Under the pieces are notes generated by a model. The model ran no database searches and was not told where the DNA came from. It saw nothing but the letters and a program-made list of their open reading frames with translations. From Siderastrea siderea (Eukaryota > Cnidaria > Anthozoa > Scleractinia > Rhizangiidae), in contig OZ034968.1 in the NCBI GenBank assembly GCA_964030785.1, positions 53,882,230 through 53,946,229 of the forward strand: a stretch of 64,000 nucleotides of DNA. The letters are read 5' to 3'. Every line of letters begins with the position of its first letter. Position 1 is the stretch's first letter. This document shows, one piece after another, positions 1-64,000 of the stretch. The position numbers were made by a program, and so were the translations under genes.

Positions 1-711
1 TTGAATGACATGGTGGAGCAATCACCCCCATCACCTCAATTCACCTTGACGACCGTGTATGATCCTCCCAGTTCAGTGGACACTATGGTATGTCCTTACC
101 ATGAGGTGCGTTTGGAGGCCCGAGAATCTCAAAAGGGGTGGAAGTATGTGAAATGTCCCATGCAACCGTGTTTGCTGTTTTGTGGTCAAGATAAAGTTCT
201 GGAGTATATGAAAGCCGTGTATAGTCAACCTCATGTAGAAGTGTTGGACATGTGGGGTGGTTTACAATGCTTTTGCCGTGAACCCGCTACGCTTCAACAG
301 AGTCATTCGACGCAGAACCCCGATCGGTTGTTTCTGACTTGTTCCAAGAAAACGTGTGGCTTCTTCCGATGGGCCGATCAACCCTTGGGTCCCAAGTACT
401 GGACGTGGTTTCATGACAACCCTCCCAAAAAAGCCGACCAACAAGCTGAAGCACCCACCCGTGATGCTCAAGGATATCCCAAGAGGGGCTATGACATCCC
501 TGGCCCTCCAGTCAGAAGGAAAGAGGACGTGGAACGAGAACGACCCCTGACAGACTATGAGAAACAATTGTTACGAGAGATTCAAGAGCTCAAGAACCGT
601 CAAGAAATGATGGTAGCCCCAGCTCCACCACCCCCCAAGTACAGTGACAGTGTGGAGAACTGGCAGAAAGGTCTAGAGACCGTCAGTTATGGCCGTCTAG
701 GTCTCTTTTAA
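1..711 (+). CDS. Tandem GRF-type zinc-finger protein (5' end may be cut)
   Basis: The frame is open at the window edge, so the true start may lie to the left; no ATG supports the TTG at base 1. Two cysteine clusters are visible. The first has C31, H34, C52 and C57. The second, C90-x-C92 with C114 and C119 followed by FFRWAD, is a good GRF zinc finger, a single-stranded-nucleic-acid-binding module known from topoisomerase III, NEIL3 and APE2. The C-terminal third is charged and proline-rich with a short coiled-coil-like stretch (about residues 180-205). It sits upstream of the integrase and probably serves replication or repair of element DNA, which is inference. Confidence 0.7.
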   Translation: MNDMVEQSPPSPQFTLTTVYDPPSSVDTMVCPYHEVRLEARESQKGWKYVKCPMQPCLLFCGQDKVLEYMKAVYSQPHVEVLDMWGGLQCFCREPATLQQSHSTQNPDRLFLTCSKKTCGFFRWADQPLGPKYWTWFHDNPPKKADQQAEAPTRDAQGYPKRGYDIPGPPVRRKEDVERERPLTDYEKQLLREIQELKNRQEMMVAPAPPPPKYSDSVENWQKGLETVSYGRLGLF

Positions 712-712
712 A

Positions 713-1111
713 ATGAGAGAACGAATAAAATTTTTTATCAATGTCACCATGGAGTCTGTGTGTGATGCGTGGGAGTCTATCTTGTCCCTGGGGCAATGGC
801 AATGTCATCAAACCCTTTGTCAAGTCTTATATGATCACCAACCCGGGTCCCAAATCCCCATACCCCGTTGTCCCGAGGACACGCATCCTCTCCACCTCTT
901 TGAAGAAACTCATGTGGACCGCAACCTATATCGATGGGTGGTGTTTGTCTTATGGTTAAAAGGTCACCCAGAGGCATGGCAATGGTATCGAATCATTCAA
1001 AAGGCACATCCCCACACGGTCCCCACCATATCGACCTTATGGGATGAATGCCAGAACGTATGGCCCCTCGAAAGAGAACCCAACGCTGGAGTTCGTCGTC
1101 CTCATGGTTGA
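713..1111 (+). CDS. Hypothetical 132-aa protein upstream of integrase
   Basis: An ATG-started frame begins one base after the GRF gene stops and overlaps the integrase start by about 60 bases, the tight packing seen through this element. The protein is rich in Trp, His and Cys (for example DAWESILSLGQWQCHQTLC and LYRWVVFVLWLKGHPEAWQW) and looks like a compact helical protein. A second Met lies at residue 13 (MESVCDAW). I do not recognise the family. The coding call rests on gene spacing and the absence of a competing frame. Confidence 0.5.
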   Translation: MRERIKFFINVTMESVCDAWESILSLGQWQCHQTLCQVLYDHQPGSQIPIPRCPEDTHPLHLFEETHVDRNLYRWVVFVLWLKGHPEAWQWYRIIQKAHPHTVPTISTLWDECQNVWPLEREPNAGVRRPHG

Positions 1112-2265
1112 AGAAGAAAACCAAGGTTTCGTCAACGAAGAAGAAGGTCTCGCAACCATGGTTGAAGCGTTACCATGATCCTGGTGCCCCGGGGAGTTTA
1201 GGTGGGGTGCAACGATTTGCTAAAGCCCAGGGTCTCCCTTTGAAAAAAGCCCAACAGGTGTTGGAACAGGATGTGGGTTACACCTTGCATAAACCCCGAC
1301 GTCGTCGTTTTGCTACCTTACCCGTGATCGTAGGGGGGTTGGATGATCAATGGGCCGCGGATTTAGTGGAAGTACAACGTTTGGCCAAACATAATCGGGG
1401 TATACGCTACTTGTTGACCGTGGTGGATGTGTTGTCCAAGTACGCGTGGGTCGAACCGTTGAAAACCAAAACCGGGGTGGCCCTCGTGAAAGCCTTTGAG
1501 AAGATTGTGAGACAAGGAGGACGTCACCCGAATCGATTGCAAACGGATCGAGGGAAAGAATTTTATAATCGGACCTTTCAACGATGGGTCGACGAGCAAG
1601 ACATCCATCATTTTTCGACCGAAGGGGATGCCAAAGCCAGTGTGGTGGAACGATTTAACCGCACCTTGAAAGAACGGTTGTACCGTTATTTCACCGCGGC
1701 CAACACGTTGAAATTTGACGATGTCTTACCCGAGTTGGTGCAAGGCTATAATGCCACCCGGCATCGAAGTATTGGTATGGCCCCTCAAGACGTGACGTGG
1801 GACAACGAAGAAGCGGTGTGGAAACGATTGTATGCCAAACGGTTGAAAGGTCAGAAAAAACCTACATTCAAAGTCGGAGATCGTGTCCGTCTCAATAAGA
1901 TTCATCGTACCTTTGAAAAAGGCTATTTACCCGGTTGGACCGAAGAAGTGTTTGTGGTGCATCGTGTGATCCCGGGCCCTGTGCCCACGTATAAGATTCA
2001 CGAATGGGATGAGACCCCCGTCCAAGGTACGTTTTATGAAGAGGATTTACAAAAAGTCCATGTATCCGAGGTGTTTCGGATCGAGAAGGTACTTAAGCGA
2101 CAAAAAGATCGTTGGTTGGTCAAGTGGAAAGGGTGGCCCGACAAGTACAATAGTTGGATTCGTAGTCAAGACGTCACGTCTCTCCAACCACCCCAGAGGA
2201 AAAGCCCACCCAAACGACAACTGAAGACTAAAGAGACAAGTCCACCCAAAAGACGACGTGACTAA
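1048..2265 (+). CDS. INT: Retroviral-type DDE integrase with chromodomain
   Basis: This is the Polinton integrase, which inserts element DNA and makes 6-bp target duplications. After a basic N-terminal tail comes the RNase-H-like core with D105 (QWAADLVEV), D167 (LQTDRGKEFYN) and E201 (SVVERFNRTLKERL), with 33 residues between the last two. An SH3-like stretch (KVGDRVRLNK) follows, then a C-terminal chromodomain (EVFRIEKVLKRQKDRWLVKW, WPDKYNSW), which in this family may target chromatin. Starts are possible at 1048 or at MAPRKR (1060). Unlike element 2, this integrase is a free-standing ORF with its own ATG that covers all catalytic residues. Confidence 0.93.
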   Translation: MPERMAPRKRTQRWSSSSSWLKKKTKVSSTKKKVSQPWLKRYHDPGAPGSLGGVQRFAKAQGLPLKKAQQVLEQDVGYTLHKPRRRRFATLPVIVGGLDDQWAADLVEVQRLAKHNRGIRYLLTVVDVLSKYAWVEPLKTKTGVALVKAFEKIVRQGGRHPNRLQTDRGKEFYNRTFQRWVDEQDIHHFSTEGDAKASVVERFNRTLKERLYRYFTAANTLKFDDVLPELVQGYNATRHRSIGMAPQDVTWDNEEAVWKRLYAKRLKGQKKPTFKVGDRVRLNKIHRTFEKGYLPGWTEEVFVVHRVIPGPVPTYKIHEWDETPVQGTFYEEDLQKVHVSEVFRIEKVLKRQKDRWLVKWKGWPDKYNSWIRSQDVTSLQPPQRKSPPKRQLKTKETSPPKRRRD

Positions 2266-2268
2266 ACA

Positions 2269-3309
2269 ATGACGTTGGTGCCCAACTCTTCGTTTTACGT
2301 GACGTTGATGAGTCATGCGAGTACCAAAGAGTTTCCTGGGAACAAGAGTCATCATTTCAGAAACCGATTGCCTAAACCCATCCGATTTGTGGGACGAGGA
2401 TGGATGGTGGGTATGGTGAGTTTATCCTTACCCACCATTCCCGTGATAGCGGAAGAAGGAGGCGTGGGTGATTCCCATCCTCTGTTGTACGTACGATGGC
2501 ACGAACGAGTGTATGCCCAAGACGATCAAGGCAACGATCGATGGTGGCATCAACGTCGCGAACTCACTGTCTACGGGCGAGATATGAGAAGGGAATTGGC
2601 CTCGTCGACGGGATCGCACTTTTTTCATCAACTGGTGTACCGTTACGTGCAAGCCCGTGCCAAAGAAACCGAACCCAAAAACAAATGGGCCGAGGACAAT
2701 GGCGTCAAATTATACCCGACGTTTGAATGGACCTCCGAAGGGGATTTGTTGTTGAATACCGTCAATGTGGATTACACACGACAAGTAGCACGCGTGTTAT
2801 GGGGCAGAACCTTGGCGCTGAGAATGGGATGGATTGAACAAGTGTCCCCCGGTCAGTATCGATTGGGGCCCAATCTCTTGCAAGAATTTCATACGGACTC
2901 CATTCCCACCCCGTCCGATGTCCTGGATGGCAGCAACAAGCCCGCCTTTTGGAAAGTGGATGGGGATTATCTGAACTTGAGTATGACGTGTAATTGGCGG
3001 TTTGTGAATGTGAACCAGACCTTTCGTCCCTCGTTGGAATTTCCCTCCACGCGTCCTTTGCACGTGTATTGTGATGTAGGGACCAGCAGTATGGTAGGGG
3101 GTCGCATCACCGATCTCTTACGAGAAATCAAGTACCAGCCTCAAAACACCACGCACTTTGAACCTCGACATATTCAATATATCCCAGTACGCAACGAAGT
3201 GGTGGAAATCGTCGAAACCCAGATGGCCGAAACCAATGGGGATCTGGTGAAATTTGGTGAAGGGCGTACCCTCCTGACCCTCCACTTTAAAAGGGAAGTG
3301 ACGGTGTGA
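2269..3309 (+). CDS. Penton/minor-capsid-like protein, copy 1
   Basis: The ATG is 3 bases after the integrase stop. The protein is a paralogue of the next gene: both begin with an SFYVTL-SHA...EFP-N motif, then RLP-P...GRGW-VG...SLP, and both end with LHVY-DV-SS-VG-R-TDLLREI-Y...FEP-HIQY-P-RNEVVEI. The element-2 protein at 56,325-57,086 has a similar opening (SSH, then IGLDRIIS) and lies next to an MCP. By position and the beta-rich pattern I infer a single-jelly-roll vertex protein. It lacks membrane segments or a signal peptide. Compared with copy 2 the middle part is divergent. Confidence 0.6.
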   Translation: MTLVPNSSFYVTLMSHASTKEFPGNKSHHFRNRLPKPIRFVGRGWMVGMVSLSLPTIPVIAEEGGVGDSHPLLYVRWHERVYAQDDQGNDRWWHQRRELTVYGRDMRRELASSTGSHFFHQLVYRYVQARAKETEPKNKWAEDNGVKLYPTFEWTSEGDLLLNTVNVDYTRQVARVLWGRTLALRMGWIEQVSPGQYRLGPNLLQEFHTDSIPTPSDVLDGSNKPAFWKVDGDYLNLSMTCNWRFVNVNQTFRPSLEFPSTRPLHVYCDVGTSSMVGGRITDLLREIKYQPQNTTHFEPRHIQYIPVRNEVVEIVETQMAETNGDLVKFGEGRTLLTLHFKREVTV

Positions 3310-3322
3310 AGAAGAAGACAAC

Positions 3323-4375
3323 ATGTCGTTCTACGTGACGTTACCCAGTCATGCCAACCGACGTGAATTTCCCAACAACCAACCTAATTCCTTCAAGATT
3401 CGTTTACCTCAACCGTTACAGCTCACGGGAGGTGGATGGCAAGTGGGGTTGAGTGCCATTTCCTTACCGGACACGGGGGTCAACATTTTTAATCTGCTGC
3501 CATCGGATCAGTTCGTGTTTGGTACCTCTTGTTATCGAATGACGTCCTCCGCGGGACGTAAGGTCTTTAGCTTCAATATGAAAATGGACGATTTGAAACA
3601 TGATGATTCCATTGTGGATGGCGTGACCTTCATGAAAGCCTTTTTCCATTGGGTGAGGCAACGTATGAACTATGCTTACATGGGCTACTATGGCGCACCG
3701 TATGCGGAGCGGGGAAAGAAGACGTGTACCACCTTTGAGTGGGACGGCGAGGATTTGATCATGAACAATCGCAATATCATGCGGTACAAGTACGTGCTTC
3801 CATACAAAGACAACACGACGATGTTCGTCCCTCACTTTGCCATTCATCATCTCATGGCCGAAAAAATGGGATGGTTTAAAAAAAACGATGGAGGAAACTA
3901 TGAGTTGGGACCCAACTTGAACATGGAATTCCGTGATGACAAGGTACCCAACAATAGTGACATTGAATTAAGAAATAGCAAGGACGACCCGGAGTATTAT
4001 CAAGTGAGCGTGGATGGTGCTGGGACCACGTGGATTTGGTTGAGTTTCAGCGTGAATTGGCGTTTCACCAATTTGAATGTAGCGTTTCGTACGGTGGTGG
4101 GTGACCCTACACGAACGTTGCACGTGTACTCCGACGTGGCAGGCAGCAGTGTGGTGGGCAATCGCGTGACTGATTTGTTGCGTGAAATCCAGTACAAGCG
4201 ACAAGGCAGAGGCACCCTGTACTTTGAACCGTTGCACATTCAATACCTACCTCTTCGTAACGAAGTGGTGGAAATCATTCACGTTCAAGTGGCTGAAACG
4301 ATTGGTGCCGGAGGAGACTTGGTCAAGTTTGGTGAAGGCCATACCATTGTCACGTTACACTTCAAAAAGACATAA
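3323..4375 (+). CDS. Penton/minor-capsid-like protein, copy 2
   Basis: This 350-aa paralogue of the preceding gene has conserved ends and a divergent centre. The N-terminus reads MSFYVTLPSHANRREFP; the C-terminus holds VVGNRVTDLLREIQYK and RNEVVEIIHVQVAETIGAGG. Both copies end in a DLVKFGEG...T-LHFK strand. Two copies of what is normally one minor-capsid gene suggest that distinct vertex or spike positions are filled by different subunits, or that one copy has a new role. The jelly-roll assignment is inferred from context rather than from a clear motif. Confidence 0.6.
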   Translation: MSFYVTLPSHANRREFPNNQPNSFKIRLPQPLQLTGGGWQVGLSAISLPDTGVNIFNLLPSDQFVFGTSCYRMTSSAGRKVFSFNMKMDDLKHDDSIVDGVTFMKAFFHWVRQRMNYAYMGYYGAPYAERGKKTCTTFEWDGEDLIMNNRNIMRYKYVLPYKDNTTMFVPHFAIHHLMAEKMGWFKKNDGGNYELGPNLNMEFRDDKVPNNSDIELRNSKDDPEYYQVSVDGAGTTWIWLSFSVNWRFTNLNVAFRTVVGDPTRTLHVYSDVAGSSVVGNRVTDLLREIQYKRQGRGTLYFEPLHIQYLPLRNEVVEIIHVQVAETIGAGGDLVKFGEGHTIVTLHFKKT

Positions 4376-4408
4376 AAAAGAGAGACGAGAAGGGAACCCA
4401 AGTCAATC

Positions 4409-4642
4409 ATGCCTCCGAAACGACGACGACGACGACGACGCCGACCACAGCGTCCACAAGCGGGGGAAGGGGTCAACGCGGTGATTGCCGGGATTCCTAA
4501 GGCCGCTTGGTCCATCACCAAAGGGGTAGAAAAGTTAGCCAAAAAGAATTACCTAAGATCAACGAAGAAACGTATGGAAGAAATGCGAAGTGGGAAACGC
4601 AAACGGTGGGCGGGGGAATCGTTTACGTGCAACGTCATGTGA
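4409..4642 (+). CDS. Arg-rich core-type protein, 77 aa
   Basis: The small basic protein opens with MPPKRRRRRRRR and carries GEGVNAVIAG, a short hydrophobic helix and a basic tail. It is the first of a run of tiny Arg-rich ORFs packed between the penton-like genes and the MCP. In composition it resembles adenovirus core polypeptides of the pX/VII kind, which condense DNA in the virion and are trimmed by the viral protease. Homology is not provable from sequence this short. The next gene has its own TATA-like box just after this ORF stops. Confidence 0.5.
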   Translation: MPPKRRRRRRRRPQRPQAGEGVNAVIAGIPKAAWSITKGVEKLAKKNYLRSTKKRMEEMRSGKRKRWAGESFTCNVM

Positions 4643-4643
4643 G

Positions 4644-4650
4644 TATAAAA
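4644..4650 (+). promoter_or_regulatory. TATA-like box before 4681 gene
   Basis: TATAAAA lies 31 bases before the ATG at 4681 in an otherwise GC-richer block, matching the placement of a core promoter. Similar boxes precede the genes at 4945, 8314, 13,976 and (minus strand) 13,737. Confidence 0.45.
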
Positions 4651-4680
4651 AGAAAACAAGAGTTGTGAAAACAAACAAAG

Positions 4681-4869
4681 ATGCCCAAGACCAGAGTGCG
4701 TCGAAGGAGACGAAGAAGAAGGCAACGAGGGGGTCTCTTGCCCCTGGCCGCCCTCATTCCAGCCTTGATCGCTGGAGGAAAAGCTGTGGCGTTGGGTGCT
4801 GCAAGTGGTGCCGCGAGTTACGGGGCTAAAAAAGGGTTGGAAGCCGCTTTTCGGAAAAGAAGACGATGA
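4681..4869 (+). CDS. Small pX-like basic protein with QRGG site
   Basis: The 62-aa protein has an Arg tract followed by RQRGGLLPLAALIPALIAGG, a hydrophobic helix and a C-terminal FRKRRR. The QRGG sequence directly after the Arg tract resembles adenain-type cleavage sites, so the element protease probably separates the basic tail from the hydrophobic part. A close relative is encoded at 10,428-10,589, with the same RRQRGG, a hydrophobic helix and GKAVAL. The function is likely DNA condensation or membrane-active capsid maturation, which is inference. Confidence 0.55.
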   Translation: MPKTRVRRRRRRRRQRGGLLPLAALIPALIAGGKAVALGAASGAASYGAKKGLEAAFRKRRR

Positions 4870-4875
4870 TGACGG

Positions 4876-4883
4876 TATAAAAA
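4876..4883 (+). promoter_or_regulatory. TATA-like box before 4945 gene
   Basis: TATAAAAA begins 69 bases upstream of the ATG at 4945, directly after the stop of the previous ORF. Confidence 0.4.
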
Positions 4884-4944
4884 GAGACGAGTCCTGTGAC
4901 ACAAAACAAAAAAACGTGATCCTTGGTAACGCGTGAAGAGCACA

Positions 4945-5280
4945 ATGCGTGGGGGAAGTTTGACACGATTTCGAACCGACGAGTGGTATGATCAACATGG
5001 TCAAAGTGGCAAAGGGTTGGTGACGGATCTGATGCGTGGTGGGTTCCAAGGCCTTAAAAGCACGCGAAATCCTTTAAAATTGCCTAGTAATATCAAGAGA
5101 GGCTTGGAAACGGGTTTGACACGAGGTATCAAACGCAAAGCCGAAGACGTCCTTAAAAAGGAAATCACCAAACAAGCCAAGAAAGCCTTGAGTCATAAGA
5201 ACGTGAAAGACGCCGTGCGTGTAGCCACTGCTTTATTTCCCAAACAAACCAAACGTGCACGTGATATTTTGGGAGTGTGA
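4945..5280 (+). CDS. Basic virion-type protein with RGG sites
   Basis: I take the ATG at 4945 rather than an in-frame GTG at 4933. The protein starts MRGGSLTRFRTDEW and has a second LMRGGFQGL site, both resembling protease maturation sites, followed by a Lys-rich, helix-forming half (KRKAEDVLKKEITKQAKKAL). Its size, charge and place before the MCP suit an adenovirus pVI/VII-like internal capsid protein. I do not recognise a specific family. The stop overlaps the region just before the next ATG, consistent with polycistronic packing. Confidence 0.5.
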   Translation: MRGGSLTRFRTDEWYDQHGQSGKGLVTDLMRGGFQGLKSTRNPLKLPSNIKRGLETGLTRGIKRKAEDVLKKEITKQAKKALSHKNVKDAVRVATALFPKQTKRARDILGV

Positions 5281-5282
5281 AC

Positions 5283-5513
5283 ATGGAACCCGTGCATTCA
5301 CGACCTCGACGAATTCGTAGTAATCGAGGGTTGTCTCAATGGGGTGGACTGTATCCGTTTTGGAAACTCATGCGACGACGACAACGTGGTGGATGGTTGA
5401 GTGCCGAGGTCATGAGAGTCCCCGGGTTTGATTTGAGACAACGTTTAGCCCGACGACGCTATAAAAACCCCTCACGACGACGACGGGGTACCACTCGACG
5501 ACGACGCCGCTAA
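5283..5513 (+). CDS. Arg-rich protein with RQRGG site, 76 aa
   Basis: The ATG at 5283 follows the previous stop by 2 bases. The protein contains RRRQRGGWLSAEV in the middle and ends in a strongly basic tract (SRRRRGTTRRRRR). It belongs to the local set of small proteins that share an Arg run plus (Q)RGG followed by hydrophobic residues. It ends 1 base before the MCP start. A nucleic-acid-binding structural role is likely by analogy with adenovirus core proteins. Confidence 0.5.
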   Translation: MEPVHSRPRRIRSNRGLSQWGGLYPFWKLMRRRQRGGWLSAEVMRVPGFDLRQRLARRRYKNPSRRRRGTTRRRRR

Positions 5514-5514
5514 A

Positions 5515-6915
5515 ATGACCGAAGCTGCCCCAGCGCATCCGAGTTCCGAAGGGACCGTCAACCCTGCCTTACGGATTTTCAAGGTGCCACCGACCGACAT
5601 TAGCATCAATGCCTATCGCATGGTCACCATCCAACCCACCACCACGGGTATCAATCCCATGGAATTCATCATTCCAGGGTTGGACGATTTTGTGGATTTG
5701 GGACGCAGTTACTTTACCATGGAATTGAGTTTGAAAAAGGAGGATGCCGGGAACTTGGTGGCCAATCAGAAATTGTGGCCCGTCAATAATTTGGCCCATT
5801 CCATCATCAAACAAATTGACTTGCAGTTGAATGGCACGTTGATCAGTCCACAATCCGACACGTATCATTACAAAGCTTACCTGGAAACCTTGCTGAATTA
5901 TGACCGAGAAGATGGCAAGACCGTGTTAGGACCCCAAGGATGGTTCAATCAAGTGGATTTCCCACCCGAATGGACTGCCACCAATACCAACACAGCAGCG
6001 AATGCTGGTCTCGGACATGTAGACTACCAGAATCTCCCTGCCAATCACAAAGGGGCCTTGGGCGCCATGAAAGCTGAAGTGGCCAAGTATGCTGGAGGTG
6101 TCACCCACAGTCTAGTGTTTACCCCCCACTTGGAAGTGTTTCATACCGGCAAACTGTTGGTGCCAGGCATCGAAATCAAGATGAAATTTCATTTCAATGG
6201 CCCCAGCCTGTTTTTGAATGGAGTGGCTCTAGCTGGTCGATTACTAGAAGGGGATGTGAAACTACGGTTTCATCTCTGTCAACTGCGTTTGAATGACGCC
6301 ATCTACCAGAGTATCTCTAGCAAAAGGCACAATGAAGGCCAAGTGGCAGCTTACCCGACCGTCCGCAGTGAAATCCGGACTTTCAGCATGCAAAACAACC
6401 TGGTCCGCTTTGATATCCCTAACCTGTTTCAAAACAGAATACCTGACCGATTGATTGTGGGGTTACTGGACAGCCGTGCCTTCAATGGAGATGTGACCCG
6501 AGATCCGTTCTGTTTCCAGAAATTTGGTCTGACGTCCATTAAACAGATTGTCAGAGGAGAAGAATACCCTTATGAAACCCTCCAGTTAGTGCACAACAAT
6601 GGCACCCGAGATAATCTAGGCTACTTCCGTTTTCTGCAAGCCAGTGGTGCTTGGTGTAAAAAGAAAGGCAATATGGTAGAACTAGAAGATTGGGGCCAAG
6701 ATAAAAATTGTACCTTGTTCATGTTTGACAATGTGGCCAATGGATGTGCTGACAGTCAAAACCTCAACCCCAAGCAAACAGGCGATTTACAACTGGTGTT
6801 GGAATTTGGAGCCGCCCCCGGTGTCAATATAACCGTACTCGTGTATGGAGAATTTGAGAATTTGCTGGAGATTGACAGGAACGGAGCCGTGTTGTATAAC
6901 ATTTACCAGCACTGA
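5515..6915 (+). CDS. MCP: Major capsid protein (double jelly-roll)
   Basis: The 466-aa protein has the hallmarks of the Polinton/adintovirus MCP, annotated in animal genomes as a transposon-derived F54H12.2-like protein. After a short tail come ISINAYRMVTIQP, then DFVDLGRSYFTMELSLKK, LAHSIIKQIDLQLNGTL and YHYKAYLETLLNY. A second half contains MKFHFNGPSLFLN and a C-terminal LVLEFGAAPGVNITVLVYGE strand. It forms the hexon-like trimers of an icosahedral shell. The reading frame is intact and immediately precedes the protease, the usual arrangement. Confidence 0.92.
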   Translation: MTEAAPAHPSSEGTVNPALRIFKVPPTDISINAYRMVTIQPTTTGINPMEFIIPGLDDFVDLGRSYFTMELSLKKEDAGNLVANQKLWPVNNLAHSIIKQIDLQLNGTLISPQSDTYHYKAYLETLLNYDREDGKTVLGPQGWFNQVDFPPEWTATNTNTAANAGLGHVDYQNLPANHKGALGAMKAEVAKYAGGVTHSLVFTPHLEVFHTGKLLVPGIEIKMKFHFNGPSLFLNGVALAGRLLEGDVKLRFHLCQLRLNDAIYQSISSKRHNEGQVAAYPTVRSEIRTFSMQNNLVRFDIPNLFQNRIPDRLIVGLLDSRAFNGDVTRDPFCFQKFGLTSIKQIVRGEEYPYETLQLVHNNGTRDNLGYFRFLQASGAWCKKKGNMVELEDWGQDKNCTLFMFDNVANGCADSQNLNPKQTGDLQLVLEFGAAPGVNITVLVYGEFENLLEIDRNGAVLYNIYQH

Positions 6916-6919
6916 AGAA

Positions 6920-7459
6920 ATGGAACATGTGGCCTTGAATAATGTACAGTTGGATTATTTAGCCCGAGACGACCCCCAATTGAACCCGGTCTTTTACGGG
7001 ACGGTGGCCTGTGATCGTTTACCCAAGACTCCTGTCAAGACCCAACCCCAAGGGTACATTGTGAATACCGACCCACACGATCAACCGGGACAACATTGGT
7101 TAGCGGTGTGGACGGATGGAAAGGTGTGTGAAGTCCTGGACAGTTATGCTTTGCCATTGGATACGTACGTGCAAGCGACCCCGTTACGAGATTGGATCGT
7201 CCAACATTGGAAGTATGTGGTGACCAATGGCAAGTCCCTCCAAGCCATTACAAGCAAGAGTTGTGGTGATTACGCCTTGTTGTACTTGAAAGCCAAAGCC
7301 CGTGGACGGACCTTGCAAGCGTTTTTAAATGAGTTTTCGGATCATGATTATGTTAGTAATGACCATCAAGCCGGTCAACGCCTTCAACAATTGATTGTAG
7401 GCCAAGAAGCCAGATGGTATCAACTGTGTTGTCAGCCGTATCATCAATGTAATCATTAA
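6920..7459 (+). CDS. PRO: Adenain-like cysteine protease
   Basis: I use the ATG at 6920, 5 bases after the MCP stop, giving 179 aa, close to adenovirus protease. The catalytic set is complete: H59 (GQHWLAVW), D74 (EVLDSYALP), Q108 and C115 (SKSCGDYALLYLK). The Gln-Cys spacing of 7 matches adenain. It would process the capsid and core proteins, including the many QRGG-bearing ORFs around it. Confidence 0.92.
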   Translation: MEHVALNNVQLDYLARDDPQLNPVFYGTVACDRLPKTPVKTQPQGYIVNTDPHDQPGQHWLAVWTDGKVCEVLDSYALPLDTYVQATPLRDWIVQHWKYVVTNGKSLQAITSKSCGDYALLYLKAKARGRTLQAFLNEFSDHDYVSNDHQAGQRLQQLIVGQEARWYQLCCQPYHQCNH

Positions 7460-7487
7460 ATAAAATTTGTTGGAAAAAAGTGGTGTC

Positions 7488-7575
7488 GGAGTCGTAGCTC
7501 AGTCGGTAGAGCCTTTGGATCCCCCTTCGGATACATGAGGAGGGTCGTGCGTGGGTTCGAGTCCCACCGATTCCA
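7488..7575 (+). tRNA. tRNA-like gene with enlarged anticodon region
   Basis: Acceptor strands GGAGTCG (7488-7494) and CGATTCC (7568-7574) pair over 7 bp with one G-T wobble. The D arm is GCTC/GAGC and the T arm is GTGGG-TTCGAGT-CCCAC. Between the D and T arms there are 38 bases where about 23 are expected, so there is an intron, a long variable arm or a decayed anticodon arm. I cannot assign an anticodon with confidence. It sits between the protease and ATPase genes. Confidence 0.6.
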
Positions 7576-7617
7576 ATAAAAAGGTGCCTTTTTTTTTTTT
7601 CTAAGGGTATTATCATC

Positions 7618-8271
7618 ATGCAAACGGGGAAACCGTTTCGTTTTCATACGCCTTCCTCTATCTTGGTGGTGGGTCCTTCGGGATGTGGGAAAACTGCGTT
7701 TACGGAAAAACTCTTGGTAGACAACCCCGAGTTGTTTGACACCCCACCGACCCAACTGCATTATTGTTATGGGGCCTGGCAAGATCGATTTCAAGGCATG
7801 CAAGATCAAGGGGTGGTGTTTCACGAAGGGATTCCCGATCATGAGGCCTTAGTGCAATGGTTTCCTGAAGGACAGGGGGTCCTGGTCTTGGATGATTTAA
7901 TGGACGAAGGGAGTCACGATAAACGCGTGTTGGATTTATTCACCAAACATTCGCATCATCAAGGGGTGACGGTGCTCTACTTGTGCCAAGACATGTTTCC
8001 CGTGGGTCGCTATGCGAAAAGTATATCCCGCAATGCCCATTACATTGTGGCGTTCAAGAACCCTCGAGATCAATTAGGGGTACGCAATGTCATGCTGCAA
8101 TCGTTTCCGACCACTTGGAAAGACACGTTGGAGACGTTTCATCAAGCCACGACACGACCGTATGGCTATTTGGTCTTGGATTTACACCCCGCCTCCTCCG
8201 ATCAACAACGTGTATTGAGTCACCTGTTAAAAGACGAAGGATGGACTCGCACCTATCAAAAACGACTATAA
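7618..8271 (+). CDS. ATP: A32/FtsK-HerA type packaging ATPase
   Basis: The 217-aa ATPase has Walker A GPSGCGKT (residues 19-26) and Walker B GVLVLDDLMDE (about 87-97), with a downstream YLCQDMF sensor-like strand. This is the genome-packaging ATPase of Polintons, adintoviruses and nucleocytoplasmic viruses, which pumps DNA into the procapsid. It follows the tRNA-like gene, and the next gene's TATA box overlaps its stop codon. Confidence 0.92.
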   Translation: MQTGKPFRFHTPSSILVVGPSGCGKTAFTEKLLVDNPELFDTPPTQLHYCYGAWQDRFQGMQDQGVVFHEGIPDHEALVQWFPEGQGVLVLDDLMDEGSHDKRVLDLFTKHSHHQGVTVLYLCQDMFPVGRYAKSISRNAHYIVAFKNPRDQLGVRNVMLQSFPTTWKDTLETFHQATTRPYGYLVLDLHPASSDQQRVLSHLLKDEGWTRTYQKRL

Positions 8272-8273
8272 AG
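8267..8273 (+). promoter_or_regulatory. TATA-like box before Gly-repeat gene
   Basis: TATAAAG overlaps the ATPase stop and lies 47 bases upstream of the ATG at 8314, which has a favourable ACCATGG context. Confidence 0.4.
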
Positions 8274-8313
8274 GGAGCCCCCTTGGAACAGGTCAAAAGA
8301 GAGAAAGCAAACC

Positions 8314-8774
8314 ATGGCCGATGATGATGACCGTCAACCTCCGCAATCGTACGATACCGTGTCCCCTGCGGGGGTGGGGGCGGCCAGCGGTAATCAAATG
8401 TCCCCAAGCGCCTGGCAAGATTTGTATTTCACGGGAGACCAAGGCCTTCTCGACGCGGCCATGGAGGAAATGCACCCTGATCCCCTCTGGGAGTTTATGG
8501 AGTCCCTCCCCCCTACGGGTAGAGATGGTGTGCCCCCTGCCCAGGCTTCTTCCCCAGCAGGGGTAGGAAGTCCAGGAAATCAACCATCTTCTGGTGCTCG
8601 AACCCCTGCGAGTCCTCCTAGCGTACCCTTGGCAGCGGGTGCTCGAACACCAACGGGTGCTCGAACAGCAGCGGGTGCTGGGGGTAATGGGCGTGGTGGT
8701 GGACGTAGTGGACGTGGTGGTGGTGGTGGTGGTGCTGGACGTGGACGTGGTGGTGGTGGTGGTGGACGTGGTGC

Positions 8775-8805
<31 letters not shown>

Positions 8806-9228
8806 GGTGGTGGTGGTGGAGGTGGTGCTGGTGGTGCTGGTGGTGCTGGTGGAGGTGGTGGTGGTGGTGGTGGTGGTGGAGGTGGTGGAGGTGGTGGTGG
8901 TGGTGGTGGTGGTGGTGGGGGTCGTCGTGGACGACGACCGTTTCGAATACGAGGACGACGACGAAATACCCCCACTTCCCCTTTGACACCTGCCTCCAAT
9001 CCAGCTACCCCTCGAGGATCTTGGACGTCTGGGAGTTCTGGCCGACAGCCTCGTACCTTGCGTCAAGCGGATTTACAACGACGTTTACGGATGCTGTTAC
9101 AAGATCAAGAACAGTTGGCCCAAGGACGTGAAATTGCTAATGTCACCATGACCAATAGCATTGTGACCAGTTATAAACAAGGAGGAGCACCGAGCGTACA
9201 AACCTCGTCGTCCCGTGTTTCGCCGTAA
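8314..9228 (+). CDS. Glycine-repeat protein, possible fibre/spike analogue
   Basis: The 304-aa protein has an acidic N-terminus, repeated GARTP-type motifs, and then a run of about 85 mostly Gly residues encoded by GGT triplets (8690-8925). An Arg-rich patch (RRGRRPFRIRGRRR) and a helical C-terminus (LRQADLQRRLRMLLQDQEQL) follow. Start context and position are good. It lies exactly where element 2 has its collagen-stalked fibre, between the ATPase and the two-helix membrane protein. I infer an extended spike or linker protein. Antisense ORFs here are shadows of the triplet repeat. Confidence 0.65.
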
Positions 9229-9230
9229 AG

Positions 9231-9911
9231 ATGAAAACCGTCGTGTCGTTATTGAATGGATCGAAACAACATGGTCTTCCCTTCCCCCCAGAATTATTAC
9301 AACGCATGGATTCCTTGTATGCCTTTTATCATCAACAATGGTGGTGTTATCGAAAAATGTTGAATCATTACAGGTGTATCAATGCCTTGTTCAATGGCAT
9401 GGCCTTACTCCTGATGGCTGCCGGTATGATTGCGGGTCCCCTTTTGGAAAACAGTACGTTGGTAGCCTGTTTGGCGGCGGTGGGCACCGTGGTCAAAGGA
9501 TGGAATGATTTTAAACAATACCGATTTAAAGTGACCATGAGTCGGTTTGCGTTTACCACCTATGCCAAAGCCTTGACCGAATTGAAAACCCATGTGCGGG
9601 GTATTCCCTTGGAGGATCTGGAACGATTTTTAATCAAGATGCAAACCTTGGATGATACCATTGTGGATTTCACCCCTCCGTTACCCAAACGATGTGTCCA
9701 AGATTACCATGGTCATTTTGTGTACCAACCCTTGGAAGCCCTATGCTATGTAGATGGATGTCCTCGTCCCTTGAGACCCAAAGACTATTGGATCCATAAA
9801 AAGCCGCTCCCTCCTAGTCCCACACTCTTAGAACCATGGCCCCCCGAAGAAGAAGACGGACAAAAAGAAGAACCCAGCAAGGAGAAGGCATACCTTGGTT
9901 CGTCGACGTGA
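9231..9911 (+). CDS. Two-helix membrane protein (SLATT-like layout)
   Basis: The 226-aa protein has an N-terminal amphipathic region (ELLQRMDSLYAFYHQQWWCY), two adjacent hydrophobic helices (about residues 50-70 and 72-90), a VVKGWNDFKQYRFKV stretch, a helical cytoplasmic-type domain and a proline/Glu-rich tail. The layout matches two element-2 proteins (60,620 and 61,381): L--LY--YH-K-W-Y, two helices, then a Trp/Lys segment. It recalls the general plan of SLATT 2TM proteins, but that is an analogy, not proven homology. A role in membrane penetration or egress is inferred. Confidence 0.65.
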   Translation: MKTVVSLLNGSKQHGLPFPPELLQRMDSLYAFYHQQWWCYRKMLNHYRCINALFNGMALLLMAAGMIAGPLLENSTLVACLAAVGTVVKGWNDFKQYRFKVTMSRFAFTTYAKALTELKTHVRGIPLEDLERFLIKMQTLDDTIVDFTPPLPKRCVQDYHGHFVYQPLEALCYVDGCPRPLRPKDYWIHKKPLPPSPTLLEPWPPEEEDGQKEEPSKEKAYLGSST

Positions 9912-10111
9912 AAAAGGGGTATGACGTCACAAGTGATTTGGTCAAAGCGTTGAAAAAACCACAAATGAGTGCTGCCCAAGGGAGAAAGATGGTCTCGGGG
10001 TACAAACAACAATATCAAGCGTATAAAAGACGAGGGGGTACCAAAGGGTACAACAGTTGGTTGATCGACAAAGGCTATGCCAAAAAACCTAACAAATGTT
10101 GTATCCAATGA
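9836..10111 (+). CDS. Arg-rich small protein, 91 aa
   Basis: The ATG at 9836 lies inside the 3' end of the previous gene in another frame. The protein opens MAPRRRRRTKRRTQQGEGIPWF and continues with a Lys/Tyr-rich helical body. Its tail KKPNKCCIQ overlaps the next ATG through an ATGA stop-start. The Arg tract followed by QGEG resembles the Arg+QRGG module of its neighbours, suggesting the same protease-trimmed core-protein class. Confidence 0.5.
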   Translation: MAPRRRRRTKRRTQQGEGIPWFVDVKKGYDVTSDLVKALKKPQMSAAQGRKMVSGYKQQYQAYKRRGGTKGYNSWLIDKGYAKKPNKCCIQ

Positions 10112-10434
10112 AACGTCTTCGACGTCAACGCAGAAAAAGGAAACAACGAGGAGGGGCTTTAATGCGCCGCAAACCCCGTTTGGTGGATAAAATTGCCCAT
10201 GGCATGAGTATGTTTCTATCAGGTCCCGCCCCTGGGTTTGGACTGGCTTTAGGCAAATTAGGGGGTCAAGCCTTGAAAGGCATTACTGATAATGTACAAC
10301 ATGTCCGACGACAACGAGGTGGGGGTTGGTGGTCCGATTTCAAACGCAATACCCGTCAAGGTTATAAAGAGACGCGAGACCTCATCAAACAAGACAAAGC
10401 CCTTCAACGTCTATTGACGGGTCGACCATGGTGA
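10108..10434 (+). CDS. Basic protein with two RQRGG-type sites
   Basis: I choose the ATG at 10,108, which overlaps the previous TGA as ATGA, over the in-frame ATG at 10,096. The protein has KRKQRGGALMRRK near the start, a hydrophobic Gly/Ala segment (PAPGFGLALGKLGGQAL), then VRRQRGGGWWSDFKR and a basic tail. Two protease-like sites flanking a hydrophobic helix are reminiscent of adenovirus precursor pX/pVI organisation. The function is inferred from this pattern only. Confidence 0.55.
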   Translation: MKRLRRQRRKRKQRGGALMRRKPRLVDKIAHGMSMFLSGPAPGFGLALGKLGGQALKGITDNVQHVRRQRGGGWWSDFKRNTRQGYKETRDLIKQDKALQRLLTGRPW

Positions 10435-10589
10435 GGAGGAGAAGACGCCGTCGTCAACGAGGCGGTTTTTTAAATCTATTGGTGCCCGCTATGGCAGGAT
10501 TGGGGAAAGCCGTGGCCTTGGAAACGGATAAACGTATAAAACGCACGATTCAAAAAGCCAATCAACGGTATCGTCGTCGCCATCGATAA
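10428..10589 (+). CDS. 53-aa pX-like protein, very short ORF
   Basis: The ATG overlaps the end of the previous gene (CCATGG). The product starts MVRRRRRRRQRGGFLNLL, has a hydrophobic segment with MAGLGKAVAL and ends NQRYRRRHR. It is a clear relative of the 62-aa protein at 4681-4869: Arg tract, QRGG, hydrophobic helix, GKAVAL, basic C-terminus. The conserved layout in two places supports it as a real gene. It stops 3 bases before the next ATG. Confidence 0.55.
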   Translation: MVRRRRRRRQRGGFLNLLVPAMAGLGKAVALETDKRIKRTIQKANQRYRRRHR

Positions 10590-10592
10590 AGG

Positions 10593-10910
10593 ATGCAACG
10601 TCTTCGACGTCAATTCCCGTTTTTACGGTCCATGTTACAAGAAGCCAATGGTTCCAAACGTCAAGAGTTGTTACAACATGCCAATGCCGATCAAATCAAT
10701 GCTGTGAGTGAACTGGTCTTGAACTTTTTAAAAAACAAGATTCCCGTCACCCCACCCATGCTGGCTAAACTTCAACCCTATAAAAAGGTACTCCGTGATT
10801 TGGGACGTCGTCGACATTCCGTCAAAAAACGTCGTCAGTGGTTAGTCCGACAAAAAGGAAGCGGATTGTTTCAAGGACTTCACGAGGTGCTATGTCAATG
10901 TGTTCGTTAA
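10593..10910 (+). CDS. Small helical Polinton-type protein, 105 aa
   Basis: The basic helical protein has LLQHANADQINAVSELVLNF, a short linker, LQPYKKVLRDLG, RRRHSVKKRRQWL and a terminal QKGSGLFQGLHEVL. This pattern (helical N-half, Lys/Arg-rich hinge, Gly-rich hydrophobic end) recurs, from memory, in many aquatic-animal Polintons, where it is uncharacterised. A DNA-binding or capsid-internal role is plausible. It sits within the virion-protein block and overlaps the start of the next gene by 19 bases. Confidence 0.6.
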   Translation: MQRLRRQFPFLRSMLQEANGSKRQELLQHANADQINAVSELVLNFLKNKIPVTPPMLAKLQPYKKVLRDLGRRRHSVKKRRQWLVRQKGSGLFQGLHEVLCQCVR

Positions 10911-11122
10911 CCCTCCCTACGTGGATGACTCTATTACAAGAGGCCAATCGGGCCACCGACCAGTGGAAAGACGAGTGTCATTATTGGAAGCATAAATATC
11001 ACCTGTTGTATCGAGAGTACCAACACATCTTGAGGGCCCGTCTTTGTAAGAGTTGCCGTGACCAGGAAGACGGGGAACTTTGCTCCGAGTGTAGTCAACG
11101 AACATGGACGAAGTGTACATGA
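10892..11122 (+). CDS. Coiled-coil protein with C-terminal zinc motif
   Basis: The ATG at 10,892 gives 76 aa. Residues 8-45 form a likely coiled coil (MTLLQEANRATDQWKDECHY). The C-terminus carries two Cys pairs, CKSC and CSEC, spaced as in a small zinc knuckle. It overlaps both neighbours by about 19 bases, the typical packing here. I do not recognise the family; a small dimeric zinc protein is the most that can be said. Confidence 0.5.
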   Translation: MSMCSLTLPTWMTLLQEANRATDQWKDECHYWKHKYHLLYREYQHILRARLCKSCRDQEDGELCSECSQRTWTKCT

Positions 11123-11769
11123 TTCCCCAAAAGGACTTGGAACAACTCATTCAATATTACAAAGGAGAACTCACCGAAAATGCCTTGTTGAACAAAGCCG
11201 CGACGCTCGCCGCCCAAAAACATGTGTTATTAGCCAACCCTCAATTACCTCCCGCCCTAGTGAATGCTCAAACCAAACCGTTGAGTCAAGAATTAATCAA
11301 GTTAACCAAACGCATTCGTCAATTTCCTGGCGGGGTAGGGGTTGGTGCCCCGGGTGGTCCACCAGGTGAAGAAGAAGAAGAAGCCGGGGATTTGGTGACG
11401 GGACCCGTGGAACAATGGTTGAAGCGCATGATAAAAGGAGGTCCGTCGGCTCCCAAACCCACCATTACCCCTGCTACCAGGGAAGGCGCGAGAGAACCGA
11501 GACCTTCTACCAGTCGAGGAGAAGAGAGACCTTCTACCAGTCGAGGGGATCTACAATCGCGTTTAGAAGCCGTGCGAGAACGACGCAAGGCTTGGGAAAA
11601 GCATTTAACCGAAAGTGGTGCCGCGAAAGGCAAAGGCAAAGGCAAAGGCAAAGGCAAAGGCAAAGGCGTCTCCCGGGAAGTGCAACGATTGAAACCCTTA
11701 CCCGGTTGGGAAGATTGGACCAAAACCAAACAACCCCGACGGAGACGTTTGCAATACGACAGTGAATAA
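11104..11769 (+). CDS. Polinton-type structural protein with KG repeat tail
   Basis: The N-terminal domain (LIQYYKGELTENALLNKAAT, then LIKLTKRIRQF) is a pattern I recall from animal Polinton-like elements, with no known function. It is followed by a Gly/Pro/Glu linker, an EQWLKRMIKGG segment, a duplicated RPSTSRGE repeat, a helical stretch and a (KG)n tract at about residues 175-187 coded by ggcaaa repeats. The internal repeats suggest a flexible scaffold or tegument-like protein. It ends 3 bases before the PLA2 gene. Confidence 0.6.
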   Translation: MDEVYMIPQKDLEQLIQYYKGELTENALLNKAATLAAQKHVLLANPQLPPALVNAQTKPLSQELIKLTKRIRQFPGGVGVGAPGGPPGEEEEEAGDLVTGPVEQWLKRMIKGGPSAPKPTITPATREGAREPRPSTSRGEERPSTSRGDLQSRLEAVRERRKAWEKHLTESGAAKGKGKGKGKGKGKGVSREVQRLKPLPGWEDWTKTKQPRRRRLQYDSE

Positions 11770-11772
11770 AAC

Positions 11773-12123
11773 ATGCCCACCCAGAGGAGGAGGAGAAGGG
11801 GACGCCGCCAACGAGGAGGGGCCTTGGATGTGCAAAAATGGATTGCGAAAACGGGGAAGGAATTTCATTGGCCCGGGTATCAGTACATGGGCCCTGGCAC
11901 CCATTTGGCTAAACGTCTGAAACGGGGGGATCCCGGAATCAATCGCTTGGACCAAATTGCTAAGCAACACGACATTGATTACAGCCGTGCTAAGAATTTG
12001 CAAGATAAATGGAAAGCCGATACCAAGATGATCCAAGCCATTGATCGCTTACCCGGCAAGAAAAACAAGACGGAACGGGTGGTCAAGAAAATCATGCAAG
12101 CCAAGAAACGTTTAAAATTGTAA
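11773..12123 (+). CDS. Parvovirus VP1-type phospholipase A2 protein
   Basis: The 116-aa protein starts with an Arg tract and RRQRGGALD (nuclear-targeting and protease-type site), then the PLA2 fold: the calcium loop YQYMGPGT (G40-P41-G42) and the catalytic H66-D67 in AKQHDIDYSRA. This fold is known from parvovirus VP1 unique regions and adintoviruses, where it breaches endosomal membranes during entry. It is the last gene of the rightward block. Unlike the element-2 PLA2 it is complete in one frame and not joined to an integrase. Confidence 0.88.
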   Translation: MPTQRRRRRGRRQRGGALDVQKWIAKTGKEFHWPGYQYMGPGTHLAKRLKRGDPGINRLDQIAKQHDIDYSRAKNLQDKWKADTKMIQAIDRLPGKKNKTERVVKKIMQAKKRLKL

Positions 12124-12341
12124 ACATTTAATTAACATGTTGAGTCAAAAAATGTCACATTGTTATTCTGCAGTTCGGTAGTCTCAAGCAGGATTGGCGA
12201 GACAAAACCCATTGTGGTGTAGACAATCCAGATAAAATAAAAAACAATGTCACTTGTGTCATTTTGATTGATTGATGAGTTGTCAAGTTCATTTGTTCTC
12301 TCACAAATACTGACACGGATGTTCTGCCAGAGACGAGGGGG
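12124..12341. other. Convergent 3' region
   Basis: AT-rich spacer between the PLA2 gene and the leftward genes. It contains AATTAA and a GATAAAATAAAAAACA stretch usable as polyadenylation signals in either direction. No ORF of substance is seen. Confidence 0.4.
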
Positions 12342-13409
12342 TTAAGACATGAAATCAAACAATAAATCCACCCCCTCGTCGGATGACATGTCATGAACGA
12401 GGTCTTCAGGGGGCACCAATGCCTCCAGATCAAAAGTCTCGACATTGTTCATGACCTGCTGCCAATCCTCGGGTGACATGTCTTTCAATAACTCCTGCAA
12501 ATACGAAACATTCTCCCAATCAGGGGAGTCCGCAACTTGCACGCCCCCCGAATCCAAATCAAACACAGTATGAGAGTCCGTGGGCGGTCCGTTTGTATCG
12601 CCCCCCGAATCCAAATCAAACACAGTATGAGAGTCCATGGGCGGTCCGTTTGTATCCGCAGATTCCTGCGTCACAGGAATGGATTTCAAATAATCCGTCA
12701 GGGGGATGGTTAATGTCAAAGGTCCTAAAGCCTCCATTTTCTCTCGAGTTCTCTTTTTCTCCGCCAGGCGGGCTCGACGACACCTCTCTTTCTCCATCAA
12801 CACCTCTCGATGGGTCTCCCGATATTGCTGTTCATACTCCAGGCGGTGTTCCAGATTTTTTTCCCGGTAGCGTTTTTGGGCTTCCGCCAGCCGGGCTCGA
12901 TTCCTTTCCCGGTAGCGCCTTTGCTTCTCCAACAGCTTGCTTCGATTCCTTTCCCGGTAACGCTTAGCAGTCTCAGCCACGCGCTCTGGATACCTTGCCT
13001 TGTAGCGCTGGCGGGCCGTCAACAGCTGTTTACGACGTTTGTCCCGGTAACACTGGCCGGACACCGCGATGAACTCTCGATTGTTTTCTCGGTACTTTTT
13101 TTTGGAGGCGACCAGTTTCTCTCGGTGTTCGGCCCGGTACCGTGCACATTTGGCTATGTTGCGTGCTCGTTTAGCCCTGAGGACTGCCCGTTCGTACTCG
13201 TCGTCGTCGTCGTCGTCGTCGTGGGGGTCATAGTCGGAGTCGTCGTCGTCGTCGTTGTCGTGGGGGTCATAGTCGGTGTCGTTGGTGGAGTCATCGTCGT
13301 CGTGGGGGTCATAGTCGTTGGTGGAGTCATCGTCGTCGTCGTCGTCGCTTTGATGGTAGCTGACGGGGGGTCTGTGACGGCGGCTGTGGAACTGTCTTAC
13401 GCGGGACAT
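12342..13409 (-). CDS. Leftward helical-repeat protein with acidic C-terminus
   Basis: The first ATG is at 13,409 (MSRVRQ); the frame is open to 13,508, so a spliced 5' exon is possible. The order is: acidic Asp/His tract from GAC-type triplet repeats, then about eight basic helical repeats of the YRERNR-KL-E-QRR kind, then a 19-residue repeat (DSHTVFDLDSGG, twice, DNA at about 12,543-12,656). The end is an acidic, hydrophobic tail (EGVDLLFDFMS) resembling a transactivation domain. I infer an early regulatory DNA-binding protein. The family is not recognised. Confidence 0.6.
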   Translation of the reverse strand: MSRVRQFHSRRHRPPVSYHQSDDDDDDDSTNDYDPHDDDDSTNDTDYDPHDNDDDDDSDYDPHDDDDDDDEYERAVLRAKRARNIAKCARYRAEHREKLVASKKKYRENNREFIAVSGQCYRDKRRKQLLTARQRYKARYPERVAETAKRYRERNRSKLLEKQRRYRERNRARLAEAQKRYREKNLEHRLEYEQQYRETHREVLMEKERCRRARLAEKKRTREKMEALGPLTLTIPLTDYLKSIPVTQESADTNGPPMDSHTVFDLDSGGDTNGPPTDSHTVFDLDSGGVQVADSPDWENVSYLQELLKDMSPEDWQQVMNNVETFDLEALVPPEDLVHDMSSDEGVDLLFDFMS

Positions 13410-13737
13410 CGGGAGAGGGTGGCGGTGCTCGGGGAGGTGTGGCTGGCCGCTTAAATTGGTGGTGCCAGTTGATCCAGCAATAATCCAGCCCCTCGATGTA
13501 CCAGTCACAGGTCATGTGAGGGTAACAATATGCTTGTAAACGAACGGCCTCTTCGGCTCGGCGTTTCTGCGCCTCGACTTTCTCCGGTTCCAGTTCCTTT
13601 AACCTTTCGGCAAACTCCGCAAAGCTTTCCTCCTCCTCTTCCAACTCCCTCTTCACTCTCTCCAAGATCTCTTCCACTTCCAAATCGACTTCAAAGTGTT
13701 CAAAGGTTTCCAATAGCTTCTCATGGCCAGCGTCCAT
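13327..13737 (-). CDS. Leftward acidic protein upstream of repeat protein
   Basis: The ATG is at 13,737 (MDAGHEKLL). The protein has an acidic coiled-coil half (EVEEILERVKRELEEEEESF), a Cys/Trp-rich patch (CYPHMTCDWYIEGLDYCWIN), a proline-rich linker and KRRRRRR at the end. Its 3' part overlaps the next gene's 5' region in another frame, with the same triplet repeat read as Arg here and Asp there. The next frame is +1, not -1, so splicing rather than slippage would be needed to join them. It is the promoter-proximal leftward gene, probably early. Confidence 0.55.
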   Translation of the reverse strand: MDAGHEKLLETFEHFEVDLEVEEILERVKRELEEEEESFAEFAERLKELEPEKVEAQKRRAEEAVRLQAYCYPHMTCDWYIEGLDYCWINWHHQFKRPATPPRAPPPSPDVPRKTVPQPPSQTPRQLPSKRRRRRR

Positions 13738-13975
13738 TTTGAGATGACTCACCTCGAGGGTCGATCTGTTTTATAGTCTCTCATTCGTTCCCGTGATGCA
13801 CCATGGACCCTAACTAGAGAGGGGGGAGGGGGGTCCCCCCACCTCGTCCCACCCCTCCCTAGGGCACCCCCTCTCAGGGGGGTACCCTGTTTAGTGATTG
13901 GCTCCTTCCCCTCCCACGTGACATTTTGGTTCTCTATAAAAACAGAGCCCTGATCTCCAGTGACTTCATCTGATC
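13738..13975. promoter_or_regulatory. Divergent promoter between early gene and polymerase
   Basis: TATAAAA on the minus strand (13,769-13,775) lies 31 bases before the leftward ATG, and TATAAAAA on the plus strand (13,935-13,942) lies 33 bases before the polymerase ATG. Between them is a G/C-tract with nested palindromes (ggggtccccc, ccctccctaggg) and a CACGTG E-box-like site near 13,915. This makes a compact bidirectional early promoter; the G/C palindromes could bind regulators. Confidence 0.6.
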
Positions 13976-14857
13976 ATGTCCTCTCAAGAAGACGATGTGG
14001 CGGGGCCAAGTGGCCTCGCCCACCATGAGGTTTTAGCCATGCTCGGTTTGGACATCTCTGATTCGGACGATGACACCAATTCCTGTGTGGGGCCTTTGAT
14101 TTGCACCGAAAACATGGCGGACAGTGACGACGACATTTGTGAAGAGGCCTTGGACCAATGGGAACAAAGTGGGGGTGGATTGGATCCCTCTGAACACGTT
14201 ACCTTCGACTTTGAACTCGAACCTTTTGTGAATCGGAAGAGTGATCGCATGGGGGTACAAGAACGTCATTTCAAGACCCAGTTACGACAAAGGGGGAACT
14301 TGCTTCCAGGCCAAAATATAACCCAAGCTCTGCAAGATGGATTACGTCGAGCCGTCGATCAAGTGTTAACCACCACCCCCGACCTCCACGATCAAGATCG
14401 CCTCTACTTTACCATAGCATCCGATCGCTTGCACAATAATTTTCAGGGGTGGGGATTACGTGCCGGTGAATGGCGTCGAGACACAGAACGGGTGGAAGCG
14501 CTGTTCCAACGTTTAGCCCAAGCCCTCAACAGCAACGAACAATTTGAAATGGATGACTCCTTTCAAGTCTCCATCACTCAAGTTCATCATGCTCCTCAAG
14601 GTACCGGCATCCCCCGTCGTGGGAAACCCGGCCATCCTACCATGACCATGTTAACGGGCAACAAACGAACGGTCATCCGCATCAAAATAATGATGAGCTC
14701 TGTTGTGCCAGAGCCCTCGTGGTCGCCAAAGCTCGCGTGGACCAGCACCCGAAATGGTCATCCATTCGCCAAGGAAAGTCCCTGCAGAGAACCCTCGCTC
14801 TGGACCTCCAGAATGAAGCCCAGGTACCCTTGGGTCCTTGCAGCTATGACGCCTTGA
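13976..14857 (+). CDS. POLB: DNA polymerase B N-terminal part, frameshifted
   Basis: This frame starts at a good ATG behind a TATA box and encodes an acidic N-terminus and then a conserved pre-exonuclease region (NNFQGWGLRAGEWRRDTERV, DSFQVSITQVHHAPQG). The conserved sequence stops making sense after residue 235, and the downstream polymerase continues in the -1 frame. The break falls in the A-run at 14,684-14,687 and is explained by one missing base; the remaining residues of this ORF are frameshift noise. The N-terminus carries LICTE (41-45), an LxCxE match. Confidence 0.75.
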   Translation: MSSQEDDVAGPSGLAHHEVLAMLGLDISDSDDDTNSCVGPLICTENMADSDDDICEEALDQWEQSGGGLDPSEHVTFDFELEPFVNRKSDRMGVQERHFKTQLRQRGNLLPGQNITQALQDGLRRAVDQVLTTTPDLHDQDRLYFTIASDRLHNNFQGWGLRAGEWRRDTERVEALFQRLAQALNSNEQFEMDDSFQVSITQVHHAPQGTGIPRRGKPGHPTMTMLTGNKRTVIRIKIMMSSVVPEPSWSPKLAWTSTRNGHPFAKESPCREPSLWTSRMKPRYPWVLAAMTP

Positions 14858-17800
14858 CCCAATTCAGTCAAGCTCCGTCCCTCACCGGTTACCAGATCAT
14901 CCTGGTCGATGCACAGCGATCGTTTCACATCACGACGTTTGGACCCCTTTCTGACAAACAACTGATCCTGTTACACAACCAAGACCATTATGATGTCATC
15001 ACCAAATTGCCGGGATTTTTTGGGTCCAGTTATGTGTGTGCGGATTGTTGGAAACCCTACAACACCGAGGGACTGCATCGATGCACCAAGACCAAGTTGT
15101 GTGGAGCCTGTCGACAGAAAGATTGTCCAGACTTTCAATATGCTTACCCCCGACACCTGAAAGCCACTCAACGTTGCGAGTCGTGTCATCGGGACTTTTT
15201 TGGACCCGCGTGTTACGAAGCCCATTCCAGCAAGACCCACGCGGGCAAACCCGTCACGGGCCTCCAGACCTCCGTGTGCTCTCAACGACACCGATGCCCT
15301 GACTGTTATCAACAAAATGTGGGCTTGTCCCGCATTCAACGTCACCTTTGTTGGCACGTGGATTGCCCGTCTTGTCATCAGTACGTGCACGCTGACGACC
15401 ACCGTTGTTTTATACAAAGAGCCCCCAAACCTCAAGACCAAAAGAAGAGAAAGAGGACCCGTCAAAAAGGTCCTGGCGCCAAACGAGGTGCCGGCGCCGC
15501 CGCCGCCGCGGAACCCCATGCCTCCTCCTCCGAGGACGAGCAAGACCTGCCACCCTTACACGTCTTCTTTGATATCGAAGCCATGCAACCCCACGGAAAA
15601 CACATTGCCAATCTCGTCGTGGCCGAAACCGAAGACAACGATGAACCCAAGCCTTTCCCAGGTCCCACCTGTATCCGTGACTTTCTGGAATGGCTGGATA
15701 CCTTGACCCTCCACGATACCCGTCAAGTCAACGTCATCGCTCATAATTTTCAAGGGTACGATGGGTACTTTATCATCCAAGAATACTATAGTGAAAACCG
15801 CATCGTACAACAACTCCGCAACGGATGTAAACTCTTACAAATCCAACATGACCGCATCCGGTTCATCGATTCCATGAGTTTCTTCCAGATGCCCCTCTCC
15901 GCGTTTCCCAAAACCTTTGGTTTGACAGAACTCTGCAAAGGCTATTTCCCCCACAAGTTCAACATACCTAAGCATCAAAACTACGTGGACATCCTCCCCT
16001 CACGCGATTACTACATGCCTGAGAGCATGACACTCGAAGGAAGACAAGCCTTTGAAACCTGGCATCAACAACAACGCAACCAGGGTGTGGTGTTTCATTT
16101 TCAACAAGAGTTATTGGCCTATTGCAGTTCCGATGTACGACTCCTCAAACAAGGATGTCTGACTTTCAAACGCATGTTTGAAGACTTAACAGGCTTCAAT
16201 CCCTTCGATCACGTCACCATTGCCTCCGCTTGTAATCGAGATTTACGTATGAACCGGATGATCCCCAACAGTATTGCCAGCGAACCCGCCGGTCATAAAG
16301 GATGGAGAAATAACATCAACCAGTCCATCCCAGCCCTTGAATGGTTAACCTGGTGCGATCACCAACTACGTCAACGCGCCCTCCAAGATCTCAACCCCAA
16401 CGATCTACTGGCCAGTGCCAATCCAAAGCCTCAGTACATCCAACATGTCCGAAATCAAGGCGAGTATAAGATCCCCGGGACCAACATCCATGTGGATGGT
16501 TATTGCCCCGACACCCACACCGTCTACGAATTTCAAGGCTGTTTCACCCACGGATGCCCTACCTGTTATCCCCATCGCTACGAAAAACATCCCCGCAACT
16601 ATGATCGAACCATGCAGGACCTCTATGACGTCACCCAAGACAAAGTCCAAAAGCTTACCGACCAAGGGTACAACGTCATTCAAATGTGGGGATGTCAATG
16701 GGACCACCTCCGAGACACCCACCCAGAGATCGACTCCTTCGTCCGGGAACTCAACTTTATCCAACCTCTTGAACCTCGGGATGCTTTCTGTGGAGGTCGT
16801 ACCAATGCCATTAAACTGTACCATCATATTACCCCTGACCAAAAAATTCACTACATTGATGTCACCTCCTTGTACCCGTGGGTCAACAAGAAGTCTGTGT
16901 ACCCCAAAGGGCATCCCACCATCTATTCTCAACCGGGTCACACGGACATACACCAGTACTTTGGTCTCATTCAATGCAAAATCCTGCCTCCCCGTGAATT
17001 GTACCATCCCGTGCTGCCTTACCGTCATGACAACAAACTGCTCTTTCCACTCTGTGCCCGTTGTGTGGAAGAAGAAATGAACAAACCTCTTTTGGACAGA
17101 TCTTATCATTGCCCTCACACCGACGAACAACGAGCCCTCACTAGTACCTGGTGCACCCCAGAACTGTATAAAGCCGTGGAGCTCGGGTACCAAGTCCAAT
17201 ACATCTACGAAGCCTGGCATTTTGAAGAGACCTGTGAGGGCCTCTTCGCTGATTATGTTAACACCTGGTTAAAAATCAAACAAGAAGCTAGTGGGTGGCC
17301 TAAGGATGTCACGACAGAAGAAGAAAAGCAACGTTACATCGAAGAGTACTTCCTGCATGAAGGCATCCAGTTAGAATACGACAAGATCGAATACAACCCG
17401 GGCCTGCGTACCCTAGCTAAGCTCATGCTCAACTCCATGTGGGGCAAGTTTGGACAACGCCTCAACAAAACCCAAATTCAAGCCTTCGATGACCCTCATG
17501 CCTTCCACCAGTTTTTGGATAGCGATGCCTTAGACGTACGTCACGTCGCAGTTATCAATGAACAAACTGTGGAGATCCACTACCAGAACCAAAAAGAGGA
17601 CATCCGCGGCTCACCCAACCTCAACATTTTTGTGGCCTGCTTCACTACCTGCCACGCCCGCCTTAAATTGTATGACGCCCTGGAACGCTTAGGGGAAAGA
17701 GTCCTCTACTTTGACACCGACTCCGTCATCTACCTGGAGGAAACACCCACTCAATTCCAACCTGTCTTGGGTTCCTATCTTGGGGACTTCGACTCCGAAT

Positions 17801-18147
17801 TAGATGATAAAGAATACATTCAAGAATTTGTCAGTGGAGGACCCAAGAACTATGGGTATACTACGAATAAAGGAAAAGTGGAATGCAAGGTCAGAGGCTT
17901 CCGACTCAACAGCGAAGGACACACCCAGCTCAATTATGATGTCATGCTTCAAAATGTCAAGGACGAAATCCAGAAACCCCTTCCCAAACCAAGGGAAATC
18001 CAGGTCATTAACTCCCATCAAATTGTTCGCAACCCAACAAACTACACCTTGCTCACTGAACCCCAACATAAATGGTACAAGTTGGTCTATGACAAACGAG
18101 TCATTGATCACAACACCTTCAAGACCTACCCCTATGGCTACCAGTGA
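14719..18147 (+). CDS. POLB: Protein-primed family-B DNA polymerase
   Basis: Main body of the replicase, starting in real terms at the 14,684 frameshift. A Cys/His-rich region (CADCWKPYNTEGLHRC, CGACRQKDC, CPDCYQQN) precedes the 3'-5' exonuclease: DIEA near 15,570, HNFQGYDGYF near 15,740, YCSSDV near 16,120. Polymerase motifs follow: DVTSLYP (A, near 16,860), LMLNSMWGKFG (B, near 17,420), YFDTDSV (C, near 17,707). Between them is a Cys-bearing insertion (YEFQGCFTHGCPTCY) seen in animal Polinton polymerases. This part is intact. Confidence 0.92.
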   Translation: MVAKARVDQHPKWSSIRQGKSLQRTLALDLQNEAQVPLGPCSYDALTQFSQAPSLTGYQIILVDAQRSFHITTFGPLSDKQLILLHNQDHYDVITKLPGFFGSSYVCADCWKPYNTEGLHRCTKTKLCGACRQKDCPDFQYAYPRHLKATQRCESCHRDFFGPACYEAHSSKTHAGKPVTGLQTSVCSQRHRCPDCYQQNVGLSRIQRHLCWHVDCPSCHQYVHADDHRCFIQRAPKPQDQKKRKRTRQKGPGAKRGAGAAAAAEPHASSSEDEQDLPPLHVFFDIEAMQPHGKHIANLVVAETEDNDEPKPFPGPTCIRDFLEWLDTLTLHDTRQVNVIAHNFQGYDGYFIIQEYYSENRIVQQLRNGCKLLQIQHDRIRFIDSMSFFQMPLSAFPKTFGLTELCKGYFPHKFNIPKHQNYVDILPSRDYYMPESMTLEGRQAFETWHQQQRNQGVVFHFQQELLAYCSSDVRLLKQGCLTFKRMFEDLTGFNPFDHVTIASACNRDLRMNRMIPNSIASEPAGHKGWRNNINQSIPALEWLTWCDHQLRQRALQDLNPNDLLASANPKPQYIQHVRNQGEYKIPGTNIHVDGYCPDTHTVYEFQGCFTHGCPTCYPHRYEKHPRNYDRTMQDLYDVTQDKVQKLTDQGYNVIQMWGCQWDHLRDTHPEIDSFVRELNFIQPLEPRDAFCGGRTNAIKLYHHITPDQKIHYIDVTSLYPWVNKKSVYPKGHPTIYSQPGHTDIHQYFGLIQCKILPPRELYHPVLPYRHDNKLLFPLCARCVEEEMNKPLLDRSYHCPHTDEQRALTSTWCTPELYKAVELGYQVQYIYEAWHFEETCEGLFADYVNTWLKIKQEASGWPKDVTTEEEKQRYIEEYFLHEGIQLEYDKIEYNPGLRTLAKLMLNSMWGKFGQRLNKTQIQAFDDPHAFHQFLDSDALDVRHVAVINEQTVEIHYQNQKEDIRGSPNLNIFVACFTTCHARLKLYDALERLGERVLYFDTDSVIYLEETPTQFQPVLGSYLGDFDSELDDKEYIQEFVSGGPKNYGYTTNKGKVECKVRGFRLNSEGHTQLNYDVMLQNVKDEIQKPLPKPREIQVINSHQIVRNPTNYTLLTEPQHKWYKLVYDKRVIDHNTFKTYPYGYQ

Positions 18148-18505
18148 AAACCCCAACAAGATCGTCGATTGTGATCACTGTGATCGAGAACATTTGGCGC
18201 CACCACCACCACCCCCATTCTACAGTTCCTTTGCCGTACCTTTGAACAGAAAATCCTCGACGTCAATTACAACAATGGATCCGTGACAACAACCAATGGC
18301 GAAGAATAACTCGATGTCAAAAACAATAGTGGGGACCCTCTATTGAACATTAAGGAACACTCAAAGGAATACCACAGTTATTGTAAAACAAATCAATAAA
18401 ACATGATTTATTCATTTTGTGTACTTTTCAAGGACCACCCCCGTTCCAACAATTGGACTTTGGACTTTGAGCCCGCGTTTTCTCAGCGGGTTTAATCCAC
18501 CCTGC
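18148..18505. other. 3' region of element 1
   Basis: Noncoding tail after polymerase B. An AATAAA signal lies at 18,395-18,400. A palindromic gtgatcactgtgatc sits near 18,170. No convincing gene is seen. Confidence 0.4.
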
Positions 18506-18641
18506 GCCCACGATCCCTTTTTCACACTGGTCAGCGGTTTCCCATTCTAAATCACGTGACTTCCGGTTCCCATGAGCCCGCGATCCCTTTTTTCCCACTG
18601 GTCAGCGGTTTCCCATTCTAAACCATGTGACTTCCGGTTCC
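18506..18641. repeat. Two tandem ~66-bp repeats near right end
   Basis: Copies at 18,506-18,571 and 18,576-18,641 share gatccctttt, actggtcagcggtttcccat and gtgacttccggttcc. The repeat tail cacttccggttcc recurs once more. They lie in the subterminal region of element 1 and may be replication or promoter repeats, or part of its TIR. Confidence 0.6.
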
Positions 18642-19917
18642 AGGCACTTCCGGTTCCGGTGACGTCATTGATTTGCTCTCGACCAATCAGAAGCCAGGAA
18701 AATGTCCATACTAGCCCAACTTACTACTTAAGTGCGTTTGAAACATATTAGCAAAAATTTAGGATTTGTTACTGATCGTTGTTTACAACACAGGAAAAGA
18801 TGGTCGCGACGGACGGGATGGAGCAACTAGAGGAAAGGTGAGTTATTTCTTCTATTACCGAGCGTTGCGATAAACCCAGGTCAACAAAACTCAACTCAAA
18901 AAATTTCACTTCCCAGACATATTTCATAGAAGCCGTGTGTTTCTAGAACAGTTTTTTCTTTCCACCCAAAAAGCTGTTATCTTTAAGACTCTCATTCTCT
19001 AAAATTTGCTATTTTAAGACAAGTCTATGTCTTCGTTATCCTAAGAGATATTTGTGTCATATTACACGCGGATGCAAATGTGTCTAGAGGTGAACCAGGA
19101 TGAAAAAGAAAAGAAAGTTCGAAAACATAAGAGTTAAAAGTACCCACACTAAGCTGGGAAGATGATTTTCAATTATTCTCCACTTATTTGACATTCCCAA
19201 TGATTACTGTATCAGTTATCCCTCCTTCATAAAATCGCTAAAAACGCCACCAGTACAAACAAAATCTATATGGATAGCCTGATGTCTACATATTTTTTTC
19301 TGTTTACTTAATTTCGTTGTTCTTAATCAAGCAAAGTCATTTTGTTCTTCTGGATGTCTACTAGTAAACAGTCAATTCTTGTTCCATTTTTAGGGAGAAA
19401 AAGGTGAACCAGGGATGTGAGGGGATGCTGGCATCAAGGTGGGTGAAAGATTTTTAACTGTCAATGAACTTTTCAGTGTTTTAATAAACTCTTTTATGTG
19501 TTGTGAATAGAGTTTCGTTTATTCTTAGTACCAACCATGCGAGCAAAATAATCAATAAAAATCAAATTTTTTTTACGGAGTGTTAAAGGGCTACCAGTTG
19601 GTCAATTTAGGGTTTGAACTGCATGTATTGAATAATTTGTGTATATATTTGTTTTTCAAGGGAAAGAAGGGCGAACCTGGAATACCAGGAAGAAGTGGTA
19701 ATTTGAGCACAAAAGTAAGATAATTTTGAAATTTTTACTTGAGAAGTACTGGCAGATTATTGCTGATCGGTGTTTTTCTCATAATGTGGAATAAAAATCC
19801 CTTTTAAGTCCACGACGTTAAACTGAACTGAAACTCCAATATTTATTTCAATTTTTTGCTCAGTTTTATTTCAGATATTTATTTTGTAGTGATGGAGCTT
19901 TTTCCCGAAAGACATAC

Positions 19918-22900
19918 TCATTTAAGAGCAAATGTTGCCAAAAATCAAACATTTTCAAAATATTGTGGCAACAGCTCAAAAATCAATTCCGCTCATATTC
20001 TTATGTTAGGTAGACCTTCATGTGAAACATATCACTGCATAGTTCGTTTGGCTGAATATCGATTTGTTTTCAAGAAAATCGATATTAACGGAATTCGCTC
20101 AAAAGACCGCTTTTGAAGCATAAAATTTAAGCCAGATCTGAAAGCTTCGCGTGACAAAATGAAGCACTCCAGAGCAATAAAAATTAACCAGACTTGTAGA
20201 ACGATGTTTAATTATATGTCAAAAGCAATTTCAGCAATTTCTGCTCATTTATTTACGAGCTCTAATTAAATTAATCCAACATACTTTTGACTAGATAAAA
20301 AGTATGTCAAGTTTAACTCCTAAAAAAAGTATGTGGTACCGAATATTATTCGTCAAGAATCTGGATTTCAAGAGGAGAAGGGATGTTCTCTTGCCTCCTA
20401 AAAGGATTTTTTGGGGAAATTTATTGACGCGATGTTATAGAATTTTAAAGTTGGACAAAATGCGTCGATTCAAGCGATCAGAAAAGTCAGCCTAATTAAC
20501 TCAGTGTACACATACACAAACAACTTCACGTTTACCGCAGGTTTTGATCAGCGAACAATCGATTTTAACACAAAATCCTCTAACCTTCATGTTGCTGTAT
20601 CACAGATGAGAGCTGTGGTCCTTGTTCATGATAAAATTCAAGCAAACTGCAAGGAAACTTGACAGGATATCGCAACTTGCCATGCCGTTTCACCGAACAT
20701 CCGCCGTTTTTGATGTGAGGATTCTCTTTTCCTATTTTCGTTAGAAAACAGGCTTAAGGTGTTGTAAAAAAGATGCCTTTCCTTTGAAACTAGCTCTGAA
20801 CTGAACAGCGAAACAAGACGTCGTTAATACAAAAACATCTGTTACGTGCTTTGGGTGATGCCGCTAATTAATTTAGTCAGAACGAGTCTTAGTGAAATCG
20901 ACAACTGCATGCATGTACCGCGGTAACGAAATTTTGGGTGCATCGGGTGTGCATTGGGGAATAAGGTTAATAAATTGTTTTTTCAAATAAGCTATTTTTG
21001 TCATCCTACGTTTATTAATTTAAGGAAAGAGCGAAGATTCTCAGTAGATTGGTTTCAGATGAGCATTTAAAAATGCGTGAACCTGAAAAACACGTACGTT
21101 GGTTGCGTGACATTAACCCTAGAGCTTTTTCCTTGTGGGCAGGGCAAAGGGATTTAAAAATATATTCTCTGTTGGTTTTCCAAGAGGTAGCACAGTTAAT
21201 GAACTATGGCTGGATTAAAATACAAAGTTGGACATGAAAATCTCCTTTTCAGTCTGAGAATGTTTTCTTTCTTTTTGTTTAGGGTGGGGCGTGGTTTGGG
21301 CTAAAGGTGTTTGAAGACGTTCAAGAGAATACTAAATCGACTGATTGTAAGTGCCCGGATAAAAGTAATAGCATAAGTAAACGATTATTGGCATTAAAGG
21401 ATTTTCAAATAAAGGGGAGCTTTTCCATCTGTTGTTTCAGAACTCAACTAACCCCACCTTTAATGTATCAACTATGTAGAAGTGAAACCGTTTGCTTTAC
21501 AACATCACACAACATTCAAGCCAGCCACCTGCATGTGATAAAGCTTTGTTCAGTAATTATAAAAGCGGATCGGAAAGGAATTTGCAGGTTCTCGATTTTC
21601 CGAAAACTTGATTTCACAGACCCAAAAGGCTCCGAGTAGAAATACTTAGTCCGTGCCTGCACCCTTTCCTCGTGCGTTTTAATATTCTTTAAAGGCATCT
21701 TGAGGTGACTTGGACATCTAAGTCACCCTCATATCAAGGTCTTCGAACACCTTTAAGAGTGATAGCGGGTCGCTGCGGCTCGCTTGGAATTATTATCTTG
21801 GAATTATCTTTCCCTTTTGCTTAACCGATCAACCGACCGACCGACCCACTTTCGCGAGGATGGGGGCAATGGGTGGGGGGGGGGGGGATTGGGTTGGAAA
21901 CCTACTTAAGAGGAAACCGCTTTTCATGTTGGGGGATTAAGGGTTCAAACGTCCCCCTTCTCTTAGCCTTCAACCCCGGCTGCGCCCTCATTTTGTTGGC
22001 TCACGCTCTTTGCGTTTTTGGCGTTTGCAAACTTTATGACTCGGCCAAACTCCTTCATCATTATTCAACAATCTTGAACACAACTTTGTTGTGCGATGTT
22101 GAACAAGGTGGGCAAACGAATTCAATACTTTTGATCACACCTGAGAACATAGAAAAAGTTGAATCAGTATTACAGAACATCATTGCGCAGGGTGGCACAC
22201 CTGAAAACAAAAGAAAAGTCGGCAAAATTGTGAAACATCATTAAGCTGGAAGGCCAAACTTGTTTTTAAAATTGAACAGCGTTGTTCGGTGTTGAATAGA
22301 ACGTTGAAATCCCCAGTTAACCGTTTTGTAGTTTTCTTCACTGTTGGAAGCTTTAAAAAAGACTGCACGCGCTACAGTGTCAGTCGAGCAGGGTCGTTTT
22401 TCGTTGGTGCCTGTTGAGCATCGAAGGCGGAAAACCCAAGACTCATAAAAAGTCATCCAAGTTAAGCCCGTAGTGGGTTGTATTTTCTGCCACTGGACAA
22501 AGCTCTTAACAATCTTGCAGATCATTAAATTTATTCCCTGAGAACCAGTACGAGTTTTGATTTTTTATTAATGTCTATTCTCCGTAAATAAGTGTTTGTG
22601 CGTTGAATGTACACTAGCACGTAATTACGAACAAGAACCAGGTAAAAATAAAAAGGAGGTTTAACGTATCACCACTGCCTTATTTGAAAGTCTTTGAATG
22701 CCAGGAATCGATACAATCAGTCGATTCAGTGTTCTCTAAAACTTCTTTCCCCGAAACCTATAGCCCAAGCCCCTCCCCACCCTCACCCCAACAAAACGAG
22801 AAAAGAATTTTAAGGGGCTGTTTACATGGAGGAAGGAAGATCCTAGCACTAGGAAGATCCTAGAAAGCGAAACAAATTTTCGTTTGATTTACATGCAAAA

Positions 22901-24540
22901 ATTTCGGTCGGAGTTGTTGCTGGAAATCAAATAAAACTGTCGGTCTTTAGCAGCTGAACGCCCGGCTGCCGCCATATTTGTTTTTCTGTCCCTAGTACTA
23001 GGATCTTCCGAGCGAAGGCAGTTTACATGGTGCTAGGATCTCTCAGCTAGGAAGATCCTAGTGCTAGAAAGATCCTAGCGCTAGGGCCAAGTACAACATT
23101 TTGCATGTAAACTGAATACAGAAAACATATGGCGCTAGGATGATTCGCCTTCTAGGATCTTCCTAGCGCTAGGATCTTCCTAGCTCCATGTAAACAGCCC
23201 CGAAAACAGGAAATTTTTATGCCTGACTTTGTATTTTAATCTAGCCATAGTATACAATATAGCGTTCATTAACTGTGCGACTTCTTGGAAAACTAACAGA
23301 GAATATATTTTTAAAACCCCCTTTGCCCTGCCCATCAGGTAAAAGCTCAGTCTAGGGTATGTCACGCAACCAAGGTGTGCTTTTTTCAGTTGCACAGATT
23401 TCAAAGTACTCATCGAACCTAATCTACTGAGAATCTTCGCTCAGTCATTAAAGTAGTAAACGTAGGAAGACAGAATTAGCTTATTTGAAAAAAATTAAAC
23501 CTTATTCCCCAAAGTCACCGGATGCACCCAAAATTTCGTTACCGCGGTACATGCATGCAGTAGTCGATTTCACTAAAACTCGTTCTGACTAAATTAATTA
23601 GCGGCATCACCCAAAGCACGTAACAGATGTTTTTGTATTAACGACGTCTTGTTTCGTTGTTCAGTTCAGAGCTAGTTTCAAAGGAAAAACATCTTATGTA
23701 CAACACCTTAAGCCTGCTTTCCAACGAAAATAGGAAAAGAGAATCCTCACATCAAAAACGGCGGATGTTCGGTGAAACGGCATGGCAAGGTGGGATATCC
23801 TGTCAAGTTTCCTTGCAGTTTGCTTGAATTTTATCAGGAACAAGGACCACAGCTCTCATCTGTGATACAGCAACATGAAGGTTAGAGGATTTTGTGTTAA
23901 AATCGATTGTTCGCTGATCAAAACCTGCGGTAAACGTGAAGTTGTTTGTGTATGTGTACACTGAGTTAATTAGGCTGACTTTTCTGATCGCTTGAATCGA
24001 CGCATTTTGTCCAACTTTAAAATTCTATAACATCGCGTCAATAAATTTCCCCAAAAAATCCTTTTAGGAGGCAAGAGAACATCCCTTCTCCTCTTGAAAT
24101 CCAGATTCTTGACGAATAATATTCGGTACCACATACTTTTTTTAGGGGTTAAACTTGATATACTTTTTATCTGATCAAAAGTATGTAGGATAAATTTAAT
24201 TAGAGCTCGTAAATAAATGAGCAGAAATTGCTGAAATTGCTTTTGACATATATTTAAACATCGTTCTACAAGTTTGGTTAATTTTTATTGCTCTGGAGTG
24301 CTTCATTTTGTCACGATAAGCGTCGAGATTTGCCTTAAATTTTGAGCTTCAAAAGCGGTCTTTTGAGCGAATTCCGTTAATATCGATTTTCTTGAAAACA
24401 AATCGATATTCAGCCAAACGAACTATGCAGTGATTTGTTTCACATTAAGGTCTATCTAACATAAGAATATGAGGGGAATTGATTTTTGACCTGTTGCCAC
24501 CAAATGTTTGACCGTTGGTAACATTCGCTCTTAACATTCA
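19918..24540. mobile_element. Fold-back structure with ~1.3-kb inverted arms
   Basis: The arm at about 19,918-21,250 is repeated in inverted orientation at about 23,206-24,540 with high similarity (for example ggtaccgaatattattcgtc at about 20,335 and its complement at about 24,115). The 1.95-kb spacer contains a MITE directly abutting the right arm. The whole structure lies inside one intron of the plus-strand collagen-EPTP copy and accounts for that intron being about 5 kb against 1.1 kb in the other copy. No transposase ORF is visible, so it is a non-autonomous fold-back element or a local inverted duplication. Confidence 0.7.
22814..23201. mobile_element. 388-bp MITE with GGGGCTGTTTACATGGA termini
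   Basis: The ends ggggctgtttacatgga (22,814) and its complement tccatgtaaacagcccc (ending 23,201) are inverted. Subterminal segments contain many copies of ctaggatcttcctag in both orientations. It has no coding capacity. A target duplication is not obvious. Confidence 0.75.
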
Positions 24541-25492
24541 TTTTCATCAAGGTTTTTGGCAAAGCAGAAACGAAGTCGTAAATATGTTATTTATTTATTT
24601 ATTACATTATGGTAATAACGTTTAATGTAAGTCAAACGAATGTAAAGTAAATGTATTCTCGTATAGTAGCCCCCTTTAACAACTGTGGCAGCAACGCAAT
24701 CTAAAAAAATAAATGAAATTAGAACTTCGGTAATTGAATTCTTCGTGAACAATTTTTCTGAGTGTAGTGTAACCACATAGTACATAACAAAGATAAAACC
24801 TTTACAAGAGATTTTACTTTAACGAGTTTTGGTTTCTTGAAAAGTTAATATTTTGAATTTCCTCCCTTTTAGGGCGAGAAAGGATCTCCTGGAGACAAAG
24901 GAACATAAGGAGAAAAAGGACAACCAAGACAGAAAGGAATGCCGGGAACATGTGACGTTAAGGTAGTGAGTCGTTTTGCTTTTACAACAAAGAGCCACCA
25001 TAGAAAAACATTTTGATTGATATCTAACAATTATTCTGGTCCTGTAAGGTAACTATATGTTGTTTCTTTTGTTCATTTTCCGGGCTCATCTCCTAGTAAG
25101 TCAGCTTGCTGTTCATCTGGTAAGGACATTATTTCACGTCATCCTCTTTATATTCAGAGCGTTTTGAGGCTTCTAATACCGCATGTTTTTATTTTGTTCA
25201 ATCGTATTTAGGCGGCAATTGTGTTTAACACACGTCAAGTTTAACACAGTCTGACAAATTTCTCTGTAAAGTTGTCGTCTTTCCGTAAACCATCAGATAA
25301 TAATAGGCCGGGTAAAATAAGTCAGTTGTTCAGCTCTTAGTTACTTCATGTGACAGAAATCAACAGTCTCCTGAGCCAATCAGTCATCAACCCTAGGACC
25401 ACCCTGTTATTTAGAGAATTAGAGAAATATGCCACTTTTCTCCAAAGCAAGTAAAGATTCTTTTTATATTTTGCTCCCATTTTCACACTAAG

Positions 25493-26487
25493 AATGCTTC
25501 ACCGGTTTTCACATCTTTGAGAGGCTTCAAGACCTCCCCACCCGAGGAGCAGCAGATGTGGAACATTTCACCATTGATGGTGGTCTGTTTCTCGCTTTTG
25601 CTAACTATTATGGTGACATCGATAAATTCAAGACAAGCTCCATGATCTACAAGATGAACGAATCAACTGGAAGATTTACTTTGTATCAAACTCTACAAAC
25701 TAGGGGTACTTACTGTCTTGAATACTTTTCAATCGCTAACAAACATTTTCTCGCTGTGGCCAATAGTTACGATCGAGCTAACAAGCTAAACTTGGTAATT
25801 TATCAGTGGAATGGAAAGCTGTTTGTCGTTTTTCAGAAAATATCTTCGAAAGGAGCACGCCGCTTGACGTTTTTCACGATAAATGGTGACAAGTATCTCG
25901 CAGTGGCAAACGTCTATGATGGGAGTACTTATTCCACAAAGTCAGTCATCTACAAATGGAGCAGCGGCAAGTTTAACAGGTTTCAGGAGATAGCAACTAA
26001 GGGTGCCATGGAATGTACGGTGTTTTCAATAAACAATGACTCTTTCATCGCTGTTGCAAGCCATTACAGCTCCCAACAGAAGTATTCTGTTCAGTCCACT
26101 GTGTTCAAGTGGTCAGGAGGACACTTTGTTAAACTGCGGTCTCTTCAGACTTATGGAGCGTGGGACGTGACGTCTTTTAACATCAGTGGTCACACTTTCC
26201 TCGCCTTTGCTAATGCCAACTCTGGAACTAGCACCAACACCGATTCCTTTATTTACAAGTGGGATGGCGGCAGGTTTGTTCTGTTCCAGTCCATTGCTAC
26301 TCGAGCACCCCGTTCTTGGCATCCATTTGTGATCAGCGGTCAATTGTACCTGGTTGTGGCCAATTGCTATGATGCCAGTCAGAAAGACAGTCAGAAACAC
26401 AACACTTACTCGGTTGTGTACCAGGCCACTGGAGCCCGGTTTGTCAAGTACCAAGAGTTTCCAACACATGGAGCATTTGGTGTGACG
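25493..26487 (+). pseudogene. EPTP/EAR-repeat exon, truncated at 3' end
   Basis: The exon opens after an AG acceptor at 25,492 (FERLQDLPTRGAADVEHFTI) and encodes about seven EPTP/EAR units of about 45 residues (recurring F---ING--YLAVAN, S-IYKW--GKF--FQ-I-TKGA), the seven-bladed propeller known from TSPEAR and LGI proteins. The frame is long and open. The last unit stops matching the other copy at about 26,487 (HGAFGVT), where a TTACACC-type repeat array begins and supplies spurious codons to 26,604. The 3' end was therefore lost to an insertion or rearrangement. Confidence 0.75.
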
Positions 26488-26489
26488 CA

Positions 26490-26880
26490 CAGAAAAAGTG
26501 AGAGCGTTATGGTAACACCAAAAAAGTGTAAATTTTTGCAGCTGTGTGAACACCAATTAAGTGTTAAAGTAACGCCAACATGGTGTACATTTACACCACA
26601 ATAGTGTGAACCACCAACAATTCTGATTTGGATTGGGTAAAAAAACACCAACACAGTGTTATGTAGATGCCGAATTTGGGTAAGTTTACACCAAAAAGTG
26701 TACTTGTGACACCCAAATGGTGTAAAACAACTTGCAGCTGTGTGCACACCAAAACAAGGTTAATTTACACCAGAGATGATTTTACACTAAAATTGTGTAA
26801 CATAGCACTTCCAACTTTGTTGAATAACACCCTCCTCGTGTTATGTTAACACTGTCCTAGTGTACTTCCAACACTAAAAT
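26490..26880. repeat. Array of short TTACACC / GGTGTAA palindromes
   Basis: At least ten short inverted motifs such as ggtaacacc, tggtgta, tttacacc and gtgttatgttaacac occur here, starting exactly where the EPTP exon loses homology. A similar array lies at 31,965-32,205. They may be termini or target sites of repeat-seeking insertions. Confidence 0.5.
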
Positions 26881-27639
26881 AAAAGATGCATGTGGGCTAC
26901 TTAAACATTGTAATTATTGCTGCTGAAGGAGACAGACATCTCTAGTTTCCAAATTTATTTCAAAGTGAATATTTATTTGGTATACTATACCTTAAAACAA
27001 AATGCGTCCCAAAATACGATTTTATTCCAAAGAACGATAAGTCTACATGTGGAAAAATAAACCTTTCAGTGCGACCTTGGAAACTCACTATAAATTACAA
27101 AGATGCTACTCTAATGCCTTAGAATTCAATAAAGTAGTGACACTGAGTAAGATAGTTATAAAAATAAGAAAGCTACAAAGATTCCAGTCCAAACAGTGCC
27201 TTAACTTCTGTATGCTTCACTTTTGTTAACACCTAAGTTGATGTGCCAAAATAATGAAAACCAAACCCATACAAAAATAAAAGGCCTTTCAAAAGGCATT
27301 TTAATTTGAAGTACTTTTCTAGTTGTTATAGAAAAATGAAGTCAATAAGTGCAGATTGAGTGAGTGATTTTGATGATAAACCACACCCAGTTCAGAAACC
27401 ATCTCCATCTGATTCATCAGTTCACTGTAAAAAAAAAAAAAAAATTAGTAATGCTATATTAATTACCCACTTGTATGACCATGATTAGGCAATACTGAAT
27501 GTCACTTATTTAAGTTTATTCCTTTTTGGAGGATTCACCAAAATCTGGAAACAAACTTTAAAAATACCACTACAACTCTATAAAAAAACAGCCCTCAGTA
27601 ACACTTATTGTGCAGTTAGTTGAAATACTCTGTCAGACA
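26881..27639. other. Noncoding AT-rich host sequence
   Basis: No gene recognised. There is a poly-A tract near 27,429. The short ORFs lack codon structure. Confidence 0.4.
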
Positions 27640-28370
27640 GTTGTACATACATGTACTGTATTGCTCAGTCTGTTAAGTGTTTAATACATGTACTTGGTCA
27701 GTATTGTATACCACTCAGTCAATTGAGTAAACCACTCAATCAGTTCACTCAGTTGTTTATACCACTAGATCAGTTATGTGGATCACTCAGTAAGTTGAGT
27801 AATATTACATACAGTCTTTATACCACTTGGAAGAGCAGGGTGGACCACCAGTTTGACACTCAGTCAGTTGTAACTACATGTACCTGTCTTGTCTACTAAG
27901 TCAGTTATGTGCACCACTAAGAACACATACATGTAACTTTTACGACTGTTTCACTCAGTCATTTATCACCCTGTGAGTTGTGTGCACCACTTGCTAACTT
28001 ATGAGTACCACCCAGTTACTTGATCAGTTATGGCTACCACTCAGTCAGTTGTGTACACCCCTGGGTCAGTTGTATCATTCAGGTCAGTTGTCAGCTGTGT
28101 GTAATGCTCCTTCAGCTGAGGAACCACTCAGTGAAATGGTGGATAACTCCACACAACTCACTTAGTGATATAACTGACTTAACAGCTGTAGTGGTAAACA
28201 CAACTGGCAAAGGGGTACACAAAACTGACCGACCAGTCCATACATACAATTGACCAGTTGGTATAAACAGCTGAGTGAAAGGTATATTCAATTCAGTGAG
28301 TGATAACATGACTTACTGAGTGGTATGCTGGTCAGTTGTGTGTATCACTCAGTCAGTTTTGGACCACTCT
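27640..28370. repeat. Degenerate minisatellite based on CACTCAGTCAGTTGTGTA
   Basis: Several dozen imperfect copies of a roughly 18-20 base unit (accactcagtcagttgtgta) run through about 730 bases. The apparent ORFs in this stretch follow from the repeat. Confidence 0.6.
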
Positions 28371-28799
28371 ATATGTAAACAACATTTGAAGACCAAAAAA
28401 TGAGGTTCCCATCTTCTGTTTTCTTTTGTTAAAAACCTAAACAAAAGAAACCAATTAAATTCTTTGCTTCATGAAACAAAAGAATGAAATCAACAGAGCG
28501 ACCAATGCTTTGTCAGATGTGTTTGGTCACTTGTGTATATTATTCAGTGAGTTGGATGTATCACTCAGTCTGTTCCTGGTTAACACTGTACATGTAGGTA
28601 ATGAGGGCCAGGACTCTACTACAGTACAAATCTGACCCTCTGCTACTTTGATGGAAAAAAAAAAATGGCAATGCAATTGTACTGTTTTTTCCCCCTTGCA
28701 AGATTTGTGAGTTAAGTTTGTCTGTCCTGTTTTGGCAAATTCTGATAAATAATCACTATCTTTGAAGAAGCACAATGCAATTAATGAGCGGGTAGCAGC

Positions 28800-30765
28800 C
28801 ACTCAACATTGGAGTTAGTTAAAAGTGGAAAAACACTTTACACAACTATGCAAGGCACACTGTGTCCCTCAGAGAGAGGGTGACATTAAATTCAAAATGA
28901 AAAGAGAAAGTAAAAGATTTGTCGATTGATTTTTCTATTCTCATTTTTTCTGTTCCGCTCTGACAAATTCTGATAAATAATCACCATCTTTGAATGAACA
29001 CAGTCCAAGTAATGAGCAGAGTTCATGCTGGTTTGCGGATATAACATTCAAGGAGTATTCAAGGAGTATTCAAGCACCAAAAAAAACTGAGTTTTCAAGG
29101 AGTGTTCATAGCAAGTTTACTTTGTCTTGCATTATCTTTTGATATGTTTTCATTGGTCAATAGCTACTTTAACCCCCCCCCCCCCCCACCCCCAGGATAT
29201 AAAATGCATTTTAAGGGAAATGACCAAAAATGCAACATCAATATTAAGTCTGTGATAATTCATCAGGGATGCATAACGACCATATATAAGTTGTATACGG
29301 TGAAGAAAACCAAACACATAATCCAATAAAGCAACACTACGCCAAACAATAATCTCAACAATAATCTTAACAACAATATAGTCTGAAAGCAATGTTTGTG
29401 TTTTTGACTGAAAGTTTATGGCAGACACATACTGACAACCACACTGAAGTACAACAGGCTATAGGAAAGGATAAAATTGTTATAATTCTGGCCCGAAATC
29501 TTAAAAACTCCTGAACACACAGAATGGCAGTAAAAAAATCACGATTTTAGTGTCTCTATCTGATCATGAAAATCGTCAGCAATAGCAACTGATTTTGGAG
29601 AATCCATAACACGTGCTTGGTGTTTCGCTCCTTCCAGATGAAACCTCAAAGCTGCTTTCCCTATGCTCCCTTATTTAAACTTTCAGCAGCACAGCTAACA
29701 ATAGGCAGCACATTTATCATCTTTGACACCTTGTAACCAATCTTATTACACAACGTCTACAAGCTAAATCAGAATTGAAAACACGCTCACCTCTGCCAGG
29801 CATTTTGATTCATGTTTAGATGAGTTTTCGTCCGATCACCCTAACTACCCATACAAGACGTACAAGATGGCTTCCACCTGATCACATAGTTAAGAGACTG
29901 ATCCCAGAATGCAATTCACACAACACAGAATTCCACCCAGCATGTAACAGCACAGGATTAGACGCATATTTTCGAAAATTCTGTCCCTGATTTTCAAATC
30001 TGTGCTCAATGCTTTAACTTATCTTTGAATTACTTTGATATAATCCAATATTTTTTCCCAATCTGAGCAAACATTCAAGGAGTTTTCAAGCACTTTCAGC
30101 AGAAATTCTTCTTTTCAAGGGCTTTTCAAGCACCCTTGAAATCTAAAATTAAATTCTAGGGGTTTTCAAGGACTTCAACGAGTAGCACTATCCCTGACTG
30201 AGCGGACAGAAGCCACTCAACATTGGAGCTGGTTAAAAGCCGAAAACCACTTCACACAACTATACAAGGCACACTGTAGCCTGCGTAGCAAGCATTTCCG
30301 TAAGGCGTTCAAGGCATTTTTTGTTTTTATAGCCGCGCAAAAATTGGGGCGAGCGCAAAAAAGGCACACTGTGTCCTTCAACGAGAGGGTGACATTGAAT
30401 TCAAAATTTAAAAGTGAAAGTAAAAGATGTGTCAGTTAACCTTTCTATTCTGAATTTTTCTGTGTTCCTTTAACAAATTCTGATTTTAAAAAAATCACCA
30501 TCTTTGAACAAGCACAGTCCAAGTAATGAGCGGGCATAAGCCACTTCACATTGGAGCTGGTTAAAAGCGGAAAACCACTTTACACAACTATGCAATGCAC
30601 ACTGTGTCCTTCAGAGAGAGGGTGACATTGAATTCAAAAGAAAAAGAAAAAGAAAAAGATTTGTCGATTTCTACTCTCATTTTTTCTGTTCCGCTGTGAC
30701 AAATTCTGATAAATAATCACCATCTTTGAATGAGCACAGTCCAAGTAATGAGCGGGTAGAAGCGA
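28800..30765. repeat. Three copies of a ~220-bp dispersed repeat
   Basis: Copies begin near 28,800, 30,217 and 30,541 and share cactcaacattggagctggt, cactgtgtcc, gagagagggtgacatt and ataatcaccatctttgaa. The second copy carries an extra insertion of about 100 bases. There are no coding features; a C15 run lies at about 29,171. Confidence 0.6.
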
Positions 30766-31964
30766 CATTGTATTCAACGACTTTTGGCGCCAAAATGATA
30801 AAACTGCATAAATTTTCGTACCGCCAAATCTTCGTAAAATTCTTCAAATTTTAAAACTGACACGTTTGGGCCATCTGTATTCTGTATTTCGTTTTAGGCT
30901 ACTTTTCTCACATTAGTAAAGGTCATTAACTGTGTTTGGCGATATTTTGGACCACATTTATATTCAAATACAACAAAACCGCCGTTTGTAAACAATCAAA
31001 TTTATAACTGACTGCAAATGGCGCTCGTTTCGAACACCCGAAAAACTATTCATCGAACTGTTTCATTTTACTCACAAGAAAAGCATTTTGAAAATGGGCA
31101 TTTCGAGATTTTGGCGTGATAATTATGTGTTTAAGAGTTGACATACAATTTGAACAAAGCATGTCTTAATGACATTCATGACTGTTGTCCGCTGTCAGAG
31201 CTAGTACTAAGTTTGTATTCACTCGTTTTGACTTAAAATTACCAAATAAAGTCACTTACCGCGTGTCTTATTGACGGGATTGCAGTAGCAGGACATCAAG
31301 CAATGCCAGAAACCAGAATGTACGCGGAATAAACGACAGGCACAAGAAAAGAATCGAAAATCGCTTGAAGCATGTGCTCGTTTCGTGTCATTGTGTGCTA
31401 GCGTGCGCACAGCACATCAAGAGCAGCGAGGCACCGCTGTCCGCAATACCTGCCGGGCGGTAGTAGACAATCCTCGAACAATCCGCTCGTGAAAAAAGTA
31501 AAAAAAGAAAGGGAAACTGCCATCTGCACTGACCATTAATATTTATTTCAATCCTTGCCGAAAAGAGAAATTATACATATGAAACTCCCCTAAAATGTGG
31601 CGTAATCCAATGTCCGCCACTGCTAGTGCAACTTGCATAATTTCAGCTTGTCTCACCGCTGCAACCCTTATTATCTTCCAGGCTTGTGGTAAATCTTTTG
31701 CGCATTAGCTGCTCACGAAAACAAATAATCAGAATGTCCCTCGTATTATATTGTATTTAATGCCGGTTTTTTTCCAGATCTTATAAAACGGTAGTTATTT
31801 TGAGCTATCCACCAATCTAAACAGCAAACCTATCTTTTTAGCTACCTTGTACAATAAATTCTATTTGATTATAAGCTGATTTTGCAGCCCAGACGTCATA
31901 TGTGGAGGTAATCTAGTCGTTTTAGTAAGTTGCCTGATCGATGCCCGACAAGAAAATGTAATTG
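30766..31964. other. Noncoding host sequence
   Basis: Nothing recognisable beyond AT-rich unique-looking sequence. Small ORFs are uninformative. Confidence 0.35.
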
Positions 31965-32205
31965 ACATTTGGTGTTACTTTACACCTTGTTCGTGCTTGA
32001 CTTACACGATGCAGTGTTAAATTACATACCAGCGGTGTTAAATCCTGAAAAAACCTTGCAACTCCTGAGGTTTTTGCTACACAGCTTTAGTGTAAAAAAA
32101 CACCAAGAAGGTGTTACATCCTGATTCGATTACACCATTTTGGTGTTATCTAACGCAAAATTGGTGTAATGTTGTAATTACACTCTGTCAGTGTCGTGGT
32201 AACAC
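31965..32205. repeat. Second TTACACC / GGTGTTA motif array
   Basis: Motifs ggtgttactttacacc, agtgtaaaaaaacaccaag, ttacaccattttggtgtta and ggtaacacg are packed as at 26,490-26,880. Together the arrays bracket a 5.1-kb segment. Confidence 0.45.
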
Positions 32206-32215
32206 GGGAATCCTG

Positions 32216-32305
32216 AAACCTCGAGTTGGACATCGAGTTCGAGTTCGAGTTAGACTTCGAGTTGGAATTCGAGTTGCACTTCGAGTTGATCTTTGAATTG
32301 TACTT
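32216..32305. repeat. TCGAGT-type hexamer microsatellite
   Basis: Imperfect (TCGAGT)n with variants such as cgagttggac. Its complement (aactcg)n lies at about 33,718-33,790 in inverted orientation. Confidence 0.7.
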
Positions 32306-33717
32306 ACCGGCTTTTCTTTCTTTCATCTTTGTTTCATTTTTTTCGTAGATTGTCACGCGCACGCAATTTTCACAAAAAAATTCTGCACACGGAGGAAAAA
32401 AAACAATTCGAACACTCCAAAACCCACGAGAAATACTTGCTGACTAAGAAGGCGAAAGGAGCTCATGCTCCAACCTCTTCCCTTGCAGAATCAAAATGGA
32501 CCCCTTAAGGTATCTAGACACATCTATAACCTGGAATCTTGATTCTTTTTCTCACGAAATATCTCTTGAAATCACGGAATGCTGAAGATGGTTCCAAGCG
32601 CAACATTTGTCATTTATATGGCTATAGATCACACTCCGTGATGCCAAACACAACATCCTGCAACAGAATTAAACAAATAAGCCGGGCCCGGTTGTAAATA
32701 ATATTTCAGATCCTTTATTGTCACAAAAATAAGATGAGAGGCTGAAAAACCCTATCAAGTTCCTAAACGAGCCAAATTCAACGAACCTAATATGCCATCA
32801 CAAGCGGCATAAAACCACATTAAGTCGTACAAACGATCAGAGGTCAAATTTAAATGAGAATAACAAACAGTGCGAGCCACAAGAATCCACCGGTTATCAG
32901 AAAATTGATGAGATATGACCTCGAGATCAAAGTCTTAAAAAATGCGACGCCTTAGTTGTAACGGCTCAGTTCAGTCACAATGTAAAAATCCTCCAAACTA
33001 AACCCAATACAAAAACACAAGAAGCAAAATTGGTCAAACGACCGAGATAAGGCGCGGCGAACAAAGACGTGAAGTAGGAGTCGCGCAGGCCTTCCAACCC
33101 CATTTTATATACCGTTCGCTATGAAATTACAACCGATTTAATTTAATTAATTGATTTGGTAGAGACTTGTTGCCCCCTACTCCACTAAAGTGTGCTACTT
33201 TTATTAGTAATTGTCCGTAGCTTCCGAAAACCCTCAACAACCTGAACAAACTGTAGAACCATAGTTTATAAGAGAATCTGGTTATGAAGCTCAGCAAAGT
33301 CTTTTGTTTTATGTTTTTGTTTTCGTTTTTAGCCTTGACCGTGCACAAACAACAATAGGTTTGAATTTTGCATGAGCAACGAACCAATAAAAATGTCACA
33401 GCTAAGTTATTCAGCTACAGTGTGCGAACGTAAAACAAAAGATTGTGCACGGTCGTAGAACTTTCAACATAAATTGCAGCACCTTTGTTTTGGCCTTTGA
33501 AACTTGCAAGGTTTCATAACCAGTCCCTCGAGTAACTATGGTAGAACTAACTCCTCAAGGAAACAAATAAACGAATTCAAGTTTGACTTGTTGTAAAACT
33601 GCAATGCAGTACTGACTTATTAGCTTTGTGTGGCTAATTCAAAATGGCAAACTCACGTGGCTTACGGTGCCCTGAGCTAAGTGTATACTTTACTTAGTTA
33701 TTTTAAAAAATTTTTTT
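32306..33717. other. Segment between inverted microsatellites
   Basis: No gene recognised. Unique-looking host sequence bounded by (TCGAGT)n and its inverted complement. Confidence 0.35.
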
Positions 33718-33790
33718 TCAACTCGAAGTCCAACTCAAAGTCTAACTCGAACTCGAACTCGAACTCGAACTCGAAGTCCAACTCGAACAT
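33718..33790. repeat. Inverted (AACTCG)n microsatellite
   Basis: Runs of aactcgaactcgaactcg with aactcgaagtcc variants, the complement of the array at 32,216-32,305. Confidence 0.7.
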
Positions 33791-36700
33791 GTACGACTCC
33801 CATGTACGGTGCAGGGAACATTGTATTGACTAATGACTTTTTTTTTCATCTTCTGGCCATTTACATTTTACTAGGCGGGAAAGAGTTAACATATCAGGGG
33901 TTTTTTCACATCCAATTGGGACTGAACACACAAAGCCCAGGTAACCTTTAAACAGATTTTAGTAATACACCGGCGCGGTGCAATTTGTCGGCCTCCACTT
34001 CTCAGTGGCATTAGCATGGCGGGGGATAAAAATCGACCGATTCTAAATACGACCAAATGGGGCGGATAAGTCGCAGTGTGTAAACCATGCTTAACACTCT
34101 TGAATATTTGTGGCTGTCATACGAATCATTAAAAGTCGGAAAAATCTTTGACTATAAATTTGTGATCACACATCATTACATGTTGTCACCTAAGCTGTTC
34201 AACGATTATTAACAATCCGTCGTTAGAGTGAATTACAGCCGTCGCAGTTTAAAATATTTTACATGTTAAAGATCTGAAAAGAAGTGTATCTTTTGACTGT
34301 GGTTTTTGCGTGAAAGGGCGCAACAACCGCAAACCACACAGCTGTGCCGCGCGTTTACGCGCAACATGCGACTATATTAGAACGCATTCACGTATTTTGA
34401 ACTTCTTGCATCTCGGAAGTGGGTTCCTCGTTACACTTCCAGTTTATCAGGTAGCTTCCAGACTAATATCAAACACAAGCAGTTATGATCGTTGAAACGT
34501 ATCAATCTAAAAATATTACGCTGAAAACCTGAAGAAAATAGTGGTTTCACCAGCGAAGCAACTTAGAATATGCGAAGAGAGGACTGAAGAAATTAGAATT
34601 TCATTTCCCTCCTCAACCAAAACCACCAGACAGATTTTTTCCATGATGATTTTGCTACAGTCAGAAATGTAAATATTATAATTGGAGGCTCACTAACTTT
34701 GTTTCAATAATAATGCGTGTGGAAAAATACTCCGCTTTTGAAATATCGGCCGTTATAACTCGACATGGCCTCAGGGAGTTGTTACTTAAAAAGTATTTTA
34801 AAATATTTACTGGAGACCAACTTCCCAAGTCAAAACTTTTTAAGGAGGGTTTGTTGACTAAATAATTTTGACCGGTGTCATCCTTTGAATAAAACTCAAC
34901 CTTTACGGTGAATATTTCCAAAGGCTGTACAGCTAAAATAATGGCGGGATTGATGGGGCGTGGACAGAAAAAAAATATATCAAACTTCAACAAGACAGAT
35001 TTTTTCAGTTTTTTTTTTTAATAAAACGTAAATAATCAATAAAAAAAGTGATTTATCATGAGAAAAACTGTCGTCACTGACCGTTTAAGGGAGTTCATTC
35101 CTTGCATAGATATTAAAATGGCCACTGTTTAAAGGCTATTTCCATTTTTTCTTTCGCAGTCAGTCCCAATCCTAAATATGTTTATTCTTTTAAGTTTTAT
35201 TATCACCTCTATGGCGTTTTTAGTTCCTTTAAACCTACTTTTTTTTATCTAAAGAAGACTTTGTAAATGGAAAAACAAGGTTCAAGTGTCAGTGGTCACC
35301 AAGTCCCTACGCGACCTCATCCGAGTGAAAACCTGAAGCTTAGCAGTCGCTGACATTCTAGTTTAGCTAGTACGAATGCTAGTACGAATGTCCGCCGTCT
35401 GAAGTTTAAGACTTGTCTTGTCACATTATCGGATAGTTGCAGTGTACAGTGTACAAATTCAACAGCAGCCGTGTCATTCGGCGTTATTTCATTTCGTTTA
35501 TGTCGCTGTTTCAACGCCTATTCGGTTCTCAGAAACTTACCCTAACACAGCTTCCTGAGTTTCTTCACAAATGCCCAATTTTTTTCGGTTCTGTTTCAGT
35601 TTATTCAATCAGTGGTCACACAATGTAATCTATTTTGTGTGCGAATAGACATGAAGGCAGGCAAAGGGCAGGTTTTTTCTCTTGTAGGCCGCCATGCATC
35701 CTTATCTCGCGCCATGAAAAACTTCCAGTTTGGTTTTTTACTCGGCATAGCGATTTCTTTGAACACTTTGTGCACGATAACTACGGTCATTTGTGAAAAA
35801 ACCACAAGACACTGAAATGTTAGTATTGAAGCCGTGCAATCCTACTAGTTTTTTTTTGGGGGGGGGAGGGGGGGTGACCATCGGCTAAATAATGTTTTAT
35901 GAAGTAGCCGAGAAACGCAAACACGTGGGCATTTTTCTCCATTTTTTCCGGATTAAGAAAAGGGACAATTAATACTGAATAAATCTTCCCCGCGACTGCC
36001 ATTTTGTAACGAGGCTCTGTCACTCTAGAATGTGTTGTAAGGCTGATTTAATTGTTAGTCGTATTAAAATGTGTACAGAGCATATTAAACTTGGAAATAC
36101 CCAACTAAAGGGAATGGGCAATGAAATCAGAAACTTTTTTTTAAGTTTTTGATAAAATTGAGCCGGTTTGGCGATGGGAAACGATAACATTTTATGGGGA
36201 TGGGCTTAGTCATCCACAGTTTTGCCCGAATTAATGTCCTCTTATTAATGATACACCTAACTCAATTTTCAGCTCGCGATAAAAGGTAAAATCGCGCGCC
36301 CCTGACTTACTGTGCGTGCCGTTGGTGCGCTTAGCTGGCTTCAAAGAGATTTTGGAACAACTTTTCAATACAATACATAACGCTTTATCAATCTCTGAAA
36401 AACATGAAAACAGCTAGTTCAGCAAAAGCACAAGGGCAAATAGAAGAGAAAAAACGTTCTTTTTAATTAAATAACTTCAATGAAAGCTCAAACGCTGACA
36501 TCAGCCACAAAGACAAAACAAATTAGCGTCATTTTCTTTTGTTTGGTCAATTGAATATCGCGCTTATGTTGATGTGTTTTCGCTTACATCCATGCCTCGT
36601 GAAATTCAAGCTTTGAACAAAGAAGACAAAACTGTAGCATCCAAGCACAGCTTTATTTTTTGTTAACTTAGCAATTCTACACCACATTTGAGAAAGCAAC

Positions 36701-36959
36701 CAATCAATTATGTTTTGAAATGAAAAACGTTCACCTTTCAGCTGACTCTGATATCTTTCTTGATTGACTACGAAAATAACTTGTAAAAACATATTAATAC
36801 AATCATCCTATTTTGAATTCCCACGACTAAATACAAATATTAAATGTCTCAAGCTTCTAAATAAACAAAGTCCCTGTTGTGTATGCAGCTGAATAAATGA
36901 AAAGCAGTTATCCTACTGCTGTGCTTAAGCTCTTTTGTGCTTGGATCCAGTTCTTGGCT
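33791..36959. other. Noncoding host sequence downstream of minus-strand gene
   Basis: No coding gene supported. A G-run lies at about 35,858-35,873. ORFs here are 60-105 codons without recognisable motifs. Confidence 0.35.
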
Positions 36960-38001
36960 CTATACCCATTTGTACAAGGCGCTGTTTATGTTGTGTTTCT
37001 GACCGTTAAGATAGTTTGCCACTGCCAGGTAAGTATGCCCCTTGTACTCAAATGACGTCATATCATGCGCTCCATGTGTTGGAACCTCTTGGTACTTAAT
37101 GAACTGCGCTCCAGAGGCCTGGTACACAACCGATTGAGTGTTGTATTTCTGACTGGAATCGTAGTAACTGGCCACACCCAGGTACGTTTGACCGCTGATC
37201 ACAAATGGATGCCAAGCGAGGGCTCCACGAGTAGCAATGGACTGAAACAGAACAAACCTGCCACCATCCCACTTGTAAATGAAGGAGTCGGTGTTGTAGC
37301 TACTTCCAGAGTAGTAATTGGCAAAGGCGAGGAATGTGTGACCATTGATGTTAAAGGACTTCACGTCGTATGCTCCATAAGTCTGAAGAGACTGCAGTTT
37401 GACAAAGAATACTTCTGTTGGGAGTTATAATGGTTTGCAAAAGCGATGAAAGTGTCATTGTTTATTACAAACACCGAACATCCCAAGGCACCTTCAGTTG
37501 CTATCTCCTGAAACTTGTTAAACTTGCCACTGTTCCATTTGTAGACGACTGACTTTATGGATTGCGTACTGTCATCGTGATAGTTTGCCACTGCGAGATA
37601 CTTGACACCATTTATCGTGAAAAATGTTAAGTGACTTGCACCTTTCGTAGATATTTTTTGAAAGACGACAAACAGCTTTCCATTCCACTGATAAACCACT
37701 GAGTCCAGCTAGTAAGTTCCATCGAAACGATTGGCCACAGCAAGGAAATGTTTGTCAGCGATTGAAAAATATTCAAGACCACGAGCACCTCTAATTTGCA
37801 GAGTTTGATACAAAGTAAATCTTCCAGTTGATTCGTCCATCTTGTAGATCATGGAGCTTGTCTTGTGTTTATTGATGTCACCATGGTGGTTAGCAAAAGC
37901 GAGAAACAGACTGCCATCAATGGTGAAATGTTCCACATCGGTTGCTCCTCGGGTTGGCAGGTCTTGAATCTTCTCAAAGAAGTGAAAACTAGTAGCGCAT
38001 T
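36960..38001 (-). pseudogene. EPTP/EAR-repeat exon with stop and deletion
   Basis: The exon starts after an AG acceptor at 38,002 (FFEKIQDLPTRGATDVEHF) and ends at its own stop at 36,960 after LYKWV, so the full 3' end is kept, unlike the plus copy. An in-frame TAG interrupts it near 37,708 (after FDGTY). A 37-base deletion near 37,405 relative to the plus copy shifts the frame. The remaining segments translate as three open pieces of EPTP units. As it stands no complete propeller is encoded. Confidence 0.75.
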
Positions 38002-38761
38002 CTTAGTGAAAAAATGGAAACAAAACATAAGAATGTCTACTTAGTTTGGAGAGAAGCGACATCTTCCTCTTCTTCTCTAAATAACAAGGTGGTCCTGTTT
38101 TAAGGGTTGATGACTGACTGGCTCGGGTGACTGCCCATTTCTGCGGTAACATGAAGAAACTATGAGCTAAAGAACTGACTTATTTTACCCGGCCTTTTAT
38201 TATCTGATGGGTCACGGAAAGACGACAACTTCACAGAGAAATTTGTCATTCTACGTTAATCGTGAAGCATGGCAAACGTTTGAAAAGACACAAACGCCGC
38301 CTAACTAAGATTGAACAAAATAAAAACATGCGGTATTAGAAGCCTCAATTAACGTTCTGAATATAAATAGGATGACCTGAAATAATGTCCTTACCAGACG
38401 CACAACAAGCTGATTTACTAGGAGATGAGGCCTGAAAATGGACAAAAGAAAGAACATATTTATCAAAAACCTTTTTATTGTGCCTTTTCATAGTAAAAGC
38501 AAAACGTGTAATCACCTTAACGTCACATGTTCCTGGCATTCCTTTCTGTCCTGGTTGTCCTTTTTCTCCTTGTGATTCTTTGTCTCCAGGAGATCCTTTC
38601 TCGCCCTAAAAGGAGGAAGATTTAAAATACTAACTTCACAAGAATCCAAGGCTCGTTAAGTGAAATTTCTTGTGTCGCTTTTTATCTTTGTCATCTACTT
38701 CTCACCGTGTGGTACACTATGCACACAAAAATTTGTCATGAAGACATAAGACTCCCACGAA

Positions 38762-38835
38762 TCTCCTATAGCTCAACGGTAGAGCATCTGGACTAGTAGC
38801 CAGAAGGTCATAGGTTCGACTCCTGTTGGGAGAAC
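38762..38835 (+). ncRNA. tRNA-Thr-like sequence, probably SINE head
   Basis: The acceptor stem TCTCCTA/TGGGAGA, D arm GCTC/GAGC, anticodon arm TCTGG/CCAGA and T arm with GGTTCGACTCC are recognisable. The anticodon loop has 8 bases (ACTAGTAG), reading AGT if an extra base is allowed. A hairpin actcgga-T8-ccgag and AT tail follow directly. The enlarged loop and tail favour a tRNA-derived SINE over a functional gene. Confidence 0.5.
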
Positions 38836-39278
38836 TCGGATTTTTTTTCCGAGCCGCCTGTGTCATTAACTGAATAAAAATCTTTCTCATAAAATACATT
38901 GTTTGTTACTAAAGAAAATAATAATTCATCTCTCCGTTTTTAATTCAAACACCCAGCTAATATGAGAGTCTGCATTTGCTATTCTCCAACGCTCTCTTTA
39001 AATCAAAACTCTAGGAATCTTCCAATTATTAACATTCTAATTACTGTAAATTGCCTGTTCATCCAGATTACCAATTTTGCCACTGACTTCAAAGAGGAAT
39101 AGGAGAATACACACTGTCAGTAACTCACAGTCTCTTTCTTTTCATTAAGCCGTTTCCGGCTACGTCTGAGATAACACACCATTATATAGCTAAGTGTATT
39201 TCGACAATAAACCAGTATTGCATTGTATTGCATTGCATGAATGACTGTACTGTATTGCATTGCATTGCATGGTATTGT

Positions 39279-39372
39279 ATTGGTGTTGTGTTGTGTTGTG
39301 TTGTGTTGTGTTGTGTTGTGTTGTGTTGTGTTGTGTTGTGTTGTGTTGTGTTGTGTTGTGTTGTTGTGTTGT
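39279..39372. repeat. (TTGTG)n pentanucleotide microsatellite
   Basis: About 16 near-perfect TTGTG units. The Thr/His-rich minus-strand ORF across it is a repeat artefact. TTGCA/TGCAT-type repeats flank it on the left. Confidence 0.85.
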
Positions 39373-40138
39373 ATATTGTATTGTACGCGCCATTATCATA
39401 ATATAAAAGACCCCTAAACCCTTAAAATAAAAACGGTTCAATTTATCAACAAACTTCCTTTTGTTATGCCGATTTTGGGAAGATTTTAGGCTGATTTTGG
39501 GAAGAAACTCGATCACTGCAAAATAAGTGAAATGAAATTGAACAATGTTTTGGAATAAATAGAGGAGTTTCAATTTTATAGTTTAGTGTCGTGGACATGA
39601 CACAGTACTTTGTCCAAACTTTGTCCAATGTTCAACCTAAGGAATGCACTAATCAGACAGCTGGAAAGCTGAACATCCCGAAGTATCTGAAAGATTTCAT
39701 TTGTTTTCATCGTTCGTTTGTCAACATTCACAATCATACTTACTTTTGTACTCAAATTACTACTGCTTCCCATCATTCCTGGTTCTCCCTTCTCTCCCTT
39801 GAAAGACAAATAATTTATAGACAAGTTATTTAATACAGACAGCTCAAATACAAAGAACTCACAAGTCAATGAAACTGAAAAAAAATGAGATGAGAAAAAA
39901 AACGGAATGATTATGAATTAGGGCGCAAACTGACCTCGGAAATAGCAGGGAACAAAGACTAGATTGGTCCTGAAGGAAACAATGAATTTTGTTTCCAGGT
40001 AATCTTAACTTAAGGCCACGGGTGACAAGCTGCTCATGAATAAATTTATAAGGCAAAATTTTGGTGGAAGTCTTACGTTAAAAAACTTTAGATCTTGATC
40101 GTTTGGGAGCCGATTTCGTTGAAACTTAATAGAGGGCT

Positions 40139-41533
40139 TCCCTGCTAGCAGAGGCCCCTTTTCCTTTGTATTCGCTGAGCTGACGGGCGGGACGAAAAGC
40201 GACCTCTGCCATGGGTCGAAACTCCCTTTGATTCAACCGCCGTCCATGATCGTGGACGGCGGTTTCCGAAACGCATGCTCCCGGTATTGTTTGCTGACCG
40301 TGACTTGAGCCCACTGTATCTCACGCATTCCTTTACAGTTATTCCGCTGTCATTTAGTGAGCCCGCATAGTAACATGCCGTCCTGGAAAAAAGAGCAAAA
40401 CTCGTGAAGAGTTACAAAGTCTACTTTCTCTCGTTTTTGTTAACACGGACGACGGAAAGATAAACAATCGAAAGAGGAAGCTCTAAGAAACACTCGACAA
40501 GTTAAGGAATGGAATTTAGAGCGAAGAAAACATCTGTCAAGGCGAAGGACAACCTTCCACCTCCAAAGATTTTTCGAGCTACGGACTTTCTGTGGAATGC
40601 TCCAGCACTTCTACGAGTCTACGGTAGAGTAAATTACACATTTGATTGTAAACTTGTATCGAAATCGCTTTTTAATTGAGGGATTCTTCATATTCCTTAC
40701 AGTTTTCGTAAAAGTTTTGAAAAACGTGCACATTTCGCATCATCAAATGCTCTTCAAAATAACTTGCACATCGAGCGATCGCTTGAGCGTAGCTTCCCTC
40801 GAAGAAAGAATTGAACGCGTTTGGTCTTCAGAAACAAGTGAAGGCGTGTTTTAATAAATGTAATATTTAGAAAAGCTTACTGTCTCTTCTTCTGTGTACC
40901 TTCATTCAAAAAATTTCGAAGAGTAGTAATCTGACCTAAACAGATACAAATGCTCTGTTGTGGTTTGATTTCACGCGCGAGACAATATGAGAAATCTCTT
41001 GCGGAAATTTTCAAAATTTTGACTTTGAGATTATATTTTTGGATAATTCTTAATTGACAACTGGTGTATTTTATTTAAAAGTGAGAAAATTTAACTATTC
41101 TAGATCAAGTGAGTGTTGTTTTTTCGAACCTATAAATTGCCCTTTCGTACTGCACATGGGTTGTTTATTACCAACTGCTAATTTAGTGAAGCGGTCATAA
41201 AACACGCAGCCTTCAATGGGTTAAATTCTCTTTGATTCCTGGAGTTGTGGTCATGTTAAAAAAGCTTCCTTGTCCAGATAACTTGAAATCAACACCGTAG
41301 ATTAGACAACAACTATCTCTAGACGAACTGTGCAGGTGTATTTTGGCGTGCTAGTTGAGAAAGGTGCGAGTCGTCAGCTGATCACGTGCTAAAAGCATCA
41401 CGTGACGTTTCGGTCGCTAAGTAACCGTGGCGCATGCTCAACACAGTTCATTTCGACCCATGGCAGAGGTCGCTTTTCGTCCCGCCCGTCAGCCCAGCGA
41501 ATACAAAGGAAAAGGGGCCTCTGCTAGCAGGGA
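40139..41533. mobile_element. 1.4-kb TIR element with 11-bp target duplication
   Basis: The left end tccctgctagcagaggcccc (40,139) and the right end (complement, ending 41,533) form TIRs of about 82 bp with roughly one mismatch (40,139-40,220 and 41,452-41,533). The flanks read aatagagggct at 40,128-40,138 and again at 41,534-41,544. No transposase is visible inside, so it is a non-autonomous DNA transposon inserted in an intron of the minus-strand gene copy. The superfamily is not assigned. Confidence 0.8.
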
Positions 41534-41544
41534 AATAGAGGGCT

Positions 41545-43658
41545 TGAGGAATGTTAATGTTGGAAGTGCAACAAGGTTGTCTTTCCTTTGATAAATTGCG
41601 TTTCTTTGCGATGCTTTGAGCTTCCAAAGTTAAGATTTGGTAAAACGCGACTCCGTGTCCAAGTTTTCTCCTCGTTGTCTCGGAGAAGACAACGCTTCTT
41701 GATTTTGCCACTAATTGATCAGTTAAAACCTCTATTGTGTCACAACAGAAGCCGATTTTGTGATTTCAAGTTCCACTGAAAGTTATAAGCCTTTAAATTA
41801 GTAAAATCGTCCTTGTTTAAATTTGAAGACTTAAAACTTCTGTTAAAAAGCCTGTTTTAAAAAGTGCTTCTGTTGTGACAACCTACAACAAACCTATTTT
41901 ACTTGTCTGCTGTGTCAGTTCAGGAAATTTTATATCCGCGCTGTATTCTTGGATCGACACAAAATTGGTGGTTTTAGGGCTTCCGAAGGCTTATCGAAGA
42001 AACACGAGTGTTTAAGCCAAGAATATTTTATTATGCAAATTATGGATATAAAAATTAAGAAGCTATTGTTAACACTCCAGAAACAAACAATAGGTTGCAT
42101 GCAATCTAAAAAAATCGTGTGTTTTCCGTCGAAAATAAACGAAAGAAAAAAGCATTGGTGCTGAACCAATTAACATTTAGACCACACACAAAATAGAACG
42201 AGAATTTTACTATCGAAATTTTCAAAGCGGATTTTTCCACTTAAGGACGTTCGCGCCAATTGTTTCTGCGCATTCTTACTGCGCACGCAATTCACTTCGT
42301 GATGTCATGCCACGTCATGCATTGAGCGCGCGCGCTGTTGAAGAAATGTGGAGATATATAGCGCTAGTGGGCACTTTAATATAATATCTATGCACGGGTT
42401 TACTGACTCTCTTAAATGTTCGGTGACCCCATATTTTCTTTTGATAGATCACTTTCTTTGTCGATTATCTACGTTTTGTGAAAAATCAAAGAAAATCTGT
42501 ATTGTAGAAGTTTGATTTTTTTCAACTTTTCTGCCCTCGCATCATCGAATTCTACTATTATTGAAGCTGCACGGTGTTCGTTAAAGTCCCTCTTAGAGGT
42601 TGAGTTTAACTAAAAGGATGACACCGGTTCAAATTATTTACTTAACAGACCCACTTAAGTAAAATTTGACTAAGAAAGTGGGTCTACAGCGAATCATTTT
42701 TAATATTTTTCAAGTAACAAGCACTGAGGCCATGTCGAGTTACGAGGCCCGATTTGTCAAAATTGAGGTAGTTTTTGACGCGCTTTATTTCGAAAACGAA
42801 GTCGGTGACCCCCCAATTTTTTTCCATTCCTGACATTTAGGTAACTCATTATCTGACTGTAGCCAAAGTATGAAAAAATCTGTATTGTAGAAGTTTTTCG
42901 CACGAACGTCCTTAAACGTAGAATTAAACACTAAAACCAAAAAGAACGACGAAATCGAACTCTTTTATTATTTTCTAGTCTGTGGAGCAGTGTATATATA
43001 CACAGAAAAAACTTCACGGAGTTCCACTTACGAAAGACCCAGTTGTTGATAAATATTGGACACAAAGTTGGTGATGTTGATAAATATTCGAGATAGAGAT
43101 AGAAACAGTATTTTATTTTCGTTTTATTTCGCTGGAAAAATTCTAAAAAGTTGCAATTAACGTTTCAACTAACAGGTAAAGAATAAAAAGAACGGTACAG
43201 ATACAACAAGCGAGCGCTCAACGCATTTATTATTATTGTTATTATGAAAATTTTTATTTAACAATAGTTAAAATGCACAATATTTCCTGCCACACGATTA
43301 AACACACGAGCAATCATTGATGCATAAACCAAAGATTTTGTACTGCAGAGCTCATCATGAATATTTCGCGCAATGTCGCTATCATTCGTCGCACTTCGTG
43401 CATACGCTTTAAATAAATGAATACTGATGATCTAGTCTCTCACCCTCGGCCTTAAACGCAGTGCTAGCATTTTTGTTTAAAAAGTCACTTTGCACTGGTG
43501 CATTGTAACATTCCAGCGTGAAAGCAATGAAGTACACACAGCCAAACATATATTGTTATTACCCAGTACACTACAAAAGTATATTGACATTTTAAGTAAT
43601 TATATAAGTTTTTAAAAACAAAATAAAAAATAAAGAAAGAAAGAATTGACTGAAATAC
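41545..43658. other. Intron-type host sequence
   Basis: No gene supported. The sequence lies between two collagen exons of the minus-strand copy and contains only short uninformative ORFs. Confidence 0.35.
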
Positions 43659-43879
43659 CTTTATTCCAGTATTCCCATCCTGTCCTCGCATCCCTATTTC
43701 ACCTTTCTCTCCCTAAAACAAATGAAAAAAAATTGAAACTGCTTTAGTACTAGATGTGCATAATTCCCTGGGGGATCCATGCAAATGCAGCAGGAGAGCT
43801 CATTGTATTCTTTAGGGGGTCAACAGTCATGTACCCTAATGTATCCTTAAAGGGAGTTACAACCTAAAATGATCGTCAT

Positions 43880-44345
43880 TAAAATTATAGAGTTGGTACC
43901 ACTGGAAAAGTTGAAAATTTACATGCACATGTAAATCGTAATTTACAACATGCAAATCCTAATTTACATGTTTTGTAAATTTACATTTACATGTTGGCAT
44001 TTTGTAAATTGAATTTGCATGCTTTTTTACATGTTAAGGAGAAGCTGTAAATTTGTTGTAAAAATGGATTTACGTGGTCCCCTTTAACCCTTATAACTTA
44101 AAGAACCATGTAAATAACATGTAAATTTTGGGGAACAAATTTACAGTATCTTCTTTGTAAATATCCTGTAAATTTTTTAAACAAAACATGTAAAGAACAT
44201 GTAAATGAGAAATATGGGGCTGTTCTATACCCTGTAAATAACATGTAAATTTGGTGGCCCAAATCCTGTAAAAATCATGTAAATGGAAAAAGGGAGACTG
44301 GCCAGACAATGCAAATAGCGTGTAAATTGGAAAAGGGATACATTC
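43880..44345. repeat. CATGTAAAT-type repeat cluster
   Basis: Around twenty copies of acatgtaaat / atttacatgt in both orientations occur just left of element 2. Fragments such as aaaaagggagactg also occur to its right near 63,329, so the pre-insertion site was already repetitive. Confidence 0.55.
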
Positions 44346-44436
44346 AAGAATATGTATCTAACATTTGAAGTAAAAAAAAGGTAAATCAAATTTAGCGTCG
44401 TAGTGTGAGGACCACACATCATGTGTAAACACTTGA

Positions 44437-44442
44437 CATCCA
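44437..44442 (+). repeat. Target site duplication, left (catcca)
   Basis: Direct repeat catcca immediately outside the left terminus, matching 63,055-63,060. Confidence 0.9.
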
Positions 44443-44655
44443 AGTAGTTATAGAGTTGGGGGTTCGAGATCATTTGAAAATGATCTCAAACCAAACCCAA
44501 CTCTATATCTACTTTCCATCTGATGGCAATCATTTTATGGAGAACTATATGTATTTTATTTTATGGAAACAATTATTTTGAATTCTATATGTTTTTATTT
44601 CATGCGGAAAACCAACGCATTTTCTCATCGCGTGACGCCAGACAACAGGAAGTTT
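44443..44655 (+). repeat. Left terminal inverted repeat of element 2
   Basis: About 213 bp, matching the complement of 62,845-63,054 at roughly 90 percent. The outer 84 bases are essentially identical; the inner part has small differences. The outermost 71 bases (44,443-44,513) are themselves an interrupted palindrome. Confidence 0.93.
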
Positions 44656-44941
44656 TGAATTCTCGGAAAAATAGGAAGTCATACCGAGAAACAAGTCTTG
44701 GCATGTCTGATGGAAGTAGGAAGTAGGAAGTTTTAAAAACAACAGGGACTTTCCCGAGGAAATGACTCGTCAATTTATTGTCGTTTTCAAGATCATGACT
44801 CAGTCTTGTGATCTCTATCAACCAATTAAAAGCGTACCCATAAATTATTTTTTCTGATAAATTTATCAGAAGTTGCTGCATTTTGATAAAAATATCAGAA
44901 GTTTCTTCATTTTGATAAAGATACAAAGCCTTCAGTCTTAT

Positions 44942-45391
44942 ATGTCAAGGATGCCTCTTAGTCTGGATGAAGCAACCAAACGTTATGAGAGCTATTCTCA
45001 TAATATACAGGATTCAATTTTAACGATTGAATCATACATGGGAAGTAATACTTCCATTTCTTTTGATATGCCACAAGTGATTGCAAACTTGGACAACGTT
45101 GACACACAGAATGAAGAAAGAAATGTGTCAGCATATATAAAAGTATTGGAGGAGTATCAGCGAATGATAATAACTGAGAGGAAGAGGAGAGCCCTGAAAG
45201 AAATTATTCAAGGGAAATTTAAAGCTGCTGATTTCAAGATGAATTTGAAAAGTCAGCGACGAGCTCAACGTCTTACGCAAATGTCTCCACTTAATGCTGG
45301 ACAAATGCCTCCACCTAATGCTGAACAAATGCCTCCACCCAATGATGGACGAATGCCTCCGCGCAATGATGAACTGATGTCTGATGAATGA
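44942..45391 (+). CDS. Hypothetical 149-aa protein with MPPPN repeats
   Basis: I choose the ATG at 44,942, which is preceded by TTATATG as in other element-2 genes. The protein is helical and charged (ERNVSAYIKVLEEYQRMIIT) and ends in four repeats of about ten residues (QMSPLNAG, QMPPPNAE, QMPPPNDG, RMPPRNDE). It is the only rightward gene at the left end and converges with polymerase B. The function is unknown; its place by the terminus suggests an early or accessory gene. Confidence 0.6.
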   Translation: MSRMPLSLDEATKRYESYSHNIQDSILTIESYMGSNTSISFDMPQVIANLDNVDTQNEERNVSAYIKVLEEYQRMIITERKRRALKEIIQGKFKAADFKMNLKSQRRAQRLTQMSPLNAGQMPPPNAEQMPPPNDGRMPPRNDELMSDE

Positions 45392-45444
45392 ATGCCTTAA
45401 GTTGAACATATTTTTATACTGAACATATTTTTATACTGAACAGT

Positions 45445-48400
45445 TTAATCAATACAATAATGTCCGTAAGAGTAACTTGTTATTCCATTGTTAACTATAT
45501 ATCTTTTGTCGTCGAAACAGCTGAGTGACACTTTGTTTATTTCATAACTTCCAAGTTGATGTTTGCTGCTTCGTATTGTATTCATAGTATGATGTATTTG
45601 TTTATTTTCTAATAAAACATTTTTATAATCTTCATGTTTGATGTTGTTCTTTATTATGTTCTTCTTGATTCCTTTAGCTGTTTTTCCTACTTTCTGGTTG
45701 TCTTTTATGTAACTGTACATTTTTGATCGCAAACCGACGAATTCTGTGATTGGTATTCCAGCTCCTTCATCCTTGAATTTACCGATTACCTTCTTGTTTG
45801 TCTTATCAAAATACGGTGAGTTTTCAGGATAGTCGCTGTTGTCGAATCGATCTTTGTCATTCCAAAAGTCTCGATACACATCTTCAGCCTCAATCTCATA
45901 TGTAAGACTGTCTGTGTCAGTGAATAGTAGTTTAGCCTTATTACCATACTTTTCTTTAATGTAGTTATAATGAAAATCATACATTAGAGTTTTGCTCAGA
46001 TCGAGAATACACATACCCACATATGCCGGCCTGTTTAGGGTTAGCGTTTCCTTTATTTTATGCACTGCAACTAGATTTTCGTTGAAGATCTTACTGCTTA
46101 CATAAGTTGGTTTAGAAGCCATCTTCAATAGTTTCTTCTCATCCGTAACAAGTCTTACATCTACACGCTTTCTTATATTCTCCATCGTTTTACCGAACAC
46201 ACTGTTGTTCATAAGTTTGAAGAAGTCTTTTTCGAATGAATTTTTCGCTTGAGTACGTTTTTGTGTATTGAAGTCAATGTATTGTTTGAGCCAAGGTGAC
46301 TGATTGAATTCTAATACTCTGTACACTTTCTTTACTTTCAATCCAAGATCAATATACAACTGTAGATTTCTATAGTTTAGAACATATTTTTCTTTGTCGC
46401 ATAAAGTAGGGATCAGTTTGTGTACTAATCCTGTCGATATGTTGAACTTTTTCTGTATTTTCTTACAATATTCAGACAACATGTCACCAGTTACTTTAAC
46501 CTTTTCCGGTCCTAGAGGGTAGTCGTTATGAAGATCATGCAACTCTTTTAGGTATTCTAGATCAACTTCTAGTATCAATCCTTTATTGCTGTCTTCATTG
46601 TATTTTGCTAAGTTGATTTTATTTATTTGTTTTTCCGTCAACCATTTGAAACCACCAGTGGGAAGATATTGACTCATAGCCCAGCCGTATAAATTATTAG
46701 CATCAAGATACATAATGTACTTTGAGGGCGACTTATCATCATATTCTTTCATGTACTTGTTGTTTGCTTTACCATATCGATTGGCAATATAAGATATACC
46801 ACCACGCATGCCTTTTTCAATGAATTGAAACATGTCTATGTCTGTCATTAGTTCTAGTTGAATATCAGTCATCTTCAACATTGCATCCCATGACAAACCA
46901 GGAGATGTGAAGTAGTGACAGGGGTCAAGTTTGTAATACTGAAGACAGGTTTTACGGAAGTTTTCAAACACGTCGGCTAATAGAAGTATATCAGACTTAA
47001 GATATAGATTGTGGTATTCGCCCATCGTTTGTAATTCAAATGTATTCCACACTTTTTGAGCATGGATATAATCCTCATCTGTTATGTGCTCATTATTCAA
47101 TATGCTGTAAAATTCTTCTTTAGTTGGCAATTCTGTTTTATCGAATTTTTCAAAACTGTCCATGAAATCGTATGGATAAATACCTTTTCGCGTCATAAGA
47201 TTGAATTTTTCTTTTTTGAATTTTTTGCTTGTATATTTCAAAGCTTCTGCCGGCAAATTACTGACTAATTTATCCAAACTTGAACTCATGAATTGGAAAC
47301 TGTCGATGAATGTCAGATGGTTACCAAGCATGAATGCCATATATTTTTCCATGTTATTTGGAATAGCATTTATGTCCATTTTCATCTCTTTTCCGTTTTT
47401 GGTGTATGTATTATTCTTAACAATAGCTCCAATTTCTTGCATTATAAAATGACTGTCATAACCTCTCAAATTATGGAATATCACTGGAATTTTTATTTCT
47501 TTTGGATTTATTCTTAGTTTCAGATTGCATTCTTGATGAGCTGAGCCTCTGTATTTGCCAGTAATATGACAATGATCTCTCACTCTAATGTCTTTTTCAG
47601 TATATTTTTTATCACAGATGTGACATTCTTTAGCTTTTTCGAATTCCTCTTCATTCTCTTTTGTCATTCTCAATGGTTTATCGAAATGTTTTTTCATTAC
47701 ATTTTTACAGTATTTTACTTCTTCTAAAATATTTTCCATGAATTTATAAACAGCCTTTTCACCTCTATATAGTTGTATTGGTTTTGTATGCTTATCATCA
47801 TAACAGCAAACCACTTTATAACCATATCCACAGTCTGTATGTCTTTGGTAGGCTTCCGTGTATGATTTATTACTGTCTGGTTGGCATCCTTGTACCTTTT
47901 CAGTTATAGCCTCAAAATCAGCATAAATAACAAATGGTACAGGTTGCTGTTTATGGAAGTTGTTGAATTTCAGTATGTTATTGTCTTTATCAGGCATTTT
48001 TATTGCTTGTTCACCATTCACTTGAATGCAGTTTTCTTTATGATTGTTCAGAACCCTGTCAGAACTGAAACATTGCAGACAGCACATACAAAAGTGTTTC
48101 CTCTCTTTGTGTTTTGTTTGATTAAACATGAATCTGTTGAAATCCTTTATGAGAACATAATGCTTGTTTTCATTTTCAGTTACTAGAAGTAGTTCCATAT
48201 GATCTTCATACTTTTCTTTTGAAACATAGATGGGATATGGCTGTTTTTCTTCATATCCGAATACATTTATATTGATACTGTTTTGCTTCTCAATTTTGTT
48301 GTAATGTTTGACATTGACTGGAAATTCAACACCTGAATAATCTAACTTTTCAACGTATTGTTTGTCTGTCTTTTTTATTCTTTGAGGATCATTTTCTTGT

Positions 48401-49245
48401 GGGTTTAAGTGTCGGATATGACACCATCTGAAACAGTCATTATCCTTATTTTTCATGTTTATTAATCCCTTCTTTGAATTTTGCAGTTCGTAAGGTAGTT
48501 GGATATATGAGGATCCTTTCATGGTTTTGTATTTGACAATGTTGAGGTAATGGCTATCAACAGATTGGACCGTCCAACCAGATCCTTCTGATATCCACTG
48601 GGAGATCTGGTTTAAGATATTTTGTTTAGACATTTGTAATGCTTCATTGATTTCCATTTGGTTGATTATTGTTTGAGGTGTACTATTGAAATATGCTAAC
48701 TTTTCAACTATTTCATTACCTGAATTTTTTTCGAATGTGACTTTCAATGTTTCAACGTATTTCAAGCCTTTCATTTCATTCAACAAACTTATTACACTAT
48801 GTTCTATTGCCTTTCTCGTGTTTTGCATTTGGGTCAAGGGGTCTTTATTGTTTTTAATGCCGATTTCAAATGACTTAGTGTAGCCTTTTAAAGCTTTGTC
48901 TGTTTGTTCTATTTTGGTTCTTGGTGCTGGAACTGGCATTGGTTTTTTGGTTCTTGGTGCTGGAACTGGTTTTTTGGTTCTTGGTGTTGGAATGGGTTTA
49001 TAATTATCCCTAAATTCTTGAGGCGGTATAATGATATTATCTTCGTACTGCTTAACCATCTGTTTGACACTCTTGCGAGGTGTTGGTATTGGTCTCCTTG
49101 ATGCTGGAACTGGTTTGGTATCATCAACCACGATTATTTTAGACTTCTTTTCCTGCTTCAGAAGCAATTTGATAAGTTCCGATTTTCTGAGTTTCTTCAA
49201 ACTAGCTTTATCCATATTTATATCATTAGATTTTTCTGATTTCAT
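45445..49245 (-). CDS. POLB: Protein-primed family-B DNA polymerase
   Basis: The intact 1,266-aa replicase has an unusual N-terminus with proline repeats (RPIPTPRK, KPIPTPRTKKPVPAPRTK; residues about 50-110). The exonuclease has YADFEAI (about 442) and HNLRGYD (about 593), with a CHICDKKY...RDHCH HNH/endonuclease-VII-like zinc unit between them (about 541-562). Polymerase motifs are LDANNLYGWAM (A, about 847), LMNNSVFGK (B, about 1,013) and LLFTDTDSL (C, about 1,108). It replicates linear DNA by protein priming. Its upstream gene is transcribed in the same direction. Confidence 0.95.
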   Translation of the reverse strand: MKSEKSNDINMDKASLKKLRKSELIKLLLKQEKKSKIIVVDDTKPVPASRRPIPTPRKSVKQMVKQYEDNIIIPPQEFRDNYKPIPTPRTKKPVPAPRTKKPMPVPAPRTKIEQTDKALKGYTKSFEIGIKNNKDPLTQMQNTRKAIEHSVISLLNEMKGLKYVETLKVTFEKNSGNEIVEKLAYFNSTPQTIINQMEINEALQMSKQNILNQISQWISEGSGWTVQSVDSHYLNIVKYKTMKGSSYIQLPYELQNSKKGLINMKNKDNDCFRWCHIRHLNPQENDPQRIKKTDKQYVEKLDYSGVEFPVNVKHYNKIEKQNSININVFGYEEKQPYPIYVSKEKYEDHMELLLVTENENKHYVLIKDFNRFMFNQTKHKERKHFCMCCLQCFSSDRVLNNHKENCIQVNGEQAIKMPDKDNNILKFNNFHKQQPVPFVIYADFEAITEKVQGCQPDSNKSYTEAYQRHTDCGYGYKVVCCYDDKHTKPIQLYRGEKAVYKFMENILEEVKYCKNVMKKHFDKPLRMTKENEEEFEKAKECHICDKKYTEKDIRVRDHCHITGKYRGSAHQECNLKLRINPKEIKIPVIFHNLRGYDSHFIMQEIGAIVKNNTYTKNGKEMKMDINAIPNNMEKYMAFMLGNHLTFIDSFQFMSSSLDKLVSNLPAEALKYTSKKFKKEKFNLMTRKGIYPYDFMDSFEKFDKTELPTKEEFYSILNNEHITDEDYIHAQKVWNTFELQTMGEYHNLYLKSDILLLADVFENFRKTCLQYYKLDPCHYFTSPGLSWDAMLKMTDIQLELMTDIDMFQFIEKGMRGGISYIANRYGKANNKYMKEYDDKSPSKYIMYLDANNLYGWAMSQYLPTGGFKWLTEKQINKINLAKYNEDSNKGLILEVDLEYLKELHDLHNDYPLGPEKVKVTGDMLSEYCKKIQKKFNISTGLVHKLIPTLCDKEKYVLNYRNLQLYIDLGLKVKKVYRVLEFNQSPWLKQYIDFNTQKRTQAKNSFEKDFFKLMNNSVFGKTMENIRKRVDVRLVTDEKKLLKMASKPTYVSSKIFNENLVAVHKIKETLTLNRPAYVGMCILDLSKTLMYDFHYNYIKEKYGNKAKLLFTDTDSLTYEIEAEDVYRDFWNDKDRFDNSDYPENSPYFDKTNKKVIGKFKDEGAGIPITEFVGLRSKMYSYIKDNQKVGKTAKGIKKNIIKNNIKHEDYKNVLLENKQIHHTMNTIRSSKHQLGSYEINKVSLSCFDDKRYIVNNGITSYSYGHYCID

Positions 49246-49366
49246 ATACTACTATAGTAAGATATTATTTTAAGTAATTATTGGTGCGTTTTAAATGGTC
49301 TATAATTCAAATGATCCGCGATTGGATCCTTTGAACTGTAATTATGCATCATATCCTTGCATTATG

Positions 49367-49603
49367 TTATTGAGTTTTTTCCCTGAGATTGATTGCATTG
49401 GCGTTTTTCTTGTGCTTTTTTTTGTTTAAATGGCACCATTTACCAGCAAGAGTGTAATTAAGACCTGTATTGCAAATATCACAATACCACTCTTTATTCA
49501 ACATGTACTTCGATTTTTGTTTTTTCAAAGCCTCCTTTCTATCTTCTTCAGTTAAATACTTTTTTGGTCTTCCAGGACCTCTCTTAATTTTTGGATTATC
49601 CAT
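49367..49603 (-). CDS. Small AT-hook and zinc-finger protein
   Basis: The 78-aa protein begins KIKRGPGRPKKY, an AT-hook that binds the minor groove of AT-rich DNA, followed by WYCDICNTGLNYTLAGKWCH...KKKH, a C2H2-like zinc finger. A TATATA run lies directly before the ATG. It is probably a DNA-binding regulator or packaging accessory for this AT-rich genome. Confidence 0.65.
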   Translation of the reverse strand: MDNPKIKRGPGRPKKYLTEEDRKEALKKQKSKYMLNKEWYCDICNTGLNYTLAGKWCHLNKKKHKKNANAINLREKTQ

Positions 49604-49659
49604 ATATACATACTATATGTTTATTCTTAAATCTCTTTGGATTGTGTGTTTAAACCTCT

Positions 49660-49956
49660 TCACCACAACAGATGGTAGCTGCAGTAATTCGCGTATTCAG
49701 GATTCTTATATGTCAATTTACCATCTTTATTCTTTATCCTGGATGCTCTTTTACGATATCGTAAACGTCTTTCTGGATCTTCGTGCTGTAAAAAATCTTC
49801 ATGCCTTCTGTCACCGAAATGTATGTCTTTGCCGTTTTTGAGAGTGACTACATATTTCTTATTTTGGCGGTTTGAATATCTCAGATCCCTCGCATTGTAC
49901 AAGTTTTTCGCTCTGAATTTTAAATTATCGAAATCTTCTCCAAACAATAGATTCAT
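49660..49956 (-). CDS. DUF5754-like protein, copy 1
   Basis: The 98-aa protein has the pattern KKYVVTLKNGKDIHFGDRRHED, H-DPERRLRYRKRASRI, a linker and a YCSYHLLW end. From memory this matches the DUF5754 family of large and giant DNA viruses (FG---Y-D---H-D--R---Y--R...W---LLW). A second copy lies at 50,258-50,554. No enzymatic residues are apparent; a virion or nucleic-acid-associated role is conjecture. A TATAATATG-type motif precedes the start. Confidence 0.65.
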   Translation of the reverse strand: MNLLFGEDFDNLKFRAKNLYNARDLRYSNRQNKKYVVTLKNGKDIHFGDRRHEDFLQHEDPERRLRYRKRASRIKNKDGKLTYKNPEYANYCSYHLLW

Positions 49957-50090
49957 ATAATATGGTTATATATTCTTGGCGGCCAGAAATAATCTGGTTT
50001 TTGGCTACCAAAAGCAAAAGACAGTATATACTGTATCAATCGATATAATATATATTAGATAATTCTATTTAAACCGCTTTTATATAAATA

Positions 50091-50234
50091 GTGTTTCCGG
50101 TGTTCCATGTTAAAGGTAACGATTCGTTACCCCTGGTTTGGAGCCTCTTAAGTGAACATTTATCTTCAGAATCAACATGTTTGAAAATCGTGTTTCCGGT
50201 GTTCCATGTTAAAGGGGACGAATCGTCCCCCTTG
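50091..50234. repeat. Duplicated 45-bp unit with covarying hairpins
   Basis: Copies at about 50,091-50,135 and 50,190-50,234 share gtgtttccggtgttccatgt. Each holds a hairpin: GGTAAC-GATTC-GTTACC (50,115-50,131) and GGGGAC-GAATC-GTCCCC (50,214-50,230). The two differing stem positions change on both sides, preserving pairing. They lie just 3' of the minus-strand gene that stops at 50,258, so a transcript-end signal is likely. Confidence 0.65.
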
Positions 50235-50257
50235 GATTTGAGCTTGTTTAAACCTGT

Positions 50258-50554
50258 TCACCAGAGGAGATGATAACTCCAGAAATTTGCTGAATTCGGA
50301 TCATTGTATGTAAGGTTACCATCTTTGTCTTTTATCTTGGATGCCCTTTTTCTGAATCGTGTACGTCTTTTCCTGTTTAGATGTGTCAGATAATCCGCAT
50401 ATCGATCATCCCCAAAGTGAATTTTTTCACCATTTTTAAGAGTGACCATATATTTTTTATTCATTCTATTGGAGTATTCAAGGTCCTTGACACCGTATAA
50501 ATTGATTGCTCTATATTTTAATAAGTCGAATTTATTCCCGGTTACGGTATTCAT
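50258..50554 (-). CDS. DUF5754-like protein, copy 2
   Basis: The 98-aa paralogue of 49,660-49,956 is of the same length, with KKYMVTLKNGEKIHFGDDRY, H-NRKRRTRFRKRASKI and FWSYHLLW. Both starts are preceded by catataat-ggttatata on the top strand, so gene and promoter were duplicated together. The hairpin pair lies directly downstream. Confidence 0.65.
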   Translation of the reverse strand: MNTVTGNKFDLLKYRAINLYGVKDLEYSNRMNKKYMVTLKNGEKIHFGDDRYADYLTHLNRKRRTRFRKRASKIKDKDGNLTYNDPNSANFWSYHLLW

Positions 50555-50649
50555 ATAATAAGGTTATATATTTATAGCAAATAGCCATAAACAATGATAT
50601 TTTTGGCTACCAAAAGCAAATTAACAACATATCCTTCAAGTTCTTGAAT

Positions 50650-50922
50650 TCATTCAGTGACTTCATAATTTCGATCAATTTCTTCTTTGAGACATTTGTC
50701 GATAAGTGCACGTCTTTTCAAGAACTCTGAAAAAGTCAGATATGGCATATTTTCTATCAAACCTTTTTCTTGACATAATCTATAATTTTCATAGTCTGAA
50801 AAAAGTTCAAGATGCTCTTCATTATTTATATGAACTTCATATAGAATATGTTTATCCTTTCTTTTAAAAATATATTTCTTGTTGCAAATATCACAAAACC
50901 ATTGTTGTATTTCAGTATCCAT
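50650..50922 (-). CDS. Small zinc-finger protein, 90 aa
   Basis: The N-terminus WFCDICNKKYIFKRKDKH resembles a C2H2-type finger like that of the 49,367 gene, followed by an acidic helical body (EEHLELFSDYENYRLCQEKG, LKRRALIDKCLKEEIDR). TATATA motifs precede the ATG (catatatatgc on the top strand). It probably regulates transcription or joins a DNA complex; the family is unknown. Confidence 0.55.
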   Translation of the reverse strand: MDTEIQQWFCDICNKKYIFKRKDKHILYEVHINNEEHLELFSDYENYRLCQEKGLIENMPYLTFSEFLKRRALIDKCLKEEIDRNYEVTE

Positions 50923-50962
50923 ATATATGCATTGTATATATTATTTTATATTTAAACTGCTT

Positions 50963-51922
50963 TTATATATCTCTTAAGTCCTTGAACGGTATCCAACTGT
51001 TGAATTCATCACTATACCCCTTCCACTTCACCAAAGCTTGCTTCTTTTTATAATCCCTCCGAATGACTTTATCAATCCTGAATACCTTTTGTTCAGCTTT
51101 CAGTAATTCAGGTTCATAAAAACTCCCTTGAATGTCTTCATCTCTGAGATCCTTTAGTTTGTATGTGATTGGATTGGTGCGTTGTATTTCATCAACTTTA
51201 AAAACTTCCTCAGACCAATTTGGTGTATAGCCCTTATCAAACACATTTCGTTTATACTTACTTATTCTGACATTATCACCTATTTTGAATTTCGGTTTAG
51301 ATGATACTTGCTCCAAATTACCATATAGGTTAAAGTAAACAGTCCCTTCATTTTTCTTTTTACTGGCTTCTATGGGTGTCATTTTGATAGAGCTATGTTT
51401 AGTGTTGTTATACTGTTTTACTAATTTAGGTAGCATGTCTAAATACTGTGTATTACCTTGAACAGTAAACTGTTTCCACATTTTGGTTTTGATTGTACGG
51501 TTCCATCGTTCGCATACGCTACTTTTCTCTTCATTTTCGGTTGAGTACAAGGTTATTTTATTCTTATCAAGTAGTTCCTTAACATGTTTGTTGTAATACT
51601 CTTTGCCTTTGTCTGTCCAAAGATATTGTGGTTTTCTGCCTTCTTTAAAGATTGTTTTAAAAGCATTCATAACCGTTTCACCCTTTTTATCTTTTAATGG
51701 GACGATCCAACCGTATTTAGAGAATACATCTAAAACCATAAGAAGATATCTGTAGCCAGCGTTCCATCGACTGAACTGTTGCATCTCAATAAGATCTGAA
51801 CACCATATCTCGTCAATGCTGTTTACTAAAACACGCCGCCGAATGAAGTTTCGCTTTATCGGTTTATGAAGCTCATCAGCTAATTTTTCTTGCCAGTTTT
51901 CTTCACTCGACGGCCTTTCCCG
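50963..51922 (-). CDS. INT: Integrase with chromodomain, expressed by -1 frameshift
   Basis: The frame is open from 51,955 but its first ATG (51,778 region, MQQFSRW) falls after the first catalytic Asp (IWCSDLIEM). The core continues with LWTDKGKEYYN and SSVCERWNRTIKTK, then an SH3-like KIGDNVRIS and a chromodomain (VFRIDKVIRRDYKKKQALVKW, EFNSWIPF). Upstream residues KLADELHKPIKRNF also belong to the family N-terminus. With no usable ATG and an in-phase A AAA AAC heptamer at 51,922-51,928, the natural product is a C-terminal extension of the PLA2 protein. It makes the 6-bp target duplication seen here. Confidence 0.9.
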   Translation of the reverse strand, partial: RERPSSEENWQEKLADELHKPIKRNFIRRRVLVNSIDEIWCSDLIEMQQFSRWNAGYRYLLMVLDVFSKYGWIVPLKDKKGETVMNAFKTIFKEGRKPQYLWTDKGKEYYNKHVKELLDKNKITLYSTENEEKSSVCERWNRTIKTKMWKQFTVQGNTQYLDMLPKLVKQYNNTKHSSIKMTPIEASKKKNEGTVYFNLYGNLEQVSSKPKFKIGDNVRISKYKRNVFDKGYTPNWSEEVFKVDEIQRTNPITYKLKDLRDEDIQGSFYEPELLKAEQKVFRIDKVIRRDYKKKQALVKWKGYSDEFNSWIPFKDLRDI

Positions 51923-51928
51923 TTTTTT
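51835..51928 (-). promoter_or_regulatory. Putative -1 frameshift signal, PLA2 to integrase
   Basis: The slippery heptamer A AAA AAC (51,928-51,922) is in phase with PLA2 codons 194-196. After a 7-nt spacer, GCCGTCGAGTGAAG (51,914-51,901) can pair with CTTCATTCGGCGGC (51,848-51,835): 14 bp with two G-U pairs. The -1 frame is open from 51,955 and the PLA2 stop is at 51,880. Confidence 0.8.
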
Positions 51929-52572
51929 GTCCCAAGACCTAGTTTCTGCTTTGTGTTAATCATATTTCTAGCCAGCCAATGCCCCCATTGTCTTTCATTG
52001 TAAGGCACACTGTCTAGAGCCTTAACCATTTTTCTATCAGCTTTATTCTTGCATTTTTTGTCATCCTTGCAAACCGAATAATCGACGTCGTGTTGCATTG
52101 CTATTGCATCCGTTTTACCGGTCGGTTTATCATAGATTTCCAATATCTCACCAGTAACTGGATTATATTTTACTTGGTTTTCAAGATCGTTGTAAGGCCC
52201 AGTGTATTTATGACCAGGTAAAGTCCATCCTCCCTTTGGTTTAGGTAGCCTTCCGATGGCTTTATGGATATCTAAACTACCACCATCCAAATCCTTCCTG
52301 TCAGTTCTATACTTTCTATTCGGTCTTATTTTGGTTGATAATTGATCAAGAGCTTGACTTCCGACATTTTGAATCATTGGATTCAACTTATCCAGAGCAT
52401 AATCGATAGCCTTTTTCTGCAGTTTTGGGTTTCTCAAGGCTTCTGATCCATAATATCTTCCCATTTCAACAGCCTTTTTTCCCAGCCAAGGAATACCGTG
52501 GTGAATCAATAAATCAGTACCAGTTGATGCTACTGTATCTAGTACGCCCGCCCCTTTCGACGGGCCAGCCCG
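51880..52572 (-). CDS. Phospholipase A2 capsid-type protein (reached by -1 frameshift)
   Basis: Numbered from 52,509, an amphipathic helical region (about 1-65) is followed by a DLDGGSLD site resembling a protease cleavage site, then PLA2: calcium loop GHKYTGPYN (99-107) and catalytic H140-D141 (AMQHDVDYSVC). A family-typical ending (INTKQKLGLGTKNGKGRRVK) follows. The frame has no ATG near its conserved start (the first is MGRYY, after the conserved LLIHHGIPWLG). A G GGA AAC heptamer links it to the zinc-module ORF upstream. It acts in membrane breach during entry, by analogy with parvovirus VP1. Confidence 0.85.
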   Translation of the reverse strand, partial: RAGPSKGAGVLDTVASTGTDLLIHHGIPWLGKKAVEMGRYYGSEALRNPKLQKKAIDYALDKLNPMIQNVGSQALDQLSTKIRPNRKYRTDRKDLDGGSLDIHKAIGRLPKPKGGWTLPGHKYTGPYNDLENQVKYNPVTGEILEIYDKPTGKTDAIAMQHDVDYSVCKDDKKCKNKADRKMVKALDSVPYNERQWGHWLARNMINTKQKLGLGTKNGKGRRVKKTGKKN

Positions 52573-52724
52573 TTTCCCGCCTGTTTAACGAATTTAGTCT
52601 TAGTTATTCCACATTCAGAGCATTTGCATTTAAGCATAAGCCTCCCATTTTTAGCCTTTTCATATCGTTCACTCCCGGGTACACATTCTGTGACCCTTTT
52701 TTGTTTCACGCAATATGATTTCAT
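52539..52724 (-). CDS. Zinc-ribbon module, N-terminal part of PLA2 polyprotein
   Basis: The start has the element's TATATA motif beside the ATG. The protein reads MKSYCVKQKRVTEC, then LMLKCKCSECGITKTKFVK: a CxC-x-xC zinc-ribbon-like unit. Read without slippage it ends after 61 aa. In related elements, as I remember them, this module is fused in frame to the PLA2 region, which supports joining here through the heptamer at 52,572. It is nearly identical over its first about 50 residues to the start of the neighbouring 52,746-53,147 gene. Confidence 0.65.
   Translation of the reverse strand: MKSYCVKQKRVTECVPGSERYEKAKNGRLMLKCKCSECGITKTKFVKQAGNGLARRKGRAY
52546..52578 (-). promoter_or_regulatory. 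Putative -1 frameshift signal, zinc module to PLA2
   Basis: The heptamer G GGA AAC (52,578-52,572) is in phase with the zinc-module frame. It is followed after 6 nt (GGGCTG) by GCCCG (52,565-52,561), which can pair with CGGGC (52,550-52,546) across a 10-nt loop. The patch is strikingly GC-rich for this AT-rich element. The overlap of the two frames is only 46 bases (52,539-52,584). Confidence 0.7.
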
Positions 52725-52745
52725 ATATAATATGATTAGATTAGA

Positions 52746-53147
52746 TTAAGGTTCAATATATACGTTTTCATATTTACCAGTTTTTGGATTTTTCACCAAA
52801 CGCATGACAGTACCCTTCTTTGGTTTAGTCCAGAATTTCTTGCTTGTTATACCTGTTGGTCCTGTGAAAGCACCTTTTAAGATATCACCAGACCAATATC
52901 GGTCAAATACATGGTTGGTTGATGGAATTACTTTGCGAGTTATTTGTTCGGCTATTTTGGCTGCCTCAAAAGCTTTACCTAATGGATTTTCACCTCCTTT
53001 TTGACTTTTGACGAATTTAGTCTTAGTAATACCACATTCACCACAAATACATTTAAGCATAAGCCTCCCATTTTTGGCTCTCACATATCGTTCACTCCCT
53101 GGAACACATTCTGTGACCCTTTTCTGTTTCACGCAATAAGATTTCAT
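52746..53147 (-). CDS. Zinc-ribbon protein, second copy of module
   Basis: The 133-aa protein shares the MKSYCVKQKRVTECVPGSER opening and CICGECGITKTKFVK zinc unit with the gene downstream, then diverges to a different basic body (KGGENPLGKAF with a GG site, and KKGTVMRLVKNPKTGKYENV). The shared 5' 180 bases, including the TATATA promoter, point to a tandem duplication of promoter plus module. It is likely a virion component, given the shared N-terminal tag and position beside protease and core genes. Confidence 0.6.
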   Translation of the reverse strand: MKSYCVKQKRVTECVPGSERYVRAKNGRLMLKCICGECGITKTKFVKSQKGGENPLGKAFEAAKIAEQITRKVIPSTNHVFDRYWSGDILKGAFTGPTGITSKKFWTKPKKGTVMRLVKNPKTGKYENVYIEP

Positions 53148-53162
53148 ATATATATAACTTGA

Positions 53163-53633
53163 TTACATATTTTTGAAATACTGTTCTAAGAATTTCTCAT
53201 TATTCGTCGTATCATATATGTCGAAAACTTCCAACAGATTAAAATATGATTTACCCTTATTCATCTCATTCAAAAAATATAAACAGAAGTAACCGCATGT
53301 TGTCGTCAGTAAATTTTGTATTTGATTGTTCTGATGAAGCAATGTTAAATTCTTTTTTCTCGCGTGATTGACCATTTCTTGGAAGGGAGGCAAACCAAAA
53401 CTATCAAAGTAATTGATGACTTTGTCCTTAACATAAGTAGCTACCCAATGACTCCCTGACATATAACTCGGTTCAAGATTGTAAATGAATAGAGCCTGTC
53501 TATGATTGTGAGGAACATTTTCATCTCGAGACAGAACATCTTTGATTGGGATATTCAGATATTTACACCATTTTATTAAATCATAATTGCTTAATGGGAC
53601 ATTCTTATGGAATTTCGGTTTTACAACAGAATG
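53163..53633 (-). CDS. PRO: Adenain-like cysteine protease, 5' end in -1 frame
   Basis: The catalytic His (GSHWVATY), Asp (NYFDSFGLPP), Gln and Cys (NQIQNLLTTTCGYFCLYFL) are all present with the adenain Gln-to-Cys spacing of 7. The only ATG (53,462) starts just 4 residues before the His and would drop a conserved N-terminal region (VPLSNYDLIKWCKYL, RQALFIYNLEPSY), which is open in the same frame back into the upstream core-protein gene. Translation through a -1 shift at G TTA AAC (53,633-53,639) would supply it. It processes capsid precursors at GG sites. Confidence 0.85.
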   Translation of the reverse strand, partial: HSVVKPKFHKNVPLSNYDLIKWCKYLNIPIKDVLSRDENVPHNHRQALFIYNLEPSYMSGSHWVATYVKDKVINYFDSFGLPPFQEMVNHARKKNLTLLHQNNQIQNLLTTTCGYFCLYFLNEMNKGKSYFNLLEVFDIYDTTNNEKFLEQYFKNM

Positions 53634-54478
53634 TTTAACAGTGGGACGTTTTTGAAGGGTGAGTTCTTGCCCAATAGTAGACCTTTGCCCTTTTTCTGAG
53701 CTTTTTTTTTGGGAGCTTTTTTTTTAGTCCCCATACCGATTGTACCGTTCGGCCAATTTCCATAAAAAGGTGGAGTTCTATACATTGGCATTAACAAACC
53801 ACCATCCTGATTATCATTGGTTAGTTTTGATATAGATCTGGGTGGTCTTTGTTTCGGTTGTCCCATCTGAGGGGCACCTTTACCAGTCATCTTCTTTATT
53901 GCCTCAATAGCTAAAGGGACTCCAATTGATGCAAGAAGAGTACCTAAGAAACCACCTGTTTGTACTTTTGTTGGTTTTATATGAACACCAGAGCCTGTTT
54001 GTAGAGCATTTAATATATCCTTCTTTTGTTTGGTTGTCAAAAGATGTTTATATGTTATCAACTGATCGATTTTATTTTGTGGTATGAGGAACCCACCGGT
54101 TTGAACACCTTTTCCGGATATCTTCTTAACAATCTGAGATGCTCCTTCACTAGCTGCTCCAGCTAAAGCCGACAATCCAAGAGTCTTAGCAATCGTTGGA
54201 CCAAAAGTTCTTCCAAGTGTTAGAACTGTAGACAGAAGAGATCCACCAACTTGCTTTCGAATGTTTGTTTTAGAAAGTTTAATGTCCATTCCTTTCTTAA
54301 GTTTCTGATTTTTTTCCAATCGCTTAACTATATTCTGAGGTACATACAGAGTGTCATTCCCAGATAGAGAGTCCTTCGTGAGCCTTAGAACTATTGTTTC
54401 TCTTTTATGATACGCGTTACTAAGATTCTTTTTCTGGTTTGGTGATAAACTAACTTTAATTTCGTATAGTTGTGTCAT
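53621..54478 (-). CDS. Membrane-active core/minor capsid protein with GG sites
   Basis: The 285-aa protein has an N-terminal domain (LSPNQKKNLSNAYHKRETIV), then QVGG (76-79) followed by a hydrophobic/amphipathic helix (LLSTVLTLGRTFGPTIAKTL), QTGGFL (126-131), a second helical unit, QTGGFL again (173-178) and a Lys-rich tail. Three regularly spaced QxGG sites suggest stepwise cleavage by the adjacent protease, much like adenovirus pVI/pX precursors. The stop lies 9 bases after a G TTA AAC heptamer leading into the protease frame. Confidence 0.7.
   Translation of the reverse strand: MTQLYEIKVSLSPNQKKNLSNAYHKRETIVLRLTKDSLSGNDTLYVPQNIVKRLEKNQKLKKGMDIKLSKTNIRKQVGGSLLSTVLTLGRTFGPTIAKTLGLSALAGAASEGASQIVKKISGKGVQTGGFLIPQNKIDQLITYKHLLTTKQKKDILNALQTGSGVHIKPTKVQTGGFLGTLLASIGVPLAIEAIKKMTGKGAPQMGQPKQRPPRSISKLTNDNQDGGLLMPMYRTPPFYGNWPNGTIGMGTKKKAPKKKAQKKGKGLLLGKNSPFKNVPLLNILL
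53633..53639 (-). promoter_or_regulatory. Candidate -1 slippery heptamer, core to protease
   Basis: G TTA AAC is in phase with core-protein codons 281-282, 9 bases before its stop. The same heptamer is used by an arterivirus. Two A AAA AAA runs upstream in the overlap (about 53,703-53,727) are alternatives. No strong downstream stem is evident. Confidence 0.5.
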
Positions 54479-54552
54479 ATAATATATGTTAGATAAATTC
54501 TCTTTTAAAAAACATATTCATTTAAATTTTCATCGATGTAAAACTTATTTAT

Positions 54553-55842
54553 TTAAACTATCATCAATTCGTTTCCAACTGTCTTTACTACAACCTCACT
54601 CTCGTAAAATACGATGCTATGAGCTCGGACGTTTGCTGTCGGGGCTACATTGAGACGATAATGGAGAATCAACTGTTTAGGATCTCTCGTCACTACCTCT
54701 TTCTGATATGACAAATCGAAATACAATAATCCATACAAACTAGTGAAATTGGATACATTAAGCTGTGTTCCTGAATTGTAATCGTTCTTACGAAATGCAT
54801 ATGACATGAGATCATTAAATATCCGTATTTTAGAGTCACTATCATATTCCAGTTCTGGGTAAAAAACATTATTCCCGTATTCAAGCCTGCAGTTTGATAG
54901 AGAGCTATTAGCATCAGCTGCATTCAACTTGAAAGTGTCAAATAAATACGGACTCCTCTCTGCTTCATCATCATTTGGTCCGTCTGTCCTCTGGAGATAT
55001 ATAAAAACATGTTTAACGTCATCGATAGCTGGACTGATTTGAAACATATTCTGAATAGCTCTGGTATTTGCTGACTGATTGTAGAGATCTCGCATATATG
55101 TCCAGGTTGTTGGCTTGAGAAACTCTGAAACGAAATTACTATACATGCTGTCTTTTGGGATTAATCTTGGGAGCCAAAGATACAATCTCTTTACTACAAC
55201 ACGACCAGGGTCTGTGCCATTTGCCATGTGAATCAGTTCACTGTCTTCGTTAAATGTAAGTTCAATTGTGAGCTGCATCGGAGGCAACATTTTTCTTTCT
55301 AATTCTTGAAAAAAGCTGTATCTGTTTAAGGGAAGCATCTCATTAATACTTTTAGCTCCCCCACCACCGTTGTTTTGTGCTGCTTGGGTTAAAATACGAC
55401 GGGCCTCAAAACCTGTGTTTGTATTTGCTGTAGTTCCATCAGTATCAAGATACCAGAACGAATTCTTTCCAACGGATCTACTAAAATCATTACTGTATTC
55501 GAGTAAATTTTTCACATTCGTAATTCTATGTAAATTATCACTCTCGTATACTATTTTACCAGACGATTTAATAACCATATGTCTGATTAGACTGTGAGAT
55601 CCGTTTATCATGGTGATGCGATCTGCTTGAGCATATCCTGTACCATCTGCCTTTTTTTGAAGCTCTTTAGTTACTTCGAAATACCCATTAAAAAAATCGA
55701 ACATAGTCGACCTATCGTTGATTGTGAATCTGTAACCTGTCTTTTTCTGGCTTTGATTGTTAGCAGGTTGCTCAATGACATTATCCAAATTGAAACGAAC
55801 GTATTCATATCGTTGCAGATTTTCATTTGTTCTGAAACTCAT
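54553..55842 (-). CDS. MCP: Major capsid protein (double jelly-roll)
   Basis: The intact 429-aa protein has the MCP pattern: RYEYVRFNLDNVIEQP, GYRFTINDRSTMFDFFNGYF, then SLIRHMVIKSSGKIVY, NRYSFFQELERKMLPPMQL, a second beta-rich half and a C-terminal VRAHSIVFYESEVVVKTVG. It is a distant counterpart of the element-1 MCP with little direct similarity, supporting separate lineages. It is flanked by the core protein and a small amphipathic protein and has a TATATGAG promoter motif at its start. Confidence 0.88.
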   Translation of the reverse strand: MSFRTNENLQRYEYVRFNLDNVIEQPANNQSQKKTGYRFTINDRSTMFDFFNGYFEVTKELQKKADGTGYAQADRITMINGSHSLIRHMVIKSSGKIVYESDNLHRITNVKNLLEYSNDFSRSVGKNSFWYLDTDGTTANTNTGFEARRILTQAAQNNGGGGAKSINEMLPLNRYSFFQELERKMLPPMQLTIELTFNEDSELIHMANGTDPGRVVVKRLYLWLPRLIPKDSMYSNFVSEFLKPTTWTYMRDLYNQSANTRAIQNMFQISPAIDDVKHVFIYLQRTDGPNDDEAERSPYLFDTFKLNAADANSSLSNCRLEYGNNVFYPELEYDSDSKIRIFNDLMSYAFRKNDYNSGTQLNVSNFTSLYGLLYFDLSYQKEVVTRDPKQLILHYRLNVAPTANVRAHSIVFYESEVVVKTVGNELMIV

Positions 55843-55940
55843 TTATATGAGTAGTTTAGATAAAATTCACTTTTTAGATAAACCATTTCCCACTTATTAG
55901 TCTATTTATGATTGGATAAAATTCACTTTTTAATAACATT

Positions 55941-56306
55941 TTATCGTCTTAATCCAGTACCAGATATAAGTCTATTCAGAATTGTGTTGTAATCTTCTTG
56001 TTTTGGTTTAGTAGGTTTGGTTGGTTTCATGGTTTTATTCATTGATTGTTTAGTTGAACCGTGTAATTTTCTCATACTAAGCTCTCCGCTTTTTTCAGCT
56101 GCTTTTTTTCCCAGTTTGTCTCCAGCATGTGAAATACCAGATTCAAGCGCTTTTTTGGCAAAAGGTTTTAAAACCATTTCTGGAACTTTACTTAACACCC
56201 TTCCAACCGGTTTGAATATGTTATCAACAATCCCAGATCCTTTATGCTTATACACAAAACGACCTAGTTTCGGGTGATAAATTCGCTTGTATTCATACGA
56301 CGACAT
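55941..56306 (-). CDS. Small amphipathic virion-type protein
   Basis: The 121-aa protein opens MSSYEYKRIYHPKLGRFVYK and KGSGIVDNIFKPVGRVL, whose GSG-hydrophobic stretch resembles a protease site plus amphipathic membrane-active helix, followed by a basic Lys/Thr-rich tail. TATATA precedes the ATG. By position between MCP and penton-like genes it is probably an internal capsid protein. The family is not recognised. Confidence 0.55.
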   Translation of the reverse strand: MSSYEYKRIYHPKLGRFVYKHKGSGIVDNIFKPVGRVLSKVPEMVLKPFAKKALESGISHAGDKLGKKAAEKSGELSMRKLHGSTKQSMNKTMKPTKPTKPKQEDYNTILNRLISGTGLRR

Positions 56307-56324
56307 ATATAACTATTAGTTAGA

Positions 56325-57086
56325 TTAATCTCTCTTCTCTCTTAAAATCAAACTGAATGAAGTGTCACTATGATTAAGATCGATGATTCTCCTCTTACCA
56401 TCTGTGATATAAATTCTTATTTTATTGATCGTATTTTTATTACACGGGTTGTACTGAACTCGTCTTGGCTCTTGTGTGAAACTATAACTCGGTGTCAAAG
56501 TACTAGTACTGAAACTATATATAATATCTGACTCTTCACCATCGACAAGACTATCACTTATCAAATCACAATGAACATTCAATATTTCTCTGTCTTGTGA
56601 GAGATTAGGAATGTAATCTCCAACATTTACACTACTTGTTAGAATCTTTTTATTGAAACCAATAAGATCATTAAAATTACTTTGAGTAAGATCTAATCTG
56701 TAATTTGAGGCTAGTGTTATTATTGTCCTGAATACAGTATCGTTAAACTCCAGAGTGATTGGATATTGAGGGTTTGATGAGGTCCCTGTTTTTGTTTTTT
56801 CTTTGATTAAATTGTCAAAATCAATGTAATTCCATACTCCAGGGTTGAATATAATTTCCGTCCAATTAGTACCACTATCTGTCGAATATCTTATTTTCTG
56901 ATTATTGAGTTCTTTAGTCACATTGAACCAAGTGAATGACATCGAAATGATTCGATCTAGGCCGATTTCATATTGTCTGTTTGAATCCAGTATTATCGGA
57001 TTACTGTATTTGATTGTGAAATCTGATGGTTTATTACCACTTATACCTTTGACGATATGACTGGATAATACAAGTTGTCTATTCAT
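56325..57086 (-). CDS. Penton/minor capsid protein-like
   Basis: The 253-aa beta-rich protein has an N-terminal pattern (LSSHIVKGISGNKPSDFTI, NRQYEIGLDRIISMSFTW) parallel to that of the two element-1 penton-like proteins. It carries repeated polar beta strands and ends RRIIDLNHSDTSFSLILREK. Size and gene order suit the single-jelly-roll vertex protein. The stop is 18 bases before the start of the 55,941-56,306 gene. Confidence 0.65.
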   Translation of the reverse strand: MNRQLVLSSHIVKGISGNKPSDFTIKYSNPIILDSNRQYEIGLDRIISMSFTWFNVTKELNNQKIRYSTDSGTNWTEIIFNPGVWNYIDFDNLIKEKTKTGTSSNPQYPITLEFNDTVFRTIITLASNYRLDLTQSNFNDLIGFNKKILTSSVNVGDYIPNLSQDREILNVHCDLISDSLVDGEESDIIYSFSTSTLTPSYSFTQEPRRVQYNPCNKNTINKIRIYITDGKRRIIDLNHSDTSFSLILREKRD

Positions 57087-57094
57087 TTATATGA

Positions 57095-57283
57095 TTAGTT
57101 TAGACTAAAATAGTTTTTGTATATTTTGTTGTATTGTGACTTATTGAGTATTGAATTTCTCAACAAGATTTCGAGAAGAGCGACACCTGTGTTTCTTAGC
57201 TCTATGCTATTATTACCAGCAACCTTTGATCCGATAATCAGTTCCAGTTTTTTCATCATTTCTGTCGGATTATTGAAAAACAT
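57095..57283 (-). CDS. Small helical protein, 62 aa
   Basis: The ATG overlaps the previous gene's stop as TAATG, suggesting reinitiation or leaky translation. The protein is MFFNNPTEMMKKLELIIGSK then NTGVALLEILLRNSILNKSQ: two short helices. I recall similar tiny proteins (L-IGS--AGN-S---RN) beside the same neighbour in other animal Polintons, so it is likely conserved though unnamed. Confidence 0.6.
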   Translation of the reverse strand: MFFNNPTEMMKKLELIIGSKVAGNNSIELRNTGVALLEILLRNSILNKSQYNKIYKNYFSLN

Positions 57284-58092
57284 TACCTGTCCACCTCTTT
57301 TTGTTTTTTCTTCAAACCAGACCCTTTAATATTTTTTAATCTTTGATTGTTGTAATCGATATAATCAGTAAGAACCTTTCTTGTATCTTGAATAATTTTT
57401 CTTCGATATTGAGCCTCAGCTTCAGTCATTAAACCACTTTTTAATTTTTTACTGATATCACTCAAATAACCATTTAGTTTCAAACGTTGATCTTTAGCAT
57501 TTTTCAAGATTTTGTTCAGATAAGCTTTACTCTTTTTATTATCCATATCTTCTTGTTGAAGTCGTAATTCAATATCATCATAGTTAGGAATTTGAAGTTC
57601 ATCTAAAGCTTGATTTATTCTATCCTCTTCAAGAATTTCGTAATCTGGTACTTCTTCTTCGTATCCAGGTGGAAGATCTTCAGGTTTATACATAAATTCT
57701 GGATCTATATACATTTGTTTTTCACCTGATGCTAAATCCTTGAGGACATCTTCATAACTTGGAGGTTTTGGAACCAATTGTTTGTCATTTTGTGGTAGAA
57801 CTTGATCACTGAATAGATCTTCTAGACCATAATCAGGGACATCCTCATCGTCTCCTATTTCAAGACTATAATCAGGAACAGGTCCCTTTTTCTTTGATAA
57901 TCTTCTCAATGGCATTTTAGGTAATGTGAGTTCCTTTAACTCAGATGTTATAGGTTTGAAAAGTTTCTCTGCCTCGACTTCACCCATTTGATCAGATATC
58001 GTTTTTTGTTTTATTGTCTCTCTTACTGTGTTAATCTTTTTACCAAGCTCGGATCGTTTCTCAGCCATTTCTTTCCATTTGAGTAAACTCAT
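57283..58092 (-). CDS. PPxY late-domain protein
   Basis: The 269-aa protein has two PPxY motifs: PPSYEDVL (110-117) and PPGYEEEVPDYE (141-152). PPxY recruits NEDD4-family ubiquitin ligases and the ESCRT pathway in retroviruses, and guides entry trafficking for adenovirus pVI. Repeated VPDY-type acidic motifs lie at 72-90 and 148-151. The C-terminal third is a helical domain (YLNKILKNAKDQRLKLNGYL) ending in KGSGLKKKQK, again a GSG-type site. It is probably an internal virion or matrix-like protein. Confidence 0.7.
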   Translation of the reverse strand: MSLLKWKEMAEKRSELGKKINTVRETIKQKTISDQMGEVEAEKLFKPITSELKELTLPKMPLRRLSKKKGPVPDYSLEIGDDEDVPDYGLEDLFSDQVLPQNDKQLVPKPPSYEDVLKDLASGEKQMYIDPEFMYKPEDLPPGYEEEVPDYEILEEDRINQALDELQIPNYDDIELRLQQEDMDNKKSKAYLNKILKNAKDQRLKLNGYLSDISKKLKSGLMTEAEAQYRRKIIQDTRKVLTDYIDYNNQRLKNIKGSGLKKKQKEVDR

Positions 58093-58220
58093 TATATCAT
58101 TTGTTTACATAAAATTTCGTATTTTGTTTGGAAAAATTAGGGTTATCATATATAAAAACGCTCGCATAGCGTGTCGCATAGCGTGTCGCTATGCGATAAA
58201 ATTGTATAACATAGTATCAT
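58093..58220. promoter_or_regulatory. Divergent promoter with stem-loop
   Basis: TATATAAAAAC (58,150-58,160) and TATCATATG before the ATPase lie opposite to the cattatat motif of the leftward gene. Between them tcgcatagcg and cgctatgcga (58,174-58,196) form a palindrome, preceded by a direct copy of cgcatagcgtgt. It could be a replication or regulatory hairpin. Confidence 0.5.
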
Positions 58221-58862
58221 ATGAAGATTCAAAATTACGACATTCAAGATGATGAAAACAACGATTTTGTTCAATTAAAGAGTTTCATGCCAAACCGATG
58301 TTTCAGGATGCTTATTTGTGCTCCCTCTGGTGGTGGTAAAACAAACCTTCTGCTTGATATGATATACAGGCTCTTATACTTTGATAAAATATATCTTTAC
58401 GCTCGCAATCTCCAACAAAGCAAATATAAGCATCTGTTGAAATCTCTTGAACCAATATCAAAAGAGGTCGGCTATGATATAATCGAAGCAAGTAATGATG
58501 AGATCATCCCTTTAACAGATTTGTCTGATGAAAACCAAAAATTAGTCATCTTTGATGATTATTTGAATACAGGTAAGAAAAATGACGAACGGATACGAGA
58601 CTACTTCACCAATTCGAGAAATAAAAATTGTTGCTGTATATATTTGAGTCAAAGCTATTACGGAACCGATAAAACAATAAGACTGAATAGTTCACATTTT
58701 TGTGTTTTTGATTTTCCTTCTATAAACGAGCAATCGATGATTTGCCGAGAACTGAACATAAATAAATCAGATTATCAGAAAGCTACTAAGGATCCATATA
58801 GTTTTTTGTATGTTGATAAGGTCAAAAAAAAGGTAGCCCGAAATTTCGACGAAAAAATCTAA
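58221..58862 (+). CDS. ATP: A32/FtsK-HerA type packaging ATPase
   Basis: The 213-aa ATPase has Walker A APSGGGKT (34-41) and Walker B KLVIFDDYLN (107-116), with a CIYLSQSYYGT strand resembling the family sensor region. Size equals the element-1 ATPase. It starts the rightward late block of this element (ATPase, fibre, two membrane proteins), the same local order as in element 1. It packages genomic DNA. Confidence 0.92.
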   Translation: MKIQNYDIQDDENNDFVQLKSFMPNRCFRMLICAPSGGGKTNLLLDMIYRLLYFDKIYLYARNLQQSKYKHLLKSLEPISKEVGYDIIEASNDEIIPLTDLSDENQKLVIFDDYLNTGKKNDERIRDYFTNSRNKNCCCIYLSQSYYGTDKTIRLNSSHFCVFDFPSINEQSMICRELNINKSDYQKATKDPYSFLYVDKVKKKVARNFDEKI

Positions 58863-58878
58863 ACTAATATTATATTAT

Positions 58879-60579
58879 ATGAGTTATACAAACGGTATTC
58901 TTAATCATGTTGATTCTCAAGGACAAGGTCAGATAGGCCCTAGAGGGTTGCCTGGGTTACCTGGTCCTAAAGGCGATAAAGGCGATAAAGGCGACAAAGG
59001 CGACAAAGGTGATCGTGGACCTCAGGGTAGTGCCAGCGGTTCTGCTGATATTGACATGCAAAATAAGTTCGAGATTTTGCGATTAAAAAGCAATCCTTAT
59101 CCTATCCACGGTGATCTGTCAAAGGTAATAAACTATCAGGACACGAGAAATATCTTTCTTTCGAAAAAAGAGGGTGGAAAAATGGAGGCAAGCATTGATA
59201 TGAACAATAATACAATCTACAACGTAAAAGACCCAACACAGGCAGATCAAGCCACAAACAAAAAGTATGTCGAAAATCAGCTTGAAAAAAAACTGGATAA
59301 AGGAGCTGATATTGATATGAAAAATAAATCAATTACCAATCTTGATCTTCCATCAAACCAAAGAGACGCCGCATGTGTCGAGTTTGTTAACAACAGAATT
59401 GATGACATGACACAAAAAAAGTTTCTCAAAGTTGATGGCACCAACAATATGACTGGAAACTTGAATTTAAATAACAATAAAATTATTAACTTACAAACCG
59501 ATTACAGAGATTCAAAATCCGCAGTTAATGTTGATTTTGTGCAAGAGGAAATAAAAGATTTGAGAAATCTTGTCACTCAAAAAATTCGTGAATCTCAGAT
59601 CAATAACTCAGGACAAAAACGAGACGCCTTCAGATACTTGATGGAAGACACTGATGAATCTTCGAGTGAAAACAATATCGAGGTTTTGGGTATTGTCGAT
59701 TTTCCCAATTCTCCACATCAAATTAATAAAAAAGCTTACCAACTTAAACTCTTGTTTGAAAAAAGCTCACCCTTCCAGTACCGCTCGCGTCTTGGTTTTA
59801 ACTTATATAAACTTCCAGTCGGGTATTACACAATGGTCGTTGAATGGTTTCCGCCGGAAATGAATGAGATAAGTGTAACAGCTCAAGGAACAACGATTTC
59901 AATTTCTGATGAAACAACCAAAACATTCGAGAAGTACACCAAAACAGTTATCCATTTTCACAGATGGGGTAGCTCACCCCCACAATTTATATATCTCGAT
60001 CTGCACGGTACAGTCAGTAAGCAATCGTTTTTAACAATTGGGCATTTAATTGTCTATGGTGTTAAAGAAACAATTTCAAATGTTGACCCAAGTGTCTATG
60101 ACACCGCTTTTGTTATTGAAAATGGCAAGATGGTAATGGAAACGGATTTGTCTTTAAACGGGCACCAACTACGCTCTTCCATTCACCACATAAACGGTTT
60201 TTTAAATTCGACAAAAGGGAACAAAAATTTTGTTTTAAATGGCGCTGAAATAATGTCATTGCCGGGTGAAGCGATTTTGAAAAATATTGATATATATTGT
60301 ACGCGTCCAATCACTTCTTCGGATTCTCATGTCACTGTACATAGACACAAAAAAATATCTTTGAAACTCAAAACATCTTTACGGAATTTTTTTACTGGAA
60401 CTCTAAGCTCTTCAAGAAATTTTACCTCAAAAAAAAGTGGGTGGTATCAGACAATAAACCTAAATTCTTTCCAAATGCCTTCGTCCGGGATTTTGGCTTT
60501 TGAACTAAATATGAATGATGATATTTGGAAAAGTTACAACGCAATTATACTTCGTATCGAGTATCAAACAAGTGCGTGA
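58879..60579 (+). CDS. Trimeric fibre with collagen stalk and phage-like repeats
   Basis: The 566-aa protein has a short N-terminal anchor, ten Gly-X-Y triplets (residues 20-49, GPKGDKGDKGDKG), and then at least three repeats of the phage tail-fibre type: IDMNNNTIYNVKDPTQADQA...KKYVE, IDMKNKSITNLDLP...VEFVN and LNLNNNKIINLQTDYRDSK...VDFVQ. A beta-rich C-terminal head and another LSLNGHQLRS unit follow. This is the layout of a trimeric receptor-binding fibre. It sits immediately after the ATPase and is preceded by TATTATATTATATG. Confidence 0.85.
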   Translation: MSYTNGILNHVDSQGQGQIGPRGLPGLPGPKGDKGDKGDKGDKGDRGPQGSASGSADIDMQNKFEILRLKSNPYPIHGDLSKVINYQDTRNIFLSKKEGGKMEASIDMNNNTIYNVKDPTQADQATNKKYVENQLEKKLDKGADIDMKNKSITNLDLPSNQRDAACVEFVNNRIDDMTQKKFLKVDGTNNMTGNLNLNNNKIINLQTDYRDSKSAVNVDFVQEEIKDLRNLVTQKIRESQINNSGQKRDAFRYLMEDTDESSSENNIEVLGIVDFPNSPHQINKKAYQLKLLFEKSSPFQYRSRLGFNLYKLPVGYYTMVVEWFPPEMNEISVTAQGTTISISDETTKTFEKYTKTVIHFHRWGSSPPQFIYLDLHGTVSKQSFLTIGHLIVYGVKETISNVDPSVYDTAFVIENGKMVMETDLSLNGHQLRSSIHHINGFLNSTKGNKNFVLNGAEIMSLPGEAILKNIDIYCTRPITSSDSHVTVHRHKKISLKLKTSLRNFFTGTLSSSRNFTSKKSGWYQTINLNSFQMPSSGILAFELNMNDDIWKSYNAIILRIEYQTSA

Positions 60580-60619
60580 TTACTTTCCACAAAAAAATTT
60601 ACATTTATTATATAACACA

Positions 60620-61195
60620 ATGCGAGACATTTTCGAATTCAACCATATCGACAAAACACTTTCTGAAGAGAAGGTTAAATTTCTGAAAGATTTATATACT
60701 CATTACCACAAGAAACATTATTGTTATGAAAAGTTGCACCTCGGTTTTCGAAGAAAAAATTTTGTTTGTAATCTTTCAGCTGGCAAGTTAATTATTAGTG
60801 CCGCAGTTGCTGGAGGGATGACACTGAACCCTGCTGTCATGGCAACTTTAACTGGTGTTGGTCTTATTTTGAAAGCAGTGGCAAGCCTTAAAAAATTCAA
60901 TAAAAAAATGGAACGAGCAAATTCGTGGACGAATCGGTTGAAATTGTTTGACAATACCGACGTTGGCGATGGTGTTGCCGATTTAAAAAATGTGATTGTG
61001 CTTAATGTATGGATAAAGAGATGGGATCGATATTATCACTCTAAAAGTGCCCTATTGGAGAAGGATTTCAACAATAGCATCGAATTTTTTTACAACAGCG
61101 ATATGACCGGTTATTACACATATTTCAGCACAGTTCCAAGTGATTGGGATATGAGTTGCATCATTGAATGGTTACGTATCCCTCAACCAATCTAA
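60620..61195 (+). CDS. Two-helix membrane protein (SLATT-like layout), copy 1
   Basis: The ATG at 60,620 follows TATATAACACA. The 191-aa protein has EEKVKFLKDLYTHYHKKHYC, two hydrophobic helices (about 55-68 and 71-88), a Lys-rich segment and a helical C-terminal domain with YYHSKSALLEKDFNNSIEFF. It is related in layout to the next gene and to the 9231 gene of element 1. A pore, fusion or egress role is inferred from topology and from its place after the fibre gene. Confidence 0.65.
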   Translation: MRDIFEFNHIDKTLSEEKVKFLKDLYTHYHKKHYCYEKLHLGFRRKNFVCNLSAGKLIISAAVAGGMTLNPAVMATLTGVGLILKAVASLKKFNKKMERANSWTNRLKLFDNTDVGDGVADLKNVIVLNVWIKRWDRYYHSKSALLEKDFNNSIEFFYNSDMTGYYTYFSTVPSDWDMSCIIEWLRIPQPI

Positions 61196-61254
61196 GTTGA
61201 TAGTGAAAATATTCCATCGAAGCCTGAGAGTAATGAATAATCTAACATATATAT

Positions 61255-61377
61255 ATGAAAACAGCAACCTTAATCAACGAAATCATCGAAAGCATTGAGA
61301 AATTGGTCCATAATATCACAAAATTATACTATAGTATTAAATTATCATTCAAGAAGAAAAAAAATGTAACCGTATAA
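61255..61377 (+). CDS. 40-aa amphipathic peptide ORF
   Basis: The short ORF sits between two membrane-protein genes and has the element's strongest start motif (ATATATATATG). The product MKTATLINEIIESIEKLVHN continues as one amphipathic helix and ends in a Lys-rich tail (FKKKKNVTV). The promoter motif of the next gene overlaps its stop (GTATAATATATG). It is too short to confirm as coding. Confidence 0.4.
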   Translation: MKTATLINEIIESIEKLVHNITKLYYSIKLSFKKKKNVTV

Positions 61378-61380
61378 TAT

Positions 61381-61863
61381 ATGACAAAAAATATTTTCAA
61401 TTGGAATCATATATCAAGTGATTTGACTGAAGATCAGATAGAAGAACTAAAATCGTATTACATAACATATCATCGGAAGTGTTGGGCTTATAAACAAGCT
61501 GCAAAACGTTTCAAAAAGTGGAAATTACTCGGCGATTCATTGTCAATCATTTTCGCAACGGGCGGAATTGCATCTGCAATAGCGACATCTGGCATATCTC
61601 TTGTTGCTATCTCAACAGCCTCAGTAATTATTCAGAGTTGGATGAAACACAAAGATCTCGACCTCAAAATACAAAATTGTATACACGCTTACCAAAGTTA
61701 CCAGCATTTGTTAAACATAATCAAAGATACCATGAGAGGTGGCGATTTTCAACTGCATTCTCTACACATAATAATGAACAACGTAGATAATTATGTTACA
61801 TACAATAGTCCCATAGTTGACAAATTCCTAGAAAAATATGACAAATATTTCACTCATCAATGA
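61381..61863 (+). CDS. Two-helix membrane protein (SLATT-like layout), copy 2
   Basis: The 160-aa protein follows the pattern LTEDQIEELKSYYITYHRKC, two adjacent hydrophobic helices rich in Gly/Ala/Ser (about 50-70 and 72-87), VIIQSWMKHKDLDLKIQNCI and an AYQSYQHLLNIIKDTMRGG helix. Duplicated beside copy 1, it supports a conserved accessory function. Its 3' end overlaps the convergent gene by 14 bases. The SLATT comparison is structural analogy only. Confidence 0.65.
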   Translation: MTKNIFNWNHISSDLTEDQIEELKSYYITYHRKCWAYKQAAKRFKKWKLLGDSLSIIFATGGIASAIATSGISLVAISTASVIIQSWMKHKDLDLKIQNCIHAYQSYQHLLNIIKDTMRGGDFQLHSLHIIMNNVDNYVTYNSPIVDKFLEKYDKYFTHQ

Positions 61864-62428
61864 TCTCTTTCATTCTATCACCAATAAGTGATATAATTAG
61901 ATTCCAATATCTTTCATATGAAGCCAATGTTTTTTTCGATTTACTGATTGGAATATCAAATGGTAAATTCATCATACTTAACACTTTACGTAAAATGAAA
62001 TTGATGTTAATCATTCTTTTCCGGTTTCCATTCACTTGGGGAAGAATCTTACCTATTTCTACAAATACTCTATCGATCTTACATTTTTGATGGTGTGATA
62101 TTTCTATATTATATTTTTGTTCAATATCTAGAATCGTATTATTTATATGATACTCACGATGGTAAATAGATTTCCTCTTCAGTTTATGTCTGTTCTCATA
62201 AAAATTAACATACTCTACTGATGATTTATATCCTTGAACAATACCACAACTTAGACATGCTAACATCCCATCGTCGTTAATAATATACTGATTATCACAG
62301 CATAAATAATATTTTGCTAAACGATCTTGTGGTTTTTCATTAGAATCTTCCAATTTTTGGTCACAAAAAGGACAAACAATATCTCCTGATTCTTTCAGTT
62401 CATCATGTAATTCCTTGTTACAATTCAT
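61850..62428 (-). CDS. TFIIB/VLTF3-like transcription factor
   Basis: The 192-aa protein has an N-terminal CPFC pair (C19, C22), then YYLCCDNQYIINDDGMLACL with C43/C44 and C58/C61, a zinc ribbon followed by YENRHKLKRKSIYHREYHIN and a helical C-terminal half. The ribbon plus Y-R--H motif recalls poxvirus-type late transcription factor VLTF3 (a TFIIB-like protein) found in nucleocytoplasmic viruses. It would direct RNA polymerase to late promoters, possibly the TATATA motifs of this element. The TATATA motif also precedes its ATG. Confidence 0.6.
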   Translation of the reverse strand: MNCNKELHDELKESGDIVCPFCDQKLEDSNEKPQDRLAKYYLCCDNQYIINDDGMLACLSCGIVQGYKSSVEYVNFYENRHKLKRKSIYHREYHINNTILDIEQKYNIEISHHQKCKIDRVFVEIGKILPQVNGNRKRMININFILRKVLSMMNLPFDIPISKSKKTLASYERYWNLIISLIGDRMKEIIDE

Positions 62429-62514
62429 TCTATACTATTATATGAGATATTATTTTTTCTTTTACATTCTGTGCGTTTCATACGACTTAAAATTTTATCT
62501 AATTATATATATAT

Positions 62515-62781
62515 ATGAAAATCACAAACCGAGAAGTAAAAATGTTAATAACTATTAATTATAAGAATGGATGTACAAAAACTATACAATATTTTAAAGT
62601 TTACTCGGACAATACGACGACACCTACGCTCAGATATAAAATAGTCGATTTCAGATATCCTGACGGTACAATTGACGAAGACAGATCATATGATAACAAA
62701 ATGATTATTAATGACTCTGACTCTGAATCTGAATCTGAATCTGAATCTGAATCTGAATCTGAATTTCCTAATGCTAAATAA
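62515..62781 (+). CDS. Small protein with Ser-Glu repeat tail
   Basis: The 88-aa ORF follows a long TATATATATATATG start motif beside the right TIR. It has a beta-rich body (MLITINYKNGCTKTIQYFKV, IVDFRYPDGTIDEDRSY) and an acidic tail of SE repeats coded by gaatct hexamers. The repeat is unstable and may vary in length. The function is unknown; it is the terminal rightward gene. Confidence 0.5.
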   Translation: MKITNREVKMLITINYKNGCTKTIQYFKVYSDNTTTPTLRYKIVDFRYPDGTIDEDRSYDNKMIINDSDSESESESESESESEFPNAK

Positions 62782-62844
62782 GTCATTTATTTTTAAGATA
62801 TAACCATGCTTTTATACTCCAAGGGAGAACCGTATGATAAAAAC

Positions 62845-63054
62845 AAACTTCCTGTTGTATGAAGTCACGCAATGGAAAATGCGTTCGTTTCCACATGAAA
62901 TAAAAACATATAGATTCTATTAAATGATTGTCATAAAATGAAATACATATAGTTCTCCATAAAATGATTGCCATCAGATGGAAAGTAGATATAGAGTTGG
63001 GTTTGGTTTGAGATCATTTTCAAATGATCTCGAACCCCCAACTCTATAACTACT
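62845..63054 (-). repeat. Right terminal inverted repeat of element 2
   Basis: Inverted partner of 44,443-44,655. The terminal palindrome occupies 62,984-63,054. Confidence 0.93.
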
Positions 63055-63060
63055 CATCCA
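63055..63060 (+). repeat. Target site duplication, right (catcca)
   Basis: Direct repeat catcca immediately outside the right terminus, matching 44,437-44,442. Confidence 0.9.
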
Positions 63061-64000
63061 GGTTGAATTGGAATTTGGAAGTGTTGGTTTTTGTGGAGGG
63101 AAAAAATTTGGAGAACTCTAAAAAGACTCCTCGGAACAAGGACAGAACCAACAACAAACTCAACCCACGTGCCAACCACTGGAACCGAACCCGGGTCACA
63201 GAGGTGGGAGGCAAGTGCTCCCACTGCTACACCAACCTTGCTCCCCACAAATGTAAAAAAGGGAGATTGTAGAAAGAAAGTAAAACAGAGAGATTGCCTA
63301 AACCTTGTAAACGACATGAAAACAAAAAAGGGAGACTGCAAAAACCTTCTACATAAAAGCCAGATAGGAGTGGGCGGCCTCAAAGGTAATGATTTTTGTG
63401 TCGTTTTGGTCTGAATTAGGGTAAAGTTTTCGAGTTATGGTCTGGAATTGGGTATGGTCTTTAGACGAAGCTACTTTTTACTATTTTCATCCCTTGAGAA
63501 TGGTCTTTTGATTAATATAGAGGATTTGAAGCCCTTCTCAAACGTCTTACGTAAATTGAAGCAGTTCCTAGGTAGTTGCGATCCTTTTTGGGACAGTTTT
63601 GATAAGGGGCGTTAGATTTTGGGTCAGGCCTGAAACAGGGTAAAAAAAAATCGCATATTGTGCTCCGAAATAGTGTAATTGTTTCAAGACATTTACCGCA
63701 CATCGCCCACGGGGATTTTAGGGGTTCCTCCCCACCCCCCCTCCCCCCACCCAAAACTAAGTTTTTAACACCCACTTCAAGATGGGGGACATCTGCGTTT
63801 TTCATTATCTTGAACAACCTATTCACATGTTTAAAATTAAGCACTGTTTTACTGTTTGGCTTCAGCAACAAGTCGCAGTTTGTGTGTAGACGAATATTTG
63901 GTTAATTATTAAAAACTAACATTTCGGTAGTGCCAGTTGAGAGAAGCAACAGAGAATTGATTTAAATCCAACTAATCTGTGAATTTTGAAGACAGATTGT
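63061..64000. other. Host flank right of element 2
   Basis: Repetitive noncoding host sequence with the SINE fragment above, repeated aaaagggagattg-type units (63,255-63,340) and a C-rich tract at 63,731-63,752. No gene supported. Confidence 0.4.
63156..63250 (-). ncRNA. tRNA-derived SINE fragment
   Basis: On the minus strand the sequence reads aaggttggtgtagcagtggg, agcacttgcctcccacctct, then gacccgggttcggttcc, with box-A-like (GTGTAGCAGTGGGAG) and box-B-like (GGGTTCGGTTCC) promoter elements. Arms do not form a clean cloverleaf, so a SINE head is more likely than a functional tRNA. Confidence 0.45.

Follow-up and report, generated by a model that had tools for sequence, protein, structure and literature searches.

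Two successive -1 frameshifts as the probable route to the integrase of a Polinton in Siderastrea siderea

The gag-pro-pol genes of betaretroviruses and deltaretroviruses, such as those of MMTV, SRV-1 and HTLV-1, are translated with two successive -1 shifts, and the integrase comes last. In bacteria, the DDE recombinases known as IS3-type OrfAB transposases arise through a -1 shift at A-rich heptamers. For vertebrate Polintons/Mavericks, the integrase is described as a separate ORF and frameshifts are regarded as decay, at least in the parts of that study at hand (PMC8097293). Similarly, in the available portions of two other reports, fragmented genes are interpreted as degeneration (PMC12721341) and frameshifts are handled as assembly error (PMC10120064). 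The nearest earlier proposal appears to be a predicted slippery site in Penton of adintoviruses, obtained with KnotInFrame according to the accessible sections of the source (PMC11071296). No earlier description of PLA2-integrase frameshifting in Polintons was found in the literature, as judged by titles and the openings of abstracts. While -1 frameshifting is a known kind of mechanism, we take its twofold use in a Polinton to be new.

The window, that is the whole 64,000-nucleotide stretch of Siderastrea siderea DNA that was analysed, holds two Polinton-like elements. The second (element 2) has the following main features, and the integrase of element 1 is given for contrast.

44443..63054, no strand assigned: element 2, a Polinton with inverted repeats and a flanking direct repeat
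45445..49245, minus strand: ORF of 1266 aa, probably the PolB polymerase, with an FTDTDS motif and an endonuclease-VII-like stretch
50963..51955, minus strand: integrase open frame, rve core and C-terminal chromodomain, first ATG at 51784
51880..52584, minus strand: open frame of PLA2, with its first ATG at 52464, serving as zero frame for the second putative slip
52539..52724, minus strand: zinc-ribbon ORF of 61 aa with an ATG, zero frame of the first putative slip
58221..58862, plus strand: packaging ATPase, Pox_A32-like, with a terminase match too
1048..2265, plus strand: integrase of element 1, with its own ATG

The terminal inverted repeats of element 2 lie at 44443-44583 and 62914-63054, AGTAGT opening and ACTACT closing the element as read by eye from the printed sequence, and the 6-bp direct repeat CATCCA borders it at 44437-44442 and 63055-63060. 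Terminal inverted repeats with AGT-repeat ends, a 6-bp target duplication, an rve integrase with a chromodomain and a packaging ATPase are features of Polintons/Mavericks; the PolB and the adenain-type protease of such elements are represented here by a DTDS motif and a sub-threshold Peptidase_C5 match only. Family searches of the 1266-aa ORF gave the endonuclease-VII stretch and no polymerase family, and the one feature that points to PolB is the FTDTDS motif. The PLA2 frame contains a PF08398 domain at about 52230-51949, and the zinc-ribbon ORF matches Pfam DUF5679 at E 0.00038, below the curated cut-off. When 28 ORFs of the window were scanned against Pfam, no reverse transcriptase family appeared. 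Each element includes a small ORF (9231-9911 and 61381-61863, both on the plus strand) that matches SLATT_1 weakly and below threshold, and a host-like EPTP-domain ORF is enclosed by a large inverted repeat (24819-26389 / 37142-38659, 85-93%).

We propose, with a probability of about 0.9, that a single mRNA encodes the zinc ribbon, PLA2 and integrase, and that ribosomes reach the latter two via two successive programmed -1 frameshifts. Most ribosomes would end after the 61-aa zinc-ribbon protein. Some would slip on G GGA AAC, aided by a hairpin 6 nt downstream, to make a zinc-ribbon-PLA2 protein (281 aa by codon count), and a fraction of those would slip again on A AAA AAC, aided by a 14-bp stem 7 nt downstream, to make zinc-ribbon-PLA2-integrase (587 aa), the three products appearing in falling amounts. 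The sequence-only reading had proposed a minor PLA2-integrase fusion made by a single shift; the sequence supports a minor fusion, which we amend to zinc-ribbon-PLA2-integrase reached through two -1 shifts. The site leading into PLA2, equally conserved, had been missed. The layout of the two junctions, their phases and spacing, the predicted structures and their conservation can all be read from the DNA, as given below.

At the PLA2-integrase junction (J1), the integrase frame opens after a TAA at 51958-51956 and ends at 50963 on the minus strand. No ATG lies ahead of its first catalytic Asp (WCSD), as the first one (51784) comes after it. The PLA2 ORF terminates with TAG at 51880, leaving an overlap of 76 nt, in which and behind which the putative signal is found.

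51922..51928, minus strand: second slippery heptamer, A AAA AAC, in PLA2 phase
51915..51921, minus strand: spacer of 7 nt
51901..51914, minus strand: 5' arm of the 14-bp stem
51835..51848, minus strand: 3' arm of the 14-bp stem, inside the integrase codons (N)FIRRR

The heptamer (51928-51922) occupies PLA2 codons 194-196 counting from TTG 52509, and from the sequence phases a -1 slip on it enters the integrase frame. It is followed by the spacer (51921-51915) and a stem (51914-51901 / 51848-51835) that includes two G-U pairs. On all these points our reexamination agrees with the sequence-only reading. An in-phase X XXA AAC occurs three times in the 4,560 codons of the listed element-2 ORFs, and two of the three fall in the two -1 overlaps. 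Because in-phase canonical heptamers of any type are much commoner in the A-rich element 2 (36 in 4,560 codons), a single heptamer is weak evidence alone. At both J1 and the zinc ribbon-PLA2 junction (J2), an X XXY YYZ heptamer in zero-frame phase is joined by a spacer within about 5-9 nt (7 nt at J1, 6 nt at J2) and then a predicted RNA structure, and the arrangement is conserved in relatives, whose DNA comes solely from the window's own genome. At the integrase of element 1 such a layout is absent: it has its own ATG, and no slippery heptamer was found within its 64-nt overlap with the ORF upstream.

The 92 nt after A AAA AAC are predicted to fold at -28.0 kcal/mol, with a z-score of -3.86 and none of 200 shuffles as good (z -3.42 and 1/200 in a second run). 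For a longer stretch of 181 nt, z was -1.92 and six of 200 shuffles were as good. Along the block, 6 of 1,396 windows of 92 nt fold at least as stably as J1 by free energy, all of them at J1 or J2; the z-score is not unique to J1, since two of 210 sampled windows elsewhere reached -3.4 or below. In relatives, J1 folds gave z -2.45 (7/200) for L050, -4.28 for L017 and -3.71 for L087. The 14 pairs of the stem are 97.5% paired in 31 distinct sequences, compared with 28-55% at offsets of 1-3 columns, and 97.7% paired in a chosen, wider set of 28. A stem after A AAA AAC is well supported by the folding predictions. Covariation had been suggested as a check on it: the stem is conserved, but two-sided changes relative to the commonest type were seen in 0 of its 14 pairs. 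Several compatible one-sided changes are present; G-U, G-C and A-U all occur at one position, and 11 of the 31 sequences have an A-C mismatch in one pair. The second Arg codon of the integrase in the 3' arm is CGG in 40/40 copies, and CGG makes up 11 of 199 Arg codons of the element; these rare codons would help to build the 3' arm.

The 831-Mb genome was searched for further copies of J1, and 88 copies from this one genome were examined (the window and 87 others), in which members of one family are close relatives and counts are not independent events. The first set comprises 40 scored matches among 806 candidates, the window itself included. For the second set, 150 of 3,030 candidates found with the P0168 query were scored and the best 30 taken as loci, and the third consists of 18 short stretches picked for diversity. 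No closer family of the P0209 type was seen, the window heading the 150 scored genome hits at 79% identity. Conservation of the junction in relatives had been named by the sequence-only reading as a check, and within this genome the heptamer, spacing and stem are mostly kept in the 87 other copies. The two frames stand in -1 relation in 84 of the 88 (39/40, 30/30 and 15/18 in the three sets), with A AAA AAC in 51, U UUA AAC in 27 and other, weaker sites in six (four A AAA AAA, one U UUA AAA, one G AAA AAC). All 39 first-set copies at -1, of 40 aligned, have the in-phase A AAA AAC; L047, with a 2-nt deletion, reads in frame and has a broken heptamer, and is also the exception to the 7-nt spacer, found in 30 of 31 distinct sequences. 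In the second set, 27 copies read GGT TTA AAC TGA, and the others have A AAA AAA (L069, L076) or U UUA AAA (L073). A AAA AAC is present in 12 of the 15 third-set copies at -1, with UAA at once after it in L087, L088 and L090, and is replaced by G AAA AAC in L083 and A AAA AAA in L086 and L089. Of the 69 loci of the first two sets, 67 show the stem pattern (exceptions L069, L076), as do 15 of the 18 third-set loci (exceptions L081, L086, L089). Four of the 88 are in-frame PLA2-integrase fusions (L047 and the third-set L081, L082 and L091), the frames being united by short indels close to the slip site.

These counts bear on whether a single long ORF was broken at a homopolymer by pseudogene decay or assembly error. 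The four in-frame copies would fit such a history, as would the three of 150 scored PLA2 hits that lie in open frames of >500 aa and the proneness of A-runs to length change. Against it, 84/88 copies have one and the same -1 relation. This relation is found in two families with different heptamers, of which U UUA AAC is not a homopolymer, and J2 has G GGA AAC. In addition, the same C-termini are retained in protein clusters drawn from public assemblies, and both the inverted repeats and the flanking repeat of element 2 are present. Most of the copies examined contradict decay or error, which we regard as practically out of the question.

The case that we consider decisive is the sister family, in which U UUA AAC stands for A AAA AAC at the same place. 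In its 27 copies the PLA2 stop UGA follows directly, the spacer, UGAAAAG, has the same length of 7 nt, and no change is seen in the 5' arm. Copies of the other heptamer type with the PLA2 stop directly after the heptamer likewise keep both this spacer length and the 5' arm. Because PLA2 ends right behind the heptamer in such copies, coding in the overlap no longer explains the conservation of spacer and 5' arm. The strongest evidence for slippage comes from the comparison of the families: the heptamer type at J1, the end of the reading frame, the spacer sequence and the loop differ, while the features needed by a slipping ribosome have been kept. From these features we infer that slippage occurs, and at a rate suited to a minor product. 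Its purpose would presumably be to provide little integrase, perhaps carried into particles attached to PLA2.

Relatives in protein databases numbered 7,463 for the integrase, 2,410 for PLA2 and 260 for the zinc ribbon, possibly including other assemblies of the window's own species, and the best 120 of each were read. The one named relative among the protein clusters is Oculina patagonica, which we take to be a coral. Among the best 120 of the 2,410 PLA2 proteins, 80 have xKN at the C-terminus, 35 have LN and five have neither. The residue before KN is P in 42, T in 23, S in 11, A in two, L in one and K in one; all of these have an NNA codon, the condition set by A AAA AAC. Similarly, 113 of the best 120 of the 260 zinc-ribbon proteins have xGN at the C-terminus, preceded by A (53), T (26), S (13), Q (11), M (5), V (4) or I (1), and a codon ending in G is possible for every one of these residues except the isoleucine. 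No relatives were found in the viral contig and genome contig databases, Rfam gave no match at E up to 1, and PDB searches gave no useful match.

Some database entries carry PLA2 and integrase in a single chain, and these may be gene models with predicted introns; they are what speaks for a small intron, transcript slippage or editing as the means of joining the frames. The chained proteins (P0002-P0038 and others) are near-identical and yet differ in their joining points, which argues against a genuine intron and suggests predictors bridging the frameshift with false introns, although some of the entries may be true in-frame copies. Moreover, the sister-family PLA2 ends right behind U UUA AAC, and splicing needs no downstream stem at a fixed spacing. 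Joining of the frames at the RNA level is in our view extremely unlikely.

Many of the database integrases start at odd places, for example with MSEEENWQ, as would be expected from a gene caller left without an ATG. An integrase with its own start could begin at an overlapping AUG in the -1 frame, reached either through leaky scanning or through stop-start reinitiation; alternatively, its start could be a non-AUG codon. An integrase-frame AUG was found in 17 of the 84 copies at -1. In 13 of the 39 first-set copies at -1 (13/40 of the set), it lies at GAAGAAATGAGC, as an ATGA overlapping the PLA2 stop; the same ATG is found downstream of the PLA2 stop in L087, L088 and L090; and L077 has one farther upstream, at caATGGgg, where some database proteins (MGSLVG..) seem to begin, to judge from the protein alone. 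The ATGA subfamily (L017, L018, L019, L021, L023, L024, L028, L032, L034-L036, L039, L046), together with L087, L088 and L090, has the heptamer and the stem. Against an own start, 67/84 copies at -1 lack an AUG in frame before the domain, and TAG and TAA block the caATGG start in the window. The only near-cognate codon before the conserved LADELHKP is AGG, which occurs twice, and even the copies with an ATGA start still retain the heptamer. An own start is very unlikely to account for the integrase generally, but in the AUG-bearing minority it may be a second route, and the frameshift route of the sequence-only reading stands for most copies with this qualification. Decay, splicing, an own AUG and a non-AUG start were all rejected as general explanations, leaving two successive -1 slips as the preferred one.

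The first of these slips would take place at J2, where the zinc-ribbon ORF and the PLA2 frame overlap by 46 nt in -1 relation.

52572..52578, minus strand: first slippery heptamer, G GGA AAC, in zinc-ribbon phase
52546..52565, minus strand: hairpin 1, 7 bp, GCCCGUC (52565-52559) / GGCGGGC (52552-52546), starting 6 nt after the heptamer

In the window, z for the J2 fold was -2.84 over 60 nt and a more modest -1.92 over 40 nt and -1.54 over 92 nt; among relatives, L051 gave -2.33 at 60 nt (6/200) and -3.26 at 40 nt, and L046 gave -3.65. Of the 40 aligned first-set copies, 39 have G GGA AAC, the exception being L029 with A GGA AAC. The -1 relation holds in 36/36 scorable first-set copies, 35 of them with G GGA AAC, four of the 40 having been missed by the anchor. 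It also holds in 29/29 scorable sister-family copies, all with G GGA AAC and a stop codon immediately after. In the sister family, the 6-nt spacer differs in sequence and the loop is different, and the stem is the same. A pattern of NGGAAAC, 6 nt and hairpin, searched with tolerance for some stem changes, was matched in 68 of 69 loci, among them L029 with its A GGA AAC; the exception, L044, escaped because its stem is altered. Generally, spacer sequence and loop are variable at J2, and the heptamer, spacer length and stem are mostly constant. Another heptamer, A AAG GGG (52557-52551), was considered as the slip site and dropped in favor of G GGA AAC, which lies upstream, in phase, and is better conserved. 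A PLA2-frame AUG upstream of the slip site was seen in 4/36 first-set and 8/29 sister copies, and in the sister family further AUGs lie past the slip site and before the PLA2 domain; in the window, a shortened PLA2 could start from the AUG at 52464. The zinc-ribbon coding stretch is duplicated (52584-52729 and 53007-53152, minus strand, 88%); one duplicate runs in frame to a different C-terminus (52746-53147), and the other leads into PLA2 by -1.

A third overlap of this kind, of 103 nt, lies farther upstream.

53621..54478, minus strand: ORF which we take to be the capsid-region protein, overlapping the protease frame; possible third slip
53163..53723, minus strand: adenain-like cysteine protease frame, Pfam Peptidase_C5 E 0.032, below cut-off

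The former ORF had no family match, and the protease motifs are presumably adenain-like. The first ATG of the protease frame is the codon immediately before SGSHWVAT. In the overlap (53621-53723), A AAA AAA occurs in phase at 53723-53717 and 53708-53702. Of 38 scorable first-set copies, 31 are at -1 without an ATG before the anchor, five are in frame and two at +1; in the second set all 30 are at -1, an ATG of some kind occurs in the frame in 23, and the poly(A) tract is the in-phase site common to all 30. No downstream structure was detected here in the window (z -0.4 to +1.5). G UUA AAC was dropped as the slip site, other copies having UCUAAAC or CUUAAAC there. With weaker evidence than at J1 and J2, the third junction may represent a third slip or transcript slippage. 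We suggest tentatively, at somewhat less than even odds, that these Polintons combine a DNA genome with a retrovirus-like expression plan of independent origin, in which three -1 frameshifts would give protease, PLA2 and integrase as rare fusions carried into particles. The protease would then be a minor extension of the capsid-region protein by slippage on the poly(A) tract, PLA2 a minor extension of the zinc ribbon, and the integrase a minor extension of that.

Compared with the known systems, the IS3-type OrfAB transposases differ in being bacterial, with a single shift and unrelated partners. Element 2 shares with vertebrate Polintons/Mavericks the AGT/ACT-repeat ends, the retrovirus-like integrase and the packaging ATPase, whereas its frame break is common to most copies and has slip sites, unlike what the available part of the vertebrate study describes (PMC8097293). 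In the adintovirus Penton case, -1 frameshifting was likewise proposed computationally for a relative of Polintons; however, it concerns an alternative C-terminus of Penton rather than PLA2 and integrase, and the portion of that source at hand gives no conservation of the junction (PMC11071296). The present analysis suggests that a break in the frame of Polinton-type elements, often taken as decay, can be a programmed one, and that false introns may be introduced where gene predictors span it. It also offers a concrete hypothesis for the dosing, and possibly the packaging, of a Polinton integrase, and suggests that one group of animal DNA elements solved the low-integrase problem as retroviruses did. 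Unlike retroviral gag-pro-pol, element 2 is a DNA element with no reverse transcriptase among the scanned ORFs, its upstream partners are a zinc ribbon and PLA2, and its protease lies in another ORF pair. In the heptamer types (G GGA AAC, A AAA AAC and U UUA AAC), the similar spacing and the predicted downstream RNA structure, however, the layout of element 2 and its relatives is akin to the twofold frameshift of gag-pro-pol in beta- and deltaretroviruses.
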